Positions 1-39,348 of a stretch of 39,348 nt of DNA are shown one piece after another. The stretch spans positions 1 through 39,348 of the forward strand of contig JAGAAY010000019.1 in assembly GCA_017615065.1 (NCBI GenBank), in the 5' to 3' direction. Every line of letters starts with the position of its first letter. Position 1 is the stretch's first letter. A model generated the notes under the pieces. The model did no database searches and was not told where the DNA came from. It was given only the letters and a program-made list of their open reading frames with translations. This DNA comes from Bacteroidales bacterium. Lineage in GTDB: Bacteria; Bacteroidota; Bacteroidia; Bacteroidales; UBA932. The translations under genes were made by a program, and so were the position numbers.

Positions 1-1215
1 CGAGGCCTGGGGCACGGGGCGGATTTCGCCGCTGAGGCCCACTTCGCCGGCGAAGCAGCAGTCGCGCGGGATGGGATAGTCGAAGTTAGATGACAGCACA
101 GCAACAATAACCGCCAAATCGCACGCAGGATCCGTCACGCGTATGCCGCCGGCCATGTTAAGGAACACGTCCTTGAGGCCCAGCTTGAAACCGGCACGGC
201 GTTCCAGAACGGCCAGCAGCATGTTCAGGCGGCGCACATCAAATCCCGTGGCGCTGCGCTGGGCGGTACCGTAAGCGGCCGATGCCACCAGGGCCTGCAC
301 CTCGAACATGAACGGACGGTTGCCGTCCAGCATCGCGGCGATGGCGGTGCCGCTGAGTTCCTCCCCGTGTTCCGGGATAAGGAGCTCTGACGGATTCTCG
401 ACTTCACGCAGCCCGGTGCCTGTCATTTCAAACACCGCGAGCTCTGAAGTGGAGCCAAAGCGGTTCTTGATGCTGCGCAGAACGCGGTATGCGCCGCGGT
501 TTTCGCCCTCGAACTGAAGGACGACATCGACAATATGCTCCAGAATCTTGGGGCCGGCTATGGACCCTTCTTTAGTTATATGCCCCACCAGAATCACGGG
601 CACACCGCTTCCTTTTGCGTATCTCAGCAGGGTTGCGGCAACTTCGCGGATCTGGCTCACGGAGCCTGCGGTGGATTCTACCCCGGGGCAATACATAGTC
701 TGGACGGAATCCACGATCATAAGGTCCGGCGCCACGGCATCGGCCTGCTCCAGGATGGCGTTCATGTCGGTTTCGCTGAAGATGAAGCAGTTGGAGGCAT
801 CGCCGCCGAGGCGGTCTGAGCGCATTTTTACCTGGCGCACGCTTTCTTCACCGGTGACGTAGAGCGTCTTGAGTTCCGGCCTGTGCAAAGGCAGTTGAAG
901 CGACAGGGTGGATTTGCCGATGCCGGGTTCTCCGCCCATCAGCACGAGAGAGCCCTTCACGATGCCGCCGCCAAGCAGGCGGTCCACTTCGGCCGAGCCC
1001 AGGGAGATGCGTTCCTCGCCGCTCGAGCTCACATCGGCAAGAGGCATGGGCTTACTGCCGGGCGCTGAAGAAGCCACTACCGGCCGTTTTCCGGTAACCG
1101 TTTCCTTTTCCACCATAGTGTTCCACTCCCCGCAGGAAGGGCATTTGCCCATCCATTTCGAGTACTCGTTTCCGCAGTTGGAGCAGAACCAAACCGTTTT
1201 AGTCTTCGCTGACAT
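1..1215 (-). CDS. radA: DNA repair protein RadA (C-terminus cut by window edge)
   Basis: RadA is a RecA-like ATPase and DnaB-type motor that helps branch migration during recombinational repair. The reading frame runs from the ATG at 1215 without a stop to base 1, about 405 codons, so only the C-terminal end of the Lon-protease-like domain is missing. Visible features are a four-cysteine zinc finger (C11, C14, C25, C28), a Walker A motif GGEPGIGKST near residues 94-103, and the RadA-specific KNRFG motif (SIKNRFGST) in the middle of the protein. The start overlaps the 3' end of rsmE by 17 bases on the same strand, which suggests translational coupling within one operon with rsmE and the phosphatase-propeller gene upstream. 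Identification is firm; the end of the gene lies outside the window. Confidence 0.95.
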   Translation of the reverse strand, partial: MSAKTKTVWFCSNCGNEYSKWMGKCPSCGEWNTMVEKETVTGKRPVVASSAPGSKPMPLADVSSSGEERISLGSAEVDRLLGGGIVKGSLVLMGGEPGIGKSTLSLQLPLHRPELKTLYVTGEESVRQVKMRSDRLGGDASNCFIFSETDMNAILEQADAVAPDLMIVDSVQTMYCPGVESTAGSVSQIREVAATLLRYAKGSGVPVILVGHITKEGSIAGPKILEHIVDVVLQFEGENRGAYRVLRSIKNRFGSTSELAVFEMTGTGLREVENPSELLIPEHGEELSGTAIAAMLDGNRPFMFEVQALVASAAYGTAQRSATGFDVRRLNMLLAVLERRAGFKLGLKDVFLNMAGGIRVTDPACDLAVIVAVLSSNFDYPIPRDCCFAGEVGLSGEIRPVPQAS

Positions 1216-1918
1216 ATGCCTTGCCGATAAATTTCAAATAAACCGCACTCACCGCCGCAAGTGCTGCCGTCTCCGTCCTTAATCGCGACGGTCCAAGATG
1301 TATGGGCTTATAGCCTTTCGCTATTGCCATGGCCGCCTCCTCAGGTGAAAAATCCCCCTCCGGGCCGATGAGGATTGTGATTTCGTCGCCGTCAATTGCT
1401 TCGGATACGCCAATACGCTCGCCGAAGCAAGTGGCTATGAGACCGGTGCCGTTTAGAGGCTGCTGCAGAAACTCTTTCACTGTTATAGGCTCAGTGATTT
1501 CCGGAATGAGCGCCTTGAGCGACTGTTTTGCCGCCGAGAGTGCGATGCGCCGCGCCCTGTCCGATTTGTACACTTTGCGCTCCGAGCGCTCGCCGATGAG
1601 CGGCACAATCCTGTCCACACCCATCTCCGTGGCCTTTTCCACAAGCCACTCGAAGCGGTCGTTGTTCTTTGTGGGGCAGCAGGCCAGCGTAAGGTGATAC
1701 TCCGGCACGCCGAATCCTGGCACCCGCTCCAGCACCTCCAGCTGCGCACCGCGCGGGTTGGCATCGGCAATCCTGCATCGGAGCATCGTTCCCAGACCGT
1801 CAATCACCTGTACCTCATCCCCAACGCGGTGCCTCAGCACCTTAATGCAGTGCCCGCTTTCCTCCTGATCCAGGCTGATGACGCTCCCGTGCGCCTCTTT
1901 TGCGTAAAACAATTCCAC
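1199..1918 (-). CDS. rsmE: 16S rRNA (uracil1498-N3)-methyltransferase RsmE
   Basis: A 239-residue protein of the RsmE family, a SPOUT-class methyltransferase that methylates N3 of U1498 in 16S rRNA using S-adenosylmethionine. The N-terminal part is the PUA-like RNA-binding region and the C-terminal part carries the knotted SAM-binding motifs: ILIGPEGDFSPEE followed by HLGPSRLRTETAA. Length matches the family (about 230-250). The start codon is GTG at 1918 (protein begins MELFYAKEAHGS); it lies three bases after the TGA of the upstream phosphatase gene, and the 3' end overlaps radA by 17 bases. This arrangement points to one transcript for all three genes. No internal anomalies seen. Confidence 0.95.
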   Translation of the reverse strand: MELFYAKEAHGSVISLDQEESGHCIKVLRHRVGDEVQVIDGLGTMLRCRIADANPRGAQLEVLERVPGFGVPEYHLTLACCPTKNNDRFEWLVEKATEMGVDRIVPLIGERSERKVYKSDRARRIALSAAKQSLKALIPEITEPITVKEFLQQPLNGTGLIATCFGERIGVSEAIDGDEITILIGPEGDFSPEEAAMAIAKGYKPIHLGPSRLRTETAALAAVSAVYLKFIGKAYVSED

Positions 1919-1921
1919 AAA

Positions 1922-3889
1922 TCACAAATTCTCGAAGTGAATCTTGTACAGATTGCCGGAAGTGTCGTCGCCGATCCAGATGCAGCTGTTGCCGCGATCC
2001 AGCCAGATGGCTTCCGCGTTGTCGATAAACGGTACGGGATAGGAGTGGATCATTTCGCCGTGGATGTTGCACATGTTAACCGTGCGGCGTTCGCTGTCCA
2101 GAATCCAGAGGTAGCCGGTTTCGGGATCGTAGCAAAGATCGGCAATTTCCGAGGTGCTCTTCACCTCAACCTGATCCACGATGCCCTTGCTCAGGGAGTA
2201 GCGGTACAGTATGGCGGGATGCATCTGATTGCCCACGAAGAATTCATCGTCCTCGTACCAGGTTATGCCCTCGAGGCCCAGGTTGGTGTCCTTCCCAAAC
2301 TCGTCCAGGACGCACACCAGTTCCTTATTGTAATAGTCCGGGGCGATTACGCGCCAGACTTCCTGTGCGCCTTCCACCACGTAATACACATCCCTGTTCT
2401 CCGGATCCACGGTAACGCCCTCGCAGTCCATGGACTCTTCCGTGAAGAAATCCTCCGTGCGGCCATGGCGCGAAACCCTGTACAGGCCATTTTCGTCCGA
2501 TGCCGCCAGGAAGCCGTTCCCGTCCGGCGCAAGGCACAGACCTGAAACCTCCGGAACGGAAGTATGAACAATCTCCTCAACCTCGCCCATCTCCGGATGA
2601 TACATCCAGGCATTCTTCACGTCCTCCCAGTAATAGTACGGGCCGCCTTCAAGGCCGATGAGCCCCGTTTCCCTCTCGTTGATGAAGAACTTCACCAGCA
2701 CATCGCCCTTATTGTTGTGGTAAAAAACAATCTGCAGGTTGCCGCCGAAGGGAGTATACAGGAAGCCCGGCCAGCCGAGGCAGTTGGTCTGGTCCCTGCG
2801 TTCGCCAATACCTTCTATGCCGATGCGGGAGCAGAAAGCCAGCAGCTGCCAGTCATGGCCGAAACGCAGATCCACCTGCACGTCGCCGGTGGTGATGGCC
2901 ATATCGGCCTTCTCTATTACGTCATCGACAAGAAGCTGGACAGGTTCCATCCTGATGTCGCCCCATTCCACCGAATTGCACTGACGCAGATACAGGTCCA
3001 TGCTCATTTCCTCGCTCAGATGATACAGGTCGTCCATTGTGAAGAGGCGGAGGAGGAAATCGTCCATGTCGAACGAGGCGCTTATCCTGGCCATGGTGAA
3101 CAGGCTGCGCATCAGCCTTTCAGGATCGCCGATTATCTCGCCGGCCGCATCCGGATCCTTGAATATCCTCTGCATGAAGGCATCCACATCCGGGGGGAAT
3201 GCGTAACCATAGGCCCTGAGCACTTCCCTTACCGCAAGTTTGATGGTGGGCGGATCGTCGGTGTTGCAGTATTTCATAAACTGCTCGCCGGTGTCCCAGG
3301 TGATGTCCAGACGGTTGTCCCGGGCAAGAAGGGCGCCCGTGAAGGCGTTCATGCTAACTATGCAGCGGGGAGAGATGCTGGAAACCGCCCTCACCCTGCG
3401 GCTGACGCTGCGGAAGACCTTCTTGTACTTGTCGTACATGCGGGAGCCTATGCCCCACATTTCCTTCTGGCCGCGGAGCGTAAGGCGGCCGTCCATTTCG
3501 TCGTGATTCTCTATAATCTGTGCAATACGGGTTAAAGCCGCCTCTCCGTCCTCCGTGAGAAGGCCTTCATCGTATGCGCGGTTAAACTCGTCCAGAACAT
3601 AAGAGTATGTGTTGCGGGCCCAGCCGCTCCTTGAACCGTGCCTGCCATAGTGGCTGATATAGAAGGGCTTGAAACCTCTGGGCACCGGAGTTTCCGCGCC
3701 AGGCAAATACTCGTAAGGGCAGGTTGACACGCCAGCGCGCAGGATATTCTCTTCCAGCAGGCTTTCGTATTCCTCATCCTTATCGGCAGGAAACTTGATC
3801 TCCGGACGGCCGGGTTGGGCAAACAGTGCCGATGATATAAAAGAGGCTAGGGCTGCGGCCACGAAGGCCCTCAGGACGGTTGTTCTCAT
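1922..3889 (-). CDS. Secreted histidine phosphatase fused to a C-terminal beta-propeller
   Basis: A 655-residue exported protein with a signal peptide (about residues 1-24). The N-terminal half is a clade-2 histidine (acid) phosphatase: the RHGSR nucleophile motif is at residues 83-87 and the proton-donor motif GHD at 344-346. Members hydrolyse phosphomonoesters, with phytase and inositol-polyphosphate phosphatases (MINPP type) as relatives. From about residue 425 a separate domain begins that resembles SdiA-regulated/YjiK-like beta-propellers, with repeated segments such as VSGLCLAPDGNGFLAAS and ADLCYDPETGYLWILDS. The fusion is larger than a normal phosphatase (about 420). A single-domain paralog lies at 10295-11563. 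It is the first gene of the run leading into rsmE and radA; a TATATTTC box about 20 bases upstream may be its promoter. Substrate unknown. Confidence 0.8.
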   Translation of the reverse strand: MRTTVLRAFVAAALASFISSALFAQPGRPEIKFPADKDEEYESLLEENILRAGVSTCPYEYLPGAETPVPRGFKPFYISHYGRHGSRSGWARNTYSYVLDEFNRAYDEGLLTEDGEAALTRIAQIIENHDEMDGRLTLRGQKEMWGIGSRMYDKYKKVFRSVSRRVRAVSSISPRCIVSMNAFTGALLARDNRLDITWDTGEQFMKYCNTDDPPTIKLAVREVLRAYGYAFPPDVDAFMQRIFKDPDAAGEIIGDPERLMRSLFTMARISASFDMDDFLLRLFTMDDLYHLSEEMSMDLYLRQCNSVEWGDIRMEPVQLLVDDVIEKADMAITTGDVQVDLRFGHDWQLLAFCSRIGIEGIGERRDQTNCLGWPGFLYTPFGGNLQIVFYHNNKGDVLVKFFINERETGLIGLEGGPYYYWEDVKNAWMYHPEMGEVEEIVHTSVPEVSGLCLAPDGNGFLAASDENGLYRVSRHGRTEDFFTEESMDCEGVTVDPENRDVYYVVEGAQEVWRVIAPDYYNKELVCVLDEFGKDTNLGLEGITWYEDDEFFVGNQMHPAILYRYSLSKGIVDQVEVKSTSEIADLCYDPETGYLWILDSERRTVNMCNIHGEMIHSYPVPFIDNAEAIWLDRGNSCIWIGDDTSGNLYKIHFENL

Positions 3890-3948
3890 AGGTTTTACGT
3901 TTGTCCCGAAATATACGCATTTTTTTGCGATTTACCGCAAGATGCTAT

Positions 3949-4584
3949 TTAGAACCGCCATGCCACACCGCCCATGGCAAGGAATGCCAGAGGATTCAGC
4001 GCATTTTCCACAAAAACGTAAAAGTGTTTGTTGACGAAGTATCTTGCCGCGATGGGCGTAACGCAGGGAAGCACGATAACCGGAGACAGATCCACTGTAG
4101 GACTGTATCCCAAGCCGAACGCCGAATATGCTTTAACCTTGGAGTCCGGTGTCCAGATATACCGGAACTGCAGCGTTGCCGAAAAAACTGGTTTGGTTGC
4201 TTCGGTCCACGATGAAGTGGAGGCTCCGAGCATGTCATAGCGGGGCCTGCCGTCCGGCGCCCAGCCGAACTGCTCAAATTGGGAGACATTGCTGTAACCC
4301 CACGACATTCCACCGCTCAGCACGACTTCGGACCGTTCATAATTCTGCCACACAACGCTCAGGCTCACCCCCGGGTAAGCAAGTTCGTCCGGACGGGACA
4401 TGGCCTGGCCGATGCCGCGATGGGCACCTATTTCCGCGGAAGTGGGACATACGCCGATCCATGACATATGTAACGGCCCTAATCCCGCCCCAAGTTCAAC
4501 TGAAAAAACATACGTACTCTCCTGAGCAGATACGGATGCGCCAAGAATACAGCTTATAGCTATTGCCAGGATAATCCTTCTCAT
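3949..4584 (-). CDS. Small outer-membrane-type protein, unknown function
   Basis: A 211-residue protein beginning MRRIILAIAISC with a clear signal peptide ending near SVSAQ. A longer frame extends upstream but its extra residues match nothing and would overlap the lipoprotein gene; the ATG at 4584 instead forms a four-base ATGA overlap with that gene's stop, which decides the start. The mature part has alternating hydrophobic/polar stretches, aromatic residues and a C-terminal FLAMGGVAWRF, ending in aromatic F as outer-membrane barrels often do. I recognise no specific family and infer a small porin-like barrel. It is co-transcribed and probably translationally coupled with the lipoprotein at 4581-4958. 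Confidence 0.65.
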   Translation of the reverse strand: MRRIILAIAISCILGASVSAQESTYVFSVELGAGLGPLHMSWIGVCPTSAEIGAHRGIGQAMSRPDELAYPGVSLSVVWQNYERSEVVLSGGMSWGYSNVSQFEQFGWAPDGRPRYDMLGASTSSWTEATKPVFSATLQFRYIWTPDSKVKAYSAFGLGYSPTVDLSPVIVLPCVTPIAARYFVNKHFYVFVENALNPLAFLAMGGVAWRF

Positions 4585-4958
4585 TGCTCCGGGTCCAACT
4601 TGACTTTGATTTCGCTCACTCTGAGATCGGCAATAAGAGTGTCTTTGACAGTGTAACTGCCGGACGGATCCTCGAACCTTATGGTAGGGCTGCGCAATTC
4701 CATATAGTAGGGCAACTCCACACGGCACTTGCCTCCGGCATCCGTCACGCCCAGTTCTTCATACATTAAGCCGCTCTTGCAATCGAGTACTCTGATGCCC
4801 TCCAGCGGCTCTCCAGTTGAGTGCGAGACCACGGAAATATCCATCGGAGTCAAATATAAAACGGGCGGGCGGTCTGCCGGGGATCCATAGCACGCCTGGA
4901 AAACAAACAGCGCCCCGGTGAGAGATATTCCCTTCAGAAGATTGTGCAGCCACTTCAT
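4581..4958 (-). CDS. Putative lipoprotein resembling radical-SAM-associated lipoproteins
   Basis: A 125-residue protein with a signal peptide and lipobox FQAC followed by YGSP. The remainder looks like a small beta-sandwich: a GEPLEGIRV segment, a TDAGGKCRVELPY segment and IRFEDPSGSYTVKDT. The ACYG start of the mature protein together with these elements recalls a Bacteroidetes family annotated as radical SAM-associated putative lipoprotein, but no radical SAM gene is present in this window, so the resemblance is by eye only. It is the first gene of a two-gene unit; its stop overlaps the start of the next gene by four bases. A TATCTTTG promoter box lies at 4988-4995. Confidence 0.6.
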   Translation of the reverse strand: MKWLHNLLKGISLTGALFVFQACYGSPADRPPVLYLTPMDISVVSHSTGEPLEGIRVLDCKSGLMYEELGVTDAGGKCRVELPYYMELRSPTIRFEDPSGSYTVKDTLIADLRVSEIKVKLDPEQ

Positions 4959-4987
4959 AACTCGATGATTTTACTCTGTAAATCAAA

Positions 4988-4995
4988 CAAAGATA
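4988..4995 (-). promoter_or_regulatory. Bacteroidetes -7 promoter box upstream of the lipoprotein gene
   Basis: The minus strand reads TATCTTTG here, matching TAnnTTTG. It lies 29 bases before the ATG at 4958, giving a leader of about 25 nt for the two-gene lipoprotein/barrel unit. Confidence 0.6.
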
Positions 4996-5022
4996 TGAAT
5001 CTTGCATCAATCTCGCAAATTA

Positions 5023-7401
5023 TTACAGACGATCCTTGTTATCTGTGCCGGCGCCGGTGCCGCGGTACTTGCTCTTGACCGTATTGAAGTTGTAGCGCAG
5101 GGAGAGCTTTATCTGCTGCGTGTTCATATGGTTGGTCTGCTTGATAGTGTGGCTGCCGAAATCCGTATCCACATCGAAGTAGGCGGTGTTGGCGATATCC
5201 TTGCCCTCGAGACGCAGCACAAGGGAACCATCGGCAAGAAGTGTTTTCTGCACGGCGGCGGAAAGGTCGAAATAGTGATTGGTGATGAAGAGATTCTGCG
5301 AATATCCCGGGGAGCGGTATGTGCCGCCCAGTTCGAACTGCCATCCGCCTTTCGCCGTGAGCGTATTGAACATCTGCACGAAACATATCGGCTTGTCGTT
5401 GAACTTGGCCACACGGCTGCCGGAAGCCTCGCGGGGGTCATCGACATTTATGGAAAGCCACTGGGGCATGCATCCGGCGCCGAAATTGATATTCCATGGG
5501 CCGATGGAGGGAGTAAGGCTCAGATACGCGGTGAGATTCCTGTACGGGCTGTCGCAGTTGCGCGGCTTCACCAGCACCACGCCGTCCTCTCCGTAAGGCG
5601 CCGACCACGAAATGATGGAATTGTCGGTGCGGGTGTAGTTCAACATCACGGTGACGAAATTCCACATCGCGGTAAGGCCGATGTTGTGGGAAAGCTCAGG
5701 CTGCAGCTGGGCATTGCCGCTCTGCCAGATGTACCTGGTATTGTACCGGATTGCGTTGGAAAGATAGGAATAATGGGGCCTGCGCGTCTTTGCGCTGTAA
5801 TTCAGCATCATCTGCACGGGGCCGATGGCGCCGGCATACGACAGGTTGGGGAAGATGTTTCCGTAATCGCGCTGCAGATTGTTCGTCGGATCCAGTGCAT
5901 CCTTGTAAGAGTAATGAACCCTCTCGTAGCGCAGTCCCGCGTTGAACATACCCACAGTGGGGAGCATGAAGCCATAAGACGCAAATCCGGCATAGTTGTT
6001 TTCCATAACCGTGGCCGATGTCGCCGGAATATCGCTGAGGCTGATGCGGTACTGATCGGCCCGGCTGGTGAAGGTCTCCTCCGTTCCCACCTGCAGCTGG
6101 CCCATCCAGATCGGATAGGAGAGCACAGCCTTGGCGGCGTACATCCGGGCATTGTTATAGCTGTATGCGTCGATGTCGCGGTCCGTCGTCATGGAACTGG
6201 TCTCGGCGGAAACTGTCCCCGAAGAGCTGTCGGAGCCATAATAATCCAGGTTGACATCGACCCCCAGCTTGCCGATCTGGCCGTTATAATAGAGGTTCGA
6301 GCCGATGTTGTACATGGGCTTGTCGCCGATGCGGTCCTTCGACACGGTTGACAGCCGGTCGATGAGGGTGCCGTTTTCGTACACATCGGAATTCACCGTT
6401 GTCTCGCTGCTCTCCTGAAGATTTCTTCCCCACTCGATCTTGCCGCCGAGGAAGTGATTATCGGCAATCTGCCAGTTCACACCTGCATTGCCCGACAGGG
6501 TTTTCCCGAAGTACATTCCAAGGATGTCTCCCTTGTTCTCGAACACATAGTGGTTGTTTTCAGAGTCGATGCCGTAGCTGGCAGTCTCAGCATAGCTCTC
6601 CTGTCGGCCGGATGTGCCATCGTAGTTGATTCCGGCGAAGAAATCCACTCCGCCGATACGGTAATTCGCATTAACCGCTGCGTGAGGGTCGTTTCCCTGC
6701 GCCCACTGAAGCGACTGCGTGTCCGATGCGTCCACGCTGAAGCCGAAGCCCTCGCCCTGGCGCCTTATGGTGCGGATGCGGACCACGCTTTTCACCGTTG
6801 CGTCGTACTGCGCTCCGGGGTTGGTGATCACCTCCACGCTCTGGATCTCGTTGCTCTGCAGACGTTCCAGCTCGCCGGCATCGGTAACCTTATGCCCGTT
6901 GATATACACCAGCGGGGCACCCTTGCCGATGACCTCCAGCCCGTCCTGGCCCTTGATGAGGCCCGGAGTCTTTGCCAGAACGTCGTTTGCCGATCCCGCG
7001 TTCTCCAGGACGGAGCCGCGGACATTGGTCTGCAACCCCTCGCCCGTGAGCTTGGTCTTGGGCAAAGATGCCTGAACCACTGCGCCCGCCAGCATGGTGG
7101 AGTCTTCCGTAAGCGTGATGGTGGCCCCATCCACGGGTACTATATATATGGTTTTGTATCCCAGCATGGCAACCATCATGATGCCGTCGGTCTCGCTGGT
7201 CACGATATTGAAACTGCCGTCCTCTGCGGTAACGGTGCCGCACACCACGGTGCTGTCGGCCTTTGAAAGCACAGCCACGTTGGCATAAGCCACGGGTTCT
7301 CCGTTCTCGTCCACAACCTTTCCGGTCCAGTCGTTCCTACCCTTTGCAAAAACGCTCACCGCGGCAAGCAGCATAACTAAAATCACTGTCAGTTTTTTCA
7401 T
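5023..7401 (-). CDS. TonB-linked outer-membrane beta-barrel protein with carboxypeptidase-regulatory-like N-terminus
   Basis: A 792-residue outer-membrane protein. A signal peptide (about 1-19) is followed by a carboxypeptidase-regulatory-like/CnaB-type domain (WTGKVVDENGEPVAYANV onward, about 25-105), then a plug-like domain (NDVLAKTPGLIKGQDG, LVYINGHKV, IQSVEVITNPGAQYD) and a long barrel of the outer-membrane beta-barrel family 3 type with many aromatic alternating strands. Such proteins are receptors or receptor-like channels of unknown substrate. It is a monocistronic unit with a near-consensus promoter (TACCTTTG, minus strand) and an inverted repeat across the start site, consistent with control by a repressor. 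No SusD-like partner is adjacent, so it is not a typical polysaccharide-utilisation pair. Confidence 0.85.
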   Translation of the reverse strand: MKKLTVILVMLLAAVSVFAKGRNDWTGKVVDENGEPVAYANVAVLSKADSTVVCGTVTAEDGSFNIVTSETDGIMMVAMLGYKTIYIVPVDGATITLTEDSTMLAGAVVQASLPKTKLTGEGLQTNVRGSVLENAGSANDVLAKTPGLIKGQDGLEVIGKGAPLVYINGHKVTDAGELERLQSNEIQSVEVITNPGAQYDATVKSVVRIRTIRRQGEGFGFSVDASDTQSLQWAQGNDPHAAVNANYRIGGVDFFAGINYDGTSGRQESYAETASYGIDSENNHYVFENKGDILGMYFGKTLSGNAGVNWQIADNHFLGGKIEWGRNLQESSETTVNSDVYENGTLIDRLSTVSKDRIGDKPMYNIGSNLYYNGQIGKLGVDVNLDYYGSDSSSGTVSAETSSMTTDRDIDAYSYNNARMYAAKAVLSYPIWMGQLQVGTEETFTSRADQYRISLSDIPATSATVMENNYAGFASYGFMLPTVGMFNAGLRYERVHYSYKDALDPTNNLQRDYGNIFPNLSYAGAIGPVQMMLNYSAKTRRPHYSYLSNAIRYNTRYIWQSGNAQLQPELSHNIGLTAMWNFVTVMLNYTRTDNSIISWSAPYGEDGVVLVKPRNCDSPYRNLTAYLSLTPSIGPWNINFGAGCMPQWLSINVDDPREASGSRVAKFNDKPICFVQMFNTLTAKGGWQFELGGTYRSPGYSQNLFITNHYFDLSAAVQKTLLADGSLVLRLEGKDIANTAYFDVDTDFGSHTIKQTNHMNTQQIKLSLRYNFNTVKSKYRGTGAGTDNKDRL

Positions 7402-7410
7402 TGCTTTACT

Positions 7411-7428
7411 GTATTAGTTCATTAGTAC
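7411..7428. promoter_or_regulatory. Candidate operator palindrome over the transcription start of the 5023-7401 gene
   Basis: The 18-base inverted repeat GTATTAGTTCATTAGTAC lies between the -7 box (7433-7440) and the ATG at 7401, where transcription should begin. Its half-sites (GTAcTAAT / ATTAGTAC type) resemble sites of GntR-family (YtrA-like) repressors. No gntR gene is in the window, so the regulator is inferred. Confidence 0.45.
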
Positions 7429-7432
7429 ACTG

Positions 7433-7440
7433 CAAAGGTA
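7433..7440 (-). promoter_or_regulatory. -7 promoter box for the outer-membrane barrel gene
   Basis: The minus strand reads TACCTTTG, an exact TAnnTTTG match, 31 bases upstream of the start codon at 7401. The remaining gap to the next gene end (7552) shows an AT-rich tract and nothing further recognisable. Confidence 0.6.
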
Positions 7441-7551
7441 AGGCAATTTTTTGAATCTGCAAATTTTTTTGTGAAAATTTTTTGCCTCACGCCACGCCCG
7501 TGAAATGGAAATAGTTGATATTCAGCGAGTTGCATTTTACACTGAAAAAGG

Positions 7552-8805
7552 TTAATACTGTTCGATGAAGTCGCGGACAAGCCTGAAGACCGGCTCGTAG
7601 CTGTCAAAGACGGCGTGTTTCCAGTTGTCGTAGACAGTGTGGTAGTACTGGAAAGCGTCTCCCTCCTCGTTCTCAAGGAAGATGCAGGGCACGCCCAGGG
7701 CCGCGAAGGGGTAATGGTCGCTGTTGGCGGCCAGGTCGCCGCGGTTCAGGGCCTTGAAATACCCGCGGGAGGCGTTGATCTTCTCGAAAAGCCGGAAGGC
7801 CTTCATTCCGGTTTCGCTCACTTCGCAGTACTGCACGGGGTTGTTGTCCCCTATCATGTCGATGTTGAAAAGGAACTTGATCTGCTCCAGCGGGACAATG
7901 GGATGCTCCACGAAGAACTCCGAGCCGCGCAGATTGGCGTCCTCGCCGGAGAAAGAGAGGAAGTACATGTCGAACGGGGGCCGATGCTTGGCGTAATATG
8001 CCGCCAAAGTAACAATGGCTGCCGTCCCTGAGGCATTATCGTTGGCCCCGGCGTAGAAAATGCGCCGGCCCAGATTGCCAAGATGATCATAATGTGCCGA
8101 GAAAACATAGCAGCTGTCGTGGCGCTCGCCTTCCACTTTGGCGATGACGTTAAACAGCTCATATCTTTCCAGGAACCTGTTCTCCACGTTTAGCTTAACG
8201 CGCTGCACACCCTCGATTGCCTCCGGCGTTACCCACACGATGGGCTTGTCCACCACGCGATGCCCGTACGCTTTGTAAAACTTTATGGGCGATGTCCACG
8301 TTTGAATGAGCCCTGCATTCCCGCATTCTCCAGCCTTCTGCAGACGCTTGAAATCCTTTCCATGGCGGTACGCGAACCAGAAGTCGCAGCACACAAGGGC
8401 GTTGGCATACTCCGGGCGGGCCAGATCGGCAAACATCGCATCGGCATCGAAATTAAGCGTATCCACGTGATACACAGGGAATTCCCCCTTCACTCCGGGC
8501 GAATACTCGCGCATGGAGAAATCCACGCCGGCGGTGAGCTTGCGCCCATCGGCCCACATTTCCATCTTCCCGGGGAAGGTATTTATGTCGATGGTGAATG
8601 GCTGGAGCACAACCTCATCGGCCCCGGCACGGCGGTATTCCCTCTCAAGATACCGGCCCGCTTTGTTGGCTCCCCCGCGTGCGTACCCGCGCCCCTGATA
8701 TTTAGAGGAACTGAGTTCCTTGACGATGCGCTTGTAATGCGCCAGATCCTGCGCCTGCACCTGAACGGCCGCCAGCGCCAATAATATAATAAGTATACGT
8801 TTCAT
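7552..8805 (-). CDS. Secreted M28-family zinc peptidase
   Basis: A 417-residue exported protein (signal peptide ending near VQAQ) with the M28 aminopeptidase fold. Visible metal and catalytic motifs in order: SAHYDHLG (zinc His/Asp), YAGANDNASGTAA (bridging Asp), SGEDANLRGSEFF (catalytic Glu then a ligand position), NIDMIGDN and ANSDHYPFAALGVP with a late HTVYDN. Family members cleave N-terminal residues or process peptides in the periplasm. An oddity is Asp in place of the usual second Glu in the GEE motif. The ATG directly follows the TAG of the Gfo/Idh/MocA gene with no spacer, so the two are one operon and translation is probably coupled. Substrate preference cannot be read from sequence. 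Confidence 0.85.
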   Translation of the reverse strand: MKRILIILLALAAVQVQAQDLAHYKRIVKELSSSKYQGRGYARGGANKAGRYLEREYRRAGADEVVLQPFTIDINTFPGKMEMWADGRKLTAGVDFSMREYSPGVKGEFPVYHVDTLNFDADAMFADLARPEYANALVCCDFWFAYRHGKDFKRLQKAGECGNAGLIQTWTSPIKFYKAYGHRVVDKPIVWVTPEAIEGVQRVKLNVENRFLERYELFNVIAKVEGERHDSCYVFSAHYDHLGNLGRRIFYAGANDNASGTAAIVTLAAYYAKHRPPFDMYFLSFSGEDANLRGSEFFVEHPIVPLEQIKFLFNIDMIGDNNPVQYCEVSETGMKAFRLFEKINASRGYFKALNRGDLAANSDHYPFAALGVPCIFLENEEGDAFQYYHTVYDNWKHAVFDSYEPVFRLVRDFIEQY

Positions 8806-10227
8806 CTACAGTTTCTGTTTTTTACCGTTGCGGCGGCTCTTCTCGGCGGCAAAGCCCATCAGGTGGCTTTCGATGGACACGTCGATGGTGCTGGAGAGGC
8901 GGTCTTTGTCCTGCCAGGATACGGCTTCCACGAAGTCCCGCACCAGGGCAAGGTCTCCCCCGCCGTGACCGGAGCCGCGGTATTCCGGAATATCGGCAAC
9001 CCTGCGGTCCCACACTTTGGGCGTGCGGGTGAGATAATCCCACACGGTGAACTTGCTCATATCCCCTTCCAGATAGCCCATTGTGCCCAGAATGCGGGTT
9101 CTGCGGCCGCCCTTGTGCGAAAATGCCGACATTGTGAAGGAGGCCGATGTGCCGCCTTCGAAAAGCATATCGGCCACATAGTGATCCGGCTGGTTGTTAT
9201 CGCAGTGGAATACGCAGCGGGCGTAACTGGAATAGCGCGGGTCCTTCAGGCGGGCAAGGATATGCTCGGGATCCTTGTCTCCGTGAAGGTCGAATACCCC
9301 CAGGTGCTGTTTCAGTTTAGTATAAATAGTTATTGCCGAATAAGGGCACCGGGCCTCGTGAGGACAGCCGTCGGTGCACTTGGCAGGGGCTCCCTCCGGG
9401 GCGTTTTCCTTCTTGAAAAAGAAGAGGTTGCCATCGGCCACGATGCTTTCGCAGGGCTTGTCAAGAAGCCATCGGAGGATATCCAGGTCGTGGCAGGATT
9501 TGGCGAGGATGATGGGAGTGGTTTCATCGGAGCGGCGCCAGCTGCCCCTCACATAGGAATGCGCCATATGCGCGTACTGCACGGGCTCCAGGTGCTGTAT
9601 GCAGGCGATTTCTCCAAGGACACCGCTCCTGATTACCTCCCGCATGGCTAGGAAATAAGGTGAATAGCGGAGCACGTGGCATACGGCCACAATGCGGTTA
9701 TACTTCTTGGCCTGCGCCAGGATTGCCTTGCACTGCTTTTCGGTCTGGGCAACGGGCTTCTCCAGAAGCACATCGTACCCCAGCTCCAGGGCTTTCATGC
9801 AGGGCTCGAAATGGCGGTCGTCTGGCGTGCAGATTGCTACGGCATCGGCAAGCTTCTTCCCGGAAGCGAACACCTCCCGGAAATGGCCGAAACGCATTTC
9901 CGGAGCCACATCGTGCTTGTTGGAGAGCCATTCCGTCCTGTCCGGAAGGATATCCGATACGCCGGTAACCTTCAGCGCCTCGGGGTACAGCTCCGCATAG
10001 CGGGAATAGGTTCTTCCCCTGTTGCCTGCGCCGATGATGATTACGCTCACCTGATGGGCAACATCCGGTTTGAGCCCGCGGACGGGAATGTCGTTGTAGC
10101 TTTTGTCCACCTCTCCGTCTCCGGAGGGAAGTATCAGGCTTTCCGCAGCTGCAGACAGCGGCGTGCCCATGGCCGCGCCGGCACCAAGTACCAGGCCGCA
10201 GGATTTCAAAAAGTCTCGTCTTTCCAT
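8806..10227 (-). CDS. Gfo/Idh/MocA-family oxidoreductase with Tat-type signal
   Basis: A 473-residue NAD(P)-dependent oxidoreductase-like protein. It starts MERRDFLKSCGLVLGAGAA, a twin-arginine export signal. The Rossmann motif VIIIGAGNRGRTYS, the EKPVAQT signature of the Gfo/Idh/MocA family and CHVLRYSPYF follow; the second half contains the cysteine cluster CTDGCPHEARCPYSA seen in many secreted Bacteroidetes members, some of which act on glycosides (GH109-like). Substrate is unknown, possibly a sugar or inositol. The promoter box TACATTTG at 10233-10240 ends five bases before the ATG, so the transcript may be leaderless. It is followed without spacing by the M28 peptidase gene and is divergent from a histidine phosphatase. 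Confidence 0.85.
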   Translation of the reverse strand: MERRDFLKSCGLVLGAGAAMGTPLSAAAESLILPSGDGEVDKSYNDIPVRGLKPDVAHQVSVIIIGAGNRGRTYSRYAELYPEALKVTGVSDILPDRTEWLSNKHDVAPEMRFGHFREVFASGKKLADAVAICTPDDRHFEPCMKALELGYDVLLEKPVAQTEKQCKAILAQAKKYNRIVAVCHVLRYSPYFLAMREVIRSGVLGEIACIQHLEPVQYAHMAHSYVRGSWRRSDETTPIILAKSCHDLDILRWLLDKPCESIVADGNLFFFKKENAPEGAPAKCTDGCPHEARCPYSAITIYTKLKQHLGVFDLHGDKDPEHILARLKDPRYSSYARCVFHCDNNQPDHYVADMLFEGGTSASFTMSAFSHKGGRRTRILGTMGYLEGDMSKFTVWDYLTRTPKVWDRRVADIPEYRGSGHGGGDLALVRDFVEAVSWQDKDRLSSTIDVSIESHLMGFAAEKSRRNGKKQKL

Positions 10228-10232
10228 ACTTA

Positions 10233-10240
10233 CAAATGTA
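10233..10240 (-). promoter_or_regulatory. -7 box immediately before the Gfo/Idh/MocA start codon
   Basis: The minus strand reads TACATTTG, an exact TAnnTTTG match, with five bases to the ATG at 10227. Transcription is expected at or next to the A of the start codon. Confidence 0.6.
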
Positions 10241-10282
10241 CATAAAAACTCGCTTAAATCACATCGTTTCAGGCGAATTAAT

Positions 10283-10290
10283 TATATTTG
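10283..10290 (+). promoter_or_regulatory. -7 box immediately before the histidine phosphatase start codon
   Basis: TATATTTG matches TAnnTTTG exactly and is four bases before the ATG at 10295, again predicting a leaderless or nearly leaderless mRNA. No clear -33 TTTG is seen. Confidence 0.6.
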
Positions 10291-10294
10291 CAAT

Positions 10295-11563
10295 ATGAGA
10301 CTCCTGATTGCAATACTGCAGGTTGCCCTTGGAATCTTTTCCAGGGACCCCGGTCTGGCGGCCGGCAACCTGTGCGGATACTTCCCGCAAGACACCCTCG
10401 TAAGCGAAGCGCCGGAAGGGTATAAGCCCTTTTATATCAGCCATATCGCCCGTCACGGAAGCCGGTTTTTGGGAGAGAGCGCGGCAAAGTATTTCCACGC
10501 CATCGACACTCTTGAATTATATGCCTCCAAAGGGATGCTAACTGCCGATGGGCTCTCGCTTATGGCCGACCTGCGCACCATGTACGACATGACGGAAGGT
10601 CATTGGGGCGCCCTTACGGAGCTTGGTGCACAGGAGCATCGGCAGATATGCAGCAGGATGGTTCGCCATTATCCGGAGGTGTTCACCAACGGAAAGCGCT
10701 GCCGGGTAAAGGCTTTTTCCACCGAGTCGCCGCGCGTGATTGCGAGCAGGGAGGCCTTCATCTCCGAACTATCGGAAATGGCCCCCGGCATTGTTGTGAA
10801 CACTTACACCACAGGATGGGGAGGAGATTCCAAAAGCCAGGAAGTGGTTGGCTACAACCACCTTCTAAATGATAATTCGAAGGAGCTGGCCTCCATGAAA
10901 GACCGGGAACTGCGCCAGCTGGGGGTTGTCATCAACGGCGGAACCGGCGACTTCCATGTGTTTGCGGAGAGGATATTCCTGGAACCATCGGCAATTCCGT
11001 CCTCCACGGTTTATTTCCTGGCCAGATACTCCTACAAGGTTCTCAAAACCGGAAGGGTAACCGAGCCCGCGACAATGCCGGGCATGGGCAAGTACTTCAC
11101 TGCCGATGAATTATACGCCCTGTGGGTGAACAATGGAATCTTCTGGCTGAAGAATCTGAACCTGCCCGGCTATGAGAGCCCCCTGGTGGCCACGCGCGGA
11201 AAAGGTATTCTGGACCGCATAGTCAGGGATGCCGATAAAGCCATCAAGTCCGGCTCCCACGCCGCCGCAACAATCCGTTTCAGCCACGACACCTACCTCC
11301 TGCCGCTGATGGCCGCAATCCCGCTTGAAGGCACCGTGTTGGATTGCGACGAAATGCAGATGCTGGAACAGTTCCAGGACTTCAACTTTGTGTGCCCAGC
11401 CTGCAACGTCCAGCTGGTATTCTACCGCAAGAATTGCAGCAGCCCCATCCTGGTCAAATTCCTCCTCAACGAAAAAGAAACCCTAATACACGGCCTCGCG
11501 CCCCAAACCGGCTGCTTCTACGACTGGAATGCCGTCAAGCGCTTCTGGGCCTCCGCCAGATAA
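10295..11563 (+). CDS. Secreted histidine phosphatase (MINPP/phytase-like)
   Basis: A 422-residue clade-2 histidine phosphatase. A signal peptide (about 1-23) precedes the nucleophile motif ARHGSR at residues 52-57; the catalytic proton-donor motif appears as FSHD (IRFSHDTYLLP) about residue 330. It shares the segment GYKPFYISH-x-xRHGSR with the larger fusion protein at 1922-3889, so the two are paralogs, but it lacks the propeller. Family members remove phosphate from inositol polyphosphates or other phosphomonoesters in the periplasm or at the surface. The ATG at 10295 was chosen because the promoter box sits only four bases upstream; an upstream in-frame extension would run through that promoter. 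The next gene starts 10 bases after the stop, so they form an operon. Confidence 0.85.
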   Translation: MRLLIAILQVALGIFSRDPGLAAGNLCGYFPQDTLVSEAPEGYKPFYISHIARHGSRFLGESAAKYFHAIDTLELYASKGMLTADGLSLMADLRTMYDMTEGHWGALTELGAQEHRQICSRMVRHYPEVFTNGKRCRVKAFSTESPRVIASREAFISELSEMAPGIVVNTYTTGWGGDSKSQEVVGYNHLLNDNSKELASMKDRELRQLGVVINGGTGDFHVFAERIFLEPSAIPSSTVYFLARYSYKVLKTGRVTEPATMPGMGKYFTADELYALWVNNGIFWLKNLNLPGYESPLVATRGKGILDRIVRDADKAIKSGSHAAATIRFSHDTYLLPLMAAIPLEGTVLDCDEMQMLEQFQDFNFVCPACNVQLVFYRKNCSSPILVKFLLNEKETLIHGLAPQTGCFYDWNAVKRFWASAR

Positions 11564-11573
11564 CCCATACGCA

Positions 11574-12980
11574 ATGAAACGTTTATTCAGGCTTTTACTC
11601 ATCATTTCCGTGGTATCGCTTGCCGCCTGCAAGAAAACTCCACAGGTCGACAACGGGGCATCCGTACTTCAGAGGTTTGCTTTCAACTGTTCCGACAATA
11701 ATGGTTTCATCAGAGATGCGGTGGCCATACAGGAAAATTCACATTTATTCATTACCGTTCAGGAAGACGCTGATCTGACTCGGTTGGTTCCGGATATCAG
11801 GGTTGTCGACGGAGCCAAAGTCTATATCGACAATGTTCTCTATGAGAAAGGGAAAGAGTATGATTTTTCCGGCAATTCACAGACTATTACCGTGGTTTTG
11901 GAGAATGGGAACAAAAAAATGTTCTTTGTTCAATTAAGGAAGGGCGATGCCGACATCGACAATCTGGTATACGATTATATGCGGAAATACAGTGTTCCTG
12001 CTGTTTCCATCAGCTATGCTCACCATGAGCATGAGGCCTATACTGCAGCCTATGGTTATCCGGTGTGGGATTATTCCTGGCGATGCACCCCTGAGACTCT
12101 CTTCCGCATTGCCGGTGTTTCCCAATCGCTTTGCGCAATCTGCATTATGACGTGCAAGGAAAACGGGCTTCTCAGTCTTGACGATACAGCTATCGGCCCA
12201 GGGGGCATCCTGGAATGCCAGAACACCAGCTTCGACAAAATAAAAGTAAAGCATCTGCTCAGCCACTGCAGCGGCTTGAACGATTCCGATATCAGAAATA
12301 ATGATTTCTCGGTCAATGCTTTTGTTGCGGCCATGGGTAATAACTCGTTATATGATATCCTTAAGTTTGACAATCCGGGCGAATCCTTTCTTTACAGCGA
12401 GTATGGTTACGGTATTCTGCAGAGAATAGTGGAAGTAGTATCCCATAAACCCTATGCCGAATATCTCGACTGGGTCATGGCCATGGCTGGCATAAGGAGT
12501 ATACAGGTGGGAGAAAATTCAAAAGCCGAGGTTGGCGGAAAAGAATGCGTCTATTATGCATACGACATTGACGAAAATCCTTATATGATAGACGTCAGCG
12601 ACAAGGGCGGAGCCATAGGAGTCATCGCAACACCCCGAGACTTAACCCGGCTTTTGATGTCGATAGACAGCGGGACGGCAGTTCCGGATATCCTGAGCCC
12701 GGAATCTGTCGGCGAAATGTTCTCTCCTTTCCCATACTTATCAGGTTACCCGAAATACGGCTATGGCTGGTACTCCGATAGAACCGCGAGTCTGAAAAAC
12801 GCTTATTACAACTATGCCACCATGAGTGGCTCCACCGCCCTCTGCGCCATATTCCCGGAAACCGGCATCTGCGCCTCCCTAACCTGCAACTACTCCTACC
12901 CAAACAACCTCCTCCCTTTCCGGGAAGACACCGAACACCTCTTTGCCGCCATCGCCGATATAATCAACCGCCAGTATTAA
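11574..12980 (+). CDS. Beta-lactamase-fold (class C/serine hydrolase) lipoprotein lacking catalytic residues
   Basis: A 468-residue lipoprotein (lipobox LAAC, Cys19). Residues about 28-125 look like a small beta-sandwich of the type found in Bacteroidetes surface lipoproteins (DUF5018-like, tentative). Residues about 130-468 match the beta-lactamase/penicillin-binding fold (TLFRIAG, LLSHCSGL, GESFLYSEYGYGIL). The catalytic SxxK position reads G181-V-S-Q184, the YxN motif reads Y274-S-E276, and the KTG/HTG position reads MSGS at 417-420, so all three active-site elements are altered. I infer a non-enzymatic binding or structural role. It is co-transcribed with the histidine phosphatase (10-bp gap). 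Base composition appears lower in GC, with few copies of the GCCGAT word, than in its neighbours. Confidence 0.75.
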   Translation: MKRLFRLLLIISVVSLAACKKTPQVDNGASVLQRFAFNCSDNNGFIRDAVAIQENSHLFITVQEDADLTRLVPDIRVVDGAKVYIDNVLYEKGKEYDFSGNSQTITVVLENGNKKMFFVQLRKGDADIDNLVYDYMRKYSVPAVSISYAHHEHEAYTAAYGYPVWDYSWRCTPETLFRIAGVSQSLCAICIMTCKENGLLSLDDTAIGPGGILECQNTSFDKIKVKHLLSHCSGLNDSDIRNNDFSVNAFVAAMGNNSLYDILKFDNPGESFLYSEYGYGILQRIVEVVSHKPYAEYLDWVMAMAGIRSIQVGENSKAEVGGKECVYYAYDIDENPYMIDVSDKGGAIGVIATPRDLTRLLMSIDSGTAVPDILSPESVGEMFSPFPYLSGYPKYGYGWYSDRTASLKNAYYNYATMSGSTALCAIFPETGICASLTCNYSYPNNLLPFREDTEHLFAAIADIINRQY

Positions 12981-12998
12981 CGGGTTTAGTTCTATTAT

Positions 12999-13028
12999 AA
13001 AAAAAAGACCATCACAGTATATTGTGAC
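12999..13028 (-). terminator. Probable intrinsic terminator of the tRNA transcript
   Basis: Read on the minus strand, a short hairpin with stem TCACA/TGTGA (13012-13027) is followed by GG and a run of eight T. It lies downstream of tRNA-Met and also just beyond the convergent lipoprotein gene. Confidence 0.5.
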
Positions 13029-13124
13029 GGGTATATAGAGAGTTTACGAGATTTCGGAGCTTTCGGAGCTTTGCGACCCAGGGGGTTCGGGGGGGTAGCC
13101 CCCCGTGAGACCAAGGTCTCTAAA
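13029..13124. other. Hairpin-rich non-coding stretch downstream of tRNA-Met
   Basis: No gene is visible. The stretch holds a direct repeat of TTTCGGAGC, a GC hairpin GGGGGG-TAG-CCCCCC (about 13089-13104) and the inverted repeat GAGACC-AA-GGTCTC (about 13107-13120). On the minus strand these lie between tRNA-Met and the T-tract terminator, so they would be part of its 3' trailer or a small structured RNA. Confidence 0.35.
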
Positions 13125-13148
13125 GCTACAAGAGCCTGCTCTTGTAGC
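13125..13148. repeat. Perfect 10-bp hairpin overlapping the 3' end of tRNA-Met
   Basis: GCTACAAGAG and CTCTTGTAGC form a perfect 10-bp stem with a four-base loop (CCTG). One arm contains the last bases of the tRNA acceptor strand, so trailer hairpin and acceptor stem are mutually exclusive in the precursor. Confidence 0.5.
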
Positions 13149-13218
13149 GGGAGTGGGTCACGATCCCACGACCTCCGGATTATGAATCCGACGCTCTAAC
13201 CAGCTGAGCTACCCCGCC
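13145..13218 (-). tRNA. tRNA-Met (anticodon CAT)
   Basis: On the minus strand the cloverleaf reads: acceptor GGCGGGG, TA, D-arm GCTCAGCTGGTTAGAGC, anticodon arm TCGGA-TTCATAA-TCCGG with CAT, then T-arm stem GTGGG/CCCAC and acceptor 3' side TCCCGCT. G1-U72 and G7-U66 are wobble pairs, and CCA is not encoded. The T-loop reads ATCGTGA instead of the usual TTCRANN, so T54 and A58 are both replaced. Elongator Met is the likeliest identity; a lysidine-modified Ile tRNA (also CAT) cannot be excluded by eye. Confidence 0.85.
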
Positions 13219-13234
13219 ATCACGTTTTCAAAAT

Positions 13235-13263
13235 AAAAATCAGCTTTACGAAGGCTGATTTTT
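13235..13263. terminator. Bidirectional hairpin between the two tRNAs
   Basis: AAAAATCAGC and GCTGATTTTT form a stem around a nine-base loop, with T-runs on both sides. It directly abuts the CCA end of tRNA-Gln. It could terminate the tRNA-Gln transcript partially or act as a processing signal before tRNA-Met. Confidence 0.5.
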
Positions 13264-13337
13264 TGGTTGAGATAGAAGGACTCGAACCCTCACTGACAGA
13301 GCCAGAATCTGTAGTGCTACCATTACACCATATCTCA
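13264..13337 (-). tRNA. tRNA-Gln (anticodon CTG)
   Basis: The minus strand reads acceptor TGAGATA, D-arm GGTGTAATGGTAGCAC region, anticodon arm ACAGA-TTCTGGC-TCTGT with CTG, T-arm GAGGG-TTCGAGT-CCTTC, acceptor TATCTCA, discriminator A and an encoded CCA (13264-13266). The T at position 1 is typical of tRNA-Gln. It is the first gene of a small tRNA unit with tRNA-Met. Confidence 0.9.
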
Positions 13338-13378
13338 ATATTCCCGCGCCTGGAAGCGTGTTCCCGCAAACGGGACTG

Positions 13379-13386
13379 CAAAAGTA
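13379..13386 (-). promoter_or_regulatory. -7 box of the tRNA-Gln/tRNA-Met unit
   Basis: The minus strand reads TACTTTTG, an exact TAnnTTTG match, about 40 bases upstream of the mature tRNA-Gln 5' end; CTTG (3 of 4 match to the -33 TTTG) is 19 bases further upstream. Confidence 0.55.
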
Positions 13387-13420
13387 CGAATTATTTTTGA
13401 AACCGCAAGTTTTTTTTCAA

Positions 13421-14026
13421 TTACTTGCGAATTATTTCCACTTCGCCGCGGAGGCCCAGCTTTATGATCTGCGAAGGCTTGCCTGTGGACCCGCGGTCGA
13501 TGGAGGGAGGGACGACGAAATCCACGGCACCCTTAATCTCATCGACAATCTCTGAGAAGCGCGCCGGTGCGGGTTTCCCGGAGATATTTGCCGATGTGGA
13601 CACCAGCGGACGCCCCAGCTTGTGCACCAGGCCGATGCAGAATTCGCAGCAGGAGGGGATGCGGATGCCCACGGAGCCGTCATCGGCGATGCAGTTCCAG
13701 GCCAGATGCCACTTGTCCCCCGCCGCGCCGACCTCGCAGCTGATAGCCGCGGGGTACACTATCGTCATCGGCATGTCGTTCACCTCCACCAGGTCGATCG
13801 CTATCGACGGAATCTCGCGGATGTACTTGGCCACCATGTCCAGCGAATCGGCCAGGAGGACCAGGGATTTGGAATCGTCCCGGCGCTTTATTTCAAAAAT
13901 GCGCTTCACTGCCGATGGATTGGTGGCGTCGCAGCCCAGGCCCCAGACCGTATCGGTGGGGTACAGGATGGTGCCGCCCTTGCGAAGAGCCTCGAGGGCC
14001 CCGGTATATGCCTGATTTATATCCAT
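13421..14026 (-). CDS. L-threonylcarbamoyladenylate synthase (Sua5/YciO/YrdC family)
   Basis: A 201-residue YrdC-domain protein. This family condenses threonine, bicarbonate and ATP to threonylcarbamoyl-AMP, the first step of t6A37 modification of ANN-decoding tRNAs. Signature features are GGTILYPTDTVWGLGCDATN near the N-terminus, KRRDDSKSLVLLADS, and PLVSTSANISGKPAP; the length fits the short, YrdC/TsaC-like members without a Sua5 domain. It overlaps the upstream rhomboid gene by 10 bases on the same strand and is last in the run small membrane protein-mutL-rhomboid-synthase. The two tRNA genes lie just downstream on the same strand but have their own promoter. Whether it is the principal TsaC or the YciO-type paralog is not decided. 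Confidence 0.88.
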   Translation of the reverse strand: MDINQAYTGALEALRKGGTILYPTDTVWGLGCDATNPSAVKRIFEIKRRDDSKSLVLLADSLDMVAKYIREIPSIAIDLVEVNDMPMTIVYPAAISCEVGAAGDKWHLAWNCIADDGSVGIRIPSCCEFCIGLVHKLGRPLVSTSANISGKPAPARFSEIVDEIKGAVDFVVPPSIDRGSTGKPSQIIKLGLRGEVEIIRK

Positions 14027-14679
14027 TTCTCTTTATCCCAGAGCCGATAGGTTTTGCGCCAGACAAATATCATGATGAAGCCGAAAAGCGCACCGCCGAG
14101 GTGGGCGAAATGCGCAATTCCCATGGCCGTGCCGGTGATTCCGGTAATTAGTTCTATGCCGATGAAGATGATAACCCACCATTTGGCATTCAGAGTAATC
14201 GGCGGGAAAATCAGCGTGAGGCGGGCGTCAGGATACAGCATTGCGAACGCCACCAGCAGGCCGTAAATGGCACCGGAAGCGCCCACGACAGGGGTGTATA
14301 GGAGCTGTGAGTACTCCGCCGTCTTGCCCATGGCAAGATAGCTTGTTGCCGATAAAAACTCCACGCCGGTGTGCATAGCCGCAGCACCCAATCCGCAGAT
14401 AAAGTAGAATACCAGGAACTTCTTGGGGCCGATGGCTTTCTCCACCACGGTGCCGAACATGAGGAGGGCATACATATTAAAGAATATGTGCAGGAAGCCC
14501 CCATGCATGAACATATGGGTAACAGGCTGCCAGAAACGGAACAGGGGCGATGCCGGATAAAACATCGCGAACGTGCGCGTCATGAAATCCTCCGCCAGCA
14601 GCGTTGCCACGAAGAAAATCAGGTTTACTATGAATATGTTCCGCGTAACCTGCGGCAGGTTCTCAAAAAATCTTCTCAT
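14017..14679 (-). CDS. Rhomboid-family intramembrane serine protease
   Basis: A 220-residue multi-pass membrane protein. Transmembrane helices are evident from about residue 15 to 205. The family motifs are present: the HMFMHGGFLHIFFNMYAL region of helix 2, the catalytic GASGAIYGL serine motif, and the catalytic histidine in AHFAHLGGALFG near the C-terminus. Rhomboids cleave transmembrane helices of other membrane proteins; the substrate here is unknown. It starts six bases after mutL ends and its end overlaps the threonylcarbamoyl-AMP synthase gene by 10 bases, so it is translated from a shared message. Both catalytic residues are intact, so an active protease is expected. Confidence 0.92.
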   Translation of the reverse strand: MRRFFENLPQVTRNIFIVNLIFFVATLLAEDFMTRTFAMFYPASPLFRFWQPVTHMFMHGGFLHIFFNMYALLMFGTVVEKAIGPKKFLVFYFICGLGAAAMHTGVEFLSATSYLAMGKTAEYSQLLYTPVVGASGAIYGLLVAFAMLYPDARLTLIFPPITLNAKWWVIIFIGIELITGITGTAMGIAHFAHLGGALFGFIMIFVWRKTYRLWDKEKWI

Positions 14680-14684
14680 TGCGT

Positions 14685-16577
14685 TTAAAACAGCTTCTCC
14701 AGCTCGTCCAGCGTCATTATTGAAATAATCTTGCGGCCCGACGGCGTGTATTCAGGATTCTCGCTTGCCAGCAGCGCGTCCACCAGGGCCTGTGCCTCAA
14801 CCGGATTGGTAATGTTGGCGCCCGTGGATGCACCAAGAACGGCGAACTTCTGGGCAGTGGACTGCTCCATCATTTTGGGGAGGGAGACGGCGTCATCGGC
14901 AAGTGCTATCAGGAGGTCGTCCACCATGGCCTGCACTTTGGCCGGCTCCGTGCTATAGCCCTCCGGAACGGCGTTCACAACAACGGAATCGCGGCCGAAC
15001 GGGTCGATTTCGAAGCCGAGCTTCCTGAGCATGGGGATATGCTCCTCGATGGTGATGCGGCCGGTTTCGCCCACCGCCACCTCTACGGGGAACAGCGAGC
15101 TCTGGCTCACGTGGCCGTCCTTACCCATAAGCGCCAGGAAGCGCTCGTAAAGGACTCGTTCACGCGCACGGCGGATGTTCACCACCATCACTCCCGAGGC
15201 CGACGGGGTAAAAATGAACCGCCCCTTGATCACGAGAATACGGCTTGGCGCCGGCACCGACGTATCCTGGAACAGGGCGCCGTAATTCTGCGATTTGTCC
15301 ACATATGCCGATGGGCGATAAGATTTCTCGACTCCGCCTCCGGCTCCGCTCGAAATGACAAAACCGTTGTCATCTCGACCAAGGCCCTCCGGGCCCATTC
15401 TGTCATCTCGACCAAGGCCCTCAGGGCCGCGCGGAGAGATCTCTGTGCGCCTCATCGCCACCTCAAACGGATCGTAATACGGATCCACGCCCGCCTGCGG
15501 GATGGACACCGGACGGTACTCGTCGAAGTGGCGGCCCGGGAGGGTGATTTCCGACGAGGTGTCTTCGAAGTCGATGCTGCCCTCCGCGGCGCGGCGGCCG
15601 AGGGCCTCGTGCACAGCGGCGTACAGCACCTGGAACAGGACGCTCTCCTGCTCGAACTTGATTTCCGTCTTGGTGGGGTGGATGTTCACGTCCATGCTGG
15701 AGGGGTCCACGTCCAGATATATGAAGTACGAGGGCGTGGTCCCGTCCGGGATCAGCTCATCATAAGCTTTCATCACGGCTTTGTGCAGGTACGGGCTGCG
15801 GAAATACCGGCCGTTCACGAAGAAGAACTGGCAGCCCACGGTTTTGCGGGCGGCATCCGGCCTTCCCACGAAGCCCTCCACGTTGGCCACGGAAGTAACC
15901 GCGGAAACATCCACTACAGAGCCCACCACGTTGGCACCCATAAGGTCCATGATGCGGAACTTGAGCCCCTGTGCGGGCTTGAGCACGTGAACGTCGCGGT
16001 GATTGTGGCTCAGCGTAAAGGCAATTTCCGGGCGGGTAAGGGCCACGCGCTGGAACTCCTCCAGGATGTGGCGGAACTCAACGCTGTCGGATTTCAAAAA
16101 CTTCCTGCGGGCGGGAACGTTGAAGAACAGGTTCCGCACCGAGAAATTGGAGCCCGACGGCGCGGCCACCTCGCGGGTGGAAAGGTGTTCCGATGCGGCG
16201 AATTCCACCTCCACGCCCACTTCGTCATCGGCCCGGCGGGTACGCAGGGTAACATCGGCCACAGCCGCTATCGAGGCAAGGGCTTCTCCGCGGAAGCCGA
16301 AGGTCTCGATGTCATTCAGGTCCTCCGTAGTGGAGATTTTTGACGTTGCGTGGCGCTCGAAGCACAGGACGGCGTCATCGGCACTCATGCCGCTGCCGTT
16401 GTCGATTACCTGGATGAGGGTTCTGCCGGCGTCCAGCACGTTCACCACGACCGACGTTGCGCCGGCGTCCACGGAGTTCTCCATGAGTTCCTTCACCACG
16501 GAAGCGGGCCTTTGCACCACTTCCCCGGCGGCGATCATATCGGACAGGTTTTTGGGGAGAATCCTAAGCGTGGACAT
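14685..16577 (-). CDS. mutL: DNA mismatch repair protein MutL with in-frame repeat insertion
   Basis: A 630-residue MutL. The GHKL ATPase N-terminal domain (about 1-330) has ENSVDAGATSV, DNGSGM and GFRGEALASIAAVA. The C-terminal dimerisation domain (about 445-630) ends with EYTPSGRKIISIMTLDELEKLF, typical of Bacteroidetes MutL. Where relatives carry the endonuclease-type DQH motif this protein reads NIRRARERVLYE, so the Asp and His are missing. Residues about 379-419, in the linker between domains, are encoded by a palindromic repeat (15321-15443) with two copies of a GPEGLGRDD peptide. The start overlaps the upstream small membrane gene by one base (TAATG). MutL couples MutS mismatch recognition to downstream repair steps. 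Confidence 0.95.
   Translation of the reverse strand: MSTLRILPKNLSDMIAAGEVVQRPASVVKELMENSVDAGATSVVVNVLDAGRTLIQVIDNGSGMSADDAVLCFERHATSKISTTEDLNDIETFGFRGEALASIAAVADVTLRTRRADDEVGVEVEFAASEHLSTREVAAPSGSNFSVRNLFFNVPARRKFLKSDSVEFRHILEEFQRVALTRPEIAFTLSHNHRDVHVLKPAQGLKFRIMDLMGANVVGSVVDVSAVTSVANVEGFVGRPDAARKTVGCQFFFVNGRYFRSPYLHKAVMKAYDELIPDGTTPSYFIYLDVDPSSMDVNIHPTKTEIKFEQESVLFQVLYAAVHEALGRRAAEGSIDFEDTSSEITLPGRHFDEYRPVSIPQAGVDPYYDPFEVAMRRTEISPRGPEGLGRDDRMGPEGLGRDDNGFVISSGAGGGVEKSYRPSAYVDKSQNYGALFQDTSVPAPSRILVIKGRFIFTPSASGVMVVNIRRARERVLYERFLALMGKDGHVSQSSLFPVEVAVGETGRITIEEHIPMLRKLGFEIDPFGRDSVVVNAVPEGYSTEPAKVQAMVDDLLIALADDAVSLPKMMEQSTAQKFAVLGASTGANITNPVEAQALVDALLASENPEYTPSGRKIISIMTLDELEKLF
15321..15443. 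repeat. In-frame palindromic repeat inside mutL (copy 1 of 6)
   Basis: This stretch has an AGATTTCTCGACTCCG...CGCTCGAAATGACA half followed by two tandem copies of TCATCTCGACCAAGGCCCT and an ending CGCGCGGAGAGATCT. The same sequence family occurs in five other genes of the window. It keeps the frame and lies in the inter-domain linker of MutL. Confidence 0.8.
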
Positions 16578-16885
16578 TACAGGAGTGCATAAAATTTGGT
16601 GATATACACAAGGACAACAGCGATGAGCAGGAGCGTGACGATGCTGATGATCATCTGCGTGCGGTTCTGGGTGGTGCGGGTTTTCTGATAGTTTCCGTCA
16701 CGGAATGCGCCGCGGATGCTGCTCCCCGGCACATATTCGCCCTTGTCGCGGGCGGCCTCGTTGGAGCCGTCCACGTCGCCGAACATGCGTTTGCGCTGTT
16801 CTTCCTCCGGATCGTAATACCGGGGCTTGTAATTGAATACCCGATGTTCGGGGTTGCCGAAAAAGCCAAAATTGAAACCTGCCAT
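16577..16885 (-). CDS. Small single-pass membrane protein of unknown function upstream of mutL
   Basis: A 102-residue protein starting MAGFNFGFFGNPEHRVFNYKP. The N-terminal 75 residues are polar and charged (YYDPEEEQRKRMFGDVDG), and residues about 78-98 form one hydrophobic helix (MIISIVTLLLIAVVLVYITKF), so it is probably anchored at the C-terminus with the N-terminal part in the cytoplasm. I recall similar small proteins near mutL in other Bacteroidales but know no function. The stop overlaps the mutL start by one base (TAATG). The promoter box TAAATTTG ends four bases before its ATG, predicting a leaderless transcript for the whole mutL run. Confidence 0.7.
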   Translation of the reverse strand: MAGFNFGFFGNPEHRVFNYKPRYYDPEEEQRKRMFGDVDGSNEAARDKGEYVPGSSIRGAFRDGNYQKTRTTQNRTQMIISIVTLLLIAVVLVYITKFYALL

Positions 16886-16889
16886 TCCG

Positions 16890-16917
16890 CAAATTTACTC
16901 TTTTTTCCGTATCTTTG
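16890..16917. promoter_or_regulatory. Compact bidirectional promoter between the mutL run and ispF
   Basis: Two outward-facing -7 boxes, TAAATTTG (minus, 16890-16897) and TATCTTTG (plus, 16910-16917), flank a T-rich 12-base centre. The whole 28-base block has the same length and layout as the one at 26507-26534. Confidence 0.65.
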
Positions 16918-16937
16918 CAAAACCTTAACACGCTACT

Positions 16938-17420
16938 ATGGATATACGCATTGGCAACGGTTACGACGTTCACGCCCTGGCTCCTGGGCTTCCGATGTTC
17001 CTCGGGGGCGTCCAAATTCCTTCGGAAAACGGCTTCGTAGCGCATTCCGACGGCGATGTGGCCATCCACGCCCTGTGCGACGCCATCCTGGGCGCGCTGG
17101 CGCTCGGCGACATCGGCCACCTGTTCCCGGATTCAGACCCCGCATACAAGGGCATCGACAGCAAGAAGCTTCTCGCTCACGTCATCGGCCTGGCCCGGGA
17201 GAAGGGCTGGAAGCTTGGAAATGCCGATGTCACCATCGCCCTCCAGGCCCCCAAGCTGGCTCCCCACATCGGCCTGATGCGCCGGACGCTGGCTTCGGTT
17301 ATCGGCTGCGACGAGGATTGCATCAGCGTCAAGGCCACCACCACGGAACGGCTGGGCTTTGTGGGCCGCGGCGAAGGATGCGAAGTCTGGGCCTCCGCGC
17401 TGCTTGCCAAAACGGAATAA
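16938..17420 (+). CDS. ispF: 2-C-methyl-D-erythritol 2,4-cyclodiphosphate synthase
   Basis: A 160-residue IspF, the fifth enzyme of the MEP isoprenoid pathway, which converts CDP-ME 2-phosphate to MEcPP and CMP. Characteristic motifs are present: GNGYDVHAL with the zinc-binding Asp/His, AHSDGDVAIHALCDAILGAL, DIGHLFPDSDPAYKGIDS, and KATTTERLGFVGRGEG. Length and motif order match the family exactly, and the protein functions as a cytoplasmic trimer. The promoter box at 16910-16917 predicts a leader of about 15 nt. The next gene has its own promoter box in the 36-base gap, so ispF may be monocistronic. Confidence 0.97.
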   Translation: MDIRIGNGYDVHALAPGLPMFLGGVQIPSENGFVAHSDGDVAIHALCDAILGALALGDIGHLFPDSDPAYKGIDSKKLLAHVIGLAREKGWKLGNADVTIALQAPKLAPHIGLMRRTLASVIGCDEDCISVKATTTERLGFVGRGEGCEVWASALLAKTE

Positions 17421-17426
17421 ATTGCG

Positions 17427-17434
17427 TAATTTTG
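17427..17434 (+). promoter_or_regulatory. -7 box upstream of the aspartokinase-like gene
   Basis: TAATTTTG matches TAnnTTTG, 22 bases before the ATG at 17457. It supports the annotated start and argues against a missing upstream kinase segment. Confidence 0.55.
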
Positions 17435-17456
17435 GGGTTGGTTAATAACACGAATC

Positions 17457-18737
17457 ATGATTGTAAAATCCTTTGTTCTCAGGCGCGATAACTACCAGGC
17501 CATCGTGTCCCTCATTGATGACAACACCATCGCCGTGGTGCGTCCGGAAAAGTTTGTGGAAAGGCTGTTCAGAAGCCTCATCGAAAGCGTAATCGTGCGC
17601 AAGGAAGACGGCAGGCAGGATCTTGCCACGCTGCTGGACTACTTCCGGGCCGTTTCGGACAATCCTTTATATCTGGAGAAGGTGGCCGAATTCGAGGTAC
17701 AGGTGCACTCGTACCTGAGCGAGGGAATGTTCGTGTATGCGCCCCTCAAGAGCGTGGAAGACTATCTCCTGGCCAAGTGCGCAAGGCTTTGTGCCGATGG
17801 TGTCGCTTGCGGCGTGCCGGGCAGCTCCGTAGTGGACGGAACCGGCTTCGTAGTGTGCCGGGAGCCGGAACCGGGCCGCAAGCCCGTGTTTGACTGGGCT
17901 CGTTCTCGCGAGGCTATCGCCTTAAGGTGCAAGGGTTCCGGCCGTCTGATCGTGTCCGGCGGATATGGCAGGCTCGAGAGCGGCTACGTAGTACGCATCG
18001 GCCGTGGCGGCTCCAACATGCTGGCGTCGCTTATTGCATCGGCCCTGGGAGCGGAGCGCGTGGAGTTTTATATCGAGGCCGATGGCCTTGACGGCCGCGC
18101 CGCCGTTACGTTCGACGAGGCAGCTCACTTCTGCGCCGGTTCATCGGCCCCGTTTGCCTCTTCCGCTTTGTGGCCAGCCAAGAATGCCGGCATCCCCGTG
18201 GTGGTGCGGAACATCTTCAACCCTGTGTTTGCCGGAACCGTGATTTCCGATTCCGCAGTTTCGCATGACGGCGCCGTCTCGGGCGTCATGGTGGATGAAG
18301 ACCTGGCACTGGTAACGGTCTACGGCACCGGCCTGCTGGGCTCCGTGGGCATCTCCTCCTCCATCATGGGCTGCCTGGGTGCCGCGGGTGTAAATATCCG
18401 CTTCATCGCCCAGACATCTTCCGAGTATTCGATTTCCTTTGCGATTCCTTCTGCCGATGCCTCACGCGCAACTGCTGCTCTGGAGGCTCTTGTGGCAGAC
18501 AATCCGCTTATGCCCCTGGACGACGTCATGCTGTTCAACCGCTCCGTGGGTATCGTTACCGTCTACGGCAGCCGCATCAAGAACGTCCCCGGCGTGAGCG
18601 GCAAAGTCTTCGGCCTCCTTGGCTCCGCCGGCGTGAACGTCATCGCCTCCGCCCAGGGCGGCGAGGAACTCTCCATCTCCGTTGTCGTAGACGCCTCGGA
18701 CGTCTCCCGCGCCCTTGCCGCGCTGAAAGCGCTGTAG
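17457..18737 (+). CDS. Aspartokinase-like protein with two ACT domains, lacking the kinase N-terminal motif
   Basis: A 426-residue protein. Residues about 155-255 align by eye with the second half of the aspartokinase catalytic domain: YVVRIGRGGSNMLASLIASALGAERVEFY, EADGL, then AKNAGIPVVVRNIFNP and GTVI. Two ACT domains follow (about 285-350 and 360-426, starting VTVYGTGLLGSVGISSSIMG and VTVYGSRIKNVPGVSGKVFG). The KFGGTSV motif that begins true aspartokinases is absent, RGGSD reads RGGSN and the VDGVYTADP region is degenerate. The start is supported by a promoter box 22 bases upstream, so this is not a truncation caused by start choice. A regulatory, amino-acid-sensing or otherwise altered role is plausible; catalytic aspartokinase activity is doubtful. 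Confidence 0.75.
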   Translation: MIVKSFVLRRDNYQAIVSLIDDNTIAVVRPEKFVERLFRSLIESVIVRKEDGRQDLATLLDYFRAVSDNPLYLEKVAEFEVQVHSYLSEGMFVYAPLKSVEDYLLAKCARLCADGVACGVPGSSVVDGTGFVVCREPEPGRKPVFDWARSREAIALRCKGSGRLIVSGGYGRLESGYVVRIGRGGSNMLASLIASALGAERVEFYIEADGLDGRAAVTFDEAAHFCAGSSAPFASSALWPAKNAGIPVVVRNIFNPVFAGTVISDSAVSHDGAVSGVMVDEDLALVTVYGTGLLGSVGISSSIMGCLGAAGVNIRFIAQTSSEYSISFAIPSADASRATAALEALVADNPLMPLDDVMLFNRSVGIVTVYGSRIKNVPGVSGKVFGLLGSAGVNVIASAQGGEELSISVVVDASDVSRALAALKAL

Positions 18738-18754
18738 CCCCGCGCTTGTGCGCG

Positions 18755-18860
18755 CTGGCGGCCAACCGCCTGATAATCAACACGTTGATGGCTTGCCGGT
18801 GCAAAAAAATTTGCACCGGCAAACACGTAAGAAACTGAAACACAAATAGTTAAGCGCCAG
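18755..18860. repeat. 106-bp palindromic intergenic element, copy A
   Basis: An imperfect palindrome with ends CTGGCGGC and GCGCCAG, a 34-bp core at 18791-18824 (TTGCCGGTGCAAA / TTTGCACCGGCAA stem, AAAA loop) and 36-base arms. It lies between the aspartokinase-like gene and the UvrA2-type gene, both plus strand. The same element recurs at 21271, 29811 and 32776. Confidence 0.85.
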
Positions 18861-18863
18861 GTA

Positions 18864-21269
18864 ATGGACAGTATAAAGATACGCGGAGCGAGGGAGAACA
18901 ACCTCAAGGGGGTGTCGCTGGACATTCCCAAGTACAAGGTAACGGTTTTCACGGGCGTTTCGGGCTCCGGGAAGAGTTCGCTGGTGCTGGACACCATCGC
19001 CGCGAAGTCCCGCAGGGAGCTGAACGACACGTTCCCCACGTTTGTGCAACAGTATCTACCAAAGTACGGCAGGCCGCATGTGGACAGCATCGAGGGGCTG
19101 CCCATCGCCATCGTCATCGACCAGAAGAAGCCGCAGCAGAATTCCCGCTCCACCGTTGGCACTTATACCGATATCTACGCGCTGATGCGACTGCTTTTCT
19201 CGCGCGTGGGCAAGCCGTTCGTGGGCTATTCCGATACTTTCAGCTTCAACCATCCCGCCGGAAGCTGCCCAAGGTGCTCCGGTCTGGGCGAAATCCGCGA
19301 GCTGGACATCCATAAGCTTGTCGATTTTGACAAGAGCCTAAACGACGAAGACACAATACATTACATCGCCTTTGGAAAGGGCGGGTGGCGATGGATCCGC
19401 TATGCGCACAGCGGGCTTTTCGACCTGGACAAGAAGATTAAGGACTACTCGCCGGAGGAGCTTGATCTTTTCCTGAACAGCCCCCAGATCCGCCTGAAAA
19501 ACCCGCCGTCCAACTGGCCCAAAACTGCTAAGTATGAGGGACTTATCCCCCGAATGTACCGTAGCATCATCAACTCCGAGGAAGGTTTGCTCCACAGCGC
19601 CGTTCTGAACCCGATGCTCCGGATGGGCGTGTGCCCGGATTGCGGCGGCACGCGACTGAACGAAAAGGCCCGGAGCTGCAAAATCGACGGTCTTTCCATT
19701 GCCGATGTGTGCTCAATGTCGATTTCCCGCCTTCGGGTTTGGGTCGATGGGCTGGCCGATCCCCTGGCGGCCGATCTGAAATCGGCCATCGGCGCGCGTC
19801 TGGCCGCGCTGGAAGAAATCGGCCTGGGATACCTGAGCCTGGATCGCGGTGTGGGAACTCTGAGTGGCGGCGAGGCGCAGCGATGCAAGATTGCGAAGTA
19901 CATCAATTCCTCGCTGTCCGATGTGCTGTATATCCTTGACGAGCCCAGCGTGGGCCTGCACAACCGCGACATCGAGCTGATGAAACGCTCTGTCCTGAAG
20001 CTGCGCGACGCCGGGAACACGGTGTTGCTTGTGGAACACCATCGGGAATTGATCAGTATTGCCGATTGGGTGGTGGACCTGGGCCCCGGCCCCGGTGCAG
20101 AAGGCGGCCGCATTATCTTCGAAGGCACGTACCCCGAGCTTCTGAAAAGCTCCACCGACACGGGCCGCTTCCTCGGAGCTTCGTTGCCGTTTAAAGAGCA
20201 CGTTAGAAAAAGTGTTACTGACACGGCGTTGGAAAAAAGTTTTTCTGACTCCGCGGACGAAAACTTTTCTAGTCTAAAAAATGACGTCGAAAAGTTTTGT
20301 CCGACTCCGTTATCGAAAAACTTTTTCCCCTTACGCGGAGCAAGTTTGCATAACTTGCAAAACATCGATGTAGACATTCCGCTGGGCGTTTTCGGGGTTG
20401 TGGCCGGTGTGGCCGGCAGCGGCAAGAGCTCGCTGATGGAGTGCTTCCGCAATGCGTACGGGCGTGACGACATAGTGTACATCAGCCAGAAGAGCATCGG
20501 TGTGAGCCTGCGCTCCACTCCCGCTACCTATATGGATGTGGCGGGGGATATCCGCAAGGCGTTCGCCAAGGCGCACAAGCTTAAGGAGGACAACTTCACA
20601 TTCAACGGGAAGGGTGGCTGTCCGGTGTGCGGCGGCAAGGGTGTGATAGTGTCCGAGATGGCCTTCATGGACTCCATCGAAACGGTCTGCGAAGCTTGCG
20701 GCGGCCTCCGCTACGCCCCCGAAGTGTTAGAGTATAAGATCTCTCCGCGCGCTTCGCTTGGTCGAGATGACAGTGTTGTCATTTCGAGCGGAGCCGGAGG
20801 CGGAGTCGAGAAATCTCTGAATATAGCACAGGTGATGGATCTGTCGGTGCGGCGGGCGTCGGAGTTTTTCGCGGGAACGGTTATCGAGCAGAAGCTTAAG
20901 CCGCTCATTGACGTGGGGCTACAGTATCTGCACCTGAACCAGGCGCTATCGACACTCAGCGGAGGGGAGCTGCAGCGGCTCAAGCTGGCGTCATACCTGG
21001 GCGAGGAGGGAAAGATTTTCATTATCGACGAGCCTACGGACGGCCTGCACACCAAGGATGTGCGGCACATACTGCGGCTTTTCGACTCTCTCGTGGACCG
21101 TGGCAACACCGTGTGGCTCATCGAGCATAACACGGACGTGATTCGCAGCGCGGATTACGTGATTGAGCTCGGTCCCGGCGCCGGCGAGAACGGTGGCCGC
21201 ATCATCTACTGCGGCCCTCCCTCGGAAATGCCGCAAAACCCCGCTTCCGTCTCTGGCCCGTATTTGTAG
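18864..21269 (+). CDS. uvrA: UvrA2-type ABC ATPase (UvrA paralog without UvrB-binding domain)
   Basis: An 801-residue UvrA-family ABC ATPase. First half: Walker A GVSGSGKSSL at 31-40, NSRSTVGTYTDIY, LSGGEAQR and the ILDEPSVGLH Walker B. Second half: GVAGSGKSSL, LSGGELQR, FIIDEPTDGLH. Zinc-module cysteines are CPRC, CPDC, CPVC and CEAC. Canonical UvrA is about 940 residues; here VGKPFVGYSDTFSFNHPAGSCPRC joins the ATPase start directly to the zinc region, so the UvrB-binding domain is absent, as in UvrA2 proteins linked to tolerance of DNA-damaging or intercalating compounds. Two insertions are encoded by repeats: residues about 448-489 (AT-rich, 20204-20330) and about 625-652 (20737-20818). 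The ATG lies three bases after repeat copy A. Confidence 0.88.
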   Translation: MDSIKIRGARENNLKGVSLDIPKYKVTVFTGVSGSGKSSLVLDTIAAKSRRELNDTFPTFVQQYLPKYGRPHVDSIEGLPIAIVIDQKKPQQNSRSTVGTYTDIYALMRLLFSRVGKPFVGYSDTFSFNHPAGSCPRCSGLGEIRELDIHKLVDFDKSLNDEDTIHYIAFGKGGWRWIRYAHSGLFDLDKKIKDYSPEELDLFLNSPQIRLKNPPSNWPKTAKYEGLIPRMYRSIINSEEGLLHSAVLNPMLRMGVCPDCGGTRLNEKARSCKIDGLSIADVCSMSISRLRVWVDGLADPLAADLKSAIGARLAALEEIGLGYLSLDRGVGTLSGGEAQRCKIAKYINSSLSDVLYILDEPSVGLHNRDIELMKRSVLKLRDAGNTVLLVEHHRELISIADWVVDLGPGPGAEGGRIIFEGTYPELLKSSTDTGRFLGASLPFKEHVRKSVTDTALEKSFSDSADENFSSLKNDVEKFCPTPLSKNFFPLRGASLHNLQNIDVDIPLGVFGVVAGVAGSGKSSLMECFRNAYGRDDIVYISQKSIGVSLRSTPATYMDVAGDIRKAFAKAHKLKEDNFTFNGKGGCPVCGGKGVIVSEMAFMDSIETVCEACGGLRYAPEVLEYKISPRASLGRDDSVVISSGAGGGVEKSLNIAQVMDLSVRRASEFFAGTVIEQKLKPLIDVGLQYLHLNQALSTLSGGELQRLKLASYLGEEGKIFIIDEPTDGLHTKDVRHILRLFDSLVDRGNTVWLIEHNTDVIRSADYVIELGPGAGENGGRIIYCGPPSEMPQNPASVSGPYL
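20204..20330. repeat. AT-rich duplicated dyad repeat inside the UvrA2-type gene
   Basis: Two related units of about 42 bases, each with GAAAA-xx-TTTTC dyads flanking GACTCCG, encode the linker between the two ABC halves (EKSFSDSADENF and EKFCPTPLSKNF). Composition differs sharply from the surrounding GC-rich gene. Confidence 0.6.
20737..20818. repeat. In-frame palindromic repeat inside the UvrA2-type gene (copy 2 of 6)
   Basis: Two inverted halves meet here: AGATCTCTCCGCGCG...GGTCGAGATGACA and TGTCATTTCGAGCGGAGCC...GTCGAGAAATCTC. The encoded peptide LGRDDSVVISSGAGGGVEKS matches that of the mutL copy, so both are inserted in the same frame and orientation relative to the gene. Confidence 0.8.
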
Positions 21270-21270
21270 T

Positions 21271-21376
21271 CTGGCGGACAACACGTTGATACACTGTAAG
21301 ATACGTGTTTGCCGGTGCAAAAATTTTTGCACCGGCAAACCATTAACACGCTGATTGACAGACAGATAGCCGCCAG
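21271..21376. repeat. 106-bp palindromic intergenic element, copy B
   Basis: Ends CTGGCGG and GCCGCCAG; the 34-bp core at 21307-21340 is a perfect palindrome (GTTTGCCGGTGCAAAAA and its complement). It fills the gap between convergent genes almost exactly: one base after the upstream TAG and two bases before the stop of the flavoprotein gene. Confidence 0.88.
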
Positions 21377-21378
21377 CG

Positions 21379-24300
21379 CTATTTGAACGCACTCTCGTCC
21401 AGGCCGTTGCCGCCAATGGCGAGCTCGCGGAAGAAGGCGGGAACGGGACGCCCCATGAGCACATCCACGTACAGTTTGGCGATGTACTGCGAGAGCATGA
21501 AGCCATGGCCGCGCATGCCGCAGAACAGGCCCAGCGACGGATCCACGATGTAGCGTGGCTCCGTGTAGTAGCCCGCCCAGGTGGCCTGGAAGCTGGTGCC
21601 GCGCAGACGCGGGATCCACTCGCAGAACACCTCCGCGGCAATCTCCAGGAACTCGCGCGAATTCACGCGAAGGTCCTTACCCGCCTCGGCCGAGTCGCAT
21701 GCAGGCGAAGCGCAGCCGATAATCTGGCCGGTGGAAGCGAGCTGCTGCCCGTACACCGCGGAAAAGCCCTTGTAGTGACGGCGGTCGATTAGCATGTCCA
21801 GCGAATCGCCATCAGGCCCCATAAGCGGCAGCCTCTTGGTGATAAACGCCTGATGCCTAACCGCATACAGCCCCGTCTTAATGCCCAGCATCGACGCAAA
21901 CTTCTCCGCCCCGGCGCCCATCGCATTAACGAAAATGCCGGTCTTGTAGCGACGGTACCGCCCGTCCGGCAGCTTCACCGTAGCGTAATAAACGCCGTCC
22001 TGCAAAGCCACATCCACGAGCTCCGTATCCTCCAGAACTTCACCGCCAAGGCCGATGCCGATGCGCCTCACCGTGTCGATGGTCTTGCCCGGCGACGCCT
22101 GCCAGCAATCGTTGGAAATCAGCGCGTGGGAATACAAATCGAGATTGGGATTAAGGTAGGGCGATATATACTTGGGGAAGTCCTTCCTGTCGATCATGAA
22201 AGCGTCCGACCATGCCCTGGAAGCATCCAAACTGCGATAAGTTGCCTCATCGTGCACGAAATTGACGTAACGCGTCATCTTAAGGTCTATGTCGCGCTTA
22301 CCCTGCAGCTCGCGGAAAATCTCCAGGTTGCCACGGGCGATCTCCGCCAGCGCAGGTACCGAGAACGCGGGCCGTCCGCCGGCGATGCATCGCCACGAAC
22401 TGCCGTGGTCGTTGTTCACCAGCACGGGCTTAAGCCCCTCCTCCGCCAGATAGCGGAACGTGGCGGAACCCGCCATGCCGCCTCCGGCGACCAGCGCGCC
22501 CACCTCAACCACCGAGGCTTCGGTTTTCTCGGCCGCAGTGATAAGGGAAGATTTCTCGACTCCGCCCTGCGGGCTCCGCTCGAAATGACAAGGGGGCACC
22601 AGCCCGCCTATCTCCACGAGGTTCGCCATGGGGCCGCGGGGCGTAAAGTCGCCCGTGACCTCGATGCCGTTGGCGCGGAGGATCTGCTTCGCGCGCGGCA
22701 GGCAGCGGGAGCCGCGGCACGGGCCCATGCCCAGCCGCGAAATGTGCTTGAGCTCCTGCGCAGTGATGCTCTTGCGCCCCTGAAGCAGCTCCAGCAGGCT
22801 TGCAAGCGACACATCCTCGCAGTGGCACACGAAAGTATCGGCCCCGTCAGACGCACATGGCGTGAGCACCAGCTCCGACGGATACTTGTCCACGGGGATG
22901 AACCCGCGGGCATCCGTGAGCCCGTTGGCGCCGATCCACGACACCGCTTTCACAACGGCCACATTGGTCTTGTTGGGCTTGCGGACAATCCGCTCTATCT
23001 CGCCTGTACCCACCTTGGCGCCGTTGTCATCGACAAGGAATACCTCCTTGGTGGCCGGCTCGTCGAACTCGTACGGGAAATACACCAGCCCGCGCGAAGG
23101 ATTGTAACCGAAAATGGCCAGTCCGGGGCACTGCGACACGCATTCCATACAGCCGATGCACTTGTCGTAATCTATAACCGGCGTCACCGACGTGGAACTC
23201 TTGGTAATAGCCCCCTGCCGGCATGCGAACGAGCATGGATTGCAGGCGAACCCGTACAGGCAGTCCGCCACCACAAACGGCTTCACGCGCGTGGCATCCG
23301 GCATGCGCGGCTGCTCCAGAACCCGCACCGGGCGCTGCTGGGAGTCGATATACTCCTTGCTGATAGCCAGATAGCGGTTGTAATCCGTCCTCAGCCCCAG
23401 GTCCTGCATAACCTCAAGAGCGCACTGGCGGCCCCTGAGGACTGCCGATGTACCCTCGCCGATCCTCACTGCATCGCCAACACCGTGGCACGCACGTCCA
23501 AAAACGCGCGCACCCTTGCGCAGAAGCTGGCTGTCCGGCAGCAGACCCGTGCAGATATTGATACAGTCGATGCCGTCCAGACGCACCTCGGTGCCCGGAA
23601 TCGGCTTGAAATTCTCGCACTTGGCGATGATGGCTCCCACGACCCCGCTTCTATCGGCATTAGGAATTGCCTCCACCAGCGTATAGCCGGTGAGAATCGG
23701 AATCCCCAGCCTGCGCACTCGGTTGGCCTGCACCGGGAAACCGCCCTCGTGGGGCATCGCCTCGATGATGGCCTTCACGCTCGCGCCCGCCTGCATCGCC
23801 TGATAAGAAGTGAGATAGCCGATGTTGCCGGCTCCCACCGTGAGGATATTCTTGCCCAGCAGCGTGAACTCCGTGTTCATCATGCGCTGCACAACCGCGG
23901 CGGTGTACACGCCCGGCAGATCGTCGTTCTTGAACGGCGGCATGAACGGCAGCGCACCTGCGGCCACCACCAGCACATCGGCATCGACATAGAATATCTC
24001 CTGCGTCTTGATATTCTTCACCGCGAGACGGCGTCCCTCCAGGATATCCCACACTACGGAATTGAGCATAATGCCCTCCTGGTCCACGCCAGCCAGAGTG
24101 GATGCAATGTCGAATCCGCGCATTCCGCCCAGCTTCTTCTCCTTTTCGAAGAAGAAGAACTGATGCGTCTGCATGCGGAACTGTCCGCCCACCGCGGCAT
24201 TATTGTCGATGACGAGGTTGTCCACCCCCGCCTTCCGCAACTCCTCTCGCACGGCAAGCCCCGCCGGGCCCGCACCCACGATAGCGACGGTGGTGCGATA

Positions 24301-24645
24301 AATACGAGCGGACGAGGAGGCGGCTGTGTTGACGGGGGCCTCTTGTGGGGGTAAAGTCGCCTCCTCAATCCGTTTAACTTCCTTGACTCCATCGACCTTC
24401 GTGATGCAAATCCTGCGCACATGCCCGTCCACGAGCATTTCACAGGCGCCGCACTTGCCGATGCCGCACTCCATCGAGCGCGGACGGTCCTTCAAACTGT
24501 GGTGATGAACGCGAAGGCCCGCCTGATGCAGCGCAGCGGCAATCGTCTGCCCCTTCTGCCCCGCCACACGCGTGCCTTCATAATCGAAATACCACAAATC
24601 CTCCTCCGGAACCTCCAGAATCGGATGATTCGATATCTTATACAT
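21379..24645 (-). CDS. Multi-cofactor FAD/iron-sulfur oxidoreductase, probable one-chain proline/amino-acid dehydrogenase
   Basis: A 1088-residue fusion. Domains in order: 2Fe-2S ferredoxin-like (C60, C65, C68, C80); FAD/NAD disulfide-reductase-type domain with GAGPAG at 124-129 and a second Rossmann motif GAGNIG at 271-276; a cysteine-rich 4Fe-4S region (C462, C468, C471, C475 and C496, C499, C502, C506); a BFD-type 2Fe-2S domain (C607, C609, C643, C648); and a D-amino-acid-oxidase/sarcosine-oxidase-type FAD domain (GGGMAG at 721-726 to the end). Separate subunits of this kind form archaeal dye-linked L-proline dehydrogenase and HcnABC/SoxAB-like enzymes. With P5C dehydrogenase immediately upstream, proline or hydroxyproline oxidation is the best guess. 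A palindromic repeat (residues 686-700) sits at the junction before the last domain. Confidence 0.85.
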   Translation of the reverse strand: MYKISNHPILEVPEEDLWYFDYEGTRVAGQKGQTIAAALHQAGLRVHHHSLKDRPRSMECGIGKCGACEMLVDGHVRRICITKVDGVKEVKRIEEATLPPQEAPVNTAASSSARIYRTTVAIVGAGPAGLAVREELRKAGVDNLVIDNNAAVGGQFRMQTHQFFFFEKEKKLGGMRGFDIASTLAGVDQEGIMLNSVVWDILEGRRLAVKNIKTQEIFYVDADVLVVAAGALPFMPPFKNDDLPGVYTAAVVQRMMNTEFTLLGKNILTVGAGNIGYLTSYQAMQAGASVKAIIEAMPHEGGFPVQANRVRRLGIPILTGYTLVEAIPNADRSGVVGAIIAKCENFKPIPGTEVRLDGIDCINICTGLLPDSQLLRKGARVFGRACHGVGDAVRIGEGTSAVLRGRQCALEVMQDLGLRTDYNRYLAISKEYIDSQQRPVRVLEQPRMPDATRVKPFVVADCLYGFACNPCSFACRQGAITKSSTSVTPVIDYDKCIGCMECVSQCPGLAIFGYNPSRGLVYFPYEFDEPATKEVFLVDDNGAKVGTGEIERIVRKPNKTNVAVVKAVSWIGANGLTDARGFIPVDKYPSELVLTPCASDGADTFVCHCEDVSLASLLELLQGRKSITAQELKHISRLGMGPCRGSRCLPRAKQILRANGIEVTGDFTPRGPMANLVEIGGLVPPCHFERSPQGGVEKSSLITAAEKTEASVVEVGALVAGGGMAGSATFRYLAEEGLKPVLVNNDHGSSWRCIAGGRPAFSVPALAEIARGNLEIFRELQGKRDIDLKMTRYVNFVHDEATYRSLDASRAWSDAFMIDRKDFPKYISPYLNPNLDLYSHALISNDCWQASPGKTIDTVRRIGIGLGGEVLEDTELVDVALQDGVYYATVKLPDGRYRRYKTGIFVNAMGAGAEKFASMLGIKTGLYAVRHQAFITKRLPLMGPDGDSLDMLIDRRHYKGFSAVYGQQLASTGQIIGCASPACDSAEAGKDLRVNSREFLEIAAEVFCEWIPRLRGTSFQATWAGYYTEPRYIVDPSLGLFCGMRGHGFMLSQYIAKLYVDVLMGRPVPAFFRELAIGGNGLDESAFK
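22549..22590. repeat. In-frame palindromic repeat inside the flavoprotein gene (copy 3 of 6)
   Basis: A 42-base copy (AGATTTCTCGACTCCGCC ... CGCTCGAAATGACA) encodes CHFERSPQGGVEKSS, a different frame from the mutL and UvrA2 copies. It falls between the BFD and oxidase domains. Confidence 0.8.
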
Positions 24646-24674
24646 TCAGTTCGTCTGGTTTTTGGCGACAAGAA

Positions 24675-24821
24675 GACGATTGGCAGTGTCCGGGGGCTTG
24701 TCCACCCCCGGACAAGTATAGGGGGAGGGGCCCGTTGGATACAAGTTCTCGTTTACGAGGACGCGGTAGACAATGGGGGGGGCCGAAGCGTAGCGGAGTC
24801 CCCCGGACACTGTCAATCGTC
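24675..24821. repeat. Inverted-repeat element with competing arms between pruA and the flavoprotein gene
   Basis: Arms 24675-24696 and 24800-24821 match as inverted repeats at 21 of 22 positions. A third copy of the end word, CCCCCGGAC at 24705-24713, can also pair with the left arm. The element fills most of the 191-base gap. On the minus-strand transcript two GTCCGGGGG segments therefore compete for one CCCCCGGAC. No T-run follows, so it is not a standard terminator. A short open frame crossing it looks spurious. Confidence 0.65.
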
Positions 24822-24836
24822 TTCCAGACAAAAACC

Positions 24837-26462
24837 CTATTTCATATAAGTGTAACGATAGTCGGTGGGCGAAATCAGAGTCTCTTTAATCACTCTGGGG
24901 ATAATCCAGCGGATGAGGTTGAACTCGCCGCCGGCTTTGTCGTTGGTGCCGGAGGCACGGGCGCCGCCGAAGGGCTGGTTGCCCACAACCGCGCCGGTGG
25001 GTTTGTCGTTGATGTAGAAGTTGCCCGCGGCATACCTCAGCGCGTCGGTGATCTTCTCCACCGCAAGGCGGTCCTGGCCGAACACTGCGCCGGTGAGGCC
25101 ATACGGCGAAGTCTCGTCGCAGAGCTTCACGGCCTCATCGACCTTATCGTCATCGTATGGATATACAGTGAGCACGGGGCCGAAGATCTCCTCTTCCATA
25201 CTCTTGAAATGAGGATCCGTGGTCTCGATCACGGTAGGCTCCACGAAGTAGCCCACGCTCTTATCCCTCTTGCCGCCCAGGACGATTTTGGCGTCCGGCG
25301 ACTCCTCGGCATAGGTGAGATACCCGTTGATATTGTCCCACGAGGCCTCGTCGATAACCGCGTTGATGAAGCACGAATGGTCTCGCACATCGCCCATCTT
25401 CACCTCGCCGGCGTACTTCTTCATAATCTCGAGAACCGACGGCCACAGGCTCTTGGGCACATACATGCGCGATGCCGCCGAGCACTTCTGGCCCTGGAAC
25501 TCGAACGCGCCGCAGAATGCCGCCGTTGCCACCGCCTTAGCGCAGGCCGATGGATGCACGAAAATGAAATCCTTGCCGCCGGTTTCGCCAACCAGACGGG
25601 GATAGCTCACGTACTTGCCCAGATTCTCGCCCGCCTGCCTCCAGAGGCTGTTGAACGTGCCGGTGCTGCCGGTGAAATGAATGCCGGAGAACCACTTGCT
25701 GGAAGTTGCAACCTTGCCGATGAGCGCGCCGCTGCCGGGCAGGAAATTAATCACGCCGTCGGGCAGGCCGGCCTCCTTGTAAAGCTTCATCAGATAGTAA
25801 TTGCTCAGTGTCGATGTCGTTGACGGCTTCCACAGGGCCACATTGCCCATGAGCACCGGCGTCATGCACAGATTCGATGCGATGGAAGTGAAATTGAACG
25901 GAGTAACCGCCAGCACGAAGCCCTCCAGGGGCCGATATTCCGTGTGGTTGATGTTCATATACCCGTCCTTGGGCTGCATTGCATAGATCTTGGACGCATA
26001 ATGCACGTTGTAGCGGAAGAAGTCGATGGTTTCGCAGGCACTGTCGATCTCCGCCTGATAGATGTTCTTGCTCTGGCCAAGCATGCAGGCCGCATTCATG
26101 ATGGGCCGATATTTGGTTGCCAGCAGTTCCGCCATTTTCATGACGATGGCGGCGCGGGTTGTCCAGGGAGTCCTGCTCCACACCTTGTGGGCCTCCATGG
26201 CCGCGTCGATTGCCATCTGCACTTCCTTCTCGCTCACCTTGTGGAAGGTGGCCAGCACGTGCTTGTGGTCGTGCGGGCAAACCACCTTGCCGGTATTGCC
26301 GGTGCGGATTTCCTTACCGCCGATGATGATGGGGATGTCCAGGACTGTGTTCCACTGCCGGTCCAGCTCCGCATCCAGGGCGATGCGCTCCGGAGAGCCT
26401 TCCAGATAAGCTTTCACAGGCTCGTTGGCCGGAACAGGGAAATTGATGATTGCGTTGTTCAT
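24837..26462 (-). CDS. pruA: L-glutamate gamma-semialdehyde (1-pyrroline-5-carboxylate) dehydrogenase
   Basis: A 541-residue NAD-dependent aldehyde dehydrogenase of the P5C dehydrogenase type, which oxidises glutamate semialdehyde from proline or hydroxyproline/ornithine breakdown to glutamate. Motifs: VTPFNFTSIASNL cofactor region, FTGSTGTFN, ETGGKD with the catalytic Glu, FEFQGQKCSAASR with the catalytic Cys, and EIFGPVLTVYPYDD. Length fits the single-function enzyme rather than PutA. A promoter box TAAATTTG at 26507-26514 lies about 45 bases upstream in a bidirectional block shared with the B12 riboswitch. Downstream is the one-chain flavoprotein rather than a classical proline dehydrogenase, which suggests that protein performs the first oxidation step. 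Confidence 0.95.
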   Translation of the reverse strand: MNNAIINFPVPANEPVKAYLEGSPERIALDAELDRQWNTVLDIPIIIGGKEIRTGNTGKVVCPHDHKHVLATFHKVSEKEVQMAIDAAMEAHKVWSRTPWTTRAAIVMKMAELLATKYRPIMNAACMLGQSKNIYQAEIDSACETIDFFRYNVHYASKIYAMQPKDGYMNINHTEYRPLEGFVLAVTPFNFTSIASNLCMTPVLMGNVALWKPSTTSTLSNYYLMKLYKEAGLPDGVINFLPGSGALIGKVATSSKWFSGIHFTGSTGTFNSLWRQAGENLGKYVSYPRLVGETGGKDFIFVHPSACAKAVATAAFCGAFEFQGQKCSAASRMYVPKSLWPSVLEIMKKYAGEVKMGDVRDHSCFINAVIDEASWDNINGYLTYAEESPDAKIVLGGKRDKSVGYFVEPTVIETTDPHFKSMEEEIFGPVLTVYPYDDDKVDEAVKLCDETSPYGLTGAVFGQDRLAVEKITDALRYAAGNFYINDKPTGAVVGNQPFGGARASGTNDKAGGEFNLIRWIIPRVIKETLISPTDYRYTYMK

Positions 26463-26506
26463 AGTGGTTATTAATTATAATTGGTTTATACTCTAAGCAT
26501 ATCACG

Positions 26507-26534
26507 CAAATTTACCTTTTTTTATGTAAATTTG
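26507..26534. promoter_or_regulatory. Compact bidirectional promoter between pruA and the B12 uptake unit
   Basis: Outward-facing boxes TAAATTTG on the minus strand (26507-26514, pruA) and TAAATTTG on the plus strand (26527-26534, riboswitch) flank a 12-base T-rich centre. The spacing is identical to the block at 16890-16917. The two polymerases could not occupy it at once. Confidence 0.65.
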
Positions 26535-26544
26535 CAACGGATTA

Positions 26545-26690
26545 TGGCGCTTTTATGCATGAGGGGAAACCCGGTGGAAATCCGGGGCTGTGCCCGCAAC
26601 TGTAACCCTCCCGGAGGGGAGTCAGAATACCTGCCATAGTCAAGTTGGGCATGTGGACTCGGGGACAAGTCCTGGCCGAAACGTAAATTC
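26545..26690 (+). ncRNA. Cobalamin (B12) riboswitch controlling btuG-btuB
   Basis: The leader contains the family core GGGAAACCCGGTGGAAATCC, then GGCTGTGCCCGCAACTGTAA, and the B12-box-like GTCAGAATACCTGCC at about 26621-26635. A small hairpin (GGAC...GTCC, about 26655-26672) lies between the aptamer and the btuG start and may belong to the expression platform. Transcription should begin about 26538 from the TAAATTTG box. Boundaries are approximate. Confidence 0.92.
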
Positions 26691-26699
26691 TTATCTATC

Positions 26700-27872
26700 A
26701 TGAAAAAAGCATCATTGCTTTTGCTGGCGGCCGCATTGTGTCTGTGCGCCTGCCAACCATCTGGCGAGGAAAACGACAAAGACAAAACTCTTACAGGGGA
26801 AAAAGTACCGGTTGACGTCGACCTGCACGGCGTGAACAAGGTATTCCTGCTGAACGAAGGCCAGATGGGCTCCAACAACGCCACGCTGGATTTCCTGCGC
26901 CTGGCCGACGGCAACTACATCACCGGGGCCTTCAAAAAGATGAACCCCGATGAGGGCGGCGGCCTGGGAGACGTCGGCAACGACATCGCCATTAAAGGGA
27001 ACGAAGCCTGGATCGTAGTGAACAACTCCGGCATTGTAGAGGTGATATCGGCCCGGGATGAAACCCATATCGCCGCCATCCCCGTTCCCACACCAAGAAA
27101 CATCGCCTTCGACGACAAATACGCATACGTAAGCTCATGGGCGGGCGCTTATGTCACAGGCAGCTACGACGAAAGCTTCAATTACGTCATAACCGACTCC
27201 AAAAACCCAAAAGGACAGGTCTACCGAATCGACCTCAAGACAAAGAAGGTCGACGGTAGCGTCGAAGTCGGCTACCAGCCGGAAGGCCTCGCATACTATG
27301 AAGGTAAACTGTACGTAGCCAATTCGGGTGGCGTTTCCTGCCAGCTTCCTCCGGACTATGCATACGACAATACCGTGAGCGTCATAGACTGCGCAAGTTT
27401 CAAGGTGGAGCACACCATTGCGGTCGCCCCCAACCTAAAGAGCGTATTCGCATCCACCGACGGCCGCATCTACGTCACCACCATGGGCAACTACTATGAC
27501 GTACATTCCGGTCTCTACGTCATCGAAGGAACCAAAGCCGGGAAAGTGGCCGATTATGTGAGCGTCGCGTCAATCTGTGCCGATGTCGTCTTCTGCATCG
27601 GCGCCGAAAACGAATTTGACTGGAATAGCCCCGGCGAGTATTTCGCCTGGAGCTGCAAGGCAGGAAAGCAAACCTTCCATAATTTCAATTTCCAGGGCAT
27701 TGTAAAGCCTTACGGCCTGCTGGTCCCTGATTCTGCCGATTTTACTGCCGACGTATTCATTGCCGACGCCGGCGACTACTTCAATCCCGGGACTCTGCAC
27801 TACTATCGCGGCGTCGAGCACAAGTGGTCCGTGACCACCGGCGTCTGCCCCGCCCATTTCGCCATCTGGTGA
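26700..27872 (+). CDS. btuG: BtuG-like surface lipoprotein (B12-binding beta-propeller)
   Basis: A 390-residue lipoprotein (lipobox CACQ) with a YncE/DUF5074-like beta-propeller. The stretch VFLLNEGQMGSNNATLDF, GDVGNDIAIKGNEAWIVVNNSG and repeated blade patterns such as YVSSWAGAYV and YVANSGG match the Bacteroidetes BtuG type, which captures cobalamin at the cell surface with very high affinity and caps the BtuB transporter. It directly follows a cobalamin riboswitch and overlaps btuB by four bases (GTGA), so low B12 should switch on both together. The assignment rests on family resemblance plus riboswitch and btuB context. No BtuF/C/D transport genes are present here. Confidence 0.85.
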   Translation: MKKASLLLLAAALCLCACQPSGEENDKDKTLTGEKVPVDVDLHGVNKVFLLNEGQMGSNNATLDFLRLADGNYITGAFKKMNPDEGGGLGDVGNDIAIKGNEAWIVVNNSGIVEVISARDETHIAAIPVPTPRNIAFDDKYAYVSSWAGAYVTGSYDESFNYVITDSKNPKGQVYRIDLKTKKVDGSVEVGYQPEGLAYYEGKLYVANSGGVSCQLPPDYAYDNTVSVIDCASFKVEHTIAVAPNLKSVFASTDGRIYVTTMGNYYDVHSGLYVIEGTKAGKVADYVSVASICADVVFCIGAENEFDWNSPGEYFAWSCKAGKQTFHNFNFQGIVKPYGLLVPDSADFTADVFIADAGDYFNPGTLHYYRGVEHKWSVTTGVCPAHFAIW

Positions 27873-29809
27873 TCAGTATTGCACTTACCGCGCTGTTGTT
27901 GATTCAGCAACCCGACACCCTGGCGGGCGTTACCGTTACCGCCGACAGGGTGTTGCCGGTGCTGAAGCCCGTGGAGGAGGTGTTTTTGCCCGCGATCAAG
28001 GCGCCACCCGTTCAGGTGGCGGACGTGCTGCGGCGCTTCACGGGTATTCAGGTAAAGGACTACGGCGGCGCCGGCGGGCTCAAGACCGTGAACGTGCGCA
28101 GCCTGGGCAGCGAGCACGTGGGCATTTTCATGGACGGCATCCAGATCGACAACGCGCAGAACATGCAGGTGGATCTGGGCCGGTTCTCCACGGACGCTAT
28201 TGGCTCGGTGTCGCTGTACAACGGGAACAAGGCGCGGCAGCTGCAAACCGCAAAGGAGTATGCGGCCGGGGCGGCGGTGTATCTGGAGAGTTTCAGGCCC
28301 GTTGCCGATGGCGGCGTGGCGCGGCTGCGCGGCGGCTCGTTCGAGACGGTGCAAAGCTCGCTGCAGCTGGACAAGGTGTTTGGCCGCGTGGCAGTTCGCG
28401 CGGCCGCCGAGTACCTGTACAGCGGAGGCCGGTACAAGTTCCCGTATTATGATACAACTCTTGTGCGTGAGAACGGCGATATCCGCTCGCTGCGGCTGGA
28501 CGGACAGGTGTTCGGGACGGTTCGCGGCGGCGAGTGGCGCATGCGGCTCTACAGCTACGGCTCCGAGCGGGGCTATCCAGGGCCTGTGATCCGGCGCGCC
28601 GCGGGTTTCCCGTTCAGCGCGGAGCGTCAGGCCGATCAGGACGCCTTCGTCCAGGGTTCCTGGAGGCAGGACTGGACATCGGCATACAGTACGGCGATGC
28701 GATTCAAGCTTGCCGATAACTACACCCATTACAACACCCACGCGGAGAAGAATCCCATGACGCTGCCTTATGATATTCATTACAGGCAGCGGTCCGCATA
28801 CGTCTCCCTGGCCCAGTCGCTTGTTTTGAGCGGCCCTTGGTCCGTGGATTTGGCCACCGACCTGCAGTACAATACTTTGGACAGCGATGTGGGGCAGTTT
28901 GTGTCGCCATGCCGCACCACGTTCAACGGCGCCCTGGCCACGCGCTACGCCCTGGAGCGGCTGCGCCTCGGCGCCCACCTGGCCTGGCTTGGCGCCTGGG
29001 ACACCTACGGCTCTCGCGCCGGCGGCTTCACCCGCGAGAACTCCTTCCGCAGCGCCTGGATGCCCTCCCTGAGCGTCTCCTGGCTCCCAACATCGGCCCT
29101 CGAACTCTCCGCCTTCGCCAAACGCACCTACCGCCTCCCCACCTTCAACGACCTCTACTACGCCATCATGGGCAACTCCGCCCTCATCCCCGAGAGCGCC
29201 ACGCAGTACTGCCTGTCCCTCCGGGCTTCGCCCTTGTCTTCTCGACCAAGGCCCTCTGGGCCGCGCGGAGAGATCTCAACCGAATTCCTCGCCTCCGCCT
29301 ACTACAACCGCGTCGCCAACAAGATCGTCGCTATCCCCACCGCGTCGCAGTTCCGGTGGACCATGCTCAACATCGGCATAGCGGACATCATCGGCCTTGA
29401 CCTTAAGGCCTCCGGAAGCTATCAGGCCGATGATTTTGCCGCCTCGGCCGCACTCCGCTACACCTTCCAGCAGGCTCTGGACCACTCCGACCCGGAGAGC
29501 CGCACCTACGGCAACCAGATCCCCTACATCCCCCTCCACAGCGGCTCCATCGACTTTTCCCTCGCCTGGCGCTCCTGGAACTTCATCTGGAACACCCTCC
29601 TCACCGGCCACCGCTGGTCCCGCACCGCCAACATCCCCGACTACTACCTTCCCCCCTGGAGCACTACGGATGTCTCTCTGGCGTATACAAAAAAATTGTT
29701 GACGCTTAGCCTGGGCGTCAACAATCTCTTCAACCACCGCTACCAGATCATCCAGGGCTACCCCATGCCCGGCACCAACGCCTTCCTCACCGTTACTCTG
29801 CACTTCTAG
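27869..29809 (+). CDS. btuB: TonB-dependent vitamin B12 receptor BtuB
   Basis: A 646-residue TonB-dependent receptor. The start is taken as GTG at 27869, which overlaps the btuG stop (GTGA) and places a signal peptide (ISIALTALLLIQQ) directly at the N-terminus; a longer GTG start at 27824 would add unlikely charged residues. After a TonB-box-like LAGVTVTADR comes the plug (VADVLRRFTGIQVKDYGGAGGLKTVNVRSLG, GIFMDGIQIDN, IGSVSLYNG) and a 22-strand-type barrel ending in FLTVTLHF. With btuG and the riboswitch this is the cobalamin transporter. Residues about 456-470 derive from a palindromic repeat (29235-29277), probably within an external loop. The gene ends one base before repeat copy C. Confidence 0.88.
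   Translation: MISIALTALLLIQQPDTLAGVTVTADRVLPVLKPVEEVFLPAIKAPPVQVADVLRRFTGIQVKDYGGAGGLKTVNVRSLGSEHVGIFMDGIQIDNAQNMQVDLGRFSTDAIGSVSLYNGNKARQLQTAKEYAAGAAVYLESFRPVADGGVARLRGGSFETVQSSLQLDKVFGRVAVRAAAEYLYSGGRYKFPYYDTTLVRENGDIRSLRLDGQVFGTVRGGEWRMRLYSYGSERGYPGPVIRRAAGFPFSAERQADQDAFVQGSWRQDWTSAYSTAMRFKLADNYTHYNTHAEKNPMTLPYDIHYRQRSAYVSLAQSLVLSGPWSVDLATDLQYNTLDSDVGQFVSPCRTTFNGALATRYALERLRLGAHLAWLGAWDTYGSRAGGFTRENSFRSAWMPSLSVSWLPTSALELSAFAKRTYRLPTFNDLYYAIMGNSALIPESATQYCLSLRASPLSSRPRPSGPRGEISTEFLASAYYNRVANKIVAIPTASQFRWTMLNIGIADIIGLDLKASGSYQADDFAASAALRYTFQQALDHSDPESRTYGNQIPYIPLHSGSIDFSLAWRSWNFIWNTLLTGHRWSRTANIPDYYLPPWSTTDVSLAYTKKLLTLSLGVNNLFNHRYQIIQGYPMPGTNAFLTVTLHF
29235..29277. repeat. In-frame palindromic repeat inside btuB (copy 4 of 6)
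   Basis: This copy, TGTCTTCTCGACCAAGGCCC ... CGCGCGGAGAGATCTC, matches the right half of the mutL copy and is read in another frame (SSRPRPSGPRGEIS). Confidence 0.75.
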
Positions 29810-29810
29810 C

Positions 29811-29916
29811 CTGGCGGCTATGTGATTGTCCCACAGGGAATTACATGTTTCCCGGTGCAAAAAAATTTGCACCGGGAAACAATGAACTCACTGTAACTCA
29901 ATGTGTTAGCCGCCAG
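29811..29916. repeat. 106-bp palindromic intergenic element, copy C
   Basis: Ends CTGGCGGC and GCCGCCAG; 34-bp core at 29847-29880 with GTTTCCCGGTGCAAA / TTTGCACCGGGAAAC and an AAAA loop. It lies one base after the btuB stop and five bases before the end of the convergent polysaccharide gene. Confidence 0.88.
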
Positions 29917-29921
29917 AAGCC

Positions 29922-31904
29922 CTACGCCTCTTCAGGCTTCTGCGCGTCCAGTTTCTCGTACTTGGAGTTGTTGGAGATGTATTCCGGAACGATTTCCTTC
30001 ATTTTGCGCACGGTGGCCATGTCGTCGAACTGCTTGGAGATGTCAACCAGGGCGTCGATGTCGCGGGATACTTCATCGTAGTTGTATTCACGCACCTGCG
30101 CAATGCGGATTTTTTCGTGGAAAGTGGGTTTGGTGCCCTCAAGTTCGTTCAGCACCTCTTCGTACAGCTTTTCACCCTCGCGGAGACCGGTGAATTCAAT
30201 CTTCACGTCCTTGGCGTTGGAAAGCTGGATCATGCGCTTGGCAAGATCGGCAATCTTCACGGGCTGGCCCATGTCGAACACGAAGATTTCGCCGCCGTTA
30301 CCCTTTGTGCCCGCCTCCAGGACCAGCTTGCAGGCCTCCGGAATGAGCATGAAGTAACGGACGATGCGCTCGTCGGTAACCGTCACGGGGCCGCCGTTCT
30401 TGATCTGCTCGCGGAAGAGCGGAATCACCGAACCGTTGCTGCCCAGCACGTTGCCGAAACGGGTGGTGACGAACTGCGTGTACTCCTTTTTCTTGCCGGT
30501 GGCGCGATAGTTCTCAATGGCGTCCAGCTTGAGTTTGCGGTCCAGGCTCTGCACATAGATTTCGCAGATGCGCTTGGAGCAGCCCATTACATTGGTGGGA
30601 TTCACCGCCTTGTCCGTGGAAATCATCACGAACTTCTTCACGCCATACCTGGCACTCAGATCGGCAATTACCTTGGTGCCGTAAACGTTGTTCAGGATGG
30701 CCTCGCTGGGGTTGTCTTCCATCATCGGCACATGCTTGTAGGCCGCGGCGTGGAAAACATACTCGGGCCTGAACGAGCTGAAGATATACTCCATGCGCGT
30801 CCGGCGGCTTATGCTTGTGACCACCACTTCGCAGGGCACATCCGGGAAATCCTTGGCCATCATCAGGCGCACGTCGTGCTGGGGCGTTTCCGCCTGGTCG
30901 ATCAGCATCATCGACGCCGGCTTGAACTTCGCGATCTGCTTCACTATTTCAAGGCCGATGGAGCCTGCCGATCCGGTTACCAGGATGCGCTTCCCGGTGA
31001 GGATCTCGCCCACCGATTTCATATCGACCCTGATCTCGCTGCGCGGAAGAAGGTCCTCAACGCTCACTTCCCGGAGCTGGACGTCTTCGCTGGAATCATC
31101 TGTGAGCTCGCCGTTATGCACCTTTGCCTCTTCGGCCTCGTGCGACATGAAAATCTTACATCCCGCGCCGATGATGATATCCTGAATCTTCTGATTCTCA
31201 CGGAATTCCTTCACCCGCAGGGGACTCACCAGAACGCCCTGGACGCGCTCTTTCTTAATGACGTGGGCGATGTCGTCGTCCAGCGAATACACCCTCACGC
31301 CCAGGAGCTTCATGTTCTTGATCCTGTGCTCGTGGGTGATGAATCCAACCAGCTCGAACTGAGCCGGGCTCTGCGACCGGATATTCTTTGCCAGGCCGAT
31401 GCCGCCGGTGAGCGCACCGTAAATGAGCACCCTCATCGAGTCTGAATCCGTATTGGCGGCATCGTACATCAGCTTCACCAGAACCCTCATCGCCCACATG
31501 AGCAGCATCGCGAAAAGGAAGACAAACACCGTGGAGAGTGGACTGATGGCCGATATTATCTCAATGTTCAGCAGATCACTGCCGATGGCAACCACCAGCG
31601 CCAGCGCCATCGACACAAGATTCGCGTATCCGATCTTGAGAAGGTCAACGAAGCTGGAGAACCTGAGCACGCCGGAATAAGTGCGGAAAATCCGCGCCCC
31701 AACCCAGCTTAGCACGGCATACAGCGCCGCCGAGAAAAACAGCGCCCTCCTGTGCTCAAATGCGATTTGGGTATTGTTGGCGACCCAATAAACGAATATG
31801 GCCGACAGGAATACGATAAGCGTATCCGCCAGTAATATAACCCAGTACGGAAGCACCTTCTTGCTGAAGTACCAGGTGGTAATTTTCTTTATAACATTAC
31901 TCAT
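29922..31904 (-). CDS. Membrane-bound NDP-sugar 4,6-dehydratase (CapD/FlaA1-like polysaccharide biosynthesis protein)
   Basis: A 660-residue protein with about four N-terminal transmembrane helices (residues about 15-125), a CoA-binding-like Rossmann region (LIYGALTGGIGLAKNI) and a large C-terminal extended SDR domain: GSAGSIGLEIVKQI nucleotide motif, HAAAYKHVPMMEDNP, STDKAVNPTNVMGCSKR with the S-M-K type active site of UDP-GlcNAc 4,6-dehydratases, then GEKLYEEVL. Members make UDP-4-keto-6-deoxy sugars for capsule, LPS or glycan initiation. It belongs functionally with the GDP-mannose and epimerase genes at 33-35 kb, but it is transcribed alone, divergent from the AlkD-like gene, from a TATATTTG box at 31932-31939. 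Confidence 0.92.
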   Translation of the reverse strand: MSNVIKKITTWYFSKKVLPYWVILLADTLIVFLSAIFVYWVANNTQIAFEHRRALFFSAALYAVLSWVGARIFRTYSGVLRFSSFVDLLKIGYANLVSMALALVVAIGSDLLNIEIISAISPLSTVFVFLFAMLLMWAMRVLVKLMYDAANTDSDSMRVLIYGALTGGIGLAKNIRSQSPAQFELVGFITHEHRIKNMKLLGVRVYSLDDDIAHVIKKERVQGVLVSPLRVKEFRENQKIQDIIIGAGCKIFMSHEAEEAKVHNGELTDDSSEDVQLREVSVEDLLPRSEIRVDMKSVGEILTGKRILVTGSAGSIGLEIVKQIAKFKPASMMLIDQAETPQHDVRLMMAKDFPDVPCEVVVTSISRRTRMEYIFSSFRPEYVFHAAAYKHVPMMEDNPSEAILNNVYGTKVIADLSARYGVKKFVMISTDKAVNPTNVMGCSKRICEIYVQSLDRKLKLDAIENYRATGKKKEYTQFVTTRFGNVLGSNGSVIPLFREQIKNGGPVTVTDERIVRYFMLIPEACKLVLEAGTKGNGGEIFVFDMGQPVKIADLAKRMIQLSNAKDVKIEFTGLREGEKLYEEVLNELEGTKPTFHEKIRIAQVREYNYDEVSRDIDALVDISKQFDDMATVRKMKEIVPEYISNNSKYEKLDAQKPEEA

Positions 31905-31931
31905 GTTGCTGAGTGTTACCTATGTGGAATG

Positions 31932-31939
31932 CAAATATA
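31932..31939 (-). promoter_or_regulatory. -7 box upstream of the 4,6-dehydratase gene
   Basis: The minus strand reads TATATTTG, 27 bases before the ATG at 31904. Confidence 0.55.
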
Positions 31940-31966
31940 AACAAACCTTTTCACATTTCAAATTTG

Positions 31967-31974
31967 TATCTTTG
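31967..31974 (+). promoter_or_regulatory. -7 box upstream of the AlkD-like gene
   Basis: TATCTTTG matches TAnnTTTG and lies 21 bases before the ATG at 31996. It marks the shorter start as correct, since upstream in-frame codons fall outside the transcript. Confidence 0.6.
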
Positions 31975-31995
31975 CATTGTCAAACCCCCAACGCC

Positions 31996-32751
31996 ATGAA
32001 CATCCTTCTGGAACAGATGCTTTCACATGCCGACCCATCCCAGGTTCCCGGGCTGGCGCGTTTCTTCAAAACCGGCCCCGGACAGTATGGGGAAGGGGAT
32101 AAGTTCCTTGGAATAAAGGTGCCCGTAACCCGGGCTGTGGTGAAGGAATGCTGGCGGAAAGTGGGCACGCCGTGGGATGGTAAGGGCGGCGCATCTTGGG
32201 ATGGCCGTAGCGGCTCATTTGATTTCCCCGAGCTGGAAGAGTGCATATGCTCCGAGTATCACGAAGTGCGCCTTGCCGCCCTGCTCACTTTGGTGGAGAT
32301 CTTCAAACACAATCGTGTTGGCCGGCAGGCCTGCATCGATTTCTACCTCTCCCATACGCAGTTCATCAACAATTGGGATTTGGTCGATCTCAGCTGCTAC
32401 CCCCTCCTGGGCGAATGGCTCCTGGATTCTCCCGACCGTTCGCTCCTTTACAACCTTGCCCGGAACGGCCGCACCATCTGGGAGCAGCGCATCGGCATCG
32501 TTAGCACCATGACGTTTATAAGGCACGGGCAGCTCGATGACACCTTTGCCATCGCCGACATCCTCCTCCACCACCCCCACGACCTCATCCACAAAGCCGT
32601 CGGCTGGCTCCTCCGCGAAGCCGGCAAACGCAACAAACCAGCCCTGGAAGCGTATCTTGCTCCCCGCTACGCCGTCATGCCCCGCACCATGCTCCGCTAC
32701 GCAATCGAAAAGTTCCCCGAGGTGGAGCGCCAACGCTACCTCGCCCGCTAA
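31996..32751 (+). CDS. AlkD-like DNA alkylation repair protein
   Basis: A 251-residue HEAT-like-repeat protein of the AlkD/DNA-alkylation-repair family, whose founding members remove bulky or N3/N7-alkylated purines without base flipping. Helical repeats are visible across the protein (FFKTGPGQYGEGDKFLGIKVPVTRAVVKE; HNRVGRQACIDFYLSHTQFINNWDLVDLSCYPLLGEWL; DLIHKAVGWLLREAGKRNKPALEAYL), including the family-typical NNWDLVD and KAVGWLLRE motifs. A short duplicated peptide (WDGKGGASWDGRSGS) in the N-terminal half looks like a small local expansion. The ATG at 31996 is set by the promoter box just upstream. It is monocistronic and convergent with the GDP-mannose gene, separated by repeat copy D. 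Confidence 0.88.
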   Translation: MNILLEQMLSHADPSQVPGLARFFKTGPGQYGEGDKFLGIKVPVTRAVVKECWRKVGTPWDGKGGASWDGRSGSFDFPELEECICSEYHEVRLAALLTLVEIFKHNRVGRQACIDFYLSHTQFINNWDLVDLSCYPLLGEWLLDSPDRSLLYNLARNGRTIWEQRIGIVSTMTFIRHGQLDDTFAIADILLHHPHDLIHKAVGWLLREAGKRNKPALEAYLAPRYAVMPRTMLRYAIEKFPEVERQRYLAR

Positions 32752-32775
32752 ACCGCCGCCTGCTCCTCCAACACG

Positions 32776-32881
32776 CTGGCGGCTATGTGTTTGTGCCACA
32801 GCGAGATACATGTTTCCCGGTGCAAAAAAATTTGCACCGGGAAACAATGAAGTCGCTGAGTATCAGCGTGTTGCCCGCCAG
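32776..32881. repeat. 106-bp palindromic intergenic element, copy D
   Basis: Ends CTGGCGGC and CCGCCAG; core at 32812-32845 identical in type to copy C (GTTTCCCGGTGC / GCACCGGGAAAC). It lies between convergent genes, 24 bases after the AlkD-like stop and 24 bases before the end of the mannose gene. Confidence 0.88.
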
Positions 32882-32905
32882 CCCGCGAAACGTGGCCGCC
32901 AAGTG

Positions 32906-33931
32906 TTAGTCTTTGGAGAAGTCGCGGATGCGCTGCTCTTCGGAGCGCTTGCATACGAGCAGGCGGCCGTTTTTGAGGCTTACGATGTATCCGTCAAGGC
33001 CCTGAAGGACAACGCGCGTGGCATCTTCTGCGTGGACAACGCAATTGGAGCACTCAAACAGCCGCACGGGTCCTACGGCGCCGTTGCCGGAGGCGTCCAG
33101 CGCGAGTTTGTCGTGCAGGGAGGCCCAGTTGCCAAGGTCGCTCCAGCCGAAGGAGGCGGGGTGAGTGTATACGAGGCTATCGGCAGAGGCGGGCTCCATC
33201 ACGGCAAAGTCGATGGAGATCTTTTCGCAGCCCGGGAACACCGAAGCCACATCGGCACCGGACATGATGCGGTCCATATCGGCCGCGATGCCGGGTTTAT
33301 AGCGCGTGATGCACGAGACAATCGTGCCGACATTCCACACGAAAATGCCCGCGTTCCAGAGGTAATTCCCCGCGGCAAGATAGCCCTGCGCAACGTCAAG
33401 CGACGGTTTTTCCTTAAAAGCCTTCACCGCCTGAATTTCCCCGTCCACAAGTGAGCCGGCCTCAATGTAACCATAGCCGGTTTCCGGTCGGGTGGGATTT
33501 ATGCCGATGGTGACAATCGCGTCCCGGGAAGCCGTAAACGCAAGGGCATTGCCGATGACGCGGCGGAACTCCACCGGGTCCATGACAACGGCATCGGCCG
33601 GGGTGACCACCACGTTGGCCGATGGATCCTCGCGACGGATGCTCCAGCACGCCCACGCGATGCAGGGCGCCGTATTGCGCGCGGCGGGTTCAGCCAGGAT
33701 GTGCGCCGCAGGAATGCCGGGCAGCTGAGCGCGGACGATATCGACATATGCTTCGTTGGTGACCACCCAGAAGTTCTCCGGAGGGCATATCCCCTGGAAG
33801 CGGTCTACAGTGAGCTGGATGAGAGTGCGCCCGCAGCCCAGAATGTCGATGAACTGCTTTGGATATTCCGGTGTGCTTAAGGGCCAGAAGCGGCTACCGA
33901 CGCCGCCAGCCATTATTACTATATGGTTCAT
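32906..33931 (-). CDS. manC: Mannose-1-phosphate guanylyltransferase
   Basis: A 341-residue nucleotidyltransferase forming GDP-mannose from mannose-1-phosphate and GTP. The N-terminal signature MAGGVGSRFWPLSTPEYPKQF, LAEPAARNTAPCIAWA, VVTPADAVV and the FKEKPSLDVAQGYLAAGNYLWNAGIF region are all present, followed by DFAVMEPA and FGWSDLGNW. The C-terminal phosphomannose-isomerase cupin of bifunctional enzymes is absent, as is common in Bacteroidetes. Its start overlaps the stop of the upstream epimerase gene by four bases, so both are one operon supplying activated sugars for surface polysaccharide. No adjacent GDP-mannose dehydratase is seen. Confidence 0.93.
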   Translation of the reverse strand: MNHIVIMAGGVGSRFWPLSTPEYPKQFIDILGCGRTLIQLTVDRFQGICPPENFWVVTNEAYVDIVRAQLPGIPAAHILAEPAARNTAPCIAWACWSIRREDPSANVVVTPADAVVMDPVEFRRVIGNALAFTASRDAIVTIGINPTRPETGYGYIEAGSLVDGEIQAVKAFKEKPSLDVAQGYLAAGNYLWNAGIFVWNVGTIVSCITRYKPGIAADMDRIMSGADVASVFPGCEKISIDFAVMEPASADSLVYTHPASFGWSDLGNWASLHDKLALDASGNGAVGPVRLFECSNCVVHAEDATRVVLQGLDGYIVSLKNGRLLVCKRSEEQRIRDFSKD

Positions 33932-34974
33932 ACGTAATATTCTTTATACCATTGGGCGAATTTGCGGAGGCCCTCACGCAATGTGATGCGAGGCGTGAAT
34001 CCGAAGTCCCTCTCCAGAGCGGTGGAATCCGCATAGGTGGTGGGGACGTCGCCGGGCTGCATCGGCACAAGTTTTTTGTGCGCCTCGAAATCGTAATCCG
34101 CGGGGAGCACCCCTGCCGCCAGCAGCTCTTCCTGCAGGATTTGCACGAAATCCAGCAAATTCTCCGGCTGTCCGCCGCCGATGTTGTATACGGCGTATGG
34201 CGGGATTGGCAGGCCATCCTCCCCTTTCTTGCGGGCGGGGGCCCCACCCATCACGCGGACGATGCCCTCCACAATGTCATCGACATAAGTGAAATCGCGC
34301 CTGCAGTTGCCGTAATTGTAGATTTGGATGGTTTCTCCCTTGAGCAGCTTGTTGGTGAAGCCGAAGTACGCCATGTCCGGACGGCCGGCGGGGCCATAGA
34401 CCGTGAAGAAGCGGAGACCGGTGGATGGAATGTCGTAGAGCTTGGAGTAGCAATGCGCCATCAGCTCGTTAGACTTTTTGGTTGCAGCGTAAAGGCTGAC
34501 GGGGTTGTCCACACGGTCATCGACACTGAACGGCACCTTCTTATTTCCGCCGTAAACGCTTGAACTCGAAGCATATACGAGATGTTCGACGGGGTTGTGC
34601 CTGCAAGCCTCGAGTATATTGTAAAAGCCGATGATGTTGCTTTCGATATACACATCCGGGTTCTCGATGCTGTACCTCACCCCCGCCTGCGCCGCCAGGT
34701 TCACCACGATGTCGAAATGATGCTTGGCGAAGAGGCTGTCCACCAGGGATTTATCGGCAATGCTGCCGCGGACGAACACGTATTCGTGGCCTACCGGAGA
34801 TTTCTCGACTGCGCTCGAAATGACAGAAAGCCGGTACTCCTTCAGCGACGGATCGTAGTAATTGTTCATATTGTCCAGCCCCACGATCTTCACCGGCTCA
34901 TTGCCTTCAAGAAGCCTCAGAACCAGATTTGCGCCAATAAACCCGGCCGAGCCGGTAACCAGAATGCTTTTCAT
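33928..34974 (-). CDS. NAD-dependent UDP-sugar epimerase (UDP-glucuronate 4-epimerase-like)
   Basis: A 348-residue extended short-chain dehydrogenase. Motifs: TGSAGFIGANL nucleotide-binding, DNMNNYYDPSLK, NLAAQAGVRYSIENP, the SSSSVYGGN serine motif, the YAATKKSNE active-site Tyr/Lys pair, and FFTVYGPAGRPDMA. The NYYDPSLK and AGVRYSIENP signatures are typical of UDP-glucuronate 4-epimerases, which make UDP-galacturonate. Residues about 50-59 (SVISSAVEKS) come from a short copy of the palindromic repeat at 34798-34825, in a loop after the second strand. It is followed by manC with a four-base overlap. A TATATTTG box at 34991-34998 is the likely promoter. Confidence 0.9.
   Translation of the reverse strand: MKSILVTGSAGFIGANLVLRLLEGNEPVKIVGLDNMNNYYDPSLKEYRLSVISSAVEKSPVGHEYVFVRGSIADKSLVDSLFAKHHFDIVVNLAAQAGVRYSIENPDVYIESNIIGFYNILEACRHNPVEHLVYASSSSVYGGNKKVPFSVDDRVDNPVSLYAATKKSNELMAHCYSKLYDIPSTGLRFFTVYGPAGRPDMAYFGFTNKLLKGETIQIYNYGNCRRDFTYVDDIVEGIVRVMGGAPARKKGEDGLPIPPYAVYNIGGGQPENLLDFVQILQEELLAAGVLPADYDFEAHKKLVPMQPGDVPTTYADSTALERDFGFTPRITLREGLRKFAQWYKEYYV
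34798..34825. repeat. In-frame palindromic repeat inside the epimerase gene (copy 5 of 6)
   Basis: The shortest form: on the minus strand TGTCATTTCGAGCG joins CAGTCGAGAAATCTCC, giving a compact palindrome that encodes VISSAVEKS, the same frame as in mutL and the UvrA2-type gene. Confidence 0.75.
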
Positions 34975-34990
34975 ATTCGCGATATTTCCA

Positions 34991-34998
34991 CAAATATA
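34991..34998 (-). promoter_or_regulatory. -7 box upstream of the epimerase-manC operon
   Basis: The minus strand reads TATATTTG, 16 bases before the ATG at 34974. Confidence 0.55.
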
Positions 34999-35018
34999 CC
35001 TATTCTTCGGCAGAATCC

Positions 35019-36005
35019 CTATCTATACAGCCGTCCAGGGAAAAACTTTGAGACCTTGCGGCAATAATCGGCATAACCCGGATATTTGGCAGAGCTGATT
35101 TCCTCCGCGAAGGCGCTGCTGCCCAGGAAAAGGACCACAAGCAGAACAGCGCCGGCCATGGTCCAGTTCACAATGCCGACGCCGCCGGCAACGGTGAAGA
35201 GGTAGAAGCAAACCCAGATGGCCTGCTCGGCAAAATAGTTGGGGTGCCGGCTCACCGCCCATAGGCCGATGGTGTTGAAACCTTTATTATATGGCTCGGG
35301 CAACTCCTCCAAAGCTTTGGCCATACGGTCTTTGTCTGTCATTTCGACCGAGCTTTGCGAGCGGAGAAATCCGCCTTTCAGCATCTTCCATTTTGCCGAT
35401 TGGAACGCCCACTGCTGCTCATCGGCCACCGTCTCATAGACGATGAATCCCAGCATCAGCGCCGCGGCAACGCCATCCATCCAGCCGAAGGGCTTATCGG
35501 CACTCATCAACACCAGCGCCGGAAGCGTTGTCATGAGCACAAGGGCGTTTTGGTATATGCTGATGAAAAAGAGGTCGAACAGCGTCCACTTCCAACGCGG
35601 CTGGAACTCCTTTTTCGCGCGGAGCACCTTCCATCGGTAATCCTCCTCTCCCTCCCAGAACCGCAGCTTGTACGCCCCCTTGCGGGCGAAATTGAAGGTG
35701 AGCCTGGCGCCCCAAAGCGTGGCAAGACTGGCCATGACGACGAGGCGTGCAGGAAGACCGGCCTTCACGGCAATAACCCAAGTATAGGCTATCGGCAAAA
35801 GGCTCCATAGCTTGTCCATCTGGCTGTTGTTCCGGGTGATTTCACCAACCACAAAGCAAAACAGCGCACTCCCGCCGCAAATCCAAAGCAGCACCTTAAG
35901 TGTTTCAATCTGAGTTGCATCCAGCGCCGGCCCCACAAAAATGTACAGCAACGGGCATGCAATAAGCGATACGGCCAACAGTGAGCCAATGAGTTTGACG
36001 TTCAT
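35019..36005 (-). CDS. DUF1295 / steroid 5-alpha-reductase-like membrane protein
   Basis: A 328-residue integral membrane protein with about seven hydrophobic helices. Family features include NNSQMDKLWSLLPIAYTW, WGARLTFNFARKGAY, and the C-terminal SRHPNYFAEQAIW motif shared with isoprenylcysteine methyltransferase and steroid reductase-like folds, then SSAFAEEISSAKYPGYADYCRKVSKFFP. Biochemical role in bacteria is unknown; an NADPH-dependent reduction or methylation of a lipid is possible. Residues about 211-223 (GGFLRSQSSVEMT) come from a palindromic repeat, placed in a soluble loop. It starts 11 bases after the rhodanese/MBL lipoprotein gene ends, so they share a transcript. Confidence 0.85.
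   Translation of the reverse strand: MNVKLIGSLLAVSLIACPLLYIFVGPALDATQIETLKVLLWICGGSALFCFVVGEITRNNSQMDKLWSLLPIAYTWVIAVKAGLPARLVVMASLATLWGARLTFNFARKGAYKLRFWEGEEDYRWKVLRAKKEFQPRWKWTLFDLFFISIYQNALVLMTTLPALVLMSADKPFGWMDGVAAALMLGFIVYETVADEQQWAFQSAKWKMLKGGFLRSQSSVEMTDKDRMAKALEELPEPYNKGFNTIGLWAVSRHPNYFAEQAIWVCFYLFTVAGGVGIVNWTMAGAVLLVVLFLGSSAFAEEISSAKYPGYADYCRKVSKFFPGRLYR
35337..35374. repeat. In-frame palindromic repeat inside the DUF1295 gene (copy 6 of 6)
   Basis: TGTCATTTCGACCGAGCTTT followed by GCGAGCGGAGAAATCCGCC is a variant copy, inserted in the opposite orientation relative to the gene compared with the epimerase copy, and still in frame (LRSQSSVEM). Confidence 0.7.
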
Positions 36006-36016
36006 ATACCCTCCTC

Positions 36017-37054
36017 CTACTGCATCTGTCTAATGCGGACGTCCATCTGGGGCAGCGCCATCGGCAAACCGCCCAGGTCTGTCTGGCCAAAATGATATGG
36101 AATCAGCACCTTGGGGCGAATTAGTTTTGCGGCGGCGATACACTGCTCCGGCGTCATCGTATAAGGCTGATTCACAGGCAGGAAGGCCACATCGACAAAC
36201 TTGAGTTCCGACATTTCCGGTATGTTCTCCGTATCCCCGGCCACATAGATGCGAAGGCCGTCGATGCTTAGCACATAGCCATTGCCGTTACCCTTTGGAT
36301 GGAACTGTTCCCGGCCGGGAGTAGTGTTGTATGCCGGCACCGCCTCAAGCTTTACGCCCCCCGGGAGTTCCCGGCTTTCGCCGTTATGAATAGCCTCCCC
36401 ACGGCCGATTATGTCGCGGCTGGTCTCATTGAGTATGAGGATTGTTTCTGGGCCGGTGAGCGCGGCGATGGCTTCAGGATCCAGGTGGTCGTGGTGCTCG
36501 TGGGTGACGAGGATCACATCGGCCTTAGGGAACTCTGCATCATAGTCGGTGGGCTTGCCCAAGCCGGATACAGGGTCGATTTGGATGGAGACACCGTTGT
36601 AGCAGATCTCCAGCGAGCCGTGCTTGACGAGGGTGATGTCGACAGGGGCGCCGGAAGCCGTCCAGAAGCGCTCCACTTCGTACTTGGTCACGCGCTTGCC
36701 GGCCTCCGTCCAGGCCAGGATGCCGCCTTTCATATTGTAAGTTTTAAAGCCGATGCCGTCCATGGTTTTGGCGGCTTCTGCACTCCGCCGGCCACTTCTG
36801 CAGTAGACCAGCACAGGACGGGCCTTGTCCAGCACTTGGACCTTTTCCGAGAATGCTTCCCCGCGCCAGTCTATGTTGATGGCACCGGGAAGGTGGTTTT
36901 CCGCAAACTCTTCCGGCGTGCGGACGTCGAGTAGCTGCACGGTCCGGTCCTGCGAGAGCATTGAATTAAACTCATCGACAGACAGGTCTCTATATCCTTT
37001 GCAAGAGAATAGGCTTAAGAAGCATAAAGCCATAAGTATCAGTAGTCGTTTCAT
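36017..37054 (-). CDS. Lipoprotein with rhodanese domain fused to a metallo-beta-lactamase-fold hydrolase
   Basis: A 345-residue lipoprotein (lipobox LFSC). Residues about 22-112 form a rhodanese domain with active-site loop VYCRSGRR, so the sulfur-accepting Cys is present. Residues about 125-345 are an UlaG-like metallo-beta-lactamase fold: VTHEHHDHLD metal motif, VAGDTENIPE and IPYHFGQTD. Such fusions suggest handling of a sulfur compound or thioester/sulfur intermediate at the periplasmic face of the membrane; the usual order in persulfide dioxygenases is MBL then rhodanese, whereas here it is rhodanese then MBL. It is first in an operon with the DUF1295 membrane protein. The substrate is not deducible. 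Confidence 0.85.
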   Translation of the reverse strand: MKRLLILMALCFLSLFSCKGYRDLSVDEFNSMLSQDRTVQLLDVRTPEEFAENHLPGAINIDWRGEAFSEKVQVLDKARPVLVYCRSGRRSAEAAKTMDGIGFKTYNMKGGILAWTEAGKRVTKYEVERFWTASGAPVDITLVKHGSLEICYNGVSIQIDPVSGLGKPTDYDAEFPKADVILVTHEHHDHLDPEAIAALTGPETILILNETSRDIIGRGEAIHNGESRELPGGVKLEAVPAYNTTPGREQFHPKGNGNGYVLSIDGLRIYVAGDTENIPEMSELKFVDVAFLPVNQPYTMTPEQCIAAAKLIRPKVLIPYHFGQTDLGGLPMALPQMDVRIRQMQ

Positions 37055-37110
37055 AATAGCTGCAAGTTACAAAAAAAGCAGGTTCTTTACAAAAACACCG
37101 GCGCTCCATT

Positions 37111-37719
37111 CTATGTTGTGGCTTCCGTTCCGGTTGCCGTCCAATGAACGAACATGGGATTCAACGGCACCCTCCTGGGATGGCCGTTATATCCATGAAT
37201 CTTATAATCCTCCGCCGTTCCCGCAGGCAGGAGCTCTTCCAGCCGGGCATTGAGCACCGATGCCTTTTCGCTGAAGGAATTGTCCTGCAGGTTCACCAGA
37301 CGGCCAATCCGGGCCGATACTGCCTCCGAGGCGGTATTTGGCGATATGGCGGAATAAATCTCCTCCAGTTCCTGCCGATATCGGTCCCGCTCCTTCAGCA
37401 GAATGCCCTCCGGATGCCTCAGGAACAGGACAAATAGCGCCTTGACCAGCGGCCTCAAGGGCATTGCCGGGCCGTTTATACTGTTGAGCCTGATTGTAAA
37501 CTTCTTGTCGATGAACAAGTTGACAGGCTGGGCATCGGCCACCCCAAGAGCCTTCAGCCGATCCTTCACCTTTTCCATCAGCGCCAGCAGTTCCGACGCC
37601 TCCATCTGTTCCAGCATTCCGTCATAATCGGCCTGCTGCGGCTCCTCCAGCATTTCCGCGTTGCCGGAGAAGAGCAACAGCCACATCATTCGGGCCTCTA
37701 TGCTTCCTTTTTCCATCAT
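37111..37719 (-). CDS. Unknown protein with a putative winged-helix-like module (paralog of the divergent gene)
   Basis: A 202-residue protein that I do not recognise by name. The middle, PLVKALFVLFLRHPEGILLK...YRQELEEIY, aligns by eye with LNPVECTLYRLFLAHPEGFPAD...YWDELCRIY of the divergently transcribed protein at 37857-38255. The pattern resembles OmpR-type winged helices without a receiver domain, so DNA binding is a guess. The N-terminal 60 residues are acidic and helical (MLEQMEASELLALMEKVKDRLKAL). A TACCTTTA box at 37724-37731 with TTTG 20 bases upstream ends four bases before the ATG, so a leaderless transcript is predicted. A 16-bp perfect palindrome lies in the shared promoter region. 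Confidence 0.6.
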   Translation of the reverse strand: MMEKGSIEARMMWLLLFSGNAEMLEEPQQADYDGMLEQMEASELLALMEKVKDRLKALGVADAQPVNLFIDKKFTIRLNSINGPAMPLRPLVKALFVLFLRHPEGILLKERDRYRQELEEIYSAISPNTASEAVSARIGRLVNLQDNSFSEKASVLNARLEELLPAGTAEDYKIHGYNGHPRRVPLNPMFVHWTATGTEATT

Positions 37720-37800
37720 GGTATAAAGGTACGCACAAACATCCGAACTGGCAAATCATCGGCATCGGCCTCTTATCAAAACAATCGACAATTCCAAACA

Positions 37801-37816
37801 ATTACAAGCTTGTAAT
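37801..37816. promoter_or_regulatory. Perfect 16-bp palindrome between two divergent paralogs
   Basis: ATTACAAGCTTGTAAT is a perfect palindrome in the 137-bp gap between the two putative DNA-binding paralogs, a candidate operator for one or both. The same gap holds four copies of GCCGAT/ATCGGC. Confidence 0.45.
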
Positions 37817-37856
37817 TTCTTTTATTTGCCGATTTCCGGGCGGAAATTTGTGGCCG

Positions 37857-38255
37857 ATGACGATTCGGCATCATATCGTTTTTGCCGGACGGCGGGGGAT
37901 TCTCCTCCTGCCGGAAACCGGTGCGAAGCTGCGCCTCAACCCGGTGGAATGCACGCTTTACCGCCTGTTCCTGGCCCACCCTGAAGGCTTCCCGGCCGAC
38001 AGCCTGCCCGGCTACTGGGATGAACTCTGCCGCATATACGCCTCCGAATCCTGCTTCGACGACACTCCCCTCCGCGACGACACAATGGAATCCCTCTGCG
38101 ACGAGTCCAAAACCGTCTTCTACAGCAATATCTCCCGTATCAAACGCAAGTTTGTGGCCGCTCTGGGTGCACGCAAAGCATCGGCCTATATAATCAAGCG
38201 CGACAAAAACGGGGTATACAGGACTCGAGCCGTGCTTGTGAAAACTCCATTATAG
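37857..38255 (+). CDS. Small putative winged-helix protein (paralog of 37111-37719)
   Basis: A 132-residue protein, taken from the ATG at 37857 (a TTG at 37848 would add three residues). It reads LRLNPVECTLYRLFLAHPEGFPADSL near the middle and NISRIKRKFVAALG...YIIKRDKNGVYRT toward the end. This order, a helix with an L-x-P-x-E-x-x-L pattern and a late basic helix followed by a hairpin-like KNGVYR, is reminiscent of OmpR/PhoB winged helices. Similarity to the divergent neighbour suggests duplication. I know no named family and give no function beyond possible DNA binding. It is convergent with the metallophosphoesterase gene. Confidence 0.6.
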   Translation: MTIRHHIVFAGRRGILLLPETGAKLRLNPVECTLYRLFLAHPEGFPADSLPGYWDELCRIYASESCFDDTPLRDDTMESLCDESKTVFYSNISRIKRKFVAALGARKASAYIIKRDKNGVYRTRAVLVKTPL

Positions 38256-38272
38256 ATGCCGAACGGCGTTTA

Positions 38273-39040
38273 TCATACTTCCATAACTGCATTATCTTGG
38301 AAAGCCTTGTGTTCATTATAAAACACGTAACCCAGTTGATTGCAAAGCAATGTGGTATTTCCAATCTTGCTGCCGGAGCCGCCGGCGTAATGGGTGTGGC
38401 CATAGATCCAATAATCAGCTCCGCATTGTTCGATGAATTCGTCCAGGTCCACTTGGAACGCGGTGTTCAATACCCCGCCGGGGTAGCCATTGAATTCATC
38501 CCGAAGCGTAGGGCAATGGTGGGATACAACCACCTTATGTGCCGCCGATGATGCTTTTAATGCCGAATCCAACCATGCCAGGCTACGTTTATGCAATCCG
38601 TCGACATCGTTCGCCGTAAATCGCTCCCCATCCAAAACACCACGCCGGAAATCATTCATTCCCCGCTGAATCTCCCACAAAAACAGCGGGCTTATTTTCG
38701 TCCATAACGTAGTGAAAAACAGTTCGGTATCATCAAGCATAACACTGCTGTTATTCAGGTATCGCACATTGTCGCGATACTCAAACTCAAAGGCTTCCAT
38801 CGTCCGAACAATGTCATAGCCGCCGTAAAACTCATGATTCCCCGGTACAATAAAGGTCTCCCGGAAATGCTCCGCACACCAGTCCCAAAACCGCAACTTC
38901 ATCATATTCCTGTCCCCAAGGTACGAAACATCCCCCGCCAGCACCAGCACGTCTCCCACCGGCTCGATGCCGCCATTGTCGATGTAATTCCTGTTCTCTG
39001 CAAACTCCAGGTGCAGATCCGATGCGTATTGTATCTTCAT
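38273..39040 (-). CDS. Metallophosphoesterase
   Basis: A 255-residue calcineurin-like phosphoesterase. Metal-binding motifs: SDLHLEF near the N-terminus, LAGDVSYLGD, VPGNHEFYGGYD, VVSHHCPTL and YGHTHYAGG near the C-terminus, so all five canonical blocks are present. Cytoplasmic; substrate unknown. The start at 39040 (MKIQYASDLHLE) is chosen because GGAGGA at 39048-39053 forms an ideal Shine-Dalgarno seven bases upstream, rare in this window; the alternative ATG at 39055 would lie within a base or two of the transcription start. The promoter (TAACTTTG at 39063-39070, TTTG at 39091-39094, spacing 20) overlaps a 29-bp palindrome, implying repression or activation there. Confidence 0.88.
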   Translation of the reverse strand: MKIQYASDLHLEFAENRNYIDNGGIEPVGDVLVLAGDVSYLGDRNMMKLRFWDWCAEHFRETFIVPGNHEFYGGYDIVRTMEAFEFEYRDNVRYLNNSSVMLDDTELFFTTLWTKISPLFLWEIQRGMNDFRRGVLDGERFTANDVDGLHKRSLAWLDSALKASSAAHKVVVSHHCPTLRDEFNGYPGGVLNTAFQVDLDEFIEQCGADYWIYGHTHYAGGSGSKIGNTTLLCNQLGYVFYNEHKAFQDNAVMEV

Positions 39041-39062
39041 GGTCTGTTCCTCCATTTTTCGG

Positions 39063-39094
39063 CAAAGTTACAGGGCATTTCCGCCCCCTGCAAA
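39063..39094 (-). promoter_or_regulatory. Consensus -33/-7 promoter of the metallophosphoesterase gene
   Basis: On the minus strand TTTG (39091-39094) and TAACTTTG (39063-39070) are separated by 20 bases, a full match to the Bacteroidetes promoter consensus. Confidence 0.65.
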
Positions 39095-39119
39095 TCTTTG
39101 CAAGGTTTGCAAAGATTTG
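39091..39119. repeat. 29-bp palindrome 1 (operator candidate)
   Basis: CAAATCTTTGCAA, a three-base centre and TTGCAAAGATTTG form a near-perfect inverted repeat. Its left end is the -33 box of the metallophosphoesterase promoter. Confidence 0.55.
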
Positions 39120-39162
39120 CATATCTCGATTCTTTTTATATTACACTTATCTCCCTCATTTC

Positions 39163-39191
39163 CAAATTCTTGCAAACCTTGCAAAGATTTG
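39163..39191. repeat. 29-bp palindrome 2 (operator candidate)
   Basis: CAAATTCTTGCAA and TTGCAAAGATTTG with a three-base centre, a close copy of palindrome 1, placed 72 bp away. Its right end (TTTG, 39188-39191) is the -33 box of the plus-strand promoter (GAACTTTG, 39212-39219, spacing 20). Confidence 0.55.
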
Positions 39192-39219
39192 GAAGCCTCG
39201 GATTTATGACTGAACTTTG
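39188..39219 (+). promoter_or_regulatory. Promoter of the last, partial gene
   Basis: TTTG (39188-39191), 20 bases, then GAACTTTG (39212-39219), one mismatch from TAnnTTTG. It gives a leader of about 18-20 nt before the ATG at 39242. Confidence 0.5.
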
Positions 39220-39241
39220 CGCTCAAGAAACACACAAAACT

Positions 39242-39348
39242 ATGGGCGTAGATATATCTTTACACATCGAAATCCGCAGACAGAAAGAATGGCATCTGAT
39301 GACCTTTGATATCCCCCTGCTGAAGAACGACAAGTACGAGGAGGAGTA
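39242..39348 (+). CDS. Start of an unidentified protein (runs off the window)
   Basis: The open frame begins MGVDISLHIEIRRQKEWHLM and continues to the window edge (about 35 codons). The MGVDIS-x-x-IE beginning recalls a class of small hypothetical proteins found in Bacteroidetes and their phages, but too little is present to name it. Its promoter carries one of the two 29-bp palindromes, so it is likely co-regulated with the divergent metallophosphoesterase. Confidence 0.55.
   Translation, partial: MGVDISLHIEIRRQKEWHLMTFDIPLLKNDKYEEE

What the first reader, a model, noticed from the sequence alone, without database searches (positions are those of the whole stretch)
18755..32881. Four copies of a 106-bp nested palindromic intergenic element with fixed 36-34-36 geometry
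Copies at 18755-18860, 21271-21376, 29811-29916 and 32776-32881 are each exactly 106 bp, begin CTGGCGG, end CGCCAG (or close), and carry a 34-bp core hairpin at offset 36. The arms diverge but pair partly with each other, so the whole unit is one large imperfect palindrome. This resembles ERIC/REP/MITE-type elements in logic, but I know no described Bacteroidales family with this core (GGTGCAAA...TTTGCACC). No target duplication is evident.
Basis: partly seen in the sequence, partly recalled or inferred. Interest (0 to 1): 0.82.

Follow-up and report, generated by a model that had tools for sequence, protein, structure and literature searches.

The report
RAYT-linked 106-bp nested palindromes
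These four copies belong to a family of short repeated DNA palindromes in uncultured gut Bacteroidales that is tied to transposase-like genes, most of which carry their own private version of the palindrome's centre and ends, which makes the family a natural test of how such enzymes and their repeats evolve together.

Summary
All four copies are exactly 106 bp, and the exact core occurs 24 times in the window's 68%-complete genome, always in a 106-bp unit. About 42 related elements with several core versions are known there. The arms were misread: outer ends (positions 1-9) and core (37-50) covary as paired stems, while the arms (10-32) show no covariation and share a motif, TAA-N4-YTGA-N3-TCAR-N4-TTA. 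In relatives the length stays at 104-109 bp but core and ends differ. The elements flank genes of a RAYT-like HUH/Y1 transposase clade: 70 of 80 loci. The window's core type sits on both sides of one of five such genes in its genome. Two elements beside one RAYT share core (0.88 vs 0.47 identity) and ends (0.95 vs 0.47) far more than elements of different RAYTs. Best reading: REPIN-like non-autonomous elements of a RAYT system, with a private two-part address plus shared arms: a new variant of the known REP/RAYT kind. Against it: seven genomes carry elements without a strong RAYT hit, and more diverged RAYT-like genes lack elements. Movement is not shown.

The parts
18755..18860 (+). 106-bp nested palindrome, copy 1, between an aspartokinase-like gene (17457-18737, +) and a UvrA-like gene (18864-21269, +); strand is the orientation given by the alignment
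18791..18824 (.). core hairpin of copy 1 (type GCCGGTGCAAA)
   Evidence: predicted single-strand fold keeps the core but not the outer stem in this copy
21271..21376 (-). 106-bp nested palindrome, copy 2, between the UvrA-like gene (+) and an FAD/2Fe-2S oxidoreductase gene (21379-24645, -), convergent
21307..21340 (.). core hairpin of copy 2 (type GCCGGTGCAAA)
29811..29916 (-). 106-bp nested palindrome, copy 3, between a TonB-dependent receptor gene (27824-29809, +) and a polysaccharide biosynthesis gene (29922-31904, -), convergent
29847..29880 (.). core hairpin of copy 3 (type CCCGGTGCAAA)
32776..32881 (-). 106-bp nested palindrome, copy 4, between a DNA alkylation repair gene (31798-32751, +) and a nucleotidyl transferase gene (32906-33931, -), convergent
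32812..32845 (.). core hairpin of copy 4 (type CCCGGTGCAAA)

Best explanation
The repeats are non-autonomous, REPIN-like palindromic elements of a RAYT (REP-associated HUH/Y1 tyrosine transposase) system in a genus of uncultured, probably ruminant, Bacteroidales. Each element is about 106 bp: a terminal stem of about 9 bp, two inverted arms of about 23 bp with a shared motif, and a central 34-bp hairpin. Most RAYT genes of one clade lie between or beside their own elements. Core and terminal stem are private to that RAYT; the arms are common to all. The window's copies are dispersed members of the population whose RAYT lies on contig C80 of the same genome. Inferred mechanism: the HUH domain recognises the core hairpin in single-stranded DNA and cuts at the element ends (mostly G-T or C-T), as described for TnpA_REP, while the arms are bound by the clade's long C-terminal region, holding both ends at a fixed spacing. 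Shown: linkage, private core and ends, covariation, fixed length. Inferred: recognition, cutting, movement, and the role of the C-terminal region.
For: An element lies within 500 bp of the RAYT in 70 of 80 loci (41 of 74 loci with both flanks long enough have one on both sides; 0 hits in 494 kb of the same loci shuffled) and in 34 of 39 strong-hit RAYT loci of the G genomes (the two sets overlap in part). In 43 loci with elements on both sides the pair shares core (0.882 vs 0.474 between different RAYTs) and ends (0.947 vs 0.474) much more than arms (0.646 vs 0.554); the own partner is the best or tied core match in 34 of 43. RAYTs 80% or more identical have core similarity 0.94 (26 pairs), those at 40-50% 0.48 (1460 pairs). 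The window's core type flanks the C80 RAYT on both sides, 1 bp behind its stop codon and about 155 bp before its start. In genomes that have RAYT-flanking elements, 41 of 56 dispersed elements match their own genome's RAYT elements best (16 of 26 without G000). Elements occur in 21 of 22 same-genus genomes with a strong RAYT hit and in 7 of 15 without (Fisher p 0.001). Y1_Tnp matched in 48 of 48 (E up to 1, best 1.7e-7); both His of the HUH motif and the Tyr are invariant in 39 of 39. Covariation: 21 of 21 pairs change on both sides; positions 1-9 753 paired vs 413 expected, 37-50 1321 vs 660, 10-32 1263 vs 1266.
Against: Seven of 28 element-bearing genomes of the genus have no strong RAYT hit; G030, listed as 97% complete, has at least 32 elements (a capped count of 64 strand hits) and no RAYT by two searches. 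In 15 of 56 cases dispersed elements do not match the resident RAYT best, for example 0 of 3 in G003 and 0 of 2 in G024. More diverged RAYT-like genes of the genus have almost no elements: 1 of 15 loci and 0 of 5 weak hits. Ten of 80 loci show no element. No empty site was found and there is no target duplication. The usual REP foot GT[AG]G is not conserved. Matches to the NCBI RAYT model are below its cut-off for the two proteins whose score is shown. The finder itself rewards pairing at 1-7 and 37-50 and was trained on elements found by a covariance model; unscored positions 8, 9 and 36 exceed expectation too, by less.
Confidence: 0.85

Rival explanations
1. The elements now serve mainly as host gene-end modules (for example barriers at the 3' ends of convergent transcripts), the RAYT link being ancestral or merely how they arose. 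This can be true together with the best explanation.
For: In G000, 20 of 24 convergent gaps of the loci examined hold an element, against 14 of 87 tandem and 0 of 22 divergent gaps (Fisher p 3e-11 for convergent), and 25 of 34 elements lie within 10 bp of a stop codon. G030 also favours convergent gaps (7 of 8, against 10 of 33 others) and keeps a large population without a detected RAYT.
Against: The loci were chosen because they hold elements, and the gene caller is simple. Closeness to stop codons is not seen in G030 (1 of 19 within 20 bp) or G005 (1 of 8). Terminator-like sites in the region are as frequent as in shuffles (14 vs 13.6); one weak one lies in an arm of the copy at 32776. Loss from promoters by selection would give the same pattern.
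Confidence: 0.2
2. A structured RNA, for example a bidirectional 3'-UTR element, with the RAYT link incidental.
For: Core and end stems covary strongly and single-strand folds are far more stable than shuffles (z -5.6 to -10.1 in five folds).
Against: No Rfam match at the elements. Core and ends are nearly identical within a RAYT's family and differ between RAYTs, which an RNA structure alone does not require. The arms, the most conserved part across RAYTs, do not pair. In copy 1 the predicted fold lacks the outer stem.
Confidence: 0.05
3. A classical MITE moved by a DDE transposase, or a recombination site of the integron attC kind.
For: Inverted ends, dispersal between genes and fixed length.
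Against: No target duplication in 24 G000 and 25 G030 copies. The linked protein is of the Y1/HUH type. Copies lie between ordinary genes in several arrangements rather than in a cassette array. No search for DDE transposase genes with these ends was made.
Confidence: 0.03

Closest known systems
REP / REPIN with RAYT (TnpA_REP), REPtrons; PMC8266576 (abstract, sections 3 and 29 read), PMC6006769 (passages and section 12 read)
   Same: Single-copy HUH/Y1 gene flanked by palindromic repeats, dispersed intergenic copies, and a specific repeat family for each enzyme.
   Different: Classical REPs are 20-50 nt with a GT[AG]G foot; REPINs are two REPs in inverted orientation. Here the unit is a fixed 104-108 bp with a central hairpin, non-pairing motif arms and a private end stem; GT[AG]G is not conserved.
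TnpA_REP subclass 2.6 (Bertels group 5), Bacteroidetes; PMC6006769 (passages and section 12 read)
   Same: Bacteroidetes genes flanked by atypical secondary structures without the GT[AG]G consensus, with copies elsewhere in the genome.
   Different: Published: NH[LIV]H, WQ, YIH[QN]NP, median 179 aa. Here: mostly DHxH, mostly no WQ/WE, Y-x-x-NN without YIH[QN]NP, 294-357 aa. RAYT-like genes in other genera of the order look closer to 2.6 and 10 of 29 have simple palindromes nearby.
TIRYT / TIRtrons; PMC3733652 (passages and section 16 read)
   Same: RAYT genes flanked by long inverted repeats, some self-complementary ('double palindromic'), some forming moderately abundant families.
   Different: A shared motif GGGGWSAS was described for some; it was not scanned for here. 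A fixed three-part unit of 106 bp was not described in the text read; the figures are not held.
IS200/IS605 (PMC6006769 passages)
   Same: Y1/HUH chemistry, hairpins beside the gene, no target duplication.
   Different: IS200 Y motif is Y[IV]ENQ; here Y-x-x-NN. The RAYTs here differ strongly within a genome (37-48% identity to P0001), so they are not multicopy insertion sequences.

Membership tests
REP/RAYT (REPtron) | HUH/Y1 gene of the TnpA_REP kind | tested here: met
   Y1_Tnp above cut-off for P0001 and for the first A6 member, matched in 48 of 48 at E up to 1; His, His and Tyr invariant in 39 of 39. The NCBI RAYT model is matched by 38 of 39 at E up to 0.01, below cut-off where the score is shown
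REP/RAYT (REPtron) | gene flanked by its own palindromic repeats, copies dispersed between genes | tested here: met
   70 of 80 and 34 of 39 loci; private core and ends; G000 copies at gene ends
REP/RAYT (REPtron) | GT[AG]G at the foot of a 20-50 nt hairpin | tested here: not met
   ends mostly GT (157 of 226) or CT (23 of 226), but positions 3 and 4 hold 0.19 and 0.35 bits; the core hairpin lies 36 bp inside
REP/RAYT (REPtron) | strand-specific cleavage of single-stranded repeat by the RAYT | not testable with these tools
   needs biochemistry
TnpA_REP subclass 2.6 | NH[LIV]H, WQ, YIH[QN]NP, median 179 aa | tested here: not met
   A6: DHxH 48 of 48, W[QE] between the motifs in 4 of 48; A4: 24 DHxH, 12 NHxH, 3 THLH, and YIH[QN]NP in 0 of 39, 294-357 aa. 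The window's own C80 RAYT has NHTH and YTFNNS
TnpA_REP subclass 2.6 | Bacteroidetes, atypical flanking structures without conserved GT[AG]G, copies in the genome | tested here: met
TIRYT / TIRtron | long inverted repeats with motif GGGGWSAS, HTH C-terminus (subclass 2.1) | tested here: inconclusive
   inverted flanking elements present; no Pfam family other than Y1_Tnp in more than 2 of 48; GGGGWSAS not scanned
classical MITE | terminal inverted repeats with target-site duplication | tested here: not met
   inverted ends yes, duplication no
IS200/IS605 insertion sequence | Y motif Y[IV]ENQ, near-identical transposase copies | tested here: not met
   Y-x-x-NN in 39 of 39; G000 paralogues 37-48% identical to P0001
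ERIC | enterobacterial consensus sequence | not tested
   no ERIC sequence was compared

The most novel reading that the evidence does not exclude
A two-lock RAYT system: the HUH domain reads a private hairpin and a private end stem, a new C-terminal domain reads shared duplex arms, and together they measure a 106-bp unit that is moved as one symmetric block. In some hosts the population has been taken over as gene-end modules, and in at least one (G030) it has outlived its enzyme.
Probability: 0.3. Interest if true: 0.78.

Novelty: new variant of a known kind. Interest (0 to 1): 0.6.

Why it matters
How RAYTs spread their repeats is unresolved (PMC8266576, sections 3 and 29). Here one genus holds dozens of RAYT-repeat pairs in which two parts of the repeat change with the enzyme while the arm motif and the length stay fixed. 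That natural series makes the recognition question testable by swapping cores, ends and arms between pairs, and it offers genomes with and without the enzyme for asking whether such repeats serve their host.

Tried and rejected
Cloverleaf with arm hairpins: proposed, not supported by covariation. Arms as one long hairpin: not supported. Intrinsic terminators: no excess. Known RNA family: none at the elements. Phage, plasmid or viral carriage: exact core not in viral contigs; one copy gave no match in plasmids or phages. Exact core in 60 relatives: none; this looked species-specific until a covariance model found the genus-wide family. Empty sites by synteny: none found; at G000:C47 the place next to a ~90-bp repeat holds another element with a different core, not an empty site. 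Phage and defence-protein libraries: nothing of note. A PDB profile search gave weak transposase hits (2xo6, 2xm3, 2xma, E 0.004) and weak 14-3-3 hits to the C-terminal part (E 0.02-0.03), which I take as chance. Gene calling in G030 and G005 with the G000 codon table gave very long gaps and was redone with their own tables.

Rows left out of counts: one search leaves out four RAYT loci with strong hits, two partial genes with an element (L139, L140) and two genes without (L109, L111), five weak hits without elements (L117-L121), and duplicate fetches. A3 is a sample of 45 elements. A4 (39 proteins) leaves out duplicates and partial genes; A6 holds 48 of the 80 RAYT loci, themselves the best 80 of 158. 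The 80 loci and the G genomes overlap in part (for example contigs of the same lengths in G034 and JAEEHS), and some RAYTs are near-identical (26 pairs at 80% or more), so they are not all independent.

Not in print: no paper describing a 106-bp RAYT-linked element in Bacteroidales was seen in the searches (open-licence PMC texts only; of some searches only the top 10-15 titles were listed).
Full report
Observation. The four copies exist as described. The exact core occurs 24 times in the window's genome G000 (1.70 Mb, 114 contigs, 68% complete) and a reversed-pattern control 0 times; all 24 units are 106 bp with a 4-base spacer. The exact core is absent from 36 same-genus and 24 same-order genomes.

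Anatomy. A covariance model of the 24 copies found 8 more places in G000 and matches in 21 of 36 same-genus genomes at E up to 0.1, with one weak match (E 0.09) among 24 others. At most 64 candidates per genome were scored, so counts are lower bounds. In the relatives the length stays near 106, but core and ends are different sequences that remain largely self-complementary. On a sample of 45 elements 21 of 21 pairs of the outer stem and core have two-sided changes, and 91.9% of cells pair against 55.0% in shuffles. On 113 RAYT-flanking elements pairing beyond expectation is found at positions 1-9 and about 33-50 and is nil for 10-32; pairing inside an arm is below expectation. The arms instead share conserved positions, 9-11 TAA, 16-19 YTGA, 23-26 TCAR, 31-33 TTA, symmetric about position 21. 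In G000 the two arms of a copy tend to be of two types, giving each element an orientation (optimum 116.3 bits against a mean of 114.6, sd 0.3, highest 115.0, in 12 random re-pairings).

The enzyme. A relaxed arm pattern gave four further elements in G000 (the one on C6 is weak, E 0.002), one of them at the 3' end of a 323-aa ORF that matches Y1_Tnp above cut-off and the REP-associated tyrosine transposase model below cut-off. G000 has five full-length members, the other four 37-48% identical to this one, and one further weak hit. The one on contig C80 carries window-type elements on both sides. Counting also the flanks of the RAYTs on C99, C84 and C5 (the C5 element is weak) and one on C47, about 42 elements are known in G000. 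By protein search 26 of 36 same-genus genomes and 0 of 24 others match at E up to 1e-5, 21 of the 26 strongly. The RAYT-like proteins in 29 such loci are 184-265 aa; 17 show NHFH, 6 NHVH, 2 NHYH, and 20 a YIHxNP motif. Ten of the 29 have a simple palindrome (stem of 13 or more) within about 200 bp of the gene; the 29 loci together hold 32 such palindromes against 1 after shuffling. These are about the size of the core here; the finder saw one weak arm-bearing candidate among them (L226).

Linkage. A scan of genome contigs with 12 RAYTs gave 158 relatives, of which the best 80 were kept. Titles are uncultured Bacteroidales or Bacteroidia, many naming ruminants, and one is a bin called Fibrobacter succinogenes (L220, no element). 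70 of 80 carry an element within 500 bp; of 74 with both flanks longer than 400 bp, 41 have one on both sides, 24 on one and 9 on none; shuffled loci gave 0 hits. Lengths of the 113 elements: 106 (80), 105 (23), 107 (4), 104 (3), 108 (3); median gap 108 bp upstream and 15 bp downstream. The two elements of a RAYT share core and ends, and the arms only slightly more than strangers do; the own partner is the best or tied core match in 34 of 43. RAYT similarity and core similarity are weakly but significantly correlated overall (Mantel rho 0.18, p 0.001, n 70), the link being strong only between close RAYTs. The rule is specific to this clade: of 15 loci with more diverged RAYT-like hits in genomes without a strong one, only 1 has an element, and of 5 further weak hits 0.

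Dispersed copies. With a multi-species model 27 of 36 same-genus genomes and 0 of 24 others have elements at E up to 0.001. Dispersed elements match their own genome's RAYT elements best in 41 of 56 (16 of 26 without G000). Seven genomes have elements but no strong RAYT hit; some are incomplete, but G016 (98%) and G030 (97%) are not. G030 has a large population and no RAYT by two searches, so the enzyme was lost there, is missing from the assembly, or is too diverged.

Setting. In 35 G000 elements, 20 lie between convergent and 12 between tandem genes, none between divergent genes, 1 at a contig edge and 2 overlap doubtful ORFs; 25 of 34 lie within 10 bp of a stop codon. The sample was chosen for elements and the gene caller is simple. 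G030 shows the convergent preference (7 of 8 gaps against 10 of 33) but not the closeness to stop codons, and the small G005 sample shows neither. The base just outside the element is never T in 48 G000 flanks, is G in 34 of 50 in G030 and C in 16 of 20 in G005, and there is no target duplication. This looks like a boundary preference of an insertion reaction, but that is inference.

Mechanism. TnpA_REP enzymes cut single-stranded repeats beside a hairpin, and enzyme and repeat co-evolve (PMC8266576, abstract and sections 3 and 29 read). By analogy the core hairpin is the likely single-strand recognition element, and the G-T or C-T end the likely cut. The arms, conserved in sequence without pairing, are more like a protein site than a stem; the clade's extra C-terminal residues, without a shared Pfam match, are the candidate reader. 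The last step is a guess.

Novelty. RAYT-repeat systems are known, and unusual structures beside Bacteroidetes RAYTs were noted in 2018 (PMC6006769). The three-part fixed-length unit, the private core-plus-ends rule and this long RAYT clade were not seen in the papers searched. I file it as a new variant of a known kind.

Noticed in passing
G030 (for example L030, L053, L063-L075): A genome listed as 97% complete with at least 32 elements and no RAYT found: an orphan population.
   Followed up: partly
L058:1900-2034 and 16 other G000 places: Another interspersed repeat of about 90 bp in G000, often next to variant-core elements; at C47 (L301) a different-core element lies 8 bases on from the shared stretch, at a place 11 bp off from that in L058.
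   Followed up: partly
window 15321-15367 and 20770-20816; 15368-15443 and 29235-29277: Inverted copies 96% alike over 47 bp and a repeat family around TGTCATCTCGACCAAGGC, lying inside long ORFs: other repeats unrelated to this finding.
   Followed up: no
window 39080-39202: Paired imperfect palindromes around CAAATCTTTGCAAGGTTTGCAAAGATTTG near the window end; they look like a simple REP-type repeat.
   Followed up: no
window 26528-26652: Cobalamin riboswitch (Rfam RF00174) upstream of genes that include a TonB-dependent receptor.
   Followed up: no
genomes G001, G011, G012, G014, G016, G022, G027, G029, G035: More diverged RAYT-like genes in the same genus, for which no 106-bp elements were found nearby in the loci scanned; what they act on is unknown.
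   Followed up: partly
L220: A RAYT of this clade in a bin named Fibrobacter succinogenes, probably a misbinned contig or a transfer.
   Followed up: no
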